The notes under the pieces were generated by a model, which had not been told where the DNA came from, made no database searches, and was given only the letters and a program-made list of their open reading frames with translations. The translations under genes and the position numbers were made by a program. A DNA stretch of 64,000 bases from Bryopsis sp. KO-2023 (taxonomy: Eukaryota > Chlorophyta > Ulvophyceae > Bryopsidales > Bryopsidaceae), in the NCBI GenBank assembly GCA_030272585.1, contig BSYQ01000005.1:3751501-3815500 (forward strand), in the 5' to 3' direction. Positions 1 through 64,000 of this stretch are shown here, piece after piece (position 1 is the first letter of the stretch; each line of letters begins with the position of its first letter).

Positions 1-85
1 AGGACAGGTCGTGGCGCGAAAGTCAACGGTCTACAGTTGACAGTAACCGTTGCCTGGAAAGTCAACTGAAAGTCAAGCGACCAGA

Positions 86-2332
86 ATGGCTCTGGTTCCG
101 GTCGTTACAGAAAGCGACATGGTCGCGATAAGCGACGAAGTCATGGAAGGGTCAGAAGTGCAACCAATGGTGCACCAGCAAATTCAGAATATACAGATTA
201 ATGGTTCTGATCACACTGAAATGCAAAGACAGATTGAGGTCTGGGGTGGAACAGTAACCAACCACCTCCAGCAATCATTGACCTCCATGCAGAGTCAGGT
301 TCAACAAGTCCAGGTTGAACTCTATACACACAGAGAGCAAGCAGAGCTACATCAGTCAACTCTAAAGGAAGAGTTGCAGTCAGCCTTAGTGCACAGTTTG
401 GAAGAACAGAGTCGAAAACTACAGCAGACTCAGGAGCTACATGCAAAGGACTTTTATCAAAGCCTCACTGCAAATACAAATACTCAACTGAAGGACCTTG
501 GTGAACAGTTGAGAAGTACAGGAAAAGATCATGCTGTGGGCATGGCTCAGTGGAAAAATAAGAACCAAACAGAGCTGGAACTATTCCAGAAGAAGCAGTT
601 AGCTCTACAGGAGCAACTGATGTTGGTTCAAAAGAAACAACAGGAAGATATTAATGCCCAATTATATGAAGTGTCTCAGCACATGCAAAGAATGCAAAAA
701 CAGCTGATGGAAGAGAGGGAGAGTATGACAAACACAATGACTAGCATACTGCAAGGAGAATTGGACTCCTATCCTGCAGTCATTCAGAAAATGGTAGCTA
801 CAGCAGTGGATGAAACCACCACAGCTATTGAGAACAAGTATAACAATGCTGAAGGACAGAAAGCAGATCTAGAAGAGACTAGATGGGCTTTAACTGATCC
901 AGAATATCAGAAAGCAGTTGATGGCTGGATGAAGGATGGAATCCTGAGAACACCTATTCCTCCACAAGTGATGCAAGTGCATATGATGCAAGCAACACAA
1001 ACAGTACAGAATACAGAGGAAGGAGAAACTGAGGGACAAACTCAGGATATCCCAACATCTGGTCAGCCACCAGTACAGCAAGTTATACCTGCCACAAGTA
1101 CTGGAGCAGTACCTCCAGGACCCTCTTCTTTAGGTCCAATAGACCTCACTTCAGGACAACAACTGTCCATGGGTTTACCACCCCCTATACTGCAACCACC
1201 AGCAGTAACTCTAGCACCTCCAGCTACCTTTACTTTAGGTACTACCCCAGCACCATCAGGAATGGGAATTAGACCACCAAATCCCTTTGAACAGTTAACA
1301 AGTCAAAGAGCACCCAGTGGTGGTGCACCTGGAGGAAATCCAGGGGATCCAAATGGATCAAATGGACCAAATGGCCCAGACAGACCAGGCATGCCTAGAG
1401 CATCTGGTTCTGGACATCCAGGGCCAGGGAATGGTGGTGATGGTGGTGGAGGTGATGGAGGAGGTCCCCCAGGAGGAGGACCACCTGATAGAGATCCTAG
1501 TGGTACATCAGGAGGTTCAGGACAAGGTCCTGATAGACCTTACAGCAAACAGATTAAGCTCACTCCCCCAGAGAAATTCACAGGAGATGAAAGGATGTCT
1601 GCAACAGAATGGATACTAGGAATGAAGAGATGGTTGCAGAATCAACACATCTTAGAGAGGGACTGGTTATCCTGTTTTCAGTCACATCTCCAGGGAGATG
1701 CACTTAGCTGGTTAAACCTGATGGATATACAGATCATGAATCAGGAAAAAGCAGAGTATGCTAGCTGGCAAGAGTTCACTCAAGAACTAAGGAATGTTTT
1801 TGAGCCAGTCTCCCTAATAGAGACTGCCAGAAAACAATTAAGAACTCTAAGGCAGACTGGAACTGCCTTAGGCTACATCAGACTCTTCAGAAAGCTGATG
1901 TTTAGACTCCCCAATCTACCTCAAGAAGAAAGATATGCAGCCTTTGTGGATGGGCTCTCAGATAGAAATATGCAAGCACAGGTTATGACCCTGTGTGATG
2001 GAGATCTAGATAAGGCCATCCTCACAGTCCAAAGACTCTCTGCAACTATAGGCAGTAGAGGTGGCACTACTAGCAGTTTTAGAGGCAGAGGTAGAGGGAG
2101 GGGAAGATTTGGACAGAGAAATACACAGATGTCAGCAATGATGTCTGCTGCAACATCACAACTGCCTCCTGCAGCAAATTCAGTTAAGGCTGTGCAGCAG
2201 AGAGGTCAGATGGGATCTAGGCCCTCAAGGGGAGGATCCTTCAAGTGTTTTCTATGTGGAAGCACAGAGCATGGGGTAAGACAGTGTCCTAAACTGTCCC
2301 AAGCTCAGAAAGCCCTGAAGAAGGGAAACTAA
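86..2332 (+). CDS. gag: Gag polyprotein of element A
   Basis: Gag forms the virus-like particle and binds element RNA. The frame is open from the stop at 44-46; the first ATG is at 86 (begins MALVPVV), which I take as the start (748 residues). The N-terminal third is Gln/Glu-rich and predicted coiled coil. A Pro/Gly/Ser-rich linker follows (nt ~1060-1550), then a retrotransposon gag (capsid-like) domain (nt ~1560-2030, with RQTGTALGYIRLFRKL), an RG-rich tract (nt ~2055-2115) and a CCHC zinc knuckle C-x2-C-x4-H-x4-C (nt ~2248-2290). The stop TAA at 2330 directly follows a GGGAAAC slippery heptamer, and pol continues in the -1 frame. Confidence 0.92.
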   Translation: MALVPVVTESDMVAISDEVMEGSEVQPMVHQQIQNIQINGSDHTEMQRQIEVWGGTVTNHLQQSLTSMQSQVQQVQVELYTHREQAELHQSTLKEELQSALVHSLEEQSRKLQQTQELHAKDFYQSLTANTNTQLKDLGEQLRSTGKDHAVGMAQWKNKNQTELELFQKKQLALQEQLMLVQKKQQEDINAQLYEVSQHMQRMQKQLMEERESMTNTMTSILQGELDSYPAVIQKMVATAVDETTTAIENKYNNAEGQKADLEETRWALTDPEYQKAVDGWMKDGILRTPIPPQVMQVHMMQATQTVQNTEEGETEGQTQDIPTSGQPPVQQVIPATSTGAVPPGPSSLGPIDLTSGQQLSMGLPPPILQPPAVTLAPPATFTLGTTPAPSGMGIRPPNPFEQLTSQRAPSGGAPGGNPGDPNGSNGPNGPDRPGMPRASGSGHPGPGNGGDGGGGDGGGPPGGGPPDRDPSGTSGGSGQGPDRPYSKQIKLTPPEKFTGDERMSATEWILGMKRWLQNQHILERDWLSCFQSHLQGDALSWLNLMDIQIMNQEKAEYASWQEFTQELRNVFEPVSLIETARKQLRTLRQTGTALGYIRLFRKLMFRLPNLPQEERYAAFVDGLSDRNMQAQVMTLCDGDLDKAILTVQRLSATIGSRGGTTSSFRGRGRGRGRFGQRNTQMSAMMSAATSQLPPAANSVKAVQQRGQMGSRPSRGGSFKCFLCGSTEHGVRQCPKLSQAQKALKKGN

Positions 2333-2366
2333 AAGAGGAGGCTAGTGTTGGGTCAGCTAAGCCTCC
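2323..2366 (+). promoter_or_regulatory. -1 ribosomal frameshift signal, element A
   Basis: The heptamer G GGA AAC (2323-2329) is in gag phase (aag gga aac taa) and fits X XXY YYZ. After a 7 nt spacer comes a perfect 7 bp stem, GGAGGCT (2337-2343) with AGCCTCC (2360-2366). The -1 frame is open from here into pol with no stop. This is the textbook layout for Gag-Pol synthesis; function is inferred. Confidence 0.8.
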
Positions 2367-2379
2367 AGATGATATTGAA

Positions 2380-5300
2380 ATGAAAGAACCCACTACAAAA
2401 ACACCAGCCTCACTAAATGATGGTGTTCAAGAGACACCTGTGGTTGCAGCCCCTATTGCAACAGAACAGGAAGCATACACACTGGATGGGGTCACTCCAG
2501 GAGTGTTAATTCAAAAGAAAAAGCAGTCTCAAAAGAGAGTGGATAAACAAACAGAGGCCACTGTGAGTTTACCCACTAGAGTGGAAAGAAATGTTGAGGG
2601 AAAGGAACCAGTTCAGACTGCAGTAGCTCAGGCTACAGCAGCATATAGAGGATATGAACTGGCAGGATTTATTGGTGCAAAGAAAGCTACAGCATACATT
2701 GATACAGGATCCACTGCTAACTATATTAGCATGGATGCAGTCAAGGAACTGGGACTGCAATACAAACCACAAGAAACTCCTGTTAAGTTTCTAGATGGTA
2801 CAGAAAGGAAATCAGTAGGGAGATGTTATGGCATCCCATTTGTCTGTGGAAAGATCCAGCTCTCATTTGATGCTGATGTCTTTCCAGACAGTAATCACCC
2901 AATCCTGCTGGGATTGCCCTGGCTTATACACTACAATCCCAAAGTGGATTTTAAGTCAGGAATAATCACAGTAAACAAGGGCAGAAAGAGTGTAAAATTA
3001 CCACTCTCAGTGATGCCTGAATATCAGCTCAAACCCACTGGAGCTACAGAACTTTCCTTTTGTTCTAGTGGCAGAATCAAAAGACAGATAGAAAAAGGGG
3101 AAATTAAACACATCATCATGGTGGTGATCAGGCCAGAGGATGAATCAAAGACTGGAGTAGAAACAATCCCAGAACAAAGAGAAGGGGATGATCTACAGAA
3201 AATCCTGCAGGAGGATATGGATCCCAGGATTAAGGAAGTACTGACTCAGTACAGAAAAGTGTTTGCAAAGGATTTGCCTGAAGGTGTACCTCCTGTCAGA
3301 CTGGGTCATGAATTCAGGATTGATTTGGAGGAGGGTACAGAACCCATGTATAGACCCCTATACAAACTGTCTCCTCTTGAGTTAGATGAGGTTAAAAGAC
3401 AGTTAGATTACCTGTTGGAGATGGATTTCATAGAACCATCACAGTCACCATTTGGGGCACCCATCCTGTTTGTCCCTAAGAAAGATGGAGGGCTCAGGAT
3501 GTGCCTGGATTACAGATGGCTCAATAAGAAAACCATCAAAAATAGGTATCCTCTGCCCTTACCAGAGGAGATGATTGACAGGGTACATGGGGCTAAATAT
3601 TTCACAAAGATTGACTTGAGATCAGGCTACTGGCAGATGCCTCTAAGGGAAGAGGACAGGCCTAAGACTGCCTTCAGAAGTAGATTTGGACATTACCAGT
3701 TCAAGGTCCTTTCTTTTGGACTTACTAATGCTCCAGCACAATATATGAACATGGTTAATGACATCTTCAAGGATATGCTGGATATCTTTGTGCTGATCTT
3801 CATTGATGATCTCTTAATCTATTCTAAGAGCATCTCTGAGCATGTAGAGCATTTAGCAGCAGTCTTAGCCAGGCTACAGAAGTATAGTCTGTTTGCCAAG
3901 GCCACCAAAAGTGAAATCTGTGTAAGGGAAACAGATTTCTGTGGATTTTGGTTGAGTGAAAAAGGGATCTCAGCAATGGATGTGAAAGTTAAGGCAATCA
4001 GGGATTGGAAGCCCTTAAAGACAGTTACAGATGTCAGGAGTTTTCTGGGGATGGTTTCCTTCTATAGAAGATTCATCCCAGACTTTGCAAAGATAGCAGG
4101 CCCTCTGCATGACTTAACTAAGAAGGATGTCATGTGGGAGTGGGGATCTGCTCAGGAACAGGCTTTTCAAACACTCAAAACTGCATTGATGGGGAAACCA
4201 GTGCTGATCCATCCTAATCCAGTGAAAGATTACACTGTGATTAGTGATGCATCTGGGGAAGCAACTGGAGGAGTCCTCTGTCAGGATCATGGCTCTGGAT
4301 TACAGCCCATAGCCTTTTGCAGTAGAAGATTATCCAAATCAGAACAGAATTACTCAGTGTATGAAAGGGAACTCCTGGGAATAGCCAACTGCTTGATGCA
4401 GTGGAGGCACTATTTAGAGGGCTGCCCAGGAGAAGTCACAGTCTTTACAGACCACCAGCCACTAACAAACTTTATGGATCAAAAAATGATGTCAAGGCCT
4501 CAGGCCAGGTGGCTGAGAGCAGGACATTTCCTCAGCATCAAACCAAAGATTCAGTACATCCAGGGGAAATTGAATCTAGTGGCTGATGCACTATCAAGAA
4601 GTCTACCAGCAGAGAATCAAGTGAATGTAGTGAGCTCCTTACAACCTAGTATGGAGGAGATTACACTCTGGGAACAAGCAACACTAGCAGATGTTGAGAT
4701 CAAGGACATCTACACTCAAATACTGGATGGGGAGAGAATTCCAGGCTATGGAATTAATGAATCAGGATTGTTGATTTATCAAACTCAAGATGGACTCATG
4801 AAGTTATGGGTACCTCAGGAACTGAGGATGAAAGTCCTTACAGAAGGACATGATAATCAAATCTCTGGACATCTAGGGATAGAGAGAACTCTGGAGCTGA
4901 TGTCCAGGAAATACTACTGGAATGATATGAAAAAGGATGTCCAGAAATATGTCAGGACATGTGAGGTTTGCCAGCAAATGAAGCCTGAGTTGAGAGCTCA
5001 GAAAGGCTTGCTGCAACCTATTCCAGTAGCTGATAAGAAATGGGATCAGATCACTACTGATTTAGTGACTGATTTACCCCCTGTTGATGGATTTGATTCC
5101 ATTGCAGTCTTTGTTGATAGATTGACCAAAATGGTGAAGTTCATACCCTGTAGTAAAACAATAGATGCACCAGGGTATGCAAGGATATTCTTTGATCACA
5201 TCTTCAGGAATCATGGGATTCCTAGTGTGATAATCAGTGATAGAGACACTAGATTCACAAGTAAATTTTGGCAGGAATTAATGAAGTGTGTGGGCACTAA

Positions 5301-6114
5301 AGTTAGAATGTCTACAGCCTTCCATCCTCAAAGTGATGGACAAAGTGAGGTCAGCATCAGGACCTTAGAAAACTTTCTAAGACCCTATGTGGAAGATCAT
5401 CCAGAGACCTGGATGCAGGGATTAGGGATGGCTGAGTTTGCAGCTAATAATGCTGTGCATACTGCAACTGGATACAGCCCCTTCTACTTGATGTATGGAG
5501 TGCATCCACAACTGCCAGGGGATTTACTTGCTGGAAAAGCTCAAGCTGAAGCAGAGTCCGTACAAGAGATGATATCTCATATGCAGGAAGTCATCAATGA
5601 TGCCAAGGACAGATATAAAACAGCCCAAGAGAAGATGAGGCAGCAAGCAAATAAAAGGAGAAGGGATTTACAGTTTCAAGTGGGAGAAAAGGTGTTGCTC
5701 TCCACAAAGACATTGAATTTATCAGTCTTGAAACATATTCCAGTGAAAATCAGAAGAAGATATATAGGGCCTTTTGTTATTGCTGCTGCAGTGGGATCTG
5801 TGGCATATAGATTGGTGTTACCAGATGGATGGAAATTACATCCTGTATTTCATGTATCAAAGTTGAGAAAACTTCAAGAGAGTTCTAAGTTTCCTAGGGA
5901 GGTAATGGCACCTCCAGCAGAATTAGATTCTGAGGGAGAAGAAGAATTTGAAGTTGAGGCTGTAGTAAGACATAAGTTTTCAGGAAGGAAAAGAAGATTT
6001 TTAGTAGTCTGGAAGGGGTATCCACTTAGTGAAGCAACCTGGGAACCCCAAGACAATTTATTGAATGCATCAGAGATCCTGGCTGATTATAAGAGGAGAG
6101 CTGGGATCAGGTAG
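2380..6114 (+). CDS. pol: Pol polyprotein of element A (PR-RT-RNaseH-IN-chromodomain)
   Basis: Pol copies the element RNA and integrates the cDNA. Residues count from the ATG at 2380, but the frame opens at the frameshift site (2323) and is probably read as Gag-Pol. Order: aspartic protease with D-T-G at about 108-110; reverse transcriptase with FIDD at about 474-477; RNase H beginning SDASGEATGG; integrase with an HHCC zinc domain and D,D,E residues (TTDLVTDLP, ISDRDTRF, QSDGQSEV); a GPY/F module (RRRYIGPFVI); and a chromodomain with VVWKGYPL...TWEPQDNL near the end. The length of 1244 aa is normal for the family. No break is seen. Codon use is A/T-rich compared with elements B and F. Confidence 0.95.
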   Translation: MKEPTTKTPASLNDGVQETPVVAAPIATEQEAYTLDGVTPGVLIQKKKQSQKRVDKQTEATVSLPTRVERNVEGKEPVQTAVAQATAAYRGYELAGFIGAKKATAYIDTGSTANYISMDAVKELGLQYKPQETPVKFLDGTERKSVGRCYGIPFVCGKIQLSFDADVFPDSNHPILLGLPWLIHYNPKVDFKSGIITVNKGRKSVKLPLSVMPEYQLKPTGATELSFCSSGRIKRQIEKGEIKHIIMVVIRPEDESKTGVETIPEQREGDDLQKILQEDMDPRIKEVLTQYRKVFAKDLPEGVPPVRLGHEFRIDLEEGTEPMYRPLYKLSPLELDEVKRQLDYLLEMDFIEPSQSPFGAPILFVPKKDGGLRMCLDYRWLNKKTIKNRYPLPLPEEMIDRVHGAKYFTKIDLRSGYWQMPLREEDRPKTAFRSRFGHYQFKVLSFGLTNAPAQYMNMVNDIFKDMLDIFVLIFIDDLLIYSKSISEHVEHLAAVLARLQKYSLFAKATKSEICVRETDFCGFWLSEKGISAMDVKVKAIRDWKPLKTVTDVRSFLGMVSFYRRFIPDFAKIAGPLHDLTKKDVMWEWGSAQEQAFQTLKTALMGKPVLIHPNPVKDYTVISDASGEATGGVLCQDHGSGLQPIAFCSRRLSKSEQNYSVYERELLGIANCLMQWRHYLEGCPGEVTVFTDHQPLTNFMDQKMMSRPQARWLRAGHFLSIKPKIQYIQGKLNLVADALSRSLPAENQVNVVSSLQPSMEEITLWEQATLADVEIKDIYTQILDGERIPGYGINESGLLIYQTQDGLMKLWVPQELRMKVLTEGHDNQISGHLGIERTLELMSRKYYWNDMKKDVQKYVRTCEVCQQMKPELRAQKGLLQPIPVADKKWDQITTDLVTDLPPVDGFDSIAVFVDRLTKMVKFIPCSKTIDAPGYARIFFDHIFRNHGIPSVIISDRDTRFTSKFWQELMKCVGTKVRMSTAFHPQSDGQSEVSIRTLENFLRPYVEDHPETWMQGLGMAEFAANNAVHTATGYSPFYLMYGVHPQLPGDLLAGKAQAEAESVQEMISHMQEVINDAKDRYKTAQEKMRQQANKRRRDLQFQVGEKVLLSTKTLNLSVLKHIPVKIRRRYIGPFVIAAAVGSVAYRLVLPDGWKLHPVFHVSKLRKLQESSKFPREVMAPPAELDSEGEEEFEVEAVVRHKFSGRKRRFLVVWKGYPLSEATWEPQDNLLNASEILADYKRRAGIR

Positions 6115-6370
6115 AAGTTAGATGCACTTTTGATTCTGTGGCTGAAGGATCAGGAATCCCAGAGACTAGGGGATGGGTTGCATAAGGGCAGTGAAGTGTT
6201 TTCTGAACTTCTGTGGGTTAAGGATTTTATGGGGATCTAATTATCCTTTCAGAAGTGCAGGGAGCTTGGGATTTGCATCACCCTAGTTCAGAGTTACTTT
6301 TACAGAATCAGAAGGATGCATTTGATAGATACTTGGTGAGGGCACCAACTGCCCCCAGGGGGGAGGCAAT
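6115..6370 (+). other. 3' untranslated region and polypurine tract of element A
   Basis: No open frame of note. It ends in a purine tract (about 6356-6364, CAGGGGGGAGG) shortly before the TG of the LTR, as needed to prime plus-strand DNA synthesis. Confidence 0.7.
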
Positions 6371-6884
6371 TGATACCAGCTGCTGACGTCCAGGGACGTC
6401 AGACGTCAAAGGCGTCATGCATCTGACGTCTGTGAAGCGTCAGATGCATCCCCAGTGAATGACAGCATCCTCCCAAGGAGGTACTACTGACCTGCAGCGA
6501 GGAAACCACCGTAAGAGCACAGAGTCAAGACAGTGGTTCGATCATCCAGATTAGGACTTGCGAGACTGAGGTCTTGGGTTCGAGTCTGAGCGGAAACGTG
6601 CTTTGGTCTGGGCCTGTGTGTGAGAGTGTGAGTGAGTCAGGAGTAGAACTGGCGGCTGTGAGTCAGGGTAGTGGGAGTGTTACGGGTGGTTAGTCACCCT
6701 CGGGAAAGTCGAACTGGGAGTTAAAATGATGGGACGCTTGATGTAACCTTGCTTTTCAGTGATCTGTTGGTGTGACCCCGAGTCTGTGACCCGTGCGATT
6801 TTGTGTGACCGTTCCGCCGCCGCCTCACTCTTTCCCGAGATAGGAGACGTCGCTCGCGGACGTCAGTCCTCCCGAGCGATAACA
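6371..6884 (+). repeat. 3' LTR of element A (514 bp)
   Basis: It begins TGATACCAG after the purine tract and ends GATAACA where the tRNA unit begins, a TG...CA boundary. The first 75 bp hold at least six TGACG/CGTCA cores (TGACGTC, GACGTCA, GCGTCA and so on), a bZIP/CREB-type cluster that may act as enhancer; more lie at 6847-6867. The partner LTR is outside the window, so the right boundary is inferred from where the array units start. Confidence 0.82.
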
Positions 6885-6902
6885 ATGACTCATTCTGAAT
6901 GA

Positions 6903-6976
6903 GCCCGCTTAGCTCAGATGGCTAGAGCGCGCCCTTCGTAAGGGCGAGGCCGAGAGTTCGACTCTCTCAGTGGGCA
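6903..6976 (+). tRNA. tRNA-Thr(CGT), unit 1
   Basis: 74 nt cloverleaf: acceptor GCCCGCT/AGTGGGC, anticodon stem CGCCC/GGGCG with loop TTCGTAA (CGT), T-arm GAGAG-TTCGACT-CTCTC. A TTTT terminator follows at about 6984. Confidence 0.93.
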
Positions 6977-7054
6977 ACCCCCCTTTTCCTCGCGGGGCAA
7001 ATTCCGCCACGAACGAGGGGCCCCGAGGTCGGAACGCGACAAAGGCATCGCGTC

Positions 7055-7126
7055 GGGATGTTGGTCTAGTGGTATGATTCTCGCTTCGGGTGCGAGAGGT
7101 CCCGAGTTCGATTCCCGGACATCCCC
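7055..7126 (+). tRNA. tRNA-Pro(CGG), unit 1
   Basis: 72 nt: acceptor GGGATGT/ACATCCC, anticodon stem CTCGC/GCGAG with loop TTCGGGT (CGG), T-loop TTCGATT. The body closely resembles plant tRNA-Pro. Confidence 0.93.
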
Positions 7127-7138
7127 CTCCCTCCATCG

Positions 7139-7306
7139 TCTCTTTCTCGGATCTCAGAGATCTTTTTATCGGATTCCGTCGATCTTTTTCTCGGATCTTA
7201 GAGATCTTTTCTTTCTGGATCTCAGAGATTTTTTTCTCGGATCTCAGAGATCTTTTTTTTTTCCGGATCTCAGAGATTTTTTCCTCGGATCTCAGAGATC
7301 TTTTCC
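7139..7306 (+). repeat. Palindromic T-tailed tandem repeat, unit 1
   Basis: About seven ~22 bp units of CGGATCTCAGAGATC followed by 4-9 T. The core GATCTC-A-GAGATC is palindromic. It lies between the convergent Pro(+) and Thr(-) genes, so T-runs face the 3' end of Pro. One unit is diverged (GGATTCCGTCGATC). Confidence 0.85.
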
Positions 7307-7329
7307 CCAACAGCGTGGCCCAAAGCTGG

Positions 7330-7403
7330 TGCCACCTGTGAGAGTCGAACTCACGGCCTTTCGCTTACAAAGCGAATGCTCTAACCATCTGAGCTAAGGT
7401 GGC
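7330..7403 (-). tRNA. tRNA-Thr(TGT), unit 1
   Basis: 74 nt: acceptor GCCACCT/AGGTGGC, anticodon stem TTCGC/GCGAA with loop TTTGTAA (TGT). The genomic bases after A73 happen to read CCA. Confidence 0.93.
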
Positions 7404-7510
7404 TTCGGGGTCTCGCTACTCCCGCACGTGGGCGAACGACGAGGACGGTCGCTCTCGACTTCGTTTCGGGCCCGATCGCTCCCCTCCCGTCGCATGCTTC
7501 GCGTGGCGTC

Positions 7511-7584
7511 GGACCTGTAGCTCAGTCGGTTAGAGCGCTGGTCTTATGAGCCGGAAGTCGCGGGTTCAATCCCCGCCAGGTCCA
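7511..7584 (+). tRNA. tRNA-Ile(TAT), unit 1
   Basis: 74 nt: acceptor GGACCTG/CAGGTCC, anticodon loop CTTATGA (TAT), T-arm GCGGG-TTCAATC-CCCGC. The body fits Ile. No intron is seen, although many eukaryotic Ile(TAT) genes have one. Confidence 0.85.
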
Positions 7585-7660
7585 CGACTCGCAAGAATGC
7601 ACCGACATCGCGTCCATCCAAGAAAGACAAGAAGCACAACAACCAAGAAACGTGGGGGTG

Positions 7661-7741
7661 TGTGGCGAGTGGGATTTGAACCCACGCCCTTTCGGACTGG
7701 AACCTTACTCCAGCGCCTTGGACCAACTCGGCCATCGCCAC
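7661..7741 (-). tRNA. tRNA-Leu(AAG), unit 1
   Basis: 81 nt class II tRNA: acceptor GTGGCGA/TCGCCAC, anticodon stem CTGGA/TCCAG with loop GTAAGGT (AAG), long variable arm. Confidence 0.92.
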
Positions 7742-7837
7742 GTTTGAGGGAGGGGAGGGACGGAAGGGATCCGTGGGACGGCAGCCCCCCATCGGGGTCG
7801 ACGGATGCAAGGGAGACGCTCGCCGCACGCTGAACGA

Positions 7838-8330
7838 GCTGAGATGTCCGAGTGGTGAAGGAGGTGGAGAGAGAGAGGAATGTGGGTTGGGTTACGTAAG
7901 GGTTTCTTTTTGGGGACAGTTCATTCTGTTTACGGCGCTGCCGCAAGGCAGTGTTACAGCCGTCCTGGCCTCCCAGAACGGCCGGATTTCGTTCAAGGCG
8001 TGTCAGTGAGCCTGGCGGTACGATTGTACCACAGGTCAGCTCACTGGTCACATCGATGGGACGGGTGAGTCGCATGTGACTCACCTGTACTACACTACAG
8101 TCTACTTAAGGCGCACTTCGCGCCATTGTAATCATTCTTATTATTCTCTCACGCTTGGTCACTCCAGCCAGTCGTGACAGGCAGTTTCCGGATTCATGAG
8201 TGGGACACGGGACTGGGTGTTGTACGTTCAACTGGGGATCGGACCTCAAAATTCCGCCGATGTACAAAAGGCGTGTAAAAATGAATTCCAGGTGAAGGAG
8301 GTGGACTCGAAATCCATTGGTGCTGTCATC
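7838..8330 (+). pseudogene. tRNA-Ser pseudogene split by an LTR-like insertion, unit 1
   Basis: The 5' part (7838-7868) matches the intact Ser(CGA) gene of the same unit through the D-arm. An insertion follows (7869-8290), then the anticodon arm with CTCGAAA resumes at 8291, but sequence diverges after about 8318, so the variable arm, T-arm and 3' acceptor are missing. A 15 bp direct repeat GGTGAAGGAGGTGGA (7854-7868, 8291-8305) flanks the insertion. It cannot make a tRNA. Confidence 0.85.
7869..8290 (+). mobile_element. LTR-like insertion in tRNA-Ser, unit 1
   Basis: 422 bp with no coding content. Its middle aligns by eye with the promoter part of the element C LTR: an inverted repeat GGTGAGTC/GACTCACC (8064-8071, 8078-8085), then GTACTACACT, a TACTTAAG box (about 8102) and CATTCTTATT. 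This suggests a solo LTR or truncated retroelement of a related family. The 15 bp flanking duplication is longer than the 4-6 bp usual for LTR elements, so the class is unsure. Confidence 0.6.
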
Positions 8331-8398
8331 GTAGCGCTCCGTCACAGCGTTGATGGGGCGCGCAACAACGACGCAGGAGGCGTTTGGGCCGTACGAGG

Positions 8399-8471
8399 TT
8401 CCGTCGCCGGGACTCGAACCCGGGTCTTGTGGGTGAAAGCCACATGTCCAGACCACCTAGACTACGACGGA
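8399..8471 (-). tRNA. tRNA-Glu(TTC), unit 1
   Basis: 73 nt: acceptor TCCGTCG/CGACGGA, anticodon loop CTTTCAC (TTC), T-arm CCGGG-TTCGAGT-CCCGG; near-plant consensus. This copy has T where units 2 and 3 have A in the D-arm. Confidence 0.92.
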
Positions 8472-9070
8472 AGATCCACGAGACACGTCTCGTATGCCGA
8501 GTTTCGGAGCGTCGAGGGTTTTTGGAAGCTGGCGGGAAGCTGGCGGGGACAAGTGCCCTCGCGCACGGGAACGGGGTTGCGCCAGAACTTCGGGAGGGTG
8601 TTCGTTCGTGGTTAGGACTCGTTTCGAGTTTTTTCATCGTTGCGATTTTTGGGTGCTCGGATTTGGATGCACGAGAGATATCAGTAATGGCCCATTTTGT
8701 TGGCTCGGATTGTCACGTAAAAGGAGTTGTTCGTTTTCCATGGGTTTTCGTGTCTCTTCGGATTTTGGTGTTTTTCTTTCCCTCTGGGAGACCGATTCGT
8801 TTCTCTCTATTTTCATCGTTCTTTTCTTATTTTTGTGCCGTTCTTTCCCTCCTTTTCTTCCAATAATCTTTCTATTCATTGTTTCCCCTTTCCGTGCTTT
8901 TTTCTGTTTTTCTTTTTTCGATTCTTTCTCGAAAAAATATATATATATTGAGCTACCCGGGCGTGCCTGAAGCCGGAGCGCGCCGATCCCGTGGATCTCG
9001 ATCTCGGTAATCTCGATCTCGCACAGGGTCGACAGAGTCTCCACGGAGCGAGCACCGGATACGTCGTCGA
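8472..9070. other. T-rich spacer, unit 1
   Basis: 599 bp between Glu and Ser(CGA). The second half is T-rich on + and ends in an (AT)n run (about 8938-8949). No tRNA, domain or element is recognised; long frames here are compositional. Confidence 0.6.
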
Positions 9071-9152
9071 GCTGAGATGTCCGAGTGGTTAAGGAGGTGG
9101 ACTCGAAATCCACTGGGTTTATCCCGCGCAGGTTCAAATCCTGCTCTCAGCG
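9071..9152 (+). tRNA. tRNA-Ser(CGA), unit 1
   Basis: 82 nt class II: acceptor GCTGAGA/TCTCAGC, anticodon stem GTGGA/TCCAC with loop CTCGAAA (CGA), variable arm, T-loop TTCAAAT. The broken Ser gene upstream in the unit derives from this type. Confidence 0.93.
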
Positions 9153-9204
9153 TCCCGCCCATGCTTTTCTCGGAGCGGCCGAAGAAAGGGATGCAAGGAG
9201 GCTG

Positions 9205-9276
9205 CGCCGTTGCCGGGAATTGAACCCGGGTCTCCTGCGTGACAGGCAGGAATACTGACCACTGTACTACAACGAC
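9205..9276 (-). tRNA. tRNA-Asp(GTC), unit 1
   Basis: 72 nt: acceptor GTCGTTG/CAACGGC, anticodon stem CCTGC/GCAGG with GTC, T-arm CCGGG-TTCAATT-CCCGG; close to plant tRNA-Asp. Confidence 0.93.
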
Positions 9277-9384
9277 CCGATCACGACGATGAGGAGGCGA
9301 CGAGGCTGGTGACGAGGCTGGTGACGAGGCTGATGATGAGGCCGGTGACGAGGATGGACCACGGGACGCCCCATGATGACGTGA

Positions 9385-9466
9385 GTTGGGGTGTCCGAGT
9401 GGTTAAGGAGGTGGACTAGAAATCCACTGGGTTTATCCCGCGCAGGTTCGAATCCTGCCCTCAACG
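9385..9466 (+). tRNA. tRNA-Ser(AGA), unit 1
   Basis: 82 nt class II: acceptor GTTGGGG/CCTCAAC, anticodon loop CTAGAAA (AGA). Apart from the acceptor, anticodon and a T-loop base it nearly matches the Ser(CGA) gene. Confidence 0.93.
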
Positions 9467-9524
9467 AGGCGAGTGTTGAGTTCGCAAACGGAGGGGGTTT
9501 CGGAAAGGTTGCGAAAAGGTACGT

Positions 9525-9607
9525 TGTGGTGAGTGGGATTCGAACCCACGCTCGTCTCCGAACTAGAACCTGAATCTAGCGCCTTGGACCAACTCGGCCA
9601 TCACCAC
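9525..9607 (-). tRNA. tRNA-Leu(CAG), unit 1
   Basis: 83 nt class II: acceptor GTGGTGA/TCACCAC, anticodon stem CTAGA/TCTAG with loop TTCAGGT (CAG), long variable arm. Confidence 0.92.
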
Positions 9608-9724
9608 ACGATCAGACCTAGGGAGCCCCTCCCCACGAGGGCCCCGCCCCGAACCGGGGTCGGAACGGTGGAAGACGGCGCCGAGGAGCACTCCGACATC
9701 GTCGGCACGAAAACGTTTTCCGTG

Positions 9725-9810
9725 GCCTCGGTGGCGCAGTTGGTTAGCGCGTCGGTCTCATAACCTCGTGAGCCATCCGGAGGTCACCAGTTCGATCCTG
9801 GTCCGGGGCA
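9725..9810 (+). tRNA. tRNA-Met(CAT), elongator, with intron, unit 1
   Basis: 86 nt: acceptor GCCTCGG/CCGGGGC, D-arm GGCGCAGTTGGTTAGCGC, loop CTCATA, then about 13 extra nt 3' of the anticodon before the 3' stem: a canonical intron position, as in plant elongator Met genes. T-arm ACCAG-TTCGATC-CTGGT. Confidence 0.88.
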
Positions 9811-9876
9811 CTCCTCTTCTTTTCGGTCGAAGGAGAGCATCGCGCACACGAAAAAATGGAACGATCGGGGCACGCT

Positions 9877-9949
9877 CACACCCGGCGGGACTCGAACCCG
9901 CAACCCCCAGATTAGAAGTCTGGTGCGCTATCCATTGCGCCACGGGTGC
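9877..9949 (-). tRNA. tRNA-Arg(TCT), unit 1
   Basis: 73 nt: acceptor GCACCCG/CGGGTGT (one G-T pair), anticodon stem CCAGA/TCTGG with loop CTTCTAA (TCT), T-arm GCGGG-TTCGAGT-CCCGC. Confidence 0.92.
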
Positions 9950-10092
9950 TCACGAGGGATGGTTCCCCGCGAGGCCGCACGAGCGGCGAAAAGAAGGACA
10001 AGAGGGGGGAAAACGGGTGCCCTTTTGACGGGCCGTGGCGTTTCCACGTCGACCCCCACGGGGAACGACTCGTGATGACTCATTTTGAATGA

Positions 10093-10166
10093 GCCCGCTT
10101 AGCTCAGATGGCTAGAGCGCGCCCTTCGTAAGGGCGAGGCCGAGAGTTCGACTCTCTCAGTGGGCA
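10093..10166 (+). tRNA. tRNA-Thr(CGT), unit 2
   Basis: Same sequence as in unit 1; TTTT terminator shortly downstream. Confidence 0.93.
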
Positions 10167-10244
10167 ACCCTCCTTTTCCTCGCGGGGCAAATTCCGCCAC
10201 GAACGAGGGGCCCCGAGGTCGGAACGCGACAAAGGCATCGCGTC

Positions 10245-10293
10245 GGGATGTTGGTCTAGTGGTATGATTCTCGCTTCGGGTGCGAGAGGTCCC
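10245..10293 (+). pseudogene. tRNA-Pro(CGG) truncated, unit 2
   Basis: The 5' 49 nt are identical to the Pro gene of units 1, 3 and 4 through the anticodon arm. The T-arm, 3' acceptor and discriminator are deleted: GAGAGGTCCC runs straight into TCCATCG. A short TCCC repeat at the breakpoints suggests slippage. It cannot fold into a full tRNA and has lost its B box. Confidence 0.9.
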
Positions 10294-10301
10294 TCCATCG
10301 T

Positions 10302-10468
10302 CTCTTTCTCGGATCTCAGAGATCTTTTTATCGGATTCCGTCGATCTTTTTCTCGGATCTTAGAGATCTTTTCTTTCTGGATCTCAGAGATTTTTTTCTC
10401 GGATCTCAGAGATCTTTTTTTTTTCCGGATCTCAGAGATTTTTTCCTCGGATCTCAGAGATCTTTTCC
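10302..10468 (+). repeat. Palindromic T-tailed tandem repeat, unit 2
   Basis: Same seven-unit structure as in unit 1. Confidence 0.85.
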
Positions 10469-10491
10469 CCAACAGCGTGGCCCAAAGCTGG

Positions 10492-10565
10492 TGCCACCTG
10501 TGAGAGTCGAACTCACGGCCTTTCGCTTACAAAGCGAATGCTCTAACCATCTGAGCTAAGGTGGC
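10492..10565 (-). tRNA. tRNA-Thr(TGT), unit 2
   Basis: Same sequence as in unit 1. Confidence 0.93.
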
Positions 10566-10672
10566 TTCGGGGTCTCGCTACTCCCGCACGTGGGCGAACG
10601 ACGAGGACGGTCGCTCTCGACTTCGTTTCGGGCCCGATCGCTCCCCTCCCGTCGCATGCTTCGCGTGGCGTC

Positions 10673-10746
10673 GGACCTGTAGCTCAGTCGGTTAGAGCGC
10701 TGGTCTTATGAGCCGGAAGTCGCGGGTTCAATCCCCGCCAGGTCCA
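10673..10746 (+). tRNA. tRNA-Ile(TAT), unit 2
   Basis: Same sequence as in unit 1. Confidence 0.85.
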
Positions 10747-10822
10747 CGACTCGCAAGAATGCACCGACATCGCGTCCATCCAAGAAAGACAAGAAGCACA
10801 ACAACCAAGAAACGTGGGGGTG

Positions 10823-10903
10823 TGTGGCGAGTGGGATTTGAACCCACGCCCTTTCGGACTGGAACCTTACTCCAGCGCCTTGGACCAACTCGGCCATCGC
10901 CAC
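10823..10903 (-). tRNA. tRNA-Leu(AAG), unit 2
   Basis: Same sequence as in unit 1. Confidence 0.92.
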
Positions 10904-10999
10904 GTTTGAGGGAGGGGAGGGACGGAAGGGATCCGTGGGACGGCAGCCCCCCATCGGGGTCGACGGATGCAAGGGAGACGCTCGCCGCACGCTGAACGA

Positions 11000-11492
11000 G
11001 CTGAGATGTCCGAGTGGTGAAGGAGGTGGAGAGAGAGAGGAATGTGGGTTGGGTTACGTAAGGGTTTCTTTTTGGGGACAGTTCATTCTGTTTACGGCGC
11101 TGCCGCAAGGCAGTGTTACAGCCGTCCTGGCCTCCCAGAACGGCCGGATTTCGTTCAAGGCGTGTCAGTGAGCCTGGCGGTACGATTGTACCACAGGTCA
11201 GCTCACTGGTCACATCGATGGGACGGGTGAGTCGCATGTGACTCACCTGTACTACACTACAGTCTACTTAAGGCGCACTTCGCGCCATTGTAATCATTCT
11301 TATTATTCTCTCACGCTTGGTCACTCCAGCCAGTCGTGACAGGCAGTTTCCGGATTCATGAGTGGGACACGGGACTGGGTGTTGTACGTTCAACTGGGGA
11401 TCGGACCTCAAAATTCCGCCGATGTACAAAAGGCGTGTAAAAATGAATTCCAGGTGAAGGAGGTGGACTCGAAATCCATTGGTGCTGTCATC
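11000..11492 (+). pseudogene. tRNA-Ser pseudogene split by insertion, unit 2
   Basis: Same structure as in unit 1: 5' part 11000-11030, 15 bp direct repeats at 11016-11030 and 11453-11467, 3' part lost. Confidence 0.85.
11031..11452 (+). mobile_element. LTR-like insertion in tRNA-Ser, unit 2
   Basis: 422 bp copy of the insertion of unit 1 with the same boundaries. Its presence in each unit means it predates the tandem amplification. Confidence 0.6.
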
Positions 11493-11560
11493 GTAGCGCT
11501 CCGTCACAGCGTTGATGGGGCGCGCAACAACGACGCAGGAGGCGTTTGGGCCGTACGAGG

Positions 11561-11633
11561 TTCCGTCGCCGGGACTCGAACCCGGGTCTTGTGGGTGAAA
11601 GCCACATGTCCTGACCACCTAGACTACGACGGA
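11561..11633 (-). tRNA. tRNA-Glu(TTC), unit 2
   Basis: As in unit 1 but with the usual A in the D-arm (GGTCAGGAC). Confidence 0.92.
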
Positions 11634-12232
11634 AGATCCACGAGACACGTCTCGTATGCCGAGTTTCGGAGCGTTGAGGGTTTTTGGAAGCTGGCGGGAA
11701 GCTGGCGGGGACAAGTGCCCTCGCGCACGGGAACGGGGTTGCGCCAGAACTTCGGGAGGGTGTTCGTTCGTGGTTAGGACTCGTTTCGAGTTTTTTCATC
11801 GTTGCGATTTTTGGGTGCTCGGATTTGGATGCACGAGAGATATCAGTAATGGCCCATTTTGTTGGCTCGGATTGTCACGTAAAAGGAGTTGTTCGTTTTC
11901 CATGGGTTTTCGTGTCTCTTCGGATTTTGGTGTTTTTCTTTCCCTCTGGGAGACCGATTCGTTTCTCTCTATTTTCATCGTTCTTTTCTTATTTTTGTGC
12001 CGTTCTTTCCCTCCTTTTCTTCCAATAATCTTTCTATTCATTGTTTCCCCTTTCCGTGCTTTTTTCTGTTTTTCTTTTTTCGATTCTTTCTCGAAAAAAT
12101 ATATATATATTGAGCTACCCGGGCGTGCCTGAAGCCGGAGCGCGCCGATCCCGTGGATCTCGATCTCGGTAATCTCGATCTCGCACAGGGTCGACAGAGT
12201 CTCCACGGAGCGAGCACCGGATACGTCGTCGA
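11634..12232. other. T-rich spacer, unit 2
   Basis: Same content as the spacer of unit 1; nothing recognised. Confidence 0.6.
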
Positions 12233-12314
12233 GCTGAGATGTCCGAGTGGTTAAGGAGGTGGACTCGAAATCCACTGGGTTTATCCCGCGCAGGTTCAAA
12301 TCCTGCTCTCAGCG
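12233..12314 (+). tRNA. tRNA-Ser(CGA), unit 2
   Basis: Same sequence as in unit 1. Confidence 0.93.
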
Positions 12315-12366
12315 TCCCGCCCATGCTTTTCTCGGAGCGGCCGAAGAAAGGGATGCAAGGAGGCTG

Positions 12367-12438
12367 CGCCGTTGCCGGGAATTGAACCCGGGTCTCCTGC
12401 GTGACAGGCAGGAATACTGACCACTGTACTACAACGAC
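12367..12438 (-). tRNA. tRNA-Asp(GTC), unit 2
   Basis: Same sequence as in unit 1. Confidence 0.93.
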
Positions 12439-12546
12439 CCGATCACGACGATGAGGAGGCGACGAGGCTGGTGACGAGGCTGGTGACGAGGCTGATGATG
12501 AGGCCGGTGACGAGGATGGACCACGGGACGCCCCATGATGACGTGA

Positions 12547-12628
12547 GTTGGGGTGTCCGAGTGGTTAAGGAGGTGGACTAGAAATCCACTGGGTTTATCC
12601 CGCGCAGGTTCGAATCCTGCCCTCAACG
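12547..12628 (+). tRNA. tRNA-Ser(AGA), unit 2
   Basis: Same sequence as in unit 1. Confidence 0.93.
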
Positions 12629-12686
12629 AGGCGAGTGTTGAGTTCGCAAACGGAGGGGGTTTCGGAAAGGTTGCGAAAAGGTACGT

Positions 12687-12769
12687 TGTGGTGAGTGGGA
12701 TTCGAACCCACGCTCGTCTCCGAACTAGAACCTGAATCTAGCGCCTTGGACCAACTCGGCCATCACCAC
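12687..12769 (-). tRNA. tRNA-Leu(CAG), unit 2
   Basis: Same sequence as in unit 1. Confidence 0.92.
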
Positions 12770-12886
12770 ACGATCAGACCTAGGGAGCCCCTCCCCACGA
12801 GGGCCCCGCCCCGAACCGGGGTCGGAACGGTGGAAGACGGCGCCGAGGAGCACTCCGACATCGTCGGCACGAAAACGTTTTCCGTG

Positions 12887-12972
12887 GCCTCGGTGGCGCA
12901 GTTGGTTAGCGCGTCGGTCTCATAACCTCGTGAGCCATCCGGAGGTCACCAGTTCGATCCTGGTCCGGGGCA
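12887..12972 (+). tRNA. tRNA-Met(CAT) with intron, unit 2
   Basis: Same sequence and intron as in unit 1. Confidence 0.88.
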
Positions 12973-13038
12973 CTCCTCTTCTTTTCGGTCGAAGGAGAGC
13001 ATCGCGCACACGAAAAAATGGAACGATCGGGGCACGCT

Positions 13039-13111
13039 CACACCCGGCGGGACTCGAACCCGCAACCCCCAGATTAGAAGTCTGGTGCGCTATCCATTGC
13101 GCCACGGGTGC
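13039..13111 (-). tRNA. tRNA-Arg(TCT), unit 2
   Basis: Same sequence as in unit 1. Confidence 0.92.
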
Positions 13112-13254
13112 TCACGAGGGATGGTTCCCCGCGAGGCCGCACGAGCGGCGAAAAGAAGGACAAGAGGGGGGAAAACGGGTGCCCTTTTGACGGGCCGTGG
13201 CGTTTCCACGTCGACCCCCACGGGGAACGACTCGTGATGACTCATTTTGAATGA

Positions 13255-13328
13255 GCCCGCTTAGCTCAGATGGCTAGAGCGCGCCCTTCGTAAGGGCGAG
13301 GCCGAGAGTTCGACTCTCTCAGTGGGCA
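13255..13328 (+). tRNA. tRNA-Thr(CGT), unit 3
   Basis: Same sequence as in unit 1. Confidence 0.93.
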
Positions 13329-13406
13329 ACCCTCCTTTTCCTCGCGGGGCAAATTCCGCCACGAACGAGGGGCCCCGAGGTCGGAACGCGACAAAGGCAT
13401 CGCGTC

Positions 13407-13478
13407 GGGATGTTGGTCTAGTGGTATGATTCTCGCTTCGGGTGCGAGAGGTCCCGAGTTCGATTCCCGGACATCCCC
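13407..13478 (+). tRNA. tRNA-Pro(CGG), unit 3
   Basis: Intact, same sequence as in unit 1. Confidence 0.93.
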
Positions 13479-13491
13479 CTCCCTCCATCGT

Positions 13492-13636
13492 CTCTTTCTC
13501 GGATCTCAGAGATCTTTTTATCGGATCTTAGAGATCTTTTCTTTCTGGATCTCAGAGATTTTTTTCTCGGATCTCAGAGATCTTTTTTTTTTCCGGATCT
13601 CAGAGATTTTTTCCTCGGATCTCAGAGATCTTTTCC
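13492..13636 (+). repeat. Palindromic T-tailed tandem repeat, unit 3 (short form)
   Basis: Six units rather than seven; the diverged GGATTCCGTCGATC unit is absent. Confidence 0.85.
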
Positions 13637-13659
13637 CCAACAGCGTGGCCCAAAGCTGG

Positions 13660-13733
13660 TGCCACCTGTGAGAGTCGAACTCACGGCCTTTCGCTTACAA
13701 AGCGAATGCTCTAACCATCTGAGCTAAGGTGGC
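13660..13733 (-). tRNA. tRNA-Thr(TGT), unit 3
   Basis: Same sequence as in unit 1. Confidence 0.93.
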
Positions 13734-13840
13734 TTCGGGGTCTCGCTACTCCCGCACGTGGGCGAACGACGAGGACGGTCGCTCTCGACTTCGTTTCGGG
13801 CCCGATCGCTCCCCTCCCGTCGCATGCTTCGCGTGGCGTC

Positions 13841-13914
13841 GGACCTGTAGCTCAGTCGGTTAGAGCGCTGGTCTTATGAGCCGGAAGTCGCGGGTTCAAT
13901 CCCCGCCAGGTCCA
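13841..13914 (+). tRNA. tRNA-Ile(TAT), unit 3
   Basis: Same sequence as in unit 1. Confidence 0.85.
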
Positions 13915-13990
13915 CGACTCGCAAGAATGCACCGACATCGCGTCCATCCAAGAAAGACAAGAAGCACAACAACCAAGAAACGTGGGGGTG

Positions 13991-14071
13991 TGTGGCGAGT
14001 GGGATTTGAACCCACGCCCTTTCGGACTGGAACCTTACTCCAGCGCCTTGGACCAACTCGGCCATCGCCAC
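13991..14071 (-). tRNA. tRNA-Leu(AAG), unit 3
   Basis: Same sequence as in unit 1. Confidence 0.92.
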
Positions 14072-14167
14072 GTTTGAGGGAGGGGAGGGACGGAAGGGAT
14101 CCGTGGGACGGCAGCCCCCCATCGGGGTCGACGGATGCAAGGGAGACGCTCGCCGCACGCTGAACGA

Positions 14168-14660
14168 GCTGAGATGTCCGAGTGGTGAAGGAGGTGGAGA
14201 GAGAGAGGAATGTGGGTTGGGTTACGTAAGGGTTTCTTTTTGGGGACAGTTCATTCTGTTTACGGCGCTGCCGCAAGGCAGTGTTACAGCCGTCCTGGCC
14301 TCCCAGAACGGCCGGATTTCGTTCAAGGCGTGTCAGTGAGCCTGGCGGTACGATTGTACCACAGGTCAGCTCACTGGTCACATCGATGGGACGGGTGAGT
14401 CGCATGTGACTCACCTGTACTACACTACAGTCTACTTAAGGCGCACTTCGCGCCATTGTAATCATTCTTATTATTCTCTCACGCTTGGTCACTCCAGCCA
14501 GTCGTGACAGGCAGTTTCCGGATTCATGAGTGGGACACGGGACTGGGTGTTGTACGTTCAACTGGGGATCGGACCTCAAAATTCCGCCGATGTACAAAAG
14601 GCGTGTAAAAATGAATTCCAGGTGAAGGAGGTGGACTCGAAATCCATTGGTGCTGTCATC
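14168..14660 (+). pseudogene. tRNA-Ser pseudogene split by insertion, unit 3
   Basis: Same structure as in unit 1, with the 15 bp repeats at 14184-14198 and 14621-14635. Confidence 0.85.
14199..14620 (+). mobile_element. LTR-like insertion in tRNA-Ser, unit 3
   Basis: Third copy of the 422 bp insertion, same boundaries. Confidence 0.6.
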
Positions 14661-14728
14661 GTAGCGCTCCGTCACAGCGTTGATGGGGCGCGCAACAACG
14701 ACGCAGGAGGCGTTTGGGCCGTACGAGG

Positions 14729-14801
14729 TTCCGTCGCCGGGACTCGAACCCGGGTCTTGTGGGTGAAAGCCACATGTCCTGACCACCTAGACTACGACGG
14801 A
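14729..14801 (-). tRNA. tRNA-Glu(TTC), unit 3
   Basis: Same as the unit 2 copy. Confidence 0.92.
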
Positions 14802-15400
14802 AGATCCACGAGACACGTCTCGTATGCCGAGTTTCGGAGCGTCGAGGGTTTTTGGAAGCTGGCGGGAAGCTGGCGGGGACAAGTGCCCTCGCGCACGGGA
14901 ACGGGGTTGCGCCAGAACTTCGGGAGGGTGTTCGTTCGTGGTTAGGACTCGTTTCGAGTTTTTTCATCGTTGCGATTTTTGGGTGCTCGGATTTGGATGC
15001 ACGAGAGATATCAGTAATGGCCCATTTTGTTGGCTCGGATTGTCACGTAAAAGGAGTTGTTCGTTTTCCATGGGTTTTCGTGTCTCTTCGGATTTTGGTG
15101 TTTTTCTTTCCCTCTGGGAGACCGATTCGTTTCTCTCTATTTTCATCGTTCTTTTCTTATTTTTGTGCCGTTCTTTCCCTCCTTTTCTTCCAATAATCTT
15201 TCTATTCATTGTTTCCCCTTTCCGTGATTTTTTCTGTTTTTCTTTTTTCGATTCTTTCTCGAAAAAATATATATATATTGAGCTACCCGGGCGTGCCTGA
15301 AGCCGGAGCGCGCCGATCCCGTGGATCCCGATCTCGGTAATCTCGATCTCGCACAGGGTCGACAGAGTCTCCACGGAGCGAGCACCGGATACGTCGTCGA
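14802..15400. other. T-rich spacer, unit 3
   Basis: Same content as in units 1 and 2, with a few substitutions; nothing recognised. Confidence 0.6.
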
Positions 15401-15482
15401 GCTGAGATGTCCGAGTGGTTAAGGAGGTGGACTCGAAATCCACTGGGTTTATCCCGCGCAGGTTCAAATCCTGCTCTCAGCG
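15401..15482 (+). tRNA. tRNA-Ser(CGA), unit 3
   Basis: Same sequence as in unit 1. Confidence 0.93.
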
Positions 15483-15534
15483 TCCCGCCCGTGCTTTTCT
15501 CGGAGCGGCCGAAGAAAGGGATGCAAGGAGGCAG

Positions 15535-15606
15535 CGCCGTTGCCGGGAATTGAACCCGGGTCTCCTGCGTGACAGGCAGGAATACTGACCACTGTACTAC
15601 AACGAC
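15535..15606 (-). tRNA. tRNA-Asp(GTC), unit 3
   Basis: Same sequence as in unit 1. Confidence 0.93.
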
Positions 15607-15714
15607 CCGATCACGACGATGAGGAGGCGACGAGGCTGGTGACGAGGCTGGTGACGAGGCTGATGATGAGGCCGGTGACGAGGATGGACCACGGGACGCC
15701 CCATGATGACGTGA

Positions 15715-15796
15715 GTTGGGGTGTCCGAGTGGTTAAGGAGGTGGACTAGAAATCCACTGGGTTTATCCCGCGCAGGTTCGAATCCTGCCCTCAACG
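15715..15796 (+). tRNA. tRNA-Ser(AGA), unit 3
   Basis: Same sequence as in unit 1. Confidence 0.93.
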
Positions 15797-15854
15797 AGGC
15801 GAGTGTTGAGTTCGCAAACGGAGGGGGTTTCGGAAAGGTTGCGAAAAGGTACGT

Positions 15855-15937
15855 TGTGGTGAGTGGGATTCGAACCCACGCTCGTCTCCGAACTAGAACC
15901 TGAATCTAGCGCCTTGGACCAACTCGGCCATCACCAC
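15855..15937 (-). tRNA. tRNA-Leu(CAG), unit 3
   Basis: Same sequence as in unit 1. Confidence 0.92.
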
Positions 15938-16054
15938 ACGATCAGACCTAGGGAGCCCCTCCCCACGAGGGCCCCGCCCCGAACCGGGGTCGGAACGGTG
16001 GAAGACGGCGCCGAGGAGCACTCCGACATCGTCGGCACGAAAACGTTTTCCGTG

Positions 16055-16140
16055 GCCTCGGTGGCGCAGTTGGTTAGCGCGTCGGTCTCATAACCTCGTG
16101 AGCCATCCGGAGGTCACCAGTTCGATCCTGGTCCGGGGCA
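16055..16140 (+). tRNA. tRNA-Met(CAT) with intron, unit 3
   Basis: Same sequence and intron as in unit 1. Confidence 0.88.
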
Positions 16141-16206
16141 CTCCTCTTCTTTTCGGTCGAAGGAGAGCATCGCGCACACGAAAAAATGGAACGATCGGGG
16201 CACGCT

Positions 16207-16279
16207 CACACCCGGCGGGACTCGAACCCGCAACCCCCAGATTAGAAGTCTGGTGCGCTATCCATTGCGCCACGGGTGC
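16207..16279 (-). tRNA. tRNA-Arg(TCT), unit 3
   Basis: Same sequence as in unit 1. Confidence 0.92.
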
Positions 16280-16422
16280 TCACGAGGGATGGTTCCCCGC
16301 GAGGCCGCACGAGCGGCGAAAAGAAGGACAAGAGGGGGGAAAACGGGTGCCCTTTTGACGGGCCGTGCCGTTTCCACGTCGACCCCCACGGGGAACGACT
16401 CGTGATGACTCATTCTGAATGA

Positions 16423-16496
16423 GCCCGCTTAGCTCAGATGGCTAGAGCGCGCCCTTCGTAAGGGCGAGGCCGAGAGTTCGACTCTCTCAGTGGGCA
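16423..16496 (+). tRNA. tRNA-Thr(CGT), unit 4
   Basis: Same sequence as in unit 1. Confidence 0.93.
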
Positions 16497-16574
16497 ACCC
16501 TCCTTTTCCTCGCGGGGCAAATTCCGCCACGAACGAGGGGCCCCGAGGTCGGAACGCGACAAAGGCATCGCGTC

Positions 16575-16646
16575 GGGATGTTGGTCTAGTGGTATGATTC
16601 TCGCTTCGGGTGCGAGAGGTCCCGAGTTCGATTCCCGGACATCCCC
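16575..16646 (+). tRNA. tRNA-Pro(CGG), unit 4
   Basis: Intact, same sequence as in unit 1. Confidence 0.93.
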
Positions 16647-16658
16647 CTCCCTCCATCG

Positions 16659-16826
16659 TCTCTTTCTCGGATCTCAGAGATCTTTTTATCGGATTCCGTC
16701 GATCTTTTTCTCGGATCTTAGAGATCTTTTCTTTCTGGATCTCAGAGATTTTTTTCTCGGATCTCAGAGATCTTTTTTTTTTCCGGATCTCAGAGATTTT
16801 TTCCTCGGATCTCAGAGATCTTTTCC
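16659..16826 (+). repeat. Palindromic T-tailed tandem repeat, unit 4
   Basis: Seven-unit form, as in units 1 and 2. Confidence 0.85.
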
Positions 16827-16849
16827 CCAACAGCGTGGCCCAAAGCTGG

Positions 16850-16923
16850 TGCCACCTGTGAGAGTCGAACTCACGGCCTTTCGCTTACAAAGCGAATGCT
16901 CTAACCATCTGAGCTAAGGTGGC
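16850..16923 (-). tRNA. tRNA-Thr(TGT), unit 4
   Basis: Same sequence as in unit 1. Confidence 0.93.
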
Positions 16924-17030
16924 TTCGGGGTCTCGCTACTCCCGCACGTGGGCGAACGACGAGGACGGTCGCTCTCGACTTCGTTTCGGGCCCGATCGCT
17001 CCCCTCCCGTCGCATGCTTCGCGTGGCGTC

Positions 17031-17104
17031 GGACCTGTAGCTCAGTCGGTTAGAGCGCTGGTCTTATGAGCCGGAAGTCGCGGGTTCAATCCCCGCTAGG
17101 TCCA
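17031..17104 (+). tRNA. tRNA-Ile(TAT), unit 4
   Basis: One change from the other units: C to T (about 17097), turning the first acceptor 3' base pair G-C into G-T (CCCCGCTAGG). Probably still functional. Confidence 0.83.
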
Positions 17105-17180
17105 CGACTCGCAAGAATGCACCGACATCGCGTCCATCCAAGAAAGACAAGAAGCACAACAACCAAGAAACGTGGGGGTG

Positions 17181-17261
17181 TGTGGCGAGTGGGATTTGAA
17201 CCCACGCCCTTTCGGACTGGAACCTTACTCCAGCGCCTTGGACCAACTCGGCCATCGCCAC
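17181..17261 (-). tRNA. tRNA-Leu(AAG), unit 4
   Basis: Same sequence as in unit 1. Confidence 0.92.
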
Positions 17262-17357
17262 GTTTGAGGGAGGGGAGGGACGGAAGGGATCCGTGGGACG
17301 GCAGCCCCCCATCGGGGTCGACGGATGCAAGGGAGACGCTCGCCGCACGCTGAACGA

Positions 17358-17388
17358 GCTGAGATGTCCGAGTGGTGAAGGAGGTGGA
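17358..17388 (+). pseudogene. tRNA-Ser pseudogene 5' part, unit 4
   Basis: 5' acceptor and D-arm, followed by the LTR-like insertion as in other units. The 3' part is displaced beyond the window by elements G and F. Confidence 0.82.
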
Positions 17389-17640
17389 GAGAGAGAGGAA
17401 TGTGGGTTGGGTTACGTAAGGGTTTCTTTTTGGGGACAGTTCATTCTGTTTACGGCGCTGCCGCAAGGCAGTGTTACAGCCGTCCTGGCCTCCCAGAACG
17501 GCCGGATTTCGTTCAAGGCGTGTCAGTAAGCCTGGCGGTACGATTGTACCACAGGTCAACTCACTGGTCACATCGATGGGACGGGTGAGTCGCATGTGAC
17601 TCACCTGTACTACACTACAGTCTACTTAAGGCGCACTTCG
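17389..17640 (+). mobile_element. LTR-like insertion, unit 4, 5' 252 bp
   Basis: Matches positions 7869-8120 of unit 1 apart from a few changes (TCAGTAAGCC, GTCAACTC). It is the landing site of elements F and G. Confidence 0.6.
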
Positions 17641-17859
17641 TGATAGTGGGGTGTGTGGTGGAAATAAATTTTCCACATACTCCCCCTGGGAGCGTTCCCC
17701 TACAACAGCGAATCCAACCAAAACAACAACCCAACCAGTGTCTAACTACGTGTCCCTTAAATAGTACTCTAGGGCTATCACGAGTCACACTAATGATACA
17801 AGTCACCTCAACGCTCCCAGACCAGTCATTTCTAGTCATCTCGTCTAAAATCACTATCA
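17641..17859 (-). repeat. 3' LTR of element G (219 bp)
   Basis: TG...CA ends with TSD CTTCG to its left. In the minus direction it carries TATTTAAG, comparable to the TACTTAAG box of the element C LTR. Confidence 0.92.
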
Positions 17860-17984
17860 ACTCTCATTTATGTCTCGCGCAACGAAGACGAAACGCGCCA
17901 GGACATTCAGGGAAACGTGGAAAAAGCGTTCAAGTCGATAAACTTGCTTGGGATAACGCAAGCGCCAGGAAGCAAGAAGGTATA

Positions 17985-18115
17985 GGAGGTGTTCCTGGTG
18001 ACGATAAGCCAGATGGTGATGGAGGTGATGACCACCGCGATAGGCGAACCCGTCCTTAGTTACACCCCCGCATTCCAGGTGCGCCTGATGGCGGAGGTGA
18101 TGGTGGCGGTGGCGA
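17985..18115 (+). pseudogene. gag linker fragment, antisense to element G
   Basis: On + this reads like the hinge of the element C gag (around C positions 31318-31440): GDD.PDGDGGDDHRDRR, a stop, then RIPGAPDGGG. The nucleotide match includes a run of about 30 bases in GCATTCCAGGTGCGCCTGAT and what follows. The Asp/Arg block and the Gly-rich block are in different frames. It runs opposite to G's own transcription. Confidence 0.7.
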
Positions 18116-21100
18116 ATATCATCCCAAGAGGCTGGGAGAGCGTTGTGTTCAAGTGTTCTCAAGTAGGATAATAGAGAACATGTGTGGCTGACGCGAAAAC
18201 CAAGAAAACGTATGTGGTTGACGCGAAAAAGGATGAAGGCTGGCGAAACAAGGAAAATGCGCCAAGCTAGCCACCGAGGGCAAAAGACAAATGAACGCAA
18301 CAGCTGACGACAGTATCGTGCCTGCAAAAAGCTGTAGTGCATCAGCAGGATATGAGAATAGCGAAGCTGACGCTGTTATCGACTGGAAAAACTTAGATTT
18401 TGCATATTAGGCCTAAAGGGAAAAGGAAAGTTCGCAAAAGGGGGTAAAGTTGCGATATAAAGGTTGAACTTTTAACCTAAGTTCGAGTCTGATGAGGCCA
18501 TGGAAGTTGAGAGTGAGATGGCGCCTCTGACCCAAGTGGTTGTAACGAGAGGTGAAAGGGTGCGAACCATGACTAGAGGTGGGCGAGGTCAGAAGGTCAC
18601 TAGATCATGGAGGCGACCAGAGGAGGGTGAGGGCAGAAGTTCACTGGATCGCCAGGAAAAGACCGCACCGCCGCAGAACAAGGCAAAGACCACAAGCTCA
18701 AGAGACTAGACGGATCGAAAGGATAAGAACAAAGGATTCTTTCTTCATAGGATTACAAGAAAGATCTTGGAGAACCCCCAAATAGACCCGCGAGAGAACG
18801 GTAACCCGGTAATCGCAGAGGGGTCAAGGCGAATGGAGTAATGGAGTAAGGTGGAGAAGATTTTTAAGGGTGATGGTTTTGGCTTTGAAGGCAATTCTAA
18901 GGTTTTTCGTTTCTTCTTCTGTGGACCAAGTCCAAAGGTGGACCTAAAGGTATGAAAAGAAGTCAAGCATGTTGGACGCGACAGACCTTTGGTCTGTAAA
19001 GACAAACTGCGCCATTCTGCTAGAATTCGCGAAGTTAGTCAGAGACCCAACACTAAGAGTGAAGCATGTTTGCTTTTTGCGCCAACCAGAGAGTGTTGCA
19101 GTAAGCTCAGGTTGATGAAAGAAACAGAGCGACCCCAGGTGGTTAGTTGTGTGAGATAATCACCACCAAGCGATACGTTGTCATCTCTAGGAACCTATGG
19201 GATGTACACTTCGTTGGTGAGAAGAAAAAGACGAGGCTATGGGAGTCGAACCCATATTAGGGCCAACGCCTCGATCTAACTTCCAGCAAAAGAGATCATG
19301 ACGAAGCAACTGTGAGCTTCGTATTTTCTGGATGATGCGTGTGTTGCTGCCCAATGAGCCACTGTGTTGTGTGCGACGTTGCTGGAAGAAGCGACCGCCT
19401 GGTGGGAGTATTGTTGATGAAACGTTGGCAAAAGGCGTGGAGAGAACTGGGTTGATGCTGGCTGACGCAAGTGACACTGAAGGTGCCAAAAGGAGATGGA
19501 GATGGAGTTACGTGATTGAAAACTTCGAGGGGACAAATTGAATTCTCCCTATGCAAGCGTGGAAGGCTATTATGGCTGAGCCTCAATTGGAGTCAAGTGT
19601 GGAGGCAGTTGTGAAGCGCCCCACCTAGAGAAATACTTATACGCTGCAAAAGAGCTGGGAGTATAAAGAGGAAGTTTCCAAGAGGATCTGAACGACCACA
19701 ACCTTGCGTTCTAAACAAAAGTGACGAACAGCAAGAAGAGAAGTGGTAAACACGAGTCGCTATATTATGCGAAATGCACTCGCGTTTATATGGAGCACCT
19801 AAGTAGGAGCACGCCTCTAATAAGGGGAAGCGACCAACGCTGTGGTGTTACTACGTTCAGTAGCAGAAGGAAAACGGGGAAGTGTAAGTGAGTAGAAGCG
19901 AGACGCTCCTCCAACACTCCCGAAGATTCCTCTGCATGGAAAGTGCGTTAACTACAGAGATAGCACTAAAACGTTCAACATGAGAAGTTAAAGAACGTTC
20001 ACTTGGAAACTCCGTCGTGAAGGTATGAGTCGAAGTTTGGGAGAGTATGAAAGATGGAAAAGTAAGAAAAAGTGGGAAGGAAAGCTAAAGAAGACGTGTG
20101 GAAAATGTGCTAAGTGAAGAGCACCTGTGGAGTTATTCATTGTGGAAATAACATGATATTTTGGAGAAGGGCCGGAAGTTTTTCTACCTTGTGAGAGCAA
20201 GAAGATCCAACGATTGAGAGAATATGGAGTGTAATTTTAACCAAGTGTGGATGGCGAAATTACAACGAGGGAAAGACAATGTGTTAAAGAGAGAAAGCGA
20301 TGGGAGCTTAAAGCGCCACGTTGACTCGCGCGAAACGATGTGTTGTTGAGAACTTTAAACATCGATCGCTCTATTGTTCTTTCCACCCTAGAACTTTGTT
20401 CTATGGGGATACCATGCTTGTGTTAAGCACAAGGAGATGTGCACCCAGTGCGCTGGTTGATGCACTTCCATAAACAAGGGTCGTCGTTGCAAGGGCAAAC
20501 TTCCAAGATATTTAAATTTCGATCTACACTAAGTGAGATGCGTGAAGCAAGAAGGATCTCCAAAAGAGAAGATAGTGTGGAGCTGTTGCCTTATATTATG
20601 CGGCAACAAAGAGTATGAAAGAACCTTGAAGTCCATGCGAAGGAATTTGTGTTAACTATCACAAAACCTTGTGCAAAGGCTGAGGGATACCTCCTAAGGG
20701 AGAAGATGTTTATTCGCCACCTGAGCAATGAGAGAGCTAGGTGACGCACTATGTGGATGATAGCCTTGTGCATAACGGGGTTTAGAGGATGACAATGGTT
20801 GACAACCCCATGAGAATGAGATGCAAGTGAAAAACCGCAAAAGGTTGCAAAAAGGTTTGCTGATGGTGGTGAAGCGAAGTGGAAGGAGTTTATCTCCTAA
20901 AATTCATAACACCCTTGAGCATCATGGTTTGAGATTTGGGATATCCACCAAGGGACTTGGTGAGAGGCGTTTGTAAACGCGATGCCCTGTTTAGGGACCC
21001 CCAATGATGCGTCATCCATGTGTTAATGGTTGATTCCAGGCTGGTCGAGCCGTGGTTGCTCCCAGTGTCTGACAAGTGTGTGGTGAGGCTGATGGGAAAA

Positions 21101-23291
21101 CAGAAGCCACACCTTCATCATTGGCCTGTAGTGTCAGGACTAACTCCGTGGATGAACTCGACCATATTTCGCTTCAGAGTGTCCGCATTCGCGAGATCTT
21201 CGCCACATCATCCATGTGGATATGTTGTGATGTGTGGTGCATCTTTTTCTCAAGGTTTTATGGAGGTTGACGCATTTTTATGCGATACGGCTGGAGATAT
21301 GTGCAACCTTGCAATATTTGCGCATAGCGACTTGCTGTGTTTGTGTGGAGGCTACCCACTCTATGTTTTTCTACCCTTTTGGGACGTGGACGAGGGCGTT
21401 CCACTGGCCCCAGGGGGGACAGGAGTGCTCACGAGCGACGAATGAGGTTACCGACGAAGGAGGTCACGAAGTAGTCGTGAGTGAGGTAAATCGAACAAAC
21501 GAACGAAGTGAGTCTCTTCAGCAACGGAGTGCGCAGTGAGATTTACTGGCCGCCAGGCCACACCCAAAATTTTGAATCAAACCCGGTGTATACATTGGAT
21601 GCACTGGAAATGCGACATGGAGGACGAGTTGAGGGTGGTACTCTCTAGCACAAGTTGCTAAAGTATGTGATGGAGTTGTTTCAAAGAAGTTGTTTTCGAA
21701 CGTGATAAAAGAGAATACCCACGAGAGGGACAGCCACAAGTGGCTGAGACGTGATCGATGAATGTGGAGAAAAGGAATTGGAGTGTTGTGGGATGGTTGA
21801 GACACCTTGCTGTCTCCCATGACGGTAAAACCACTATTACAGGGCGTGTGATAGTTGGTGATCTCGAAGTCCTGAGAAACCGTGGCGAAAATATAGGAGA
21901 CTCCATAGAATCACACATTAGTCGGGATAAGAATCCTTGCAGGGAACTCGAGGAGCTGAAACTCAATATCTCATTAGAGTATGAGTTAAAGGATTTGTCA
22001 GCTTCAAGACGGCCTTGGTGATGGTCGCCTAGTGTGAAGTCCACCTTAGTTTCGGTAGTACTAAGGGGGAGGAGACGTGATTCTACCCTAAGTGTTCAAA
22101 GAGAGGAACACAGGAGCGAAAAGAGACGTAGCAGCTGGAACCCTGTGCGCCAGCTACCGCGTACGCGCGTGTGAAGACTTCCTAAGGGAAATGTGGCTAC
22201 GTTAATATGATGGCGAAACAGTTTACTTAATCCAATACTCGAAGTGGATGGTGCTCTGTGTATCATTTTATTAAGAAGAGAGCGCAACACTTGGAGTTCG
22301 TTTGTTATCGACGAGTGTGAAGACAATTCCAGCGACACATGTCAACGCGACTAAGGTGTTAAGGTGATGCATGGCGTGGAATATGTCTATTTCTGAGGGT
22401 GAAGCATATGGACCGACCAAAATACAAGTCTGTCGTTCTGAAAAGGAGAAGGCAAATATTAGCCTCGCGACAGAGGTTCCATGAAGGATAGAGCGAGAGT
22501 AACTTCGTGGAAGGGATTGAGCAGTAGCTTGATCAATTGACGTCGAGGATCGGTGTGTGCTATCACATGAAGAGCTTAGCTCTGGAGGAGATGAAGTTCA
22601 CAAGAGTTTAATGGACTCTGGCGCAAGTATTTGACAATCCGCCAAGTGCTATGAGTAGTGACTGAACCAGAGCAGCAATCGGTGAAAGATGAACGAGCAG
22701 TGGAGAAAACTCTTGAACGACAAGAGGTGTGATATCTTCAACGACAACAAGTGCGTTTAACCAACGTGTTGGTTGGAGAAAGAGAGAGACTATCGAGTGC
22801 CACAACCAGATTGAGAAACACCACTCTGTTTAAGGTTGATGGTAAAAGGAACTGCATTGGATTACACTTGAGAGTTGAAGAAACACAAGTGGAGAAAGAA
22901 GAAGCAATAGCAACAGTGGACGTCGACTATAAAGGAACCGTGGTGAGCATCTCGGAAGATTTGCAGACGGAGGAGGAGAAGACGAGCAGAATACGCGATA
23001 AATCCTTGTACAGCGGTTGTAAGTCGCCAAAGAGCGCAGTAAAGACTCTAGTAGAGTTGATAAAATTTTCGGTCCTCTTCTTTCCGCGACGTTGGGAACC
23101 CGTTGGGAACCCTCTCGCCTTGGTTTCGCCTGGCCTACTTCAGGAATACCCCTGGAAAAACAACCTCCTCCCTGTCGACAGATCTTTTCGTCCAGATCTT
23201 TTCAAAATCGATCTTTCTATCCATTTTTTTTTTCACTCCCGTTTCGTTTTCGACCACCACGACCTCTTGAGGAGCGACGTCGATCGACCCC

Positions 23292-23303
23292 AGCTCCGAA
23301 ACC
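23292..23303 (-). other. Primer-binding site of element G
   Basis: TGGTTTCGGAGC on the minus strand, three bases inside the LTR (which ends CTATCA). Identical to the PBS of elements B, C and D. Confidence 0.8.
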
Positions 23304-23306
23304 AAT

Positions 23307-23525
23307 TGATAGTGGGGTGTGTGGTGGAAATAAATTTTCCACATACTCCCCCTGGGAGCGTTCCCCTACAACAGCGAATCCAACCAAAACAACAACCCAA
23401 CCAGTGTCTAACTACGTGTCCCTTAAATAGTACTCTAGGGCTATCACGAGTCACACTAATGATACAAGTCACCTCAACGCTCCCAGACCAGTCATTTCTA
23501 GTCATCTCGTCTAAAATCACTATCA
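23307..23525 (-). repeat. 5' LTR of element G (219 bp)
   Basis: Reads the same as the left copy over its length. The PBS lies immediately inside it; TSD CTTCG follows at 23526-23530. Confidence 0.92.
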
Positions 23526-23532
23526 CTTCGCG

Positions 23533-23869
23533 TGTTACAGCTCCGTGGGTTATGAGCTGTGTAACGAACTGAGGGTGGGGCGATAGACACACACGAACAC
23601 ACTTGAAGGGAAAAACTACTTACAGAATAAAGAACCTAGCACAGAGCCCTCCTTGTAACCTCCGTAGTACAATCGTACTCTGAGGTGACCCCTGTACTAT
23701 CCCGTACTACCAAGTCAGACATGCAGCTGTCTGTACCACACCTGCGCTACAAACGCCGCCTCTTATCTAGTAAATCGTCCCGACTCTAAATAAGAAGATT
23801 GTCTGCTTGGAATGGTCAAATAAATTCAAGAATCAATTCAATCATTTCCAAATCATAAAACTGTAATCA
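23533..23869 (-). repeat. 3' LTR of element F (337 bp)
   Basis: On the minus strand it runs TGATTACAG...CTGTAACA, with imperfect inverted ends, right after a purine tract GGTTGGGGGATTTTAG. The partner LTR is outside the window, so boundaries rest on the PPT, the TG/CA ends and the return to array-like sequence (CGCGAAG). Confidence 0.75.
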
Positions 23870-24331
23870 AACTAAAATCCCCCAACCTTTTGATTCCCCC
23901 AGAAAACCCACCCCAGTTCCACTCAACGACCCCGAACACCCATCACTGTCTCTGACGGTCTTGCGCGGCTACCACTGCGTCCACAGCATACTCTAGCTCC
24001 TTGCGCGCTCCAACAGTCCGCCATATCGACGGTGGTGTTTCTGATCCAGTACCTCCAAACTCCTCTGCAGCAGTCCCCACAGTCGGCTGTTCACGCTAGC
24101 GGGATAACCGGTGTCTGCTCAGTCCTTCCCTTTAGCGCTAGGTAAACGTCCACCAAAACTGTCCCATACCAGCCCCAGTGGCGGTGCTGCCACCGGCCAA
24201 CTGAAATCAGCGGATATGCTGAGAGTTTGTCGGCTCCTCGTTGAGTTCCACTTATTTCAGAACTGGTTTAAGCTCCCCTCGCCCACTGTCCGCCACTTGT
24301 TCTCGACGACGATAGATGTCCTCCCCAACAT
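23870..24331 (-). other. 3' untranslated region and polypurine tract of element F
   Basis: 462 bp between the pol stop and the LTR. No third gene: no open frame with the coiled-coil or Cys/His features seen in B and C. The polypurine tract (rc of about 23873-23889) adjoins the LTR. Confidence 0.65.
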
Positions 24332-26787
24332 CTACCCCAAGCGTGCGGCAGCGCGGTATTCAGCTACAGCAAGTGGTGCGTTCTGCAGTTCATCGTCCGG
24401 TAACCACAGTGCCTCCTCCATGCCATATCCTCGCCACTTAACCAAGTACTCCAGGATCGTTCGCCGACCCCTTCTCCTTTCCCGGTGGTCCACAACTCGC
24501 TCTACTTCATATTCTTCTTCTCCTTCCACCAAATCCGCCGGTGGAGCTTCCAATTCACGGCGGCCATACTGCTGAGTGGAATGGAACTCACGCAGTAATG
24601 ATACGTGGAAGACGTTGTGGATTCGCCACCCTCGAGGAAGTTCAAGACGATATGCAACATCCCCGACTTTCGCCAGGATGCGGAACGGACCTACATAGCG
24701 TGCCTGTAGTTTCTTGCTTGGCCCGCTGTGCATCAGCTCAATGTTCTTCGTCCGCAGTAGGACACGTTCTCCCACAGCAAAGTTTTGATCGCGTCGGCTC
24801 TGGTCCGCCAATCGCTTCATTCTTACTCTTGCTGCCCCCAGATAGTTTTGTGCGGTTCTTAAGTCTCTTTGAATCCGCTGGGTGAACTGTCTTACCCCTT
24901 CCGCTCGCGCCTGTAGTGCGCCAGACACAAGTGCAGCGGGATGCTCCGGATGTATCCCATAGTTGAGATAAAATGGTGTATAGCGGGTAGCAGAGTGAAC
25001 GCCATTATTATAGACATACTCCACTTGCGCCAACCGAAGATCCCAGTCGTTTTGTCTCTCAGAAACGTACGCCCTCAGCGTTTCTTGTACAGTTCGGATA
25101 TCCCGCTCCGTAATTCCATCTGTTTGCGGGTGAAAGGCGGTCGACATGCGGAGCTCTCCGCCCAGCATCGCCCAGAGTGCTCGCCAAAACTCACTCGTGA
25201 ACCTTACATCGCGATCACTGATTATGGAACGTGGAAGTCCGTGGTACTTCCAAACGCCCTCAAAGAACAGTCGCGCGTATCCTTCAGCGGTAACACGTGT
25301 GGTAGTGGGAACAAGATGAATCATTTTGGTTAGGCGGTCAAGGAATACCGCAATGGCATCGAATCCCCGCTCTGTTTGAGGTAAAGCAACCACCAAATCA
25401 GTCGCGATGGATTCCCACTTCCGCCCTGGCACTGGCAATGGTGTTAACAAACCAGCCGGCCGTCGTGACTCCACCTTAGTTCGTTGACAAGTGGGACACG
25501 TGCGGACGTAGTGGTTGACCTCCTTCTTCCAGAATTTCCAGTAGAAGTATCTTCCCACTAATTCTCTTGTTCTTTCTTGGCCCTTGTGGCCGCTCGCAGG
25601 GCTATCATGACAGAGCCGCAGTATTTTGTTGCGGATGTTCCCCCGCGGTACCACCAAGCGTAGCTCCTCTTCATCCGATAGTCGTCTCTTGAGTAAACCG
25701 TCTTCCTCCATCACGTACATAGCTTCCGCTTCCGCTTCTCGCGCTTCTAACCGCAATACAATGTCCGCCACCAATGGATCCAACCTCTGTGCGTTTCTTA
25801 TAGCATCAATGAGGTCATCAGTGGGACCGGTGCGCGCGTCAATCAGAGCGGAAAGCTCTAGTGGCGGTTGAGTCTTGTTTCCCCTATCGCCAGACTCCTC
25901 CCTCAACGGATCAACTTTGTCGGCCTGTGTCCGACTAACTTTGTCGTCCAGCCTACTAATTTTGTCGTCCGTGTTGGACTCCGGGGCACGTCGAGCAAGT
26001 GCTTCCACTTCTTCAGCTAACGGATCCCAAAATTTCAATGGGGGCTCATCAAAAGCTACCTCCGACTGGTCCGATGCCCAGTCCCCCAATTGGCCTTTCC
26101 CCGGGCGGTCGGGTCTAGTGGCCTGTCCGCTTAAGTCTTCATCTGTCTTGCGGGATCCCACCCCAGGCGTTTGTCGTCCTGGGGGGTGTTTTTGTCCGCC
26201 GCCGCAAGGCACTTCCGTGTCCTCACGTAAAGGTCTGCGGGATAATGCGTCCGCCACAATGTTGGCGGTCCCTTTAATATGCACAATGTCAAAATCAAAG
26301 GCACTTAGTAGCTCCACCCAACGTGCTTGTCGCCGTGTTAACGTGGGTTGTGTCCGGAGATACAAAAGGCTCGCATTATCCGTCCGGAGCTCAAATTTCC
26401 GTCCCTCAAGGTAGTGTCGCCAGGTGCGGAGACAATGCACCACCGCCAACAACTCCTGTTCGTGTACAGGGTAGTTCCGCTCAGCGGGTATGAGTTTGTG
26501 ACTCTCATATGCGATTGGTTGCAGTTGTCCGCCAACTCCCTCTTGGCATAACACACCTCCTACAGCATGGTTGCTGGAATCCGTGAAAACCGTGAACGGT
26601 TTCCGTAAGTCAGGAAATAGTAGGACCGGACTCTCACTGAGACATGTCCGCAATGTCTTGAATGCCTTCTGGCACGCCTCAGTCCAGCGGAATACCACGT
26701 TTGCCTTGGTCAATTCATGAAGTGGGGCGGCTATTTCACTAAACCGGAAGATAAACTTGCGGTAATAGCTCGCCATTCCTAAAAAGG
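24332..26787 (-). pseudogene. pol: Pol of element F, C-terminal part (RT thumb, RNase H, IN, chromodomain)
   Basis: Continues the reverse transcriptase directly after the insertion site of B, from the FLGMASYYRKF motif. Then come RNase H (FTDSSNHAVGGVLCQE), an HHCC integrase zinc domain, the D,D,E core (TDLVVALP, ISDRDVRF, QTDGITE), a GPY/F module (ARYVGPFRILA) and a chromodomain (YLVKWRGYGMEEALW). There is no internal stop. The only break is the nested element, which makes F non-functional as it stands. In codon use and protein sequence it differs clearly from elements A, B and C, so F is a separate chromovirus lineage. Confidence 0.93.
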
Positions 26788-26792
26788 AACGT
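26788..26792. repeat. Target-site duplication of element B, left
   Basis: AACGT immediately before the TG of the left LTR; the second copy is at 45551-45555. Confidence 0.92.
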
Positions 26793-26979
26793 TGATACGA
26801 ACGTTTGAATTGTAGTACAGTCGTGGTACGGGTATTCGGGTTCTAGGGTGATAAGTTCAGAGAGAACTTGTAAAACTTAATTATCTCTGAGTGTCGAGTT
26901 TCACCCCTGTTCACTCGTTTCTCAAACTCAAGTGTGCACACAACCTCCCAGTGAAAGCCTAGCTAAACAGGGCCTAACA
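26793..26979 (+). repeat. 5' LTR of element B (187 bp)
   Basis: Runs TGATACG to CCTAACA. It is short for a chromovirus. Confidence 0.94.
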
Positions 26980-26982
26980 AAC

Positions 26983-26994
26983 TGGTTTCGGAGC
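26983..26994 (+). other. Primer-binding site of element B
   Basis: TGGTTTCGGAGC, three bases after the LTR; same 12-mer as elements C, D and G. Confidence 0.8.
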
Positions 26995-27476
26995 CGAAGC
27001 AACCCCTACTGCAAGTCGAGTCTTCTTTTCGAAAAGATCGACAGGGAATTTAGCAGTCGAGTTGCAAAAGATCAGGTCAACTAGGTCGAAGAAGGTTTCC
27101 TCTCGTGTCTGGAACCTACTTCGTGTTGCTGCGCACCAACTTTACGCTGGACGACACAGAACGCACGCTGCTGCGCCTGATCATTCCCTCGAAGATCGCG
27201 CAGGATCTGTAGATCCTCGGACTCTACGACCACACAGCACGGCGTAGTAGACCTTCAGTTCGTCGCAGAGTTGTCGACGCTAAACGTGGTTAAACGGAAA
27301 GGCAGACGAAGCGGAACCGCTAAGCGGACGTCTTTAGACGGAAACGGAGCTCCGCCAAAAGTTACGCTGCCAGAAATTGCGCGACAAAGAGTGACAAATT
27401 AGTCACGTGGATCACCGGCAAAGTGATTCACCGAACTGACACGTGATCAGCCCGCCGACAAGTCAAGACATCCACC
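26995..27476 (+). other. 5' leader of element B
   Basis: Untranslated region between the PBS and the gag ATG. Nothing coding is recognised; packaging and dimerisation signals would be expected here. Confidence 0.55.
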
Positions 27477-29202
27477 ATGGGGGACGACGAGCAGTTATTC
27501 CTGGAGTATGGAATCGAGGACGACAATCAAGAGCGCGATGCCCCAGCTGGCGCGCCGCTATATCCGATTATCGTCGCTGGAGACATACCTGCTGTCGGAC
27601 TGCCCTACCAGGCAGAAATGGGCCAGCCGCTACAAGCGTATGGCATACCCGTACAACCGAATATGGTGGAAGAGGGAGGCGATGAGGAAGCCGACAATGG
27701 CCCGCAATTTGATGAAGAGATGGACGAAGAGCCAGGAGTATTCATCAATCAGCAAACGCAGCACCTGCGCCAAAGCCAAGTGAATGTACATAATCAAACT
27801 CTGCACGTTCACAATGACGGTTTGCAGGAGCGCGAGCTCCAACAATCGCAAGAGCGGTTGTATAGCCAATTGTCGGACGAGGCTGCCCACAGGACAGCCC
27901 AGGTCGCCCAACATCTTGATAGTCGGGTAGAGGGAGCTTGTTCCAGCATGGCTTCCCAAGTACATGATGTGTTGGACTCTACCCTACAGTCCCGCCATCA
28001 CTAGATTGAAGGACAGCTCCATGAAAGGTTGGATGAGCGGATCCAAGATCTGGATGCTGCAGCCAAGGGAAGGCTCAGCCAAGTGGAAGCTGGCTTGGCG
28101 AATATCCGTGATGTCGCCCAGAAAGAGGTGGACGAAGCCAAAGAGGCTCAGCGGATATTGGCGGAACAAGTGGCCGACACGGACGAAAAAAGGAAGAAAC
28201 TTGAAGAGGATTATGACCGGCAATATAACGACGCCCTTTGGGGGCTGGATACAGTCCAACAAGAACTGCGAGAGACGCAGGCGGAAATGGGTGCGGGTCA
28301 AGATAAACAGTTCAAGGAACTCGTTCGTGTTAAGTATGATCTCAAAGAGACGCAAGATAAAGCGGAAAGTTTTCAAATACAGCATCATGCGGAAGTAGCC
28401 TATTTGTTAAAGGAGGCAGCGGCTGCGAAGGAAGCGGCGGCTAGATTACAAGCGGAAATGGAGGAGTTGAAAAGAAGTCAAAGTCGGTCTTCAAGGAGAA
28501 GCAGATCGAGAAGCTCAACAAGGAGCAGAGAGCCGCGGGAAATGTTGCAGGAAATGCTACAAGACCCGGAAACAGCGCAAGAGCTAAAGAAGGTGTTTGA
28601 GGATGTAGCGGACACAAAGTTCACGTCGAACTTTGAGTTTTGGCGGAAGAAAGATGCTGCAGCAGTTGCCACACACATGGCATCCGCCGCCCAACAAACA
28701 CCTCTTGTGGCTGCTATGGCGGGAGCGGGAACCAGAACGGTGGCACAACCACCAAGATTGTCCGAAGTACAAATTCCATTCGGTCAACCGCCCCAAACCT
28801 CATCCGGCTTTGCCCCGGATTCAGTAGGTTTCCCGCCAATACCACCAGTATTCCCGCGGGCAAATAGACCGATTAGCCGACCTGCATCACCCCCAGTCAT
28901 GATTCCTGGAGTGGGGCGAGGCAGTGCAATCAGCGGACAGGGAAATGTACCTAGGCCGACTGTGAGGCCTAGCGCTGTGTTTGGACAAACACCAAATACA
29001 AGACCACCAGCGGTATTACAGCCAGTACAACCACCACAGCGTACGCAGGCTTCTCCCGTGGTACAAACTGTCCCGCTGACAACTCCAACAACCACGTCAC
29101 CCGAGCCACCTAGAACATTACCCATGCCACCACCAGCTTCTCAGCCAGTGTTATCACATCCATCAATGATTTCACCACCCGGCTATTATGCCATGGGAGC
29201 AA
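27477..29202 (+). pseudogene. gag: Gag of element B, N-terminal part with in-frame stop
   Basis: ATG at 27477 sits in a strong context (CCACCATGG). The first 175 codons end at TAG (28002-28004), but the same frame continues at once and stays open to the C insertion, so this is one gene with a premature stop. The N-terminal region is acidic; from about codon 100 it is a long Gln/Glu/Lys-rich coiled coil, then a Ser/Arg-rich patch (codons ~340-355) and a Pro-rich stretch. An ATG at 28029 could restart downstream of the stop. The gene resumes in frame at 39321 after removal of element C. Confidence 0.85.
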
Positions 29203-29632
29203 TGTTAGTCTTTTAGCGCTATACGAGGTAGTTTGGGATAGAGCCGAGGGTGGCTGACGCATGTGGGTTCACGAGTAAGACAGATTAGACCCAGAGTTTG
29301 GGGCATGCGTCAGCGTACTACACTTAGGGGTACTTAAGAGGCCCACTCGTTGTTTTGACATTCATTCTTATTCACTTTACTTTGTAAGAACTCGGGATTC
29401 GTGGGATTGGTGTGTTCCCGCTTGTGTGTGTGTTTGTGTGTGTGTGTGTTAAGTGTTTGCCTGACGCAATCACTTCCCAACCCAAGTGCTCTAGTAGCGT
29501 TCACAACCGCGCTAGCTAGAGAGTTGTCTAAATCAACAAACCCCACAAGTATACTTGCGTTAGCCAGCAAGTTATCACGAATCCAATCAACACAGCCGAC
29601 CACTATTGCGTCACCCACAAGCTTCACTATCA
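29203..29632 (+). repeat. 5' LTR of element C (430 bp)
   Basis: TGTTAGTC...CTATCA. It contains an inverted repeat GCTGACGCATG/CATGCGTCAGC (29253-29263, 29304-29314) upstream of a TACTTAAG box (about 29332-29339), and a TG-rich microsatellite (about 29422-29450). Confidence 0.95.
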
Positions 29633-29634
29633 AT

Positions 29635-29646
29635 TGGTTTCGGAGC
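29635..29646 (+). other. Primer-binding site of element C
   Basis: TGGTTTCGGAGC, two bases after the LTR end. Confidence 0.82.
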
Positions 29647-29777
29647 TAGGCAAGAACTTTAAGTTCTTGAGATCGAAACTTGTGAACGTGGCGCAACAAA
29701 CGTTTTTGTTTGTTTGTTTGGTAGAGAGAAACTCCAACCGTGGTTGTTGAGTACTCCCAAATAGTGGCTGAGAGACT

Positions 29778-32429
29778 ATGGCTGACCGTGAACACGCATT
29801 GGCAGTGCGCGAGCCTCAAGTTGAAGAGCCAGGGATTGAACCTGAGTTCGATGAGGAATTGCCTGACGCACCCAATGTTGTGTATCAACAAATAAACGTC
29901 CAGAACATCCACAATGTCCAGCAAGCAGCTGTCGACATAGACATGGGAGCTGATGCGGAAGCCTTAAGAGAGGATGTGGACGCGGTCCATGACCGTGTGG
30001 ACGATTTAGCCCACGGGCTAAGGGGTCACCTGCAGCAAGTTGACCAGACACTGGGGCAGAGGCTAGCCCATACTGAGGCCTCTGTGTCGAACCAACTGGC
30101 TGGCGCATCAGAGGTGATCGGGCAGGCGCTGGAAACACAGCACCAGCATGCGCAACAGGTTGAGGCCACACAGCATGCGGTGGTGTCGCAACAGCAGAAG
30201 CTGGATTCAGTAGCGGCTCAACATAGTCGATACGAGCAGAGGCTATTACGCCAAGATATCGACCATAGGAAAGAAAGAGCCGAGATCAAAGCTTCTGTGG
30301 ATGCAATAACGAGGAGAATGGATGCCGCAGACATTCTAGCGGACTCTCGTTTTGCTGACCTAAAAGAAGCAACTGAAGCATCAGCACTTCAGTTAAAACA
30401 ACTCTCCGAGTTATCCCTTGTTCAAGGGCGGAGAATTGAAGGCTTATTAGGAACTGTTGCGGATTCCAACGAAAAAGTCGAACGGACTCTAGAATTGTTT
30501 CGGGAGTCCTTGCATAAGCAAGGTGCTGAGGTGAAGCGTTTGCAGAGCTCAAGAGTAGCAATTCAAAAAGATTTGATTGCCTTGGAGAAAAAGGCATCCA
30601 AAACCTGGGATCAGCAGCAAGATGCAGCTGATGTGGTTGCCTTAAGATTATCTGGCCTGGAACGAAGCATGGAGGATGTGAGTGGCGGAAGCCAGAGTGC
30701 CCAAAGTGGAAGTGATGCTCGAGCAGTATCACCAGAGCGTGAAGAATCAACTTCCCCTGAGCCTGAGGACTCAGCCTTTGGGATGCCGCTGCCGAAGAAA
30801 TCAGTAAAGCAGTTGGCTGCATCATGGCCGCCACTGGACCAGAGCTTCGCGGTAGGAATGGTTGGGGCAGGAACCTCAACAATACCGGCTCCTCCAGCAG
30901 TACAGGTCGAGGAGGGTGAAATTGTTGCTGCAGAAGCACCACCATGCACTGCAGTGGATAGCGCACCAGACGCTGATTTCACATTCCCTCAGTTGATACC
31001 TCCAAGTACAAGAGCTCAGCCTGGAGTACGCATCTCAGAACCCGACTCTGCCGATGGATCACGTAGACCCACACGAACTAACCCAAGAGTTCTCTCCTCA
31101 GCAGAAGTGTTATATCAAATTGACCTTGAGCGTGCTAAGGCACAGGTCAGAGAAGAGAAAGGAAAAGAACCCATGCAGATCCCCACACGTACTGGAAGAT
31201 TGGGACTTGGGTTAAGTGCTTTGGGAGCAAGGGTAGAAAATAATCCCTTTGCTGCACTTGGTTCATATGAGTCTACTGGTGGACCCAGTCGAGTTCCTCG
31301 CACGCGTGGTAACTTTGGAGACCCTGGTGATGACGACCCAGATGATGATGGCGGTGATGATTACCGCGACAGACGAAACCGCCCACCTTCCCGCATTCCA
31401 GGTGCGCCTGATGGCGGAGGAGGTGGTGGCGGCGGTGGAGATGGTGGAGGCGGTGGACCTCCCGGTGGACCTCCTGATGGAGGTGGAGGTGGAGGTGGCG
31501 CTGGACCGGCAGGCCCAGGACCTCCTAGGCAAGGACAGTGGTTGCCTAGCACCGTCAAGTTGCAAATGCCTCGCGCATTTAACGGAAGTGGAGAACCAAA
31601 AGCCCGTAAATGGCAAGTGCTCATGACGCGGTACTTGAGAACCTGCGGAGTGCATGAAGCACAGTGGCAATCGATTATGGCCACTAACCTTTATGGGGCT
31701 GCCTCGGATTGGTTAACGGTGCAAGAGTTGAAAATTCACCGAGGTGAAAGACCACCCTTCCGTGACTGGATGGACTTCATGGATGGCTTAGCTACAGCTT
31801 TCGAATTCTCTAGTGATCGAGATGAAGCGTGGCGTGACCTCCACAAACTCAAGCAGACTGGAACCGTGAAACAGTTCGTCAAAGAGTTTCAGCGGTTAGT
31901 CTTGAGGATTCCAGACCTCGAAGAGGATCACCAGTATTTGCTCTTCGTGGATGGACTTAAAAGTGAAGTTCAGAAGTTAGTCGCAGCAACGGTACCTCGA
32001 GATGTCGAGGCCGCCATCATATCCGCCGAACGATTGGAAGCCCTTGGAGTTGGAACACAAGGCCAAGGAGGGCAAACCAATCAGAAAAAGAAAGGAGTCT
32101 GGCGTGGTGGAAGAAAGAAGAAAGGCCAGAATCAGGGTCAGCAGCAGCAAAACCCTACACCACCAGCCCAAGCACCACCACAAGCTGCCGCAGGAGTGCA
32201 ACAGCAGCAGCAACAGCAACAAGGACGAGGAGGAGGACGTGGTGGTGGTGGACGTGGACGCGGTGGTGGTAACCGTGGAAGAGGACAAGCCAATCAGGGA
32301 AGACAGAACCCCCAGGGGGGAGGGGGATATCATTGTTATCTTTGTGGAAAGAAGGGTCATCCTGTGAGGCAATGTCCTAGATTGGAGGAGGTGAAAAACC
32401 TCCCCGATGTAAAAAAAATGTTAAACTGA
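29778..32429 (+). CDS. gag: Gag of element C
   Basis: 883 aa, long for a Ty3 gag. From ATG at 29778 the N-terminal half is Gln/Glu/Asp-rich with coiled-coil heptads (residues ~40-300); a Ser/Pro-rich acidic region follows (~310-450), then a Gly/Pro hinge with poly-Gly (~545-585). The retrotransposon gag domain spans ~600-740 (WQVLMTRYL ... LKQTGTVKQFVKEFQRLVLR). Then come a Lys/Gln stretch, an RG-rich RNA-binding tract (~815-850) and a CCHC knuckle C-x2-C-x4-H-x4-C near the end. The stop TGA lies 10 nt after an A-rich slippery heptamer. Confidence 0.93.
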   Translation: MADREHALAVREPQVEEPGIEPEFDEELPDAPNVVYQQINVQNIHNVQQAAVDIDMGADAEALREDVDAVHDRVDDLAHGLRGHLQQVDQTLGQRLAHTEASVSNQLAGASEVIGQALETQHQHAQQVEATQHAVVSQQQKLDSVAAQHSRYEQRLLRQDIDHRKERAEIKASVDAITRRMDAADILADSRFADLKEATEASALQLKQLSELSLVQGRRIEGLLGTVADSNEKVERTLELFRESLHKQGAEVKRLQSSRVAIQKDLIALEKKASKTWDQQQDAADVVALRLSGLERSMEDVSGGSQSAQSGSDARAVSPEREESTSPEPEDSAFGMPLPKKSVKQLAASWPPLDQSFAVGMVGAGTSTIPAPPAVQVEEGEIVAAEAPPCTAVDSAPDADFTFPQLIPPSTRAQPGVRISEPDSADGSRRPTRTNPRVLSSAEVLYQIDLERAKAQVREEKGKEPMQIPTRTGRLGLGLSALGARVENNPFAALGSYESTGGPSRVPRTRGNFGDPGDDDPDDDGGDDYRDRRNRPPSRIPGAPDGGGGGGGGGDGGGGGPPGGPPDGGGGGGGAGPAGPGPPRQGQWLPSTVKLQMPRAFNGSGEPKARKWQVLMTRYLRTCGVHEAQWQSIMATNLYGAASDWLTVQELKIHRGERPPFRDWMDFMDGLATAFEFSSDRDEAWRDLHKLKQTGTVKQFVKEFQRLVLRIPDLEEDHQYLLFVDGLKSEVQKLVAATVPRDVEAAIISAERLEALGVGTQGQGGQTNQKKKGVWRGGRKKKGQNQGQQQQNPTPPAQAPPQAAAGVQQQQQQQQGRGGGRGGGGRGRGGGNRGRGQANQGRQNPQGGGGYHCYLCGKKGHPVRQCPRLEEVKNLPDVKKMLN

Positions 32430-32464
32430 CCGCCAGGCAGGAAACTGCTTCGTCTGAGCCTGGC
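32411..32464 (+). promoter_or_regulatory. -1 ribosomal frameshift signal, element C
   Basis: Eight A residues (32411-32418) contain A AAA AAA in gag phase (gta aaa aaa atg). Downstream is a perfect 7 bp stem GCCAGGC (32432-32438) with GCCTGGC (32458-32464); an alternative small hairpin GCAG-GAAA-CTGC lies inside. The spacer to the stem is 14 nt, longer than the usual 5-9. The -1 frame is open from here to the pol ATG at 32687. Confidence 0.72.
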
Positions 32465-32686
32465 CGACGCAAACGTCGTAAGCGAAATAGAGTTCGTAGG
32501 CGGCGTAGGAAGCATAGATCAAAAGTAGGTGCCTCGAAAAAGGTTAAAAGTACTCACAGCGGAAAACCTGAGGAGCGGACTAGTACACCGCGTGAAGAGA
32601 GAACAGAGACACTCTCCACATCTACCCAATCGGCACATGACAACTGCGATTGGAACAATGAACAGAAGGAAAGCACACCGGATGAG

Positions 32687-35600
32687 ATGGACGCGCCTCA
32701 TGCGTCATCTGCATCTCTTCCCTCTGTTAGTGAATCTGTGGGCTCATTGGAGTCACAGAGTAGTCTACAGGAGTCCCTGCCTGCAGACGTAGACGATAGT
32801 GGGTCAGAAACAACCCAGCGGTCTACCACAGAGCGAGTTAATGTGTCAGAAGTTCGATCAACTTCGTCAACCAAGGGTGACACATGCCCTCTGTTAAAAA
32901 TTCAAGAAGTGCCTGTGAGAGGGTACGAAGTAAAAGCACGGATCAAGACCACGGACCTTTATGCATTCATTGATTGTGGAAGTACCGCAAACTATATCAA
33001 TGATAAGGTAGCGCGTGATCTCGGGTTGTCGATTACACCAAGCTCCAAGAGAGCAATGTTGGCAAACGGAGATATTAAAGAACTGGCTGGCAGCTGTAAC
33101 AACCTCCGAGTAAAGATAGGAGGGCTGAAGTGCAAAATGAAAGCGGATCTGTTCCCAGACCTTGGTTATGACCTAATATTGGGCATGCCTTGGTTGCAGA
33201 AAGAAAACCCCCGCATAGACTTTCAGCAAAATGAGATTTCAGTTTGCAAAAACAGCCAAGTGTTTCATCTCCCGTTGCGTCATCCAACCCAAGAGAATAT
33301 TGAACCTGAACGAAAAGTACAGTCGATCCTGCAAGAAGTGCCAGTGACTGAGTGTTCAGCTAAACGAATGATGCGTCATCTCAAAACAGAGACAGCATTC
33401 ATGGTTGTAGTGCAAGAGTCTGAAGAGAAAGCTTTAGGCCAACATGAATTGCCTGACGCAATAGAGCGAACACAGCCATTCAACACTGAGGATGAGATTG
33501 GTAAACTTATTCGTTCAGACACCCCTGCCGAAATTAAAAAGGTGGTAGAAACACACCGTGGTGTGTTCCCTCGTGATTTACCCCCAGGGATCCCTCCGAA
33601 GAGAAAAGGTCATGAATTTAAGATAGACCTGGAGGATCCAACACCTATCCATCGTCCAATATACAAGCTTTCACCAGCAGAGCTGGATGAAGTGAAAGCA
33701 CAAGTGGACTACCTTCTGGAACAGAAGAAAATCAAACCATCCGAGTCCCCTTGGGGCGCGCCAATCCTATTTGTACCGAAAAAGGATGGAGGCTTAAGGA
33801 TGTGTGTGGATTACAGGTGGATTAATAAGGTGACGGTGAAAAACCGATATCCTTTACCCCTGCCAGAAGAATTGATGGATAGAGTGTTCAAAGCCAAAGT
33901 GTTCTCGAAGTTAGATCTGCGATCAGGCTATTGGCAATTTCCAGTAAGGCCATCTGATACAGATAAAACAGCGTTCCGCACGAGATACGGTCACTTTGAG
34001 TTTTTGGTAGCGCCTTTTGGGCTAACCAATTGCCCAGCGCAATTCCAAACTCTAGTGCAAGACCTACTCGCAGAGTTTTTAGATGATTTTGTTGTTGTCT
34101 TTATCGATGACATACTCATCTTCTCTGAAAATATGGAACAGCATGCCGAACACTTAGAGAAAGTCCTGTCGCGACTAGCAGAATATCAGCTTTTTGCTAA
34201 GGCAAGTAAAAGTGAGCTGGCTGTCGCAACAGTAGACTATCTTGGCTACCGCATTAGCGGAAGTGGGTTAAAACCACAGGAACAAAAAGTGAAGGCAGTG
34301 AAGGAGTGGAAGGAACTACAGAGTGTTAGTGATGTACGTAGTTTCCTTGGAATGGTTTCATACTATAGAAAATTCATTCCCCAGTTTGCACATGTTGCTG
34401 GACCACTCCATGACTTAGTGAAAAAAGACCATCCCTGGAGATGGGGACAGGTTGAGCGTGGCGCATTCAATGAACTGAAAAAGCGTTTAAGTCAAGCTCC
34501 CGTCCTTATTTTTCCAGATGCGTCACTGCCTTACACTGTGATCACTGATGCGTCGAATGAGGCCATCGGTGCCGTGTTAACACAGGATCACGGAGAGGGG
34601 CTACAGCCAATAGCTTACCTCTCACGTAGATTCAAGCCTGCCGAGCTTAACTATGCACCATACGACAAAGAGTTGTGTGCAATATGTTATGCGATGGTGC
34701 AGTGGAGACATTATCTAGAAGGTTGTGCGGGTGGAGTAACAGTGTTCACTGACCACCAACCTCTGACGCATATTCTGTCGCAGAGGAACCTTTCTAGAAC
34801 CCAAGCAAGATGGCTTGAGGCGGGGTACCTGACTTCGATCAACCCCAAGATCTCCTATATCAAAGGCAAGGCTAATGTGTTAGCAGATGCTCTCTCCCGC
34901 AGTGTTCCTAAGCCCGTGGAAACTGCGATGAACATTTCCACTTGGCAAGTGCATCAAGCAAGCCAAGACGAGTGGAAACAAGCCCTCCAAGCTGATAACT
35001 CCTTGGTGAAGATATTGCGGAAGCTTGAGAGTGGCGAGGAAGTTGAGGGATATTTCCTCAGAGAGGGAATACTCTGGACGGTCCCAAAGAGAGGATTAGT
35101 CGAGAAAGTGGTGGTTCCTAAAGGCCAGCGCAATAAGATCATGAAGGAGTGCCATGAGACACCTTCAGCAGGCCATACAGGACCAGCGCGAACAGGAGAA
35201 ATCCTAGCGCGGCGATATTGGTGGAAGGGGTGGATGAATGAGTTGAAGGCATTTGTGCGCGAATGCCCTGTGTGCCAACAAATAAAGGCTGACACACAGA
35301 AGCCTATGGGCTTACTTCAACCCCTGCCAATACCTGAGCGGAAGTGGGAGCAGATTACCACTGACTTGGTGACAGATCTACCAGCATCCAATGGGTTTAG
35401 TGCTGTAGCTGTCTTTGTCGATAGACTTACCAAGTTTGTGCATTTCGCCCCATGTACTAAAGAGATTACCGCTGCAGGATACGCCCAACTTTTTATCGAA
35501 CATGTTTACCGCAACCATGGCCTACCTAAAGTGATTGTGTCTGATAGAGACCCTCGCTTTACCAGCAAGTTCTGGCAGACGCTGTTTAAAGCTCTGGGTA

Positions 35601-36427
35601 CAGAGATTCGTATGAGTACAGCTTACCACCCTCAGACGGATGGGCAGAGTGAGGTTACCATACGTACTCTGGAAAATTTTCTACGGCCATATGCTGAGAG
35701 GTATCCCCATAAGTGGGTTGAGTATTTACCTACAGCAGAGTTTGCAGCAAACAATGCAGTGAATGCGAGTACAGGATTCGCACCTGCATACTTGATGTAT
35801 GGGTACCATCCAGAAACACCAAACATTGGTGGGACGGCAACGCAATTTCAGGTGGAAGCAGTTAAGACTATGGTAGCACGGATGGCACAGGACTTAGATA
35901 CCGCAAAAGCATATTACTCTAGAGCACAACACAGAATGTGTGTGAGTGCAAACAAGAAGAGAAAAGATATTGCTTTTGAGAAAGGGGATAAAGTCCTGAT
36001 AAAAAGCCGTTTTATTCCGTTGGCTGCTTTGAACAAAGTGAGTCCCAAACTGCGCCGTCGATTTGTGGGTCCCTTTGACATTGTGGAGAAAATATCAAAG
36101 GTGGCTTACAGAGTTCAACTTCCGGAAACATGGCTCATTCACCCAGTGTTTCATGTTTCTAAGTTCAAGCGTTATCACGCCTCGAGTGATAACAGCAGGC
36201 AGATACAACCTCCAGAAGGAGAGTTGATTGGTAGCGAAGTAGAGTATGAGGTCGAAAATATCCTAAGGGCTAGAGGTAAACGCAATCGTGAATACCTAGT
36301 GCTGTGGAAAGGATACGATCTACTTGACGCTACTTGGGAACCTGAAGCTAATCTGGTTAACGCACCAGATATACTTCGCGCATTTAAAGAGAAAGAAAAA
36401 AAAGAGTTGCAGAAAGGAAGAGAATAG
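32687..36427 (+). CDS. pol: Pol of element C (PR-RT-RNaseH-IN-chromodomain)
   Basis: 1246 aa counted from the first ATG, but the frame is open back to the slippery site (32411), adding about 90 residues that include a very basic tract (RRKRRKR...RRRRRK, about 32464-32520) that may serve as a nuclear localisation signal. Order: protease with D-C-G at 96-98, where the family normally has D-T-G or D-S-G; RT with FIDD near 472-475; RNase H (TDASNEAIGA); integrase with HHCC and D,D,E (TTDLVTDLP, VSDRDPRF, QTDGQSEV); GPY/F module (RRRFVGPFDI); chromodomain (YLVLWKGYDL...TWEPEANL). All frames are open. Confidence 0.95.
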   Translation: MDAPHASSASLPSVSESVGSLESQSSLQESLPADVDDSGSETTQRSTTERVNVSEVRSTSSTKGDTCPLLKIQEVPVRGYEVKARIKTTDLYAFIDCGSTANYINDKVARDLGLSITPSSKRAMLANGDIKELAGSCNNLRVKIGGLKCKMKADLFPDLGYDLILGMPWLQKENPRIDFQQNEISVCKNSQVFHLPLRHPTQENIEPERKVQSILQEVPVTECSAKRMMRHLKTETAFMVVVQESEEKALGQHELPDAIERTQPFNTEDEIGKLIRSDTPAEIKKVVETHRGVFPRDLPPGIPPKRKGHEFKIDLEDPTPIHRPIYKLSPAELDEVKAQVDYLLEQKKIKPSESPWGAPILFVPKKDGGLRMCVDYRWINKVTVKNRYPLPLPEELMDRVFKAKVFSKLDLRSGYWQFPVRPSDTDKTAFRTRYGHFEFLVAPFGLTNCPAQFQTLVQDLLAEFLDDFVVVFIDDILIFSENMEQHAEHLEKVLSRLAEYQLFAKASKSELAVATVDYLGYRISGSGLKPQEQKVKAVKEWKELQSVSDVRSFLGMVSYYRKFIPQFAHVAGPLHDLVKKDHPWRWGQVERGAFNELKKRLSQAPVLIFPDASLPYTVITDASNEAIGAVLTQDHGEGLQPIAYLSRRFKPAELNYAPYDKELCAICYAMVQWRHYLEGCAGGVTVFTDHQPLTHILSQRNLSRTQARWLEAGYLTSINPKISYIKGKANVLADALSRSVPKPVETAMNISTWQVHQASQDEWKQALQADNSLVKILRKLESGEEVEGYFLREGILWTVPKRGLVEKVVVPKGQRNKIMKECHETPSAGHTGPARTGEILARRYWWKGWMNELKAFVRECPVCQQIKADTQKPMGLLQPLPIPERKWEQITTDLVTDLPASNGFSAVAVFVDRLTKFVHFAPCTKEITAAGYAQLFIEHVYRNHGLPKVIVSDRDPRFTSKFWQTLFKALGTEIRMSTAYHPQTDGQSEVTIRTLENFLRPYAERYPHKWVEYLPTAEFAANNAVNASTGFAPAYLMYGYHPETPNIGGTATQFQVEAVKTMVARMAQDLDTAKAYYSRAQHRMCVSANKKRKDIAFEKGDKVLIKSRFIPLAALNKVSPKLRRRFVGPFDIVEKISKVAYRVQLPETWLIHPVFHVSKFKRYHASSDNSRQIQPPEGELIGSEVEYEVENILRARGKRNREYLVLWKGYDLLDATWEPEANLVNAPDILRAFKEKEKKELQKGRE

Positions 36428-36876
36428 GGAAGCAGAGTGTTTGATGGCTAAGGTGGAACTCCTTATAGCAAGGGGGCGCGAAAAAGGATACCTTAGAAAA
36501 ACTCTGTCGACTTCCAAACCAACTCTTTAACTTTAATGCGTTAGGTGCCTAAGTTATTTGGCTGGCGCAGTAAGTGTAGCTTCAGTAGTACTTTAGAAAC
36601 CGGGCAAACGATGTCACATTCGAGATAGTGTGGTTGTTCCGAGAAAACCCCTATCAAGTGACGTGTTGAGGTGGTCTTGACGAGACTCCAACCGAGCAAA
36701 ACGTTGGTGTCTCACCCCAATAACCCAACGAGGAAAGTGTACGAGTCACCCAGCCTTATAAGCGCAGCCCTCGAACCATTTTGCCCTAGTGTTTGTGTAA
36801 ACGGAGCGAGCTCCTGAGTGAAAAAGAGTCTAAAGACGCACAAACCGTTGTTATTTCTTTCTTTCCGACGAACATA
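36428..36876 (+). promoter_or_regulatory. Spacer with putative internal promoter for the third gene, element C
   Basis: 449 bp without a gene. A TTATAAG box at 36756-36762 lies about 120 bp before the third-gene ATG. The leader after it (CCCTCGAACCATTTTG, GTAAACGGAGCGAG) has a clear counterpart at the same place in element B. A subgenomic mRNA started here is an inference; splicing is the alternative. Confidence 0.55.
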
Positions 36877-38691
36877 ATGGCTGCCGACACACCCGCCGCA
36901 ATTATTGCGAGGTTGGAAGCGGAGGTAGCTCAAAAAGAAGAGGAGCTGCAGCACTTTACGTCGACCGCAGAGGAAGTGCTGCAGAACAATGAGGCCTTAA
37001 CCCGGCAGCTCTCAGAGTTGAGTGACCGGACGAAAGCAGCTGAGGCTGCGAAGGAGGCAGCGGAGAAAGCCAAGGATAAGGCGGAGGCGGAAAAGAAAGA
37101 AGCGGAGGACAAGACTAAGGTCTTGGAAGAAAAATTGGAAGCCATGAAGCTGAAGAAGCAGCGGTTCCAATCTCACATGATGGCTAACCATCGTGAGAAT
37201 GACCTCCGCAAGCAAGCTCTCGGGGGAATGGTGGATCGATTTACCGCGGTAGAGGAAACGCTGCAGCGAGCTGTAGCAACCGCGTGGAGTGCAGCAGCCA
37301 ACAACCTTAAGAAGGAATTGGCAGAACAAGAGCTGCAGATCGATTTGCTGGGAGAGTCCCTCAGAGACGGCTCTGAAAAACTTCAAGTGCAGAGTGAAAC
37401 AACGGACAAGATGCTGCGTTTGAACCCGCCGGTACCAGCACCACGGGTACGCGAAGAACTGGATCGCCAAGTCCAAGTTCTGTTGTCAAACGCAACACTT
37501 GATCTGGAACCGTCCAAGGACGATGATGCGGGAGGCTCAAGCAAGGGCAAGGGGAAAGGGAAAAACAAACGCCCAAGCTCGCCGTGTAGGGATGAAGATC
37601 CACACGGAAAGAGAAGGCGAGAGGACGGTGACGATGAAGGTGGTGAGCCACCGAGGGATCGTATGCCTGGAGATGCAGCAAGAGCCAACTTGTTACTCAA
37701 GTTAAAGGCTGCCGCATTAAAGACTCCAGCACCCTCACAACCAGCGCCAACAGTTCAGACTCCCGGAGATGAGGCTACCGCAATAGCACCGGGGGAGGAC
37801 TTATTCGACATGAGAGAGGAGGAGCTTTTGGACTTGGATTTTCACGAAGAAATTGACTTCGGCAGTCCACCTCCTAGGCTCGAAGGTCCTAGTTCTGAAC
37901 TGGAGGACGGGGAAATAAGGAATGATGAAGGGCCAAGCCAGGTGACAGAGGTTCAGCGTGCGATCCATCCACCGTTGGAGTTAGCTCCAACAGAAGCAGC
38001 ACTTCGGGCTTTCCGAGAAAAGGTTAAGCTCAGGAGATTAAGGGCGGCTGCTCAGGACGAAGTGGATGCTGCACCCAGCGAAGTGAACCTGTCACGGGAG
38101 GATATCGAGGAGGCTTGTAACCCCATCACTGCGTCAGAGAAATGGCCGAAGGTCCAATATACTAACCCCAGGGACCGAGCCTTGCAAAATTACCGCGGCA
38201 ACCGGCACTTTCACGAGTTGCCCATGTGCATTTGGTGCGGGAGAAGCCCAATGCAAGCAAGTGCTCAGCGGCTGACGCAGAAGAAGTATTCCGTCCTTCC
38301 TTGTGGGTATCACCTCGTGTGTGATGCTCATTGGTTGGCATACTCGATGCTGGGGCGCATCGTCACGGCGGTCCAAAAAGTCGCGGAAGTGGACAACAAG
38401 TCCATCGCCACCGTCTCCCCATTCTCTCTACCTGCCCATATGTTGAAGCTGACACGCTCGACGTTCGAAGAAATCCCTCCGTTCCCGGCTGAGCACGAGA
38501 AGTTGCCACACTGCAACATGTGTGTGAAGCGGCAGCTCAAGGTGTCCGGCATCACACGGGATCTGCCATTCCTAAAGTCCAAAAGGGTGGCTGCCGCATT
38601 TGATCCCTGTGTCCGGTATCGTGCAGTGCAGCAAGCGCATGCGCAGGAGCAGCGTGCTAATCAGCAAGCGCAAACGCCGGAACAGCGTTAA
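36877..38691 (+). CDS. Third gene (ORF3) of element C: coiled-coil protein with RING-like Cys/His array
   Basis: 604 aa from ATG 36877; upstream in-frame sequence has no earlier ATG. Residues ~10-170 are Ala/Glu/Lys-rich heptads (coiled coil). Residues ~205-245 are Gly/Lys/Arg-rich (GKGKGKNKRP, HGKRRRE; possible nuclear signal), followed by an acidic Pro-rich region (~250-370). The C-terminal third has C451-x2-C454-x21-C476-x2-H479-x2-C482-x2-H485-x60-C546-x2-C549, a RING-like spacing with an unusual second His. Element B's ORF3 has the same array although most of the protein differs. It lies on the sense strand between pol and the 3' LTR. It is not an env: no signal peptide or membrane segment is seen. 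Function unknown; ubiquitin/SUMO ligase or nucleic-acid binding are possibilities only. Confidence 0.85.
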   Translation: MAADTPAAIIARLEAEVAQKEEELQHFTSTAEEVLQNNEALTRQLSELSDRTKAAEAAKEAAEKAKDKAEAEKKEAEDKTKVLEEKLEAMKLKKQRFQSHMMANHRENDLRKQALGGMVDRFTAVEETLQRAVATAWSAAANNLKKELAEQELQIDLLGESLRDGSEKLQVQSETTDKMLRLNPPVPAPRVREELDRQVQVLLSNATLDLEPSKDDDAGGSSKGKGKGKNKRPSSPCRDEDPHGKRRREDGDDEGGEPPRDRMPGDAARANLLLKLKAAALKTPAPSQPAPTVQTPGDEATAIAPGEDLFDMREEELLDLDFHEEIDFGSPPPRLEGPSSELEDGEIRNDEGPSQVTEVQRAIHPPLELAPTEAALRAFREKVKLRRLRAAAQDEVDAAPSEVNLSREDIEEACNPITASEKWPKVQYTNPRDRALQNYRGNRHFHELPMCIWCGRSPMQASAQRLTQKKYSVLPCGYHLVCDAHWLAYSMLGRIVTAVQKVAEVDNKSIATVSPFSLPAHMLKLTRSTFEEIPPFPAEHEKLPHCNMCVKRQLKVSGITRDLPFLKSKRVAAAFDPCVRYRAVQQAHAQEQRANQQAQTPEQR

Positions 38692-38885
38692 GGAGGAGGG
38701 AAAAGGAGTTATCGTCGACCAAGTGTGTGCGTGCAGCAGCTGTCAGAGACGTCAGAGCAAGAGCCAGGTCCAAGACAGTTGGGTGTGGGTATGGGAGTGG
38801 GTGAGTTTTGTGTTTGTGTTTTTGTGTTTTTGTTTTTCTTTGTGTTTGGTGTGCGTGGGCGCCCACTTTTTGCGGGGGGGGCGTA
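38692..38885 (+). other. 3' untranslated region and polypurine tract of element C
   Basis: GT-rich stretch ending in a G8 run (38874-38881) shortly before the LTR; a plausible plus-strand primer. Confidence 0.65.
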
Positions 38886-39315
38886 TGTTAGTCTTTTAGC
38901 GCTATACGAGGTAGTTTGGGATAGAGCCGAGGGTGGCTGACGCATGTGGGTTCACGAGTAAGACAGATTAGACCCAGAGTTTGGGGCATGCGTCAGCGTA
39001 CTACACTTAGGGGTACTTAAGAGGCCCACTCGTTGTTTTGACATTCATTCTTATTCACTTTACTTTGTAAGAACTCGGGATTCGTGGGATTGGTGTGTTC
39101 CCGCTTGTGTGTGTGTTTGTGTGTGTGTGTGTTAAGTGTTTGCCTGACGCAATCACTTCCCAACCCAAGTGCTCTAGTAGCGTTCACAACCGCGCTAGCT
39201 AGAGAGTTGTCTAAATCAACAAACCCCACAAGTATACTTGCGTTAGCCAGCAAGTTATCACGAATCCAATCAACACAGCCGACCACTATTGCGTCACCCA
39301 CAAGCTTCACTATCA
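38886..39315 (+). repeat. 3' LTR of element C (430 bp)
   Basis: Same length as the 5' LTR, with no difference seen on direct reading. Followed by AGCAT and the rest of B's gag. Confidence 0.95.
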
Positions 39316-40741
39316 AGCATCATACATTCGGCCTTCTATCTTAGGTCACTCCGTGAATGTATACGGAGCTCCATCATCCGGAAACCCCTATGTGGGATGG
39401 GGATCCTATCCGCGTATTCCTCAACGCGCAGGCGGAGGAGGCGGAGGAGGCGGAGGTGGAGATGATGATGGTTCCGGTGATGGAAGTGGCGGAGGCCCAT
39501 CGGACAGAAGTGGCCGTGGGTCTGCACCTGGACCACATATTGGTGGAGGAAGAGAAGGACCATCTAGGAACCCAGGAGGCGGTCCTGGAGATGGTGGTGG
39601 TGGAGGTGGCGGAGGAGGCGGACCTCCTGGTCCCCCAAGTGGGGACCCCGATTTTATGGGCTATGCACGTCCAGAAAATCGTTTGCTTCACATTCCCAAT
39701 GCGGTCAAATTCCCGATGCCGAAACCGTATACTGGCGCTGGCGATCGCTGGATTCGGGATTGGCAGGCAGAACTCACCAACTTCTGCAAAGTGTATGATT
39801 TGGATGAGTCTGTTTGGCTTAAAGTATTCCGCACAAATCTCTCTGGTTCAGCCGCCACATGGCGGAATATGCAAGAGATGCGGATTCGGGAAGGAGTTCG
39901 TCCGATGTTCCAGGACTGGATTCAACTTGTGGAGGAACTAGCCATTGCTTTTGAGCCCACAAGGATGTCCGATGTTTCGCGTAGGAAGCTGCGGAAACTT
40001 CAACAAACAGGGAATGTTCGTTCCTACATCAACGCATTTCGGGATCTCATACTCAGAATTCCGAATATGACGGAGGAGGAACAGTACCTACAGTTTGTTG
40101 ACGGATTGAAACCCCAGATCCGACATCAAGTTGTTACAATGGTGACAGAAGGAGTGGAAGCGGCGATAGTCACTGCCGAAAGAATCGATTCGTTGGGTGG
40201 CCAATCTCAAAACAACCGCGGACGTGGTCGCGGACGAGGGCGATGGAACTGGAATTGGAAAAACAAGCCCAAAGCTGACCAGAACCAGCAGATGCAGGGT
40301 CAGCAACCGCAACCACCACCTCCACCCCAAGATCAAAATCAGCAAATGGGAGGAGGCAACAGAGGTGGAGGCGGCCGTGGCCGCGGAAGAGGCGGAAGAC
40401 GAGGTGGCGGACGAAATCGAGGTGGTGGCGGAAGGCAGCAACAAGGAGGAGCTAGAGGCGGAGGCGCATGTTACATCTGCGGCGAAGTGGGCCATGGTTT
40501 TGGGAAATGTCCCAAAGGTCCAACTTTTCAAAAGTGGCTAAAAGATCGACCTACGTTCGGGGTACTGGCAATTTCCAGTTCGCCCGAAGGATACTGCAAA
40601 AACCGCCTTCCGAACAAGATACGGACATTTCGAGTTTCTCGTCTGTCCTTTCGGAATGTCCAACTGTCCAGCCCAGTTTCAGACAATGGTGCAGGATTTG
40701 TTGGGCGAGTTTTTGGACCACTTTGTGGTTGTTTTCATTGA
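39316..40741 (+). pseudogene. gag: Gag of element B, C-terminal part, ending out of frame in RT sequence
   Basis: In frame with 27477-29202 once element C is removed. It contains a Gly-rich hinge (nt ~39429-39630), a retrotransposon gag domain (nt ~39700-40190; LQQTGNVRSYINAFRDLILR), an RG/Gln-rich tract and a CCHC knuckle (C-x2-C-x4-H-x4-C, nt ~40468-40510). At about 40535-40545 the sequence jumps into the middle of reverse transcriptase; gag then reads that DNA in a wrong frame to a stop at 40741. The natural gag end and the frameshift site are deleted. Confidence 0.87.
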
Positions 40742-43109
40742 CGACATCTTGGTGTTTTCCAACTCAGTGGAGGAACATGTCGATCATTTGAAACAAGTAT
40801 TCGAACGCCTTGCAAAGTATAAATTGTACGCCAAAGCAAGCAAGTGCGAAGTGGGGGTCAGCGAGACCGACTATTTGGGGTATCATCTGTCAGGAAAAGG
40901 CCTGCAGCCAATGAGCGACAAAGTGCGGGCTATACAAGAGTGGAAGGAGCTGAGCTCAGTGACGGATGTGCGAAGTTTTTTGGGCATGGTATCTTACTAT
41001 CGTAAGTTTATACCAGAGTTTGCTCGAATTGCAGGACCCTTGCATGATCTCATCAAAAAGAATCATGTGTGGACGTGGGGACCTCTGCAACGGGAAGCTT
41101 TCGGCAAACTCAAGGAAAAGATTACCCGCACACCGATCCTTCTCCTACCCGATTCGCTGCTCAAGTACACCGTAATAACGGACGCATCAGGGACTGCATA
41201 TGGAGCAGTTTTGTGTCAGGACCATGGAAAGGGGCTACAGCCAATAGCTTACCTTTCAAGACGACTAAAACCAGCTGAGACACGATATTCCGCTTACGAG
41301 CGAGAGCTGGGGGCTATAGCATATGCGCTTAGCCAATGGCGACATTATCTCGAAGGAGCGCCTGGGGAGGTTACGGTTATGACGAACCATCAGCCGTTAA
41401 CCTACTTCATGACCCAAGCAACAATGTCGCGGACCCAAGCCCGATGGTGGAGGTCAGGGTTTTTTGATTCCATAGGTCCAACAATCGTCTATGTTCCTGG
41501 CAAAGCCAACGTTTTGGCTGATGCGTTATCCCGAAGCCTTCCTGATGCTAAGGATCAAATTCATGCTTTGTCGACCTGGGTGGTAGATGAAGCGGATGCA
41601 TGGAAGACCGCTATTGCAGACGATCAGAAACTGCAAGCGGAAGTCAAGAAAATCCAAGAGGGTAAACCCACGAAACTTTCTCTAGAGGATGGCTGGTTGT
41701 ATTATCAAGCAACTCCCACCTCAGACAAAGTATTAGTGGTACCGAATGGATACCGAGAAAAGGTGATGGGGGAATTCCATGATGTGCCGAGTGCCGGCCA
41801 TGCAGGCGCGGCCCGCACCATGGATGTGCTGAAGCGATACTATTGGTGGAAAGGAGTTGGCAAGGATGTTCAAGCATATGTGCGGACATGTCCTGTCTGT
41901 CAGCGGACGAAAGCTGATACGACAAAGCAAAAAGGACTTTTGCAGCCACTCTCAATTCCGTCAGCAAAGTGGGAACAGATTACCACTGACCTCGTGACTG
42001 ATTTACCAAAGTCACATGGGTTTACCGCCATTGCGGTATTTGTTGATCGGTTAACCAAGTACGTTCGCTTTGCACCGTGCACCAAGGAAATAACCGCCCC
42101 AGAATATGCGAAGTTGTTTGTGGACAAAATCTACAAACACTACGGCCTTCCCAAAGTGATCATCTCCGATCGTGACCCCAGATTCACAAGTTCCTTCTGG
42201 AGGTCGATGTTTTCACTATTGGGAACCCAACTCCGAATGAGCACCGCCTATCATCCACAAACGGATGGGCAGTCTGAAGTAACAATTCGGGTGTTGGAGG
42301 ATTTCTTGCGGCCTTTTGTGGAACGGTACCCAGATCGTTGGGTAGAGTTTTTGGCGACAGCAGAATTCGCTGCCAATAACTCCCGCAATGTATCCACAGG
42401 CTATGCCCCAGCGCATTTGTTGTATGGGCAGCATATGGGCCAGATTACTGTGCATAGGAAGTTGACGGCAAAAGAGGAGTCCGAAATGGCAACCGAAATG
42501 GTCAAGAGGATGGACGAACAACTGCAGCAGGCAAAGCAGCAGTATGCAACCGCACAAGAGCGGATGTGTGTCCAGGCCAACAAAAAGCGACGAGAAGTGA
42601 CGTTTAAAACGGGGGATGAAGTATTGGTGAAGAGTGCCTTCATACCATTGCACTCCCTACAAAAGATCCCACCTAAACTTCGTCGACGTTTTGTCGGACC
42701 ATTCGTTGTGGACAAGGTCATATCCACAGTGGCCTACCGTCTCAAACTTCCACCCCATTGGACTATACATGCCACCTTCCATGTTTCCAAGCTGAAGGCA
42801 TACAACCGCTTGTCGGAAGATGATAAGCGGGAGGTGGAACTTCCCGAAGGGGAATTGGTGGATGGCACCATCGAATACGAGGTGGAGCGTATTCTGCGGG
42901 ACCGAGGAGCCTCCAACCGTAAGGAGTACTCGGTTTTGTGGAAGGGCTTTGATTTGATGGAAGCCACCTGGGAGCCAGAAGCCCACCTGGCCAATGCCAG
43001 CGACCTTTTGGCTGAGTACTTGAAGAACCGCACGCGCTTGCCGACTAAAGAAGAAGTCCGATCAGAACGGGCAAAGAGACGGACAAGGCGGCGGGGGTTA
43101 GCTCTCTAG
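40542..43109 (+). pseudogene. pol: Pol of element B lacking protease and N-terminal RT
   Basis: The RT frame starts at the deletion joint (KIDLRSGYWQF at about 40542, preceded by TAA at 40539) and is then open to 43109. Present: RT palm with FIDD, thumb, RNase H (TDASGTAYGAVLCQD), integrase HHCC and D,D,E, GPY/F module (RRRFVGPFVV) and chromodomain (YSVLWKGFDLMEATWE). Missing: the whole protease and roughly the first third of RT, about 1.5 kb judged against element C. The first ATG (40656) is internal and not a natural start. In the tether for H2 bases of RNase H the motif reads TNHQPLT where relatives have TDHQPLT, a change at a conserved Asp. Confidence 0.9.
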
Positions 43110-43438
43110 ATGACACAGATTGATGTGGGGATGGGAACGATGGTGAGAGGATGGTATCAGTTCACCCACAATCAAATACATCTGGAGGAGCAAGCTAATC
43201 AGTACACAGTCAAGGGGTTGAGGGTACTTACAAAGCGGGCTAGAATCTGACTGAGGCGACTCTCAATAGAGGAGGTCAGCCATCGGTGACAAGTGGGTGA
43301 CTCTACCACTTGTATATATACCCACTTCTTCAACCCTCCGCACCATTTTTCACTTTCGAGCAACCCAGTAAACGGAGCCGAGTTCAGCAAAGAGCGAAGT
43401 GTGCGTGTGTGTGTTTGCGGAGAGACCGTCCAGCAGCT
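43110..43438 (+). promoter_or_regulatory. Spacer with putative internal promoter for the third gene, element B
   Basis: 329 bp without a gene. TATATATA at 43313-43320 lies about 120-126 bp before the ATG, the same position as TTATAAG in element C. It is followed by CCCTCCGCACCATTTTT and GTAAACGGAGCCGAG, matching the element C leader. Confidence 0.57.
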
Positions 43439-45202
43439 ATGTCTTCCAAAGGCAACCGTGAAAGCAAGGATGAGCAAATCACGCGTTTGCGGATGGAACG
43501 AGACAAATATGGAAAGGAATTAGCGGAAGCTGTGGAAGTAAGCAACAAGGCGTTGACGGCAAACACAGCATTGCTCCAGCAATTGACGGAAGTAAACAAA
43601 CTCGCTCAAGAAGGAGTAGGCCATCGAGATGAACTGGCCGACAAACTTGCCGAACAAGAAGCACTGATGAGGGAAGCGGCTCAAAAACATGCGGAAGAGC
43701 GGGCTAAAGAGGAGGCCGACTACCACCAGAAATTTCGGACATTCCAACAAGCAATCAGTGATGCCAAAGTGAATGCACGGGGATTAGCTTCTGAGTTGAA
43801 GGAAGCTCGGACAACAATCAAAACGCTGGAAGAGGAAAACCAGGCTGTCCGACAAGAGAAAATATGCATCACTTCGGAGTTGGGATCCGTGAAAAACAAC
43901 CTCCAAACTGCGCTGAAGGATCAGTCCTTCTATATCAAAGAAAACAAGGAATTGCGGGAAGCTCAGACAAAACGCTTCCAAGCGCTGAAGCAGTTGGAGA
44001 AAGAGGTGGCGGCCCTCAAAGCGGAAAAAGCGGCGGACAAACGTGGTGAGCGCGTCGCGCTCGAGACCAAGATCATGATGACGGAGCTGCTAGCATCCAG
44101 AGCAGAGGCGGCCAGGCTTCGTCAAATCTTGGAAAAATTCCCACAAGATTTGGCGGCCATGGCAACTGGAGTCGTCCAAGGGAAGCTCCACACTCTGTCC
44201 GATCAAATGTCGCTGTTGCATAAGGGGAAATTTCAAGATGTTGTAGACCTCCACAAGATAAAAGAAATCACCCTGACGCATACAAGCTTGCCGCCCGCGA
44301 ATGAACTGAAGCATGTCCGAGACTGGGATGGGAGACTCACAAGGGAGGCCACAAAGATTGCAAGAATGATGGGCCAACCACCATCGCAGCCGACAAACGA
44401 GGACGACAGCAGCGATGACGACAGTGATTCCTCGGAAGATGAACAACACCAAAAAGAAAAGGAAGCTGCGGAGGCAGCCAAGGCAGCGGCCGACATTCTG
44501 AAGGCCGACAAATTGAAGTCCGACAAAGCTAAGGCCGACAAAGCTAAGTCCGACAAAGCTGCAGCCGACAAGTTGAAATCCGACAAAGCTGCAGCCGACA
44601 AAGCAGCAGCCGCCAAAGCTAAGACGGACACGATCAAGCCCAAGCCCAAGCCAATCAAGACGACAACACCGACCCGCAAGAGAATGCGTCCATCAAAGAT
44701 TGCAAAGGAGCTGGAGGAGACACTGCTCAAACGTCACAAGGCAAATGGTGATCCTCGGTTGTTGGGCCGCACATGTTATCATTGTGCAGGACGACAACTG
44801 CATGTAGGAATTCCTGCAGATTGTCAGTCCCACTTTGTGTGCCCCAAACATTGGACCAGACACCAAGTGACGGAAAGAATGATCCAGCGATGGAAGGACG
44901 ACAAGTCTGTGGTTCCGCTTAACATGACTGTGACGGAACTGCATCTCGGCAAGCGAATGCCGGACTTCCTTCCCCTTGCACCACCACCACCAGCCGACGC
45001 CATCGACAATTTGGTTGTTCCATGCCAAATTTGTAATATCCGCAAATGTGGATTTCCGTCCGGCTCGAGCACAAAGGCTCTCCGGTCGACGATGACGACA
45101 ATCCTTCATGAGATGTGGGATCCAGAGCAGGACATTGATTCAGACATTGACTCTGATGTTGCTGGTGGCGGCGGTACTGTTGGACCAAGCCAAGCCGACT
45201 AG
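43439..45202 (+). CDS. Third gene (ORF3) of element B: coiled-coil protein with RING-like Cys/His array
   Basis: 587 aa from ATG 43439. Residues ~10-250 form a long heptad-rich coiled coil. Residues ~320-340 are acidic (EDDSSDDDSDSSEDE). Then comes a Lys/Ala/Asp repeat (ADK, SDK; ~345-395) and a basic patch (TRKRMRPSK). The C-terminal array is C446-x2-C449-x12-C462-x2-H465-x2-C468-x2-H471-W-x56-C529-x2-C532-x4-C537, aligning with element C's array (also HW after the last His). It is intact although gag and pol of the same element are broken, suggesting selection in cis or a recent insertion. Function unknown. Confidence 0.83.
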   Translation: MSSKGNRESKDEQITRLRMERDKYGKELAEAVEVSNKALTANTALLQQLTEVNKLAQEGVGHRDELADKLAEQEALMREAAQKHAEERAKEEADYHQKFRTFQQAISDAKVNARGLASELKEARTTIKTLEEENQAVRQEKICITSELGSVKNNLQTALKDQSFYIKENKELREAQTKRFQALKQLEKEVAALKAEKAADKRGERVALETKIMMTELLASRAEAARLRQILEKFPQDLAAMATGVVQGKLHTLSDQMSLLHKGKFQDVVDLHKIKEITLTHTSLPPANELKHVRDWDGRLTREATKIARMMGQPPSQPTNEDDSSDDDSDSSEDEQHQKEKEAAEAAKAAADILKADKLKSDKAKADKAKSDKAAADKLKSDKAAADKAAAAKAKTDTIKPKPKPIKTTTPTRKRMRPSKIAKELEETLLKRHKANGDPRLLGRTCYHCAGRQLHVGIPADCQSHFVCPKHWTRHQVTERMIQRWKDDKSVVPLNMTVTELHLGKRMPDFLPLAPPPPADAIDNLVVPCQICNIRKCGFPSGSSTKALRSTMTTILHEMWDPEQDIDSDIDSDVAGGGGTVGPSQAD

Positions 45203-45363
45203 AGACTGACCAAGCAAGAGACAGTGGTTTCGGGAGTTGGTAGTGGGCTGAGTGTTAGTTGGACTTTTATTCTTTTTTCTGTTGATTGACTTTTGGGGTT
45301 TTCTTTTTCGTGTGTTCACGCACAAGGGTGAGGGCACCCTTTGGGGGGGGGGGGGGGAGTAGT
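45203..45363 (+). other. 3' untranslated region and polypurine tract of element B
   Basis: Ends with a long G-run (about 45342-45356) followed by AGTAGT and the LTR. The homopolymer length may be uncertain in the assembly. Confidence 0.65.
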
Positions 45364-45550
45364 TGATACGAACGTTTGAATTGTAGTACAGTCGTGGTAC
45401 GGGTATTCGGGTTCTAGGGTGATAAGTTCAGAGAGAACTTGTAAAACTTAATTATCTCTGAGTGTCGAGTTTCACCCCTGTTCACTCGTTTCTCAAACTC
45501 AAGTGTGCACACAACCTCCCAGTGAAAGCCTAGCTAAACAGGGCCTAACA
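45364..45550 (+). repeat. 3' LTR of element B (187 bp)
   Basis: Same as the 5' LTR on reading; followed by TSD AACGT. Confidence 0.94.
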
Positions 45551-47753
45551 AACGTACTTCAGTGATGTTTGTAGGACGTGGCCACTTCTTAAGCTTCGCC
45601 ACCTTGTCGTCCATAGGCATAACGCCGGCCGCTGATATCCAATGTCCGAGATATTCTACTCCTGTCCGCGCCAGCTCGCACTTCGGCAGTTTGCAGTATA
45701 GCTTCTGCTCCCGAAGTTTCGCCAGAACCGCCTCCACATGACGGGCATGGTCTTTAGCTGTCCGCGAAAATACCAAGATGTCATCGAGGAAAACAACGAC
45801 GAAGTCGTCCAGGTGCTCCCGCAAGATGTCGTTGAGCATCGACATGAAGTATCCTGGGGCTCCCGTTAGCCCGAACGGTACCACTAAAAACTCATAGTGG
45901 CCGTATCTGCTTCTGAACGCGCTCTTGTGCACGTCCGCCGGGTCTAGACGCTGCTGCCAATATCCTGTTCGCAAGTCGATCTTGGTGAAGTAACGACTTC
46001 CCCCAAGTCGGTCGAACAATTCCTCAGTCCGCGGCAGAGGATACCTGGTTTTGACCGTGTGGCGGTTCAAAACGCGGTAATCAATGCACATTCGCATTGT
46101 TCCCTCCTTCTTGGGCACGAACAATATCGGTGCTCCGTATGGGGAATGCGATGGCCGGATAAACCCCTTCTCGAGTAGGAAATCGATTTGGGTCTTCATC
46201 TCGTCCAACTCTGCGGGACTGTACTTGTACAACGGCCGCCAAGCAGGCTTTGTCCCTGGTTCCAAATCGATCCTCATATCGTATTTGGGCCGCAAAGGCG
46301 CTATTCCAGGTAAATCTGCCGGAAACATGTCAGCATTCCTCTTAAACGCGTCTCTGATAACCTTCTCAGGTATCTTCTTGAGAGCGTCCCCAAACCGTGG
46401 ATCCACTTCCTTCGGTAGTTCGGTTGGTTCCTCCAAAGGTTTGTCGGCCTCTGGAAATGCTGATACTTTGCCCGTTGTAGGATGTATTAACAGTAACTCC
46501 AACTTCCTCTTCCCATCTGTTTCTGTCGGATTCCTTCGCGCTTGTCTCACGAGAACAAGACACGAACGCTTTCTCCTTTGTCTGAGCGCTTTAGCTGCTG
46601 CTTTAGCGGTCATGAACTCTCCTTTTAACGGTTTCTCCTCAGATATAGTCGGCACCACTCCTGGCGGGATACCCTTTACAAGAGCATCTGGTTGGTTCCG
46701 CCTAGAGATGTGCATTTCGTGTTCCCTCCAATCTATCTGTGGGTTGACTCTTGCTAGCCATGGTTTCCCCAAGATGATTGAATGACTTGTCTTCGGTAAC
46801 ACGTACAAAGTTGTGGTGGACGTTGTGGGGCCAATCCGCACTACTGTTCGGACTTGATGCTTAACCTCCACTTTTGTTCCATCCGCTAGTGAGACTTCGG
46901 TGGGGGATTCCACCTTCTCCAACTTGCGGTCCAACAACTTGACCACATCTTCCGCAATGAAATCGCCCGATGCGCCACTGTCGATAAGCGCCGTCACCGG
47001 GTGATTGGCGATTTTCACTTCGACCCGGAACAAGGTACCAATAGCGTCAGCTTCGCTAATAGAGGTAACCAATGTCCTCCTTCCAGGTTCAGAAGTACTA
47101 GAAGTTTGTTTGGTGGAACGAACTTGGCCTGTAGGACGGGCAACTGCGGAGAGCGCCGACTGTTCCAGAGGAAGTGTCTGGCAGCCAGTGCTACTTGATA
47201 ACATCCGCAGTGGTTGTTTTGTGTCACAACTTCGGCTCTCAATAGCCAAACTCCGCCGCCAAGGTTTAATCCCAGAGCGGTTTGCTTTGTTGGCCGGAGG
47301 GTTCGCGCTCTCTCTCGTGGGGGCTTGCGTCTTCCCTCTCCACTCTTGCCAAACTGTAGGATGTTGTCCACCTCCCCTTACCGGACTTTGGTCCTGCCGG
47401 TTTCCGCCAAACCATCCAGATTCGGTCATGTTCAGGTTGCCAATGTGCCTACTGAGCGATACCCCCGGGGTATCATGCACGTTGGAACAATCCGCTTGAC
47501 GTCCTCTAGAGAATCCTTCCATAGCCGCTAATAACTTGTTTATCACACTTGCACGTTTTCTTCCTTGTCCACCCCGGACACCCCTTCTAACCCGCTTCTT
47601 CCTTTTATCCCCTTGTGGTACTGCATGGTTCAGTCTCGCCGCCGATCCCCTCTTGTGGGCTTGCTTCAGTCGGCGATTTTTCCGCCTGCCAGGTCGTTTT
47701 ACCTCTCCGGCAGCCCGATCGGAGGAGGCTAGTTTCCCTGTTTCTGTCTGCAA
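45551..47753 (-). pseudogene. pol: Pol of element F, N-terminal part (protease and RT), cut by element B
   Basis: The frame overlaps the end of gag by 25 nt and lies in -1 relative to it; it has no convincing ATG, so entry by frameshift is likely. A Lys/Arg-rich N-terminal region precedes a protease with D-S-G (LIDSGASGDFI, nt ~46990-46960) and RT through the palm (VFLDDILVF) and the conserved YLGHWIS segment. It stops at the AACGT duplication; the next codons are found at 26787. A His/Tyr-rich RT core and DD pair are intact. Confidence 0.92.
47715..47738 (-). promoter_or_regulatory. -1 ribosomal frameshift signal, element F
   Basis: On the minus strand gag ends cag gga aac tag, giving the heptamer G GGA AAC (47738-47732) directly before the stop (47731-47729). 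A modest stem follows (CTCCG with CGGAG). The same heptamer in the same place as element A. Confidence 0.7.
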
Positions 47754-48586
47754 TTGGCCGCTGTATGACCAGTCTTATTGCAAACGGTACAGGTGCCAAG
47801 GGACATTTGTGTTCCCTGTTGGCTTTGTCGGCCACCTCCTCTTCGGTTCCCTCTTGACTGACCTCTTCCGCCCTGAACACTTGCTTGTGATCCAGCGCCA
47901 GTACCTCCAGCAACTGAGGTGTATCCATATCCGCTTCCGCCGCCGGTTGTTGACCCTTGCGGTGCGGATTGTGTTTGTCTGCCACCTCTTCCGGAACGAC
48001 CTCCTCTTTGTCCGCCTCGTCGTCCGCCCCTTTGGGTTTGTTGCTGGAACGGGTTATAACGGCCCGTCATCTGGGACAGCGTTCCCCCAATGTTCTGAAT
48101 CATTTGGAGGGCGCCCTCGTAATCTCCGTCTAGCTCTGCCCGCAATCGAAGATCATACTGCAATTGAGTTGGCAACGAGGCTTCAAATATTCTGTAGGCC
48201 TCCTGGTCGCTCAACTCCCGACACCGCGAACGGTATAGTCGGAATTTCTGACAGTAGTCCACAATGTTCATGCTGCCAGCAAGCTTTAGACGTCCGAGCT
48301 CGTCCCGATTGTGCCGCTCCCGGTTAATAGGCTCAAAACGCGAAACGAATTGTTCCACAAATTCGTCCCACGACAGCGCCGACAAATATCTTCTTTGCAT
48401 GGGCGTTGAAGTTACCCAAGCCGCCGCTGCGCCTCCGAGTAGGGTCAATGCTATTGGGACACGCTCCGGATCGTGGACGTTCAATGCATCAAAGTGAGTG
48501 GTGAGTCCCTCTATCCATTCCGAGGGTAACTCCCGGTTCTTATTTTCTGGATAGAACCGTTCTGGTGCGGGCAACCTTAGTGGGGC
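47729..48586 (-). pseudogene. gag: Gag of element F, C-terminal part, cut by element D
   Basis: 286 codons remain: a retrotransposon gag domain (FYPENKNRELPSEWIEGL to LRLRAELDGDYEGAL), a Gly/Arg-rich tract and a CCHC knuckle C-x2-C-x4-H-x4-C, then the stop TAG. The N-terminus is separated by the LTR of element D at 48587; codons that appear to precede it are LTR sequence read backwards. The remainder should lie beyond 64000. Confidence 0.9.
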
Positions 48587-49009
48587 TGTTAGTCTTTTAG
48601 CGCTATACGAGGTAGTTTGGGATAGAGCCGAGGGTGGCTGACGCATGTGGGTTCACGAGTAAGACAGATTAGACCCAGAGTTTGGGGCATGCGTCAGCGT
48701 ACTACACTTAGGGGTACTTAAGAGGCCCACTCGTTGTTTTGACATCATATAGTTACTTTGTAAGAACTCGGGATTCGTGGGATTGGTGTGTTCCCGCTTG
48801 TGTGTGTGTTTGTGTGTGTGTGTGTCTAAGTGTTTGCCTGACGCAATCACTTATCCAACCAAGTGCTCTAGTAGCGTTCACAACCGCGCTAGCTAGAGAG
48901 TTGTCTAAACCAACAAACCCCACAAGTATACTTGCGTTAGCCAGCAAGTTATCACGAATCCAACCAACACAGCCGACCACTATTGCGTCACCCACAAGCT
49001 TCACTATCA
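48587..49009 (+). repeat. 5' LTR of element D (423 bp)
   Basis: As in element C but with a small replacement (CATCATATAG for the CATTCATTCTTATTCACTT segment) and a few substitutions. Left flank is GGGGC; a TSD cannot be tested because the right end is missing. Confidence 0.93.
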
Positions 49010-49011
49010 AT

Positions 49012-49023
49012 TGGTTTCGGAGC
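49012..49023 (+). other. Primer-binding site of element D
   Basis: TGGTTTCGGAGC, two bases after the LTR. Confidence 0.82.
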
Positions 49024-49154
49024 GAGGCAAGAACTTTAAGTTCTTGAGATCGAAACTTGTGAACGTGGCGCAACAAACGTTTTTGTTTGTTTGTTTGGTA
49101 GAGAGAAACTCCAACCGTGGTTGTTGAGTACTCCCAAATAGTGGCTGAGAGACC

Positions 49155-51800
49155 ATGGCTGACCGTGAACACGCATTGGCAGTGCGCGAGCCTCAAGTTG
49201 AAGAGCCAGGGATTGAACCTGAGTTCGATGAGGAATTGCCTGACGCACCCAATGTTGTGTACCAACAAATAAACGTCCAGAACATCCACAATGTCCAGCA
49301 AGCAGCTGTCGACATAGACATGGGAGCTGATGCGGAAGCCTTAAGAGAGGATGTGGATGCGGTCCATGACCGTGTGGACGATTTAGCCCACGGGCTAAGG
49401 GGTCACCTGCAGCAAGTTGACCAGACACTGGGGCAGAGGCTAGCCCATACTGAGGCCTCTGTGTCGAACCAACTGGCTGGCGCATCAGAGGTGATCGGGC
49501 AGGCGCTGGAAACACAGCACCAGCATGCGCGACAGGTTGAGGCCACACAGCATGCGGTGGTGTCGCAACAGGAGAAGCTGGATTCAGTAGCGGCTCAACA
49601 TAGTCGATACGAGCAGAGGCTATTACGCCAAGATATCGACCATAGAAAAGAAAGAGCCGAGATCAAAGCTTCTGTGGACGCAAAAACGAGGAGAATGGAT
49701 GCCGCAGACATTCTAGCGGACTCTCGTTTTGCTGACCTAAAAGAAGCAACTGAAGCATCAGCACTTCAGTTAAAACAACTCTCCGAGTTATCCCTTGTTC
49801 AAGGGCGGAGAATTGAAGGCTTATTAGGAACTGTTGCGGATTCCAACGAAAAAGTCGAACGGACTCTAGAATTGTTTCGGGAGTCCTTGCATAAACAAGG
49901 TGCTGAGGTGAAGCGTTTGCAGAGCTCAAGAGTAGCAATTCAAAAAGATTTGATTGCCTTGGAGAAAAAGGCATCCAAGACCTGGGATCAGCAGCAAGAT
50001 GCAGCTGATGTGGTTGCCTTAAGATTATCTGGCCTGGAACGAAGCATGGAGGATGTGAGTGGCGGAAGTCAGAGTGCCCAAAGTGGAAGTGATGCTCGAG
50101 CAGTATCACCAGAGCGAGAAGAATCAACTTCCCCTGAGCCTGAGGACTCAGCCTTTGGGATGCCGCTGCCGAAGAAATCAGTAAAGCAGTTGGCTGCATC
50201 ATGGCCGCCACTAGACCAGAGCTTCGCGGTAGGAATGGTTGGGGCAGGAACCTCAACAATACCGGCTCCTCCAGCAGTACAGGCCGAGGAGGGTGAAATT
50301 GTTGCTGCAGAAGCACCACCATGCACTGCAGTGGACAGCGCACCAGACGCTGATTTCACATTCCCTCAGTTGATACCTCCAAGTACAAGAGCTCAGCCTG
50401 GTATACGCATCTCAGAACCCGACTCTGCCGATGGATCACGTAGACCCACACGAACTAACCCAAGAGTTCTCTCCTCAGCAGAAGTATTATATCAAATTGA
50501 CCTTGAGCGTGCTAAGGCACAGGTCAGAGAAGAGAAAGGAAAAGAACCCATGCAGATCCCCACACGTACTGGAAGATTGGGACTTGGGTTAAGTGCTTTG
50601 GGAGCAAGGGTAGAAAATAATCCCTTTGCTGCACTTGGTTCATATGAGTCTACTGGTGGACCCAGTCGAGTTCCTCGCATGCGAGGTAACTTTGGAGACC
50701 CTGGTGATGACGACCCAGATGATGATGGCGGTGATGATTACCGCGACAGACGAAACCGCCCACCTTCCCGCATTCCAGGTGCGCCTGATGGCGGTGGAGG
50801 TGGTGGCGGCGGTGGAGATGGTGGAGGCGGTGGACCTCCCGGTGGACCTCCTGGTGGAGGTGGAGGTGGCGCTGGACCAGCAGGCCCAGGACCTCCTAGG
50901 CAAGGACAGTGGTTGCCTAGCACCGTCAAGTTGCAAATGCCTCGCGCATTTAACGGAAGTGGAGAACCAAAAGCCCGTAAATGGCAAGTGCTCATGACGC
51001 GGTACTTGAGGACCTGCGGAGTGCATGAAGCACAGTGGCAATCGATTGTGGCCACTAACCTTTATGGGGCTGCCTCGGATTGGTTAACGATGCAAGAGTT
51101 AAAAATTCACCGAGGTGAAAGACCACCCTTCCGTGACTGGATGGACTTCATGGATGGCTTAGCTACAGCTTTCGAATTCTCTAGTGATCGAGATGAAGCG
51201 TGGCGTGACCTCCACAAACTCAAGCAGACTGGAACCGTGAAACAGTTTGTAAAAGAGTTTCAGCGGTTAGTCTTGAGGATTCCAGACCTCGAAGAGGATC
51301 ACCAGTATTTGCTCTTCGTGGATGGACTTAAGAGTGAAGTTCAGAAGTTAGTCGCTGCAACGGTACCTCGAGATGTCGAGGCTGCCATCATATCCGCCGA
51401 ACGATTGGAAGCCCTTGGAGTTGGAACACAAGGCCAAGGAGGGCAAACCAATCAGAAAAAGAAAGGAGTCTGGCGTGGTGGAAGAAAGAAGAAAGGCCAG
51501 AATCAGGGTCAGCAGCAGCAGAACCCTACACCACCAGCCCAAGCACCACCACAAGCTGCCGCAGGAGTGCAACAGCAGCAGCAACAGCAACAAGGACGAG
51601 GAGGAGGACGTGGTGGTGGTGGACGTGGACGCGGTGGTGGTAACCGTGGAAGAGGACAAGCCAATCAGGGAAGACAGAACCCCCAGGGGGGAGGGGGATA
51701 TAATTGTTATCTTTGTGGAAAGAAGGGTCACCCTGTGAGGCAATGTCCTAGATTGGAGGAGGTGAAAAACCTCCCCGATGTAAAAAAAATGTTAAACTGA
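49155..51800 (+). CDS. gag: Gag of element D
   Basis: 881 aa, near-identical to the gag of element C: N-terminal coiled coil, acidic Ser/Pro region, Gly/Pro hinge (two residues shorter than in C and E), gag domain, RG-rich tract and CCHC knuckle. ATG context GAGACCATGG. Slippery A AAA AAA at 51782-51788, 10 nt before the stop, with the same downstream stem as in C. Confidence 0.93.
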   Translation: MADREHALAVREPQVEEPGIEPEFDEELPDAPNVVYQQINVQNIHNVQQAAVDIDMGADAEALREDVDAVHDRVDDLAHGLRGHLQQVDQTLGQRLAHTEASVSNQLAGASEVIGQALETQHQHARQVEATQHAVVSQQEKLDSVAAQHSRYEQRLLRQDIDHRKERAEIKASVDAKTRRMDAADILADSRFADLKEATEASALQLKQLSELSLVQGRRIEGLLGTVADSNEKVERTLELFRESLHKQGAEVKRLQSSRVAIQKDLIALEKKASKTWDQQQDAADVVALRLSGLERSMEDVSGGSQSAQSGSDARAVSPEREESTSPEPEDSAFGMPLPKKSVKQLAASWPPLDQSFAVGMVGAGTSTIPAPPAVQAEEGEIVAAEAPPCTAVDSAPDADFTFPQLIPPSTRAQPGIRISEPDSADGSRRPTRTNPRVLSSAEVLYQIDLERAKAQVREEKGKEPMQIPTRTGRLGLGLSALGARVENNPFAALGSYESTGGPSRVPRMRGNFGDPGDDDPDDDGGDDYRDRRNRPPSRIPGAPDGGGGGGGGGDGGGGGPPGGPPGGGGGGAGPAGPGPPRQGQWLPSTVKLQMPRAFNGSGEPKARKWQVLMTRYLRTCGVHEAQWQSIVATNLYGAASDWLTMQELKIHRGERPPFRDWMDFMDGLATAFEFSSDRDEAWRDLHKLKQTGTVKQFVKEFQRLVLRIPDLEEDHQYLLFVDGLKSEVQKLVAATVPRDVEAAIISAERLEALGVGTQGQGGQTNQKKKGVWRGGRKKKGQNQGQQQQNPTPPAQAPPQAAAGVQQQQQQQQGRGGGRGGGGRGRGGGNRGRGQANQGRQNPQGGGGYNCYLCGKKGHPVRQCPRLEEVKNLPDVKKMLN

Positions 51801-51835
51801 CCGCCAGGCAGGAAACTGCTTCGTCTGAGCCTGGC
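51782..51835 (+). promoter_or_regulatory. -1 ribosomal frameshift signal, element D
   Basis: Same heptamer, spacer and GCCAGGC/GCCTGGC stem as in element C. Confidence 0.72.
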
Positions 51836-52054
51836 CGACGCAAACGTCGTAAGCGAAACAGAGTTCGTAGGCGGCGTAGGAAGCATAGATCAAAAGTAGG
51901 TGCCTCGAAAAAGGTTTGTACTCACAGCGGAAAACCTGGGGCGCGGACTAGTACACCGCGTGAAGAGAGAACAGAGACACTCTCCACATCTACCCAATCG
52001 GCACATGACAACTGCGATTGGAAAAAGGAACAGAAGGAAAGCACACCGGATGAG

Positions 52055-55000
52055 ATGGACGCGCCTCATGCGTCATCTACATCTCTTCCCTCTGTTAGTG
52101 AATCTGTGGGCTCATTGGAGTCGCAGAGTAGTCTACAGGAGTCCCTGCCTGCAGACGTAGACGATAGTGGGTCAGAAACAACCCAGCGGTCTACCACAGA
52201 GCGAGTTAATGTGTCAGAAGTTCGATCAACTTCGTCAACCAAGGGTGACACATGCCCTCTGTTAAAAATTCAAGAAGTGCCTGTGAGAGGGTACGAAGTA
52301 AAAGCACGGATCAAGACCACGGACCTTTATGCATTCATTGATTGTGGAAGTACCGCAAACTATATCAATGATAAGGTAGCGCGTGATCTCGGGTTGTCGA
52401 TTACACCAAGCTCAAAGAGAGCAATGTTGGCAAACGGAGATATTAAAGAACTGGCTGGCAGCTGTAACAACCTCCGAGTAAAGATAGGAGGGCTGAAGTG
52501 CAAAATGAAAGCGGATCTGTTCCCAGACCTTGGTTATGACCTAATATTGGGCATGCCTTGGTTGCAGAAAGAAAACCCCCGCATAGACTTTCAGCAGAAT
52601 GAGATTTCAGTTTGCAAAAACAGCCAAGTGTTTCATCTTCCGTTGCGTCATCCAACCCAAGAGAGTATTGAACCTGAACGAAAAGTACAGTCGATACTGC
52701 AAGAAGTGCCAGTGACTGAGTGTTCAGCTAAACGAATGATGCGTCATCTCAAAACAGAGACAGCATTCATGGTTGTAGTGCAAGAGTCTGAAGAGAAAGC
52801 TTTAGGCCAACATGAATTGCCTGACGCTATAGAGCGAACACAGCCATTCAACACTGAGGATGAGATTGGCAAACTTATTCGTTCAGACACCCCTGCCGAA
52901 ATTAAAAAGGTGGTAGAAACACACCGTGGTGTGTTCCCTCGTGATTTACCCCCAGGGATCCCTCCGAAGAGAAAAGGTCATGAGTTTAAGATAGACCTGG
53001 AGGATCCAACACCTATCCATCGTCCAATATACAAGCTTTCACCAGCAGAGCTGGATGAAGTGAAAGCACAAGTGGACTACCTTCTGGAACAGAAGAAAAT
53101 CAAACCATCCGAGTCCCCTTGGGGCGCGCCAATCCTATTTGTACCGAAAAAGGATGGAGGCTTAAGGATGTGTGTGGATTACAGGTGGATCAATAAGGTA
53201 ACGGTGAAAAACCGATATCCTTTACCCCTGCCAGAAGAATTGATGGATAGAGTGTTCAAAGCCAAAGTGTTCTCAAAGTTAGATCTGCGATCAGGCTACT
53301 GGCAATTTCCAGTAAGGCCATCTGATACAGATAAAACAGCGTTCCGCACGAGATACGGTCACTTTGAGTTTTTGGTAGCGCCTTTTGGGCTAACCAATTG
53401 CCCAGCGCAATTCCAAACTCTAGTGCAAGACCTACTCACAGAGTTTTTAGATGATTTTGTTGTTGTCTTTATCGATGACATACTCATCTTCTCTGAAAAC
53501 ATGGAACAGCATGCCGAACACTTAGAGAAAGTCCTGTCGCGACTAGCAGAATATCAGCTTTTTGCTAAGGCAAGTAAAAGTGAGCTGGCTGTCGCAACAG
53601 TAGACTATCTTGGCTACCGCATTAGCGGAAGTGGGTTAGAACCACAGGAACAAAAAGTGAAGGCAGTGAAGGAGTGGAAGGAACTACAGAATGTTAGTGA
53701 TGTACGTAGTTTCCTTGGAATGGTTTCATACTACAGGAAATTCATTCCCCAGTTTGCACATGTTGCTGGTCCACTCCATGACTTAGTGAAAAAAGACCAT
53801 CCCTGGAGATGGGGACAGGTTGAGCGTGGCGCATTCAATGAACTGAAAAAGCGTTTAAGTCAAGCTCCCGTCCTTATTTTTCCAGATGCGTCACTGCCTT
53901 ACACTGTGATCACTGATGCGTCGAATGAGGCCATCGGTGCCGTGTTAACACAGGATCACGGAGAGGGGCTACAGCCAATAGCTTACCTCTCACGTAGATT
54001 CAAGCCTGCCGAGCTTAACTATGCACCATACGACAAAGAGTTGTGTGCAATATGTTATGCGATGGTGCAGTGGAGACATTATCTAGAAGGTTGTGCGGGT
54101 GGAGTAACAGTGTTCACTGACCACCAACCTCTGACGCATATTCTGTCGCAGAGGAACCTTTCTAGAACCCAAGCAAGATGGCTTGAGGCGGGGTACCTGA
54201 CTTCGATCAACCCCAAGATCTCCTATATCAAAGGCAAGGCTAATGTGTTAGCAGATGCTCTCTCCCGCAGTGTTCCTAAGCCCGTGGAAACTGCGATGAA
54301 CATTTCCACTTGGCAAGTGCATCAAGCAAGCCAAGACGAGTGGAAACAAGCCCTCCAAGCTGATAACTCCTTGGTGAAGATATTGCGGAAGCTTGAGAGT
54401 GGCGAGGAAGTTGAGGGATATTTCCTCAGAGAGGGAATACTCTGGACGGTCCCAAAGAGAGGATTAGTCGAGAAAGTGGTGGTTCCTAAAGGCCAGCGCA
54501 ATAAGATTATGAAGGAGTGCCATGAGACACCTTCAGCAGGCCATACAGGACCAGCGCGAACAGGAGAAATCCTAGCGCGGCGATATTGGTGGAAGGGGTG
54601 GATGAATGAGTTGAAGGCATTTGTGCGCGAATGCCCTGTGTGCCAACAAATAAAGGCTGACACACAGAAGCCTATGGGCTTACTTCAACCCCTGCCAATA
54701 CCTGAGCGGAAGTGGGAGCAAATTACCACTGACTTGGTGACAGATCTACCAGCATCCAATGGGTTTACTGCTGTAGCTGTCTTTGTCGATAGACTTACCA
54801 AGTTTGTGCATTTCGCCCCATGTACTAAAGAGATTACCGCTGCAGGATACGCCCAACTTTTTATCGAACATGTTTACCGCAACCATGGCCTACCTAAAGT
54901 GATTGTGTCTGATAGAGACCCTCGCTTTACCAGCAAGTTCTGGCAGACGCTTTTTAAAGCTCTGGGTACAGAGATTCGTATGAGTACAGCTTACCACCCT

Positions 55001-55795
55001 CAAACGGATGGGCAGAGTGAGGTTACCATACGTACTCTGGAAAATTTCCTGAGGCCATATGCTGAGAGGTATCCCCATAAGTGGGTTGAGTATTTACCTA
55101 CAGCAGAGTTTGCAGCAAACAATGCAGTGAATGCGAGTACAGGGTTCGCACCTGCATACTTGATGTATGGGTACCATCCAGAAACACCAAACATTGGTGG
55201 GACGGCAACGCAATTTCAAGTGGAAGCAGTTAAGACTATGGTAGCACGGATGGCACAGGACTTAGATACCGCAAAAGCATATTACTCTCGAGCACAACAC
55301 AGAATGTGTGTGAGTGCAAACAAGAAGAGAAAAGATATTGCTTTTGAGAAAGGGGATAAAGTCCTGATAAAAAGTCGTTTTATTCCGTTGGCTGCTTTGA
55401 ACAAAGTGAGTCCAAAACTGCGCCGTCGATTTGTGGGTCCCTTTGAAATTGTGGAGAAAATATCAAAGGTGGCTTACAGAGTTCAACTTCCGGAAACATG
55501 GCTCATACACCCAGTGTTTCATGTTTCTAAGTTCAAGCGTTATCACGCCTCGAGTGATAACAGCAGGCAAATACAACCTCCAGAAGGAGAGTTGATTGGT
55601 AGCGAAGTAGAGTATGAGGTCGAAAATATCCTAAGGGCTAGAGGTAAACGCAATCGTGAATACCTAGTGCTGTGGAAAGGATACGATCTACTTGACGCTA
55701 CTTGGGAACCTGAAGCTAATCTGGTTAACGCACCAGATATACTTCGCGCATTTAAAGAGAAAGAAAGAAAAGAGTTGCAGAAAGGAAGAGAATAG
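52055..55795 (+). CDS. pol: Pol of element D
   Basis: 1246 aa from the first ATG, entered in -1 frame from gag; all domains of the element C pol are present and open, including protease D-C-G, RT FIDD, RNase H, integrase D,D,E and chromodomain. A handful of substitutions separate it from C and E (for example T for A near the N-terminus, T for A in DLL-EFLDD, N for S in KELQ-VSDV). A 6-nt deletion upstream of the ATG (GGTTTGTACTC for GGTTAAAAGTACTC, net 3 nt) keeps the frame. Confidence 0.94.
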   Translation: MDAPHASSTSLPSVSESVGSLESQSSLQESLPADVDDSGSETTQRSTTERVNVSEVRSTSSTKGDTCPLLKIQEVPVRGYEVKARIKTTDLYAFIDCGSTANYINDKVARDLGLSITPSSKRAMLANGDIKELAGSCNNLRVKIGGLKCKMKADLFPDLGYDLILGMPWLQKENPRIDFQQNEISVCKNSQVFHLPLRHPTQESIEPERKVQSILQEVPVTECSAKRMMRHLKTETAFMVVVQESEEKALGQHELPDAIERTQPFNTEDEIGKLIRSDTPAEIKKVVETHRGVFPRDLPPGIPPKRKGHEFKIDLEDPTPIHRPIYKLSPAELDEVKAQVDYLLEQKKIKPSESPWGAPILFVPKKDGGLRMCVDYRWINKVTVKNRYPLPLPEELMDRVFKAKVFSKLDLRSGYWQFPVRPSDTDKTAFRTRYGHFEFLVAPFGLTNCPAQFQTLVQDLLTEFLDDFVVVFIDDILIFSENMEQHAEHLEKVLSRLAEYQLFAKASKSELAVATVDYLGYRISGSGLEPQEQKVKAVKEWKELQNVSDVRSFLGMVSYYRKFIPQFAHVAGPLHDLVKKDHPWRWGQVERGAFNELKKRLSQAPVLIFPDASLPYTVITDASNEAIGAVLTQDHGEGLQPIAYLSRRFKPAELNYAPYDKELCAICYAMVQWRHYLEGCAGGVTVFTDHQPLTHILSQRNLSRTQARWLEAGYLTSINPKISYIKGKANVLADALSRSVPKPVETAMNISTWQVHQASQDEWKQALQADNSLVKILRKLESGEEVEGYFLREGILWTVPKRGLVEKVVVPKGQRNKIMKECHETPSAGHTGPARTGEILARRYWWKGWMNELKAFVRECPVCQQIKADTQKPMGLLQPLPIPERKWEQITTDLVTDLPASNGFTAVAVFVDRLTKFVHFAPCTKEITAAGYAQLFIEHVYRNHGLPKVIVSDRDPRFTSKFWQTLFKALGTEIRMSTAYHPQTDGQSEVTIRTLENFLRPYAERYPHKWVEYLPTAEFAANNAVNASTGFAPAYLMYGYHPETPNIGGTATQFQVEAVKTMVARMAQDLDTAKAYYSRAQHRMCVSANKKRKDIAFEKGDKVLIKSRFIPLAALNKVSPKLRRRFVGPFEIVEKISKVAYRVQLPETWLIHPVFHVSKFKRYHASSDNSRQIQPPEGELIGSEVEYEVENILRARGKRNREYLVLWKGYDLLDATWEPEANLVNAPDILRAFKEKERKELQKGRE

Positions 55796-56246
55796 GGAAA
55801 CAGAGTGTTTGATGGCTAAGGTGGAACTCCTTATAGCAAGGGGGCGCGAAAAAGGATACCTTAGAAAAACTCTGTCGACTTCCAAACCAACTCTTTAACT
55901 TTAATGCGTTAAGGTGCCTAAGTTATTTGGCTGGCGCAGTAAGTGTAGCTTCAGTAGTACTTTAGAAACCGGGCAAACGATGTCACATTCGAGATAGTGT
56001 GGTTGTTCCGAGAAAACCCCTATCAAGTGACGTGTTGAGGTGGTCTTGACGAGACTCCAACCGAGCGAAACGTTGGTGTCTCACCCCAATAACTCAACGA
56101 GGAAAGTGTACGAGTCACCCAGCCTTATAAGCGCAGCCCTCGAACCATTTTGCCCTAGTGTTTGTGTGAACGGAGCGAGCTCCTGAGTGAAAAAGAGTCT
56201 AAAGACGCACAAACCGTTGTTTATATCTTTCTTTCCGACAAACATA
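55796..56246 (+). promoter_or_regulatory. Spacer with putative internal promoter, element D
   Basis: TTATAAG at 56125-56131, about 120 bp before the third-gene ATG, as in element C. Confidence 0.55.
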
Positions 56247-57197
56247 ATGGCTGCCGATACACCCGCCGCAATTATTGCGAGATTGGAAGCGGAGGTAGCT
56301 CAAAAAGAAGAGGAGCTGCAGCACTTTACGTCGACCGCAGAGGAAGTGCTGCAGAACAATGAGGCCTTAACCCGGCAGCTCTCAGAGTTGAGTGACCGGA
56401 CGAAAGCAGCTGAGGCTGCGAAGGAGGCAGCGGAGAAAGCCAAGGAAAAGGCGGAGGCGGAAAAGAAAGAAGCGGAGGACAAGACCAAGGTCTTGGAAGA
56501 AAAATTGGAAGCCATGAAGCTGAAAAAGCAAAGGTTCCAATCTCACATGATGGCTAACCATCGTGAGAACGACCTCCGTAAACAAGCTCTCGGGGGAATG
56601 GTGGATCGATTTACCGCGGTAGAGGAAACGCTGCAGCGAGCTGTAGCAACCGCGTGGAGTGCAGCAGCCAACAACCTTAAGAAGGAATTGGCAGAACAAG
56701 AGCTGCAGATCGATTTGCTGGGAGAGTCCCTCAGAGACGGCTCTGAAAAACTTCAAGTGCAGAGCGAAACAACGGACAAGATGCTGCGTTTGAACCCGGC
56801 GGTACCAGCACCACGGGTACGCGAAGAACTGGATCGCCAAGTCCAAGTTCTGTTGTCAAACGCAACACTTGATCTGGAACCGTCCAAGGACGATGATGCG
56901 GGAGGCTCAAGCAAGGGCAAGGGGAAAGGGAAAAACAAACGCCCAAGCTCGCCGTGTAGGGATGAAGATCCACACGGAAAGAGAAGGCGAGAGGACGGTG
57001 ACGATGAAGGTGGTGAGCCACCGAGGGATCGTATGCCTGGAGATGCAGCAAGAGCCAACTTGTTACTCAAGTTAAAGGCTGCCGCATTAAAGACTCCAGC
57101 ACCCTCACAACCAGCACCAACAGTTCAGACTCCCGGAGATGAGGCTACCGCAATAGCACCGGGGGAGGACTTATTCGACATGAGAGAGGAGGAGCTT
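56247..57197 (+). pseudogene. Third gene of element D, truncated at the fold-back joint
   Basis: Starts at the same ATG as in C and keeps the coiled coil, the GKGKGKNKRP basic patch and the Pro-rich region (317 codons). It then runs into inverted sequence of element E, reading nonsense to a stop at 57345-57347. The RING-like C-terminus is lost. Confidence 0.88.
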
Positions 57198-57203
57198 AGG
57201 AGC
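57198..57203. other. 6 bp filler at the D/E joint
   Basis: AGGAGC, matching neither parent continuation; it repeats the AGGAGC just to its left (57190-57195), as in templated end joining. Confidence 0.75.
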
Positions 57204-58271
57204 CACCTGGCTTGGCCCTTCATCATTCCTTATTTCCCCGTCCTCCAGTTCAGAACTAGGACCTTCGAGCCTAGGAGGTGGACTGCCGAAGTCAATTTCT
57301 TCGTGAAAATCCAAGTCCAAAAGCTCCTCCTCTCTCATGTCGAATAAGTCCTCCCCCGGTGCTATTGCGGTAGCCTCATCTCCGGGAGTCTGAACTGTTG
57401 GCGCTGGTTGTGAGGGTGCTGGAGTCTTTAATGCGGCAGCCTTTAACTTGAGTAACAAGTTGGCTCTTGCTGCATCTCCAGGCATACGATCCCTCGGTGG
57501 CTCACCACCTTCATCGTCACCGTCCTCTCGCCTTCTCTTTCCGTGTGGATCTTCATCCCTACACGGCGAGCTTGGGCGTTTGTTTTTCCCTTTCCCCTTG
57601 CCCTTGCTTGAGCCTCCCGCATCATCGTCCTTGGACGGTTCCAGATCAAGTGTTGCGTTTGACAACAGAACTTGGACTTGGCGATCCAGTTCTTCGCGTA
57701 CCCGTGGTGCTGGTACCGGCGGGTTCAAACGCAGCATCTTGTCCGTTGTTTCGCTCTGCACTTGAAGTTTTTCAGAGCCGTCTCTGAGGGACTCTCCCAG
57801 CAAATCGATCTGCAGCTCTTGTTCTGCCAATTCCTTCTTAAGGTTGTTGGCTGCTGCACTCCACGCGGTTGCTACAGCTCGCTGCAGCGTTTCCTCTACC
57901 GCGGTAAATCGATCCACCATTCCCCCGAGAGCTTGTTTACGGAGGTCATTCTCACGATGGTTAGCCATCATGTGAGATTGGAACCTTTGCTTTTTCAGCT
58001 TCATGGCTTCCAATTTTTCTTCCAAGACCTTGGTCTTGTCCTCCGCTTCTTTCTTTTCCGCCTCCGCCTTATCCTTGGCTTTCTCCGCTGCCTCCTTCGC
58101 AGCCTCAGCTGCTTTCGTCCGGCCACTCAACTCTGAGAGCTGCCGGGTTAAGGCCTCATTGTTCTGCAGCACTTCCTCTGCGGTCGACGTAAAGTGCTGC
58201 AGCTCCTCTTCTTTTTTAGCTACCTCCGCTTCCAATCTCGCAATAATTGCGGCGGGTGTATCGGCAGCCAT
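57204..58271 (-). pseudogene. Third gene of element E, 3' truncated
   Basis: ATG at 58271-58269; coiled coil, basic patch and acidic Pro-rich region retained (about 356 codons, to GPSQV), then the joint. The frame runs on through reversed element D sequence to a stop at 57173-57171. The RING-like array is absent. Confidence 0.88.
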
Positions 58272-58720
58272 TATGTTTGTCGGAAAGAAAGATATAACAA
58301 CGGTTTGTGCGTCTTTAGACTCTTTTTCACGCAGGAGCTCGCTCCGTTTACACAAACACTAGGGCAAAATGGTTCGAGGGCTGCGCTTATAAGGCTGGGT
58401 GACTCGTACACTTTCCTCGTTGGGTTATTGGGGTGAGACACCAACGTTTTGCTCGGTTGGAGTCTCGTCAAGACCACCTCAACACGTCACTTGATAGGGG
58501 TTTTCTCGGAACAACCACACTATCTCGAATGTGACATCGTTTGCCCGGTTTCTAAAGTACTACTGAAGCTACACTTACTGCGCCAGCCAAATAACTTAGG
58601 CACCTAACGCATTAAAGTTAAAGAGTTGGTTTGGAAGTCGACAGAGTTTTTCTAAGGTATCCTTTTTCGCGCCCCCTTGCTATAAGGAGTTCCACCTTAG
58701 CCATCAAACACTCTGCTTCC
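58272..58720 (-). promoter_or_regulatory. Spacer with putative internal promoter, element E
   Basis: Same TATA-like box (rc of about 58386-58392) and leader as in C and D. Confidence 0.55.
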
Positions 58721-61700
58721 CTATTCTCTTCCTTTCTGCAACTCTTTTCTTTCTTTCTCTTTAAATGCGCGAAGTATATCTGGTGCGTTAACCAGATTAG
58801 CTTCAGGTTCCCAAGTAGCGTCAAGTAGATCGTATCCTTTCCACAGCACTAGGTATTCACGATTGCGTTTACCTCTAGCCCTTAGGATATTTTCGACCTC
58901 ATACTCTACTTCGCTACCAATCAACTCTCCTTCTGGAGGTTGTATCTGCCTGCTGTTATCACTCGAGGCGTGATAACGCTTGAACTTAGAAACATGAAAC
59001 ACTGGGTGAATGAGCCATGTTTCCGGAAGTTGAACTCTGTAAGCCACCTTTGATATTTTCTCCACAATTTCAAAGGGACCCACAAATCGACGGCGCAGTT
59101 TGGGACTCACTTTGTTCAAAGCAGCCAACGGAATAAAACGGCTTTTTATCAGGACTTTATCCCCTTTCTCAAAAGCAATATCTTTCCTCTTCTTGTTTGC
59201 ACTCACACACATTCTGTGTTGTGCTCTAGAGTAATATGCTTTTGCGGTATCTAAGTCCTGTGCCATCCGTGCTACCATAGTCTTAACTGCTTCCACTTGA
59301 AATTGCGTTACCGTCCCACCAATGTTTGGTGTTTCTGGATGGTACCCATACATCAAGTATGCAGGTGCGAACCCTGTACTCGCATTCACTGCATTGTTTG
59401 CTGCAAACTCTGCTGTAGGTAAATACTCAACCCACTTATGGGGATACCTCTCAGCATATGGCCTTAGAAAATTTTCCAGAGTACGTATGGTAACCTCACT
59501 CTGCCCATCCGTCTGAGGGTGGTAAGCTGTACTCATACGAATCTCTGTACCCAGAGCTTTAAAAAGCGTCTGCCAGAACTTGCTGGTAAAGCGAGGGTCT
59601 CTATCAGACACAATCACTTTAGGTAGGCCATGGTTGCGGTAAACATGTTCGATAAAAAGTTGGGCGTATCCTGCAGCGGTAATCTCTTTAGTACATGGGG
59701 CGAAATGCACAAACTTGGTAAGTCTATCGACAAAGACAGCTACAGCACTAAACCCATTGGATGCTGGTAGATCTGTCACCAAGTCAGTGGTAATCTGCTC
59801 CCACTTCCGCTCAGGTATTGGCAGGGGTTGAAGTAAGCCCATAGGCTTCTGTGTGTCAGCCTTTATTTGTTGGCACACAGGGCATTCGCGCACAAATGCC
59901 TTCAACTCATTCATCCACCCCTTCCACCAATATCGCCGCGCTAGGATTTCTCCTGTTCGCGCTGGTCCTGTATGGCCTGCTGAAGGTGTCTCATGGCACT
60001 CCTTCATGATCTTATTGCGCTGGCCTTTAGGAACCACCACTTTCTCGACTAATCCTCTCTTTGGGACCGTCCAGAGTATTCCCTCTCTGAGGAAATATCC
60101 CTCAACTTCCTCGCCACTCTCAAGCTTCCGCAATATCTTCACCAAGGAGTTATCAGCTTGGAGGGCTTGTTTCCACTCGTCTTGGCTTGCTTGATGCACT
60201 TGCCAAGTGGAAATGTTCATCGCAGTTTCCACGGGCTTAGGAACACTGCGGGAGAGAGCATCTGCTAACACATTAGCCTTGCCTTTGATATAGGAGATCT
60301 TGGGGTTGATCGAAGTCAGGTACCCCGCCTCAAGCCATCTTGCTTGGGTTCTAGAAAGGTTCCTCTGCGACAGAATATGCGTCAGAGGTTGGTGGTCAGT
60401 GAACACTGTTACTCCACCCGCACAACCTTCTAGATAATGTCTCCACTGCACCATCGCATAACATATTGCACACAACTCTTTGTCGTATGGTGCATAGTTA
60501 AGCTCGGCAGGCTTGAATCTACGTGAGAGGTAAGCTATTGGCTGTAGCCCCTCTCCGTGATCCTGTGTTAACACGGCACCGATGGCCTCATTCGACGCAT
60601 CAGTGATCACAGTGTAAGGCAGTGACGCATCTGGAAAAATAAGGACGGGAGCTTGACTTAAACGCTTTTTCAGTTCATTGAATGCGCCACGCTCAACCTG
60701 TCCCCATCTCCAGGGATGGTCTTTTTTCACTAAGTCATGGAGTGGTCCAGCAACATGTGCAAACTGGGGAATGAATTTCCTGTAGTATGAAACCATTCCA
60801 AGGAAACTACGTACATCGCTAACACTCTGTAGTTCCTTCCACTCCTTCACTGCCTTCACTTTTTGTTCCTGTGGTTCTAACCCACTTCCGCTAATGCGGT
60901 AGCCAAGATAGTCTACTGTTGCGACAGCCAGCTCACTTTTACTTGCCTTAGCAAAAAGCTGATATTCTGCTAGTCGCGACAGGACTTTCTCTAAGTGTTC
61001 GGCATGCTGTTCCATATTTTCAGAGAAGATGAGTATGTCATCGATAAAGACAACAACAAAATCATCTAAAAACTCTGCGAGTAGGTCTTGCACTAGAGTT
61101 TGGAATTGCGCTGGGCAATTGGTTAGCCCAAAAGGCGCTACCAAAAACTCAAAGTGACCGTATCTCGTGCGGAACGCTGTTTTATCTGTATCAGATGGCC
61201 TTACTGGAAATTGCCAATAGCCTGATCGCAGATCTAACTTTGAGAACACTTTGGCTTTGAACACTCTATCCATCAATTCTTGTGGCAGGGGTAAAGGATA
61301 TCGGTTTTTCACCGTCACCTTATTAATCCACCTGTAATCCACACACATCCTTAAGCCTCCATCCTTTTTTGGTACAAACAGGATTGGCGCGCCCCAAGGG
61401 GACTCGGATGGTTTGATTTTCTTCTGTTCCAGAAGGTAGTCCACTTGTGCTTTCACTTCATCCAGCTCTGCTGGTGAAAGCTTGTATATTGGACGATGGA
61501 TAGGTGTTGGATCCTCCAGGTCTATCTTAAATTCATGACCTTTTCTCTTCGGAGGGATCCCTGGGGGTAAATCACGAGGGAACACACCACGGTGTGTTTC
61601 TACCACCTTTTTAATTTCGGCAGGGGTGTCTGAACGAATAAGTTTACCAATCTCATCCTCAGTGTTGAATGGCTGTGTTCGCTCTATTGCGTCAGGCAAT

Positions 61701-62461
61701 TCATGTTGGCCTAAAGCTTTCTCTTCAGATTCTTGCACTACAACCATGAATGCTGTCTCTGTTTTGAGATGACGCATCATTCGTTTAGCTGAACACTCAG
61801 TCACTGGCACTTCTTGCAGTATCGACTGTACTTTTCGTTCAGGTTCAATACTCTCTTGGGTTGGATGACGCAACGGGAGATGAAACACTTGGCTGTTTTT
61901 GCAAACTGAAATCTCATTTTGCTGAAAGTCTATGCGGGGGTTTTCTTTCTGCAACCAAGGCATGCCCAATATTAGGTCATAACCAAGGTCTGGGAACAGA
62001 TCCGCTTTCATTTTGCACTTCAGCCCTCCTATCTTTACTCGGAGGTTGTTACAGCTGCCAGCCAGTTCTTTAATATCTCCGTTTGCCAACATTGCTCTCT
62101 TGGAGCTTGGTGTAATCGACAACCCGAGATCACGCGCTACCTTATCATTGATATAGTTTGCGGTACTTCCACAATCAATGAATGCATAAAGGTCCGTGGT
62201 CTTGATCCGTGCTTTTACTTCGTACCCTCTCACAGGCACTTCTTGAATTTTTAACAGAGGGCATGTGTCACCCTTGGTTGACGAAGTTGATCGAACTTCT
62301 GACACATTAACTCGCTCTGTGGTAGACCGCTGGGTTGTTTCTGACCCACTATCGTCTACGTCTGCAGGCAGGGACTCCTGTAGACTACTCTGCGACTCCA
62401 ATGAGCCCACAGATTCACTAACAGAGGGAAGAGATGCAGATGACGCATGAGGCGCGTCCAT
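58721..62461 (-). CDS. pol: Pol of element E
   Basis: 1246 aa, all frames open. Protease D-C-G, RT FIDD, RNase H, integrase and chromodomain as in element C; differs from C and D at a few positions (PLPQELMD in RT, GGTVTQF in the integrase C-terminal region). Entered in -1 frame from gag. Confidence 0.94.
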   Translation of the reverse strand: MDAPHASSASLPSVSESVGSLESQSSLQESLPADVDDSGSETTQRSTTERVNVSEVRSTSSTKGDTCPLLKIQEVPVRGYEVKARIKTTDLYAFIDCGSTANYINDKVARDLGLSITPSSKRAMLANGDIKELAGSCNNLRVKIGGLKCKMKADLFPDLGYDLILGMPWLQKENPRIDFQQNEISVCKNSQVFHLPLRHPTQESIEPERKVQSILQEVPVTECSAKRMMRHLKTETAFMVVVQESEEKALGQHELPDAIERTQPFNTEDEIGKLIRSDTPAEIKKVVETHRGVFPRDLPPGIPPKRKGHEFKIDLEDPTPIHRPIYKLSPAELDEVKAQVDYLLEQKKIKPSESPWGAPILFVPKKDGGLRMCVDYRWINKVTVKNRYPLPLPQELMDRVFKAKVFSKLDLRSGYWQFPVRPSDTDKTAFRTRYGHFEFLVAPFGLTNCPAQFQTLVQDLLAEFLDDFVVVFIDDILIFSENMEQHAEHLEKVLSRLAEYQLFAKASKSELAVATVDYLGYRISGSGLEPQEQKVKAVKEWKELQSVSDVRSFLGMVSYYRKFIPQFAHVAGPLHDLVKKDHPWRWGQVERGAFNELKKRLSQAPVLIFPDASLPYTVITDASNEAIGAVLTQDHGEGLQPIAYLSRRFKPAELNYAPYDKELCAICYAMVQWRHYLEGCAGGVTVFTDHQPLTHILSQRNLSRTQARWLEAGYLTSINPKISYIKGKANVLADALSRSVPKPVETAMNISTWQVHQASQDEWKQALQADNSLVKILRKLESGEEVEGYFLREGILWTVPKRGLVEKVVVPKGQRNKIMKECHETPSAGHTGPARTGEILARRYWWKGWMNELKAFVRECPVCQQIKADTQKPMGLLQPLPIPERKWEQITTDLVTDLPASNGFSAVAVFVDRLTKFVHFAPCTKEITAAGYAQLFIEHVYRNHGLPKVIVSDRDPRFTSKFWQTLFKALGTEIRMSTAYHPQTDGQSEVTIRTLENFLRPYAERYPHKWVEYLPTAEFAANNAVNASTGFAPAYLMYGYHPETPNIGGTVTQFQVEAVKTMVARMAQDLDTAKAYYSRAQHRMCVSANKKRKDIAFEKGDKVLIKSRFIPLAALNKVSPKLRRRFVGPFEIVEKISKVAYRVQLPETWLIHPVFHVSKFKRYHASSDNSRQIQPPEGELIGSEVEYEVENILRARGKRNREYLVLWKGYDLLDATWEPEANLVNAPDILRAFKEKERKELQKGRE

Positions 62462-62683
62462 CTCATCCGGTGTGCTTTCCTTCTGTTCATTGTTCCAATC
62501 GCAGTTGTCATGTGCCGATTGGGTAGATGTGGAGAGTGTCTCTGTTCTCTCTTCACGCGGTGTACTAGTCCGCTCCTCAGGTTTTCCGCTGTGAGTACTT
62601 TTAACCTTTTTCGAGGCACCTACTTTTGATCTATGCTTCCTACGCCGCCTACGAACTCTATTTCGCTTACGACGTTTGCGTCG

Positions 62684-62737
62684 GCCAGGCTCAGACGAAG
62701 CAGTTTCCTGCCTGGCGGTCAGTTTAACATTTTTTTT
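62684..62737 (-). promoter_or_regulatory. -1 ribosomal frameshift signal, element E
   Basis: Reverse-strand A8 run (62730-62737) with the in-phase A AAA AAA heptamer before the gag stop, and the same stem as in C and D. Confidence 0.72.
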
Positions 62738-64000
62738 ACATCGGGGAGGTTTTTCACATCCTCCAATCTAGGACATTGCCTCACAGGGTGACCCTTCTTT
62801 CCACAAAGATAACAATTATATCCCCCTCCCCCCTGGGGGTTCTGTCTTCCCTGATTGGCTTGTCCTCTTCCACGGTTACCACCACCGCGTCCACGTCCAC
62901 CACCACCACGTCCTCCTCCTCGTCCTTGTTGCTGTTGCTGCTGCTGTTGCACTCCTGCGGCAGCTTGTGGTGGTGCTTGGGCTGGTGGTGTAGGGTTCTG
63001 CTGCTGCTGACCCTGATTCTGGCCTTTCTTCTTTCTTCCACCACGCCAGACTCCTTTCTTTTTCTGATTGGTTTGCCCTCCTTGGCCTTGTGTTCCAACT
63101 CCAAGGGCTTCCAATCGTTCGGCGGATATGATGGCAGCCTCGACATCTCGAGGTACCGTTGCAGCGACTAACTTCTGAACTTCACTCTTAAGTCCATCCA
63201 CGAAGAGCAAATACTGGTGATCCTCTTCGAGGTCTGGAATCCTCAAGACTAACCGCTGAAACTCTTTAACGAACTGTTTCACGGTTCCAGTCTGCTTGAG
63301 TTTGTGGAGGTCACGCCACGCTTCATCTCGATCACTAGAGAATTCGAAAGCTGTAGCTAAGCCATCCATGAAGTCCATCCAGTCACGGAAGGGTGGTCTT
63401 TCACCTCGGTGAATTTTCAACTCTTGCATCGTTAACCAATCCGAGGCAGCCCCATAAAGGTTAGTGGCCATAATCGATTGCCACTGTGCTTCATGCACTC
63501 CGCAGGTTCTCAAGTACCGCGTCATGAGCACTTGCCATTTACGGGCTTTTGGTTCTCCACTTCCGTTAAATGCGCGAGGCATTTGCAACTTGACGGTGCT
63601 AGGCAACCACTGTCCTTGCCTAGGAGGTCCTGGGCCTGCCGGTCCAGCGCCACCTCCACCTCCACCTCCATCAGGAGGTCCACCGGGAGGTCCACCGCCT
63701 CCACCATCTCCACCGCCGCCACCACCTCCTCCGCCATCAGGCGCACCTGGAATGCGGGAAGGTGGGCGGTTTCGTCTGTCGCGGTAATCATCACCGCCAT
63801 CATCATCTGGGTCGTCATCACCAGGGTCTCCAAAGTTTCCACGCATACGCGGAACTCGACTGGGTCCACCAGTAGACTCATATGAACCAAGTGCAGCAAA
63901 GGGATTATTTTCTACCCTTGCTCCCAAAGCACTTAACCCAAGTCCCAATCTTCCAGTACGTGTGGGGATCTGCATGGGTTCTTTTCCTTTCTCTTCTCTG
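62719..64000 (-). CDS. gag: Gag of element E, C-terminal part (runs off window)
   Basis: The last ~427 codons: Gly/Pro hinge of the same length as in C, gag domain, RG-rich tract, CCHC knuckle. The coiled-coil N-terminus and LTR should lie beyond 64000. The Met at 63975 is internal, not the start. Confidence 0.92.
   Translation of the reverse strand, partial: REEKGKEPMQIPTRTGRLGLGLSALGARVENNPFAALGSYESTGGPSRVPRMRGNFGDPGDDDPDDDGGDDYRDRRNRPPSRIPGAPDGGGGGGGGGDGGGGGPPGGPPDGGGGGGGAGPAGPGPPRQGQWLPSTVKLQMPRAFNGSGEPKARKWQVLMTRYLRTCGVHEAQWQSIMATNLYGAASDWLTMQELKIHRGERPPFRDWMDFMDGLATAFEFSSDRDEAWRDLHKLKQTGTVKQFVKEFQRLVLRIPDLEEDHQYLLFVDGLKSEVQKLVAATVPRDVEAAIISAERLEALGVGTQGQGGQTNQKKKGVWRGGRKKKGQNQGQQQQNPTPPAQAPPQAAAGVQQQQQQQQGRGGGRGGGGRGRGGGNRGRGQANQGRQNPQGGGGYNCYLCGKKGHPVRQCPRLEDVKNLPDVKKMLN

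Follow-up and report, generated by a model that had tools for sequence, protein, structure and literature searches.

A Third Gene with an Invariant Cys/His Array and a Candidate Internal Promoter in Chromoviruses of Bryopsis

Results

Two Nested Elements Carry a Third Gene between pol and the 3' LTR

We analyzed a 64,000-nucleotide stretch of the Bryopsis sp. KO-2023 genome (hereafter "the window") in which two nested LTR elements, B and C, each carry a third gene (ORF3) on the sense strand between pol and the 3' LTR, as a preliminary description of this DNA had proposed. Element B has the features of a chromovirus according to Pfam and its terminal repeats, namely LTRs, gag, protease, reverse transcriptase (RT), RNase H, integrase, and a C-terminal chromodomain, and its Gag bears a zinc knuckle of its own (Pfam). 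The features of the locus are as follows.

29203–39315, + strand: element B, a chromovirus with the order LTR-gag-pol-ORF3-LTR (terminal repeats and Pfam)
29202–29633 and 38885–39316: terminal LTR-sized repeats of B, 432 nt each, 100% identical
29778–32429, + strand: gag of B, 883 aa (Pfam Retrotrans_gag 2e-10, Ty3_capsid 1.5e-8)
32687–36427, + strand: pol of B, 1246 aa, with protease, RT, RNase H, integrase, and chromodomain (Pfam)
36428–36876, + strand: pol-ORF3 spacer of B, candidate internal promoter region
36757–36762, + strand: TATA box of B (TATAAG), 120 nt upstream of the ORF3 start codon
36877 (ATG) to 38691 (stop), + strand: ORF3 of B, 604 aa
36892–37422, + strand: predicted long N-terminal helix of B ORF3, residues 6–182 (single-sequence AlphaFold2)
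37537–37620, + strand: basic patches of B ORF3 with NLS-like KRRR, residues ~221–248
38227–38523, + strand: Cys/His array of B ORF3, residues 451–549, with invariant ligands
26791–45553, + strand: element C, into which B has inserted; 192-nt LTRs, 100% identical to each other
43110–43438, + strand: pol-ORF3 spacer of C, holding TATATATA at 43313
43439–45202, + strand: ORF3 of C, 587 aa
44774–45034, + strand: Cys/His array of C ORF3, residues 446–532
24332–26776 and 45534–48646, − strand: ORFs of an outer Ty3-type element
56221–57197, + strand: start region and cut ORF3 of a second B copy (element 48587–57197)
57204–58297, − strand: start region and cut ORF3 of a third B copy (element 57204–64000)

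The elements are nested three deep (24332–48646), the minus-strand Ty3-type element being split by C and C in turn by B. The ORFs of the C copy in the window suggest that it is missing protease and the start of RT (39353–43109) despite its identical LTRs. The second and third B copies abut tail to tail at 57197/57204, each cut within ORF3 (~57.2 kb). Elsewhere in the window, a tandem unit of ~3.16–3.19 kb that is rich in tRNA genes occupies ~6885–17300 (start-to-start distances of 3162, 3168, and 3190); ARAGORN reports 40 tRNA genes, some with an odd 'cata' anticodon. An identical 219-bp direct repeat at 17641–17859 and 23307–23525, 5.7 kb apart, possibly represents the ends of another element.

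ORF3 Is Maintained in Three Families

We searched the whole genome (91 Mb in 28 contigs) for further copies. A search with the C protein brought out a third family, D, located elsewhere in the genome, whose ORF3 (~597–644 aa in the copies read) shows 35–46% identity in large matched pieces and retains all eight ligands of the Cys/His array together with its Trp. Uninterrupted copies of ORF3 number at least 73 in B (73 of 73 scored matches, from 299 candidates), at least 13 in C (the near-complete copies L009–L021), and at least 34 in D (copies spanning residues 1–621/622, among 78 matches that include those to C). B copies were also chosen by pol. The 37 that were scored, the best of 2267 candidates, are all 100% identical to the window pol and are therefore young. 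An uninterrupted ORF3 lies 452–459 nt downstream of pol in 17 of them; for the remaining 20, examination was confined to the expected zinc stretch, which holds the array without a stop in 18. In one copy (L086/L097) a deletion removed the array and most of the 3' LTR, and another (L095) has a different sequence at the expected zinc stretch. With 17 intact ORF3s and 18 intact zinc stretches, the array is thus kept in 35 of the 37 pol-chosen copies, and within this genome the gene is present in most related elements. Outside the window (G000:C9:267489–312282), five identical B pol genes recur with an exact period of 10,264 bases and form a tandem element array, all five zinc stretches of which (L080–L084) are intact.

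Among 28 distinct B copies, singletons comprise 32 synonymous and 23 nonsynonymous changes (ω ~0.25), shared variants 39 and 13 (ω 0.12), and changes in the array part (residues 441–560) 11 and 2; these copies are the best scoring of the 73 scored protein matches, a choice that favors few amino-acid changes. The zinc stretches of the pol-chosen B copies contain 6 synonymous and 2 nonsynonymous variants among 19 sequences. Mean dN/dS in C is 0.179 (14 copies, drawn from 25 loci), with 0.106 in the array part. The value for D is 0.196 (16 copies from 21 loci, the others being without the expected start or shorter than 591 aa), with 0.149 in the N-terminal part and 0.268 in the array part; the array part of D is less constrained than the N-terminal part, its value being raised by copies with altered ends (L048, L052, and L056, whose altered C-terminal frames inflate the nonsynonymous counts). 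The copies in the window, which were not chosen by ORF3, give ORF3 dN/dS values of 0.05, 0.06, and 0.59 over 310 codons, the last reflecting six changes, alongside 0.06–0.13 for gag and 0.07–0.12 for pol. ORF3 is under constraint broadly comparable to that on gag and pol, and the selection suspected in the preliminary description is borne out within this genome by purifying dN/dS values, mostly 0.1–0.25 and not near 1.

The Cys/His Array Is Invariant across Families and Has No RING Profile Match

The array ligands are C451, C454, C476, H479, C482, H485 (followed by W486), C546, and C549 in B, and C446, C449, C462, H465, C468, H471 (followed by W472), C529, and C532 in C. The spacing is that described earlier, with 21 (B) or 12 (C) residues between the second and third ligands and 59 (B) or 56 (C) after the Trp. 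Shuffling the B, C, and D proteins yielded the array in 0 of 100,000 trials for each. When one B, one C, and three D proteins are aligned, 47 of the 737 columns are invariant, including all eight ligands and the Trp, and these nine residues are unchanged in every one of the 28 distinct B copies. The flanking protein has diverged as had been observed, whole-protein identity between B and C being 16%, whereas the ligands and the HW are kept. BLASTP linked B to C only via the Cys/His core (E 0.002), and when profiles of B and C/D were compared, nothing but the Lys/Ala-rich helix aligned, the array being left out. The case for homology of the array between B and C/D is therefore made by the order and spacing of the ligands, by the HW, and by position and gene context.

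The preliminary description had likened the array to a RING finger, and ORF3 to a ubiquitin or SUMO ligase. RING fingers (Pfam zf-RING_2) likewise have eight Cys/His ligands in four pairs, but the ORF3 array differs in its loop between ligands 6 and 7 (57–60 residues, compared to 4–48 in the RING definition given in that description), in the use of His as ligand 6, in the HW, and in the lack of a profile match. Pfam found neither RING nor another credible zinc family at the array, returning only a weak Vps36-NZF-N match (E 0.11, 12 B residues). As a positive control, the zf-RING_2 profile detected 43 host RINGs above the cut-off in this genome; none of its 44 matches overlaps any of 122 ORF3 places. 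RING membership was thus rejected on the lack of a profile match and the over-long loop; the array may be a distant cross-brace. A PDB sequence search against solved zinc domains gave no credible match (best E 0.62, to gp41), and in NCBIfam the N-terminal helix alone matched, weakly, proteins that are long and helical. Searches of a protein database with the C-termini of B and C brought out no relatives (771 candidates, none at E ≤ 1; 433, none at E ≤ 10), although this database does contain pol proteins 72–74% identical to that of B (P0008–P0010); the viral contigs searched also held no ORF3 relatives. No similarity of ORF3 to B Gag was found, and an origin of ORF3 from Gag was rejected on this ground.

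Residues 6–182 of B ORF3 are predicted by single-sequence AlphaFold2 to form one helix (block pLDDT 79–91 over residues 11–170), with pLDDT <50 for most of the protein outside it. The predicted helix is compatible with the N-terminal coiled coil claimed earlier but is not proof of one: in a crude heptad test, shuffles scored as well in 52 of 200 cases for B and 33 of 200 for D (not significant), and in 4 of 200 for C (significant). A model of the array region built from two sequences (pLDDT 39) is uninformative on the fold or a cross-brace. The basic patch that had been noted is present in B (~221–234 plus KRRR at 245–248), C (~410–424), and D (~461–476), and is NLS-like in each family. Each family also has an acidic patch ahead of the array (B ~306–327, C ~318–340, D ~331–352), and NES-like patterns are seen in the ORF3 proteins as well.

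A TATA Box Lies at a Near-Constant Distance Upstream of ORF3

Over the full length of B (29203–39315, both LTRs included), the sense strand has a single TATA[AT][AGT], at 36757 in the pol-ORF3 spacer; in the right part of C (39316–45553) the motif occurs twice, before ORF3 and inside pol at 40818. The distance from the TATA box to the ORF3 ATG is 120–121 nt in all 28 distinct B copies, 125–126 nt in 18 of 18 C copies, and 116–119 nt in 18 of 18 D copies, so that the box stands 116–126 nt ahead of the ATG in all 64 copies examined. The 30 nt starting at the TATA box are without variation in C (π 0.000, 0 of 30 columns variable in 17 of 18 copies, the outlier L025 being omitted), and in D the single variable column of the 30 is a gap (π 0.000, 18 copies). 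For comparison, π at 4-fold sites of ORF3 is 0.049 in C (14 copies) and 0.067 in D (16 copies), and it is 0.071 in the D leader past +60. No such contrast is present in B (π 0.014 for the TATA region versus 0.019 for 4-fold sites).

Directly upstream of the C TATA box lies a palindrome, ACAAGTGG...CCACTTGT (43289–43313). Palindromes with 8-bp arms stand directly ahead of the TATA box in both C and D, and the only difference between the two in these arms is matched on the other arm, weak evidence as a single case; the B spacer contains no comparable perfect palindrome. Comparison of spacers with LTRs revealed no clear excess of shared 8-10-mers (8-mers in C and D, 1 versus 1.7 expected; in B, 10 versus 6.2 expected, partly GT runs), which weighs slightly against a DNA site common to the two putative promoters. 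The LTR of B contains an inverted repeat at 38936–39010 with perfect 10-bp arms and a ~40-nt loop, at which overlapping 8-mer matches number 3 versus 0.25 expected.

Divergence between C and D Is Older in ORF3 Than in pol

The comparison of C with D is based on the window C and one D copy (L034). Their pol tails (290 codons) share 90% protein identity with ps 0.475 and dN 0.057, whereas their ORF3s show ps 0.84 and dN 0.62 (ps 0.856 in the gap-free array part). DNA identity per 100 nt is 75–90% through pol, spacer, and TATA box up to 43335, falls to 40–58% over 43336–45335, and is 80% at 45336–45435, where the LTR begins. Because synonymous saturation is confined to ORF3, the ORF3s diverged before the pols did, and accelerated protein evolution by itself, which would leave synonymous sites unsaturated, is not enough to account for the pattern. 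The earlier divergence of the ORF3s implies in turn that one family swapped its ORF3 beneath a shared promoter, as would be expected if ORF3 were transcribed as a separate unit. On these sequence comparisons, ORF3 behaves as an exchangeable cassette.

Discussion

Proposed Function of ORF3 and Alternatives

We tentatively propose that ORF3 is a nuclear regulator of its own element made from an internal promoter, a reading that we consider quite possible though short of probable. Transcription from the TATA box in the pol-ORF3 spacer would give ORF3 a short mRNA of its own, so that the protein could appear ahead of the genomic RNA driven by the LTR and without depending on it. The protein would dimerize or form larger oligomers through the predicted N-terminal helix and enter the nucleus by means of its basic patches, and its C-terminal Cys/His module would bind both zinc and nucleic acid of the element itself. 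Once bound, the regulator would raise the production or export of full-length RNA, and its mode may be transcriptional activation, anti-silencing, or RNA export, among which the evidence is equal. The constraint, the predicted helix, the NLS-like and acidic patches, the probable zinc module, the lack of a transmembrane stretch, and the putative private promoter are consistent with a nuclear regulator that acts early. Against this reading weigh the TATA region of B, almost as variable as 4-fold sites, the k-mer comparison of spacers with LTRs, the low-pLDDT model of the array, the profile comparison in which the array did not align, the single dN/dS value of 0.59, and the weaker constraint on the array part of D. 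Movement of a regulator cassette while promoter and pol stay in place would be expected under a host arms race or family-specific recognition.

The same features can be read in other ways. ORF3 might be spliced from the LTR transcript with the TATA box a coincidence, and a precedent exists in CERV, which arises from a spliced mRNA (PMC10309623); we consider this unlikely, given that the box is the sole sense-strand TATA[AT][AGT] of B, keeps the same distance in three families, and heads 30 nt without base substitution in C and D. A helix, a Cys/His module, and a basic patch on a sense-strand gene constrained like gag and pol would also suit a particle or RNA-packaging accessory, that is, a helical, zinc-bearing protein beside Gag in the virus-like particle with a nucleocapsid- or assembly-like role. 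Such a role is made improbable by the dissimilarity to B Gag, itself equipped with a zinc knuckle, and by the putative separate TATA promoter, which would uncouple ORF3 from Gag. Alternatively, the NLS-like patches, together with a module that may bind nucleic acid, might serve to lead the pre-integration complex to chromatin, but the chromodomain is the usual chromatin tether and B pol already has one at its C-terminus, so that an integration-targeting factor seems very unlikely.

If ORF3 were a ubiquitin or SUMO ligase of RING-like type, it would serve to eliminate a host factor involved in silencing or restriction. In favor of this reading, every ligand is retained across three families, and the order C-x2-C, C-x2-H, C-x2-H, C-x2-C with eight ligands resembles a cross-brace. 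Against it stand the long loop between ligands 6 and 7, the PDB search without a credible match, and the profiles, which find 43 host RINGs, none at ORF3, and no credible zinc family; a ligase is decidedly unlikely, and on sequence features we favor the other function suggested in the preliminary description, nucleic-acid binding. An env-like gene has in its favor only the position between pol and the 3' LTR. The best 19-residue hydropathy values (1.01 in B, 0.71 in C, and 0.79 in D) leave no transmembrane stretch, and Env identity, rejected on this basis, is hardly credible. Returning to the regulator proposed above, active-looking chromoviruses with a selectively kept third gene suggest a private regulator beyond the copying machinery. 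If this is correct, regulated gene expression like that of complex retroviruses arose in chromovirus retrotransposons, the elements offer a testable system for control of an element's own transcription, silencing, or RNA export, and the exchange of ORF3 between families points to selection on its specificity.

Comparison with Known Systems

Two ORFs are the usual coding content of an LTR element (PMC3248453). The earlier statement that chromoviruses normally end at pol is nevertheless too strong, as additional ORFs have been published (PMC2864245, PMC11728184): fungal Gypsy elements carry an additional ORF of unexplained function (PMC2864245), plant chromoviruses 5' aORFs of unknown function (PMC11728184), and orchid Ty3 elements an AlkB ORF (PMC9289625). 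Like ORF3, these are extra genes, some with an NLS, that are conserved among copies, but they differ in position or domains, and the accessible portions of these papers mention neither a Cys/His array of this kind nor an internal promoter (PMC2864245, PMC11728184, PMC9289625). The literature searched, with most subscription papers outside the search and others available in part, likewise yielded no such array and no internal promoter in a chromovirus. An extra gene in a Ty3 element is thus of a known kind; of greater interest are the candidate internal promoter and the exchange of ORF3 as a cassette.

VANC, from the VANDAL plant DNA transposons of Arabidopsis and compared here by description only, is an extra anti-silencing protein encoded by transposable elements, and its specificity shifts between related families (PMC5735166). 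The third gene of the C. elegans LTR element Cer1 encodes CERV, a nuclear protein needed for genomic RNA export (PMC10309623). As described in the accessible part of that report, CERV (517 aa) is, like ORF3, a third protein besides Gag and Pol that is highly divergent between species and is not Env, and it has a leucine zipper, a candidate NLS (KRKK), and a Cys-rich region that is possibly a zinc finger (PMC10309623). It differs from ORF3 in its spliced five-exon mRNA, which shares sequence with gag, and in its C4-type region and M and G globular domains; RNA export is demonstrated for CERV only (PMC10309623), and ORF3 is compared with it by features alone.

Foamy viruses make their regulator Tas from an internal promoter, which the available text calls unique to these viruses among retroviruses (PMC3798896). 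The traits compared are a regulator gene near the 3' end and an internal promoter with a TATA box, regulator and promoter being putative for ORF3, and the acidic activation domain of Tas has a possible parallel in the acidic patch of ORF3 (PMC3798896). Foamy viruses, unlike B, C, and D, are retroviruses with env, their internal promoter lies within env, and their Tas-binding sites are known (PMC3798896), whereas spacers and LTRs here show no clear excess of shared k-mers. That a chromovirus lineage independently evolved a foamy-virus-like two-promoter early/late program, with a cassette-borne nuclear zinc-module regulator whose array lies outside described families, is a possibility that we entertain with considerable doubt. 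On present analogy, the layout of these elements is best read as comparable to that of foamy-virus Tas or Cer1 CERV, a comparison drawn at the level of organization.
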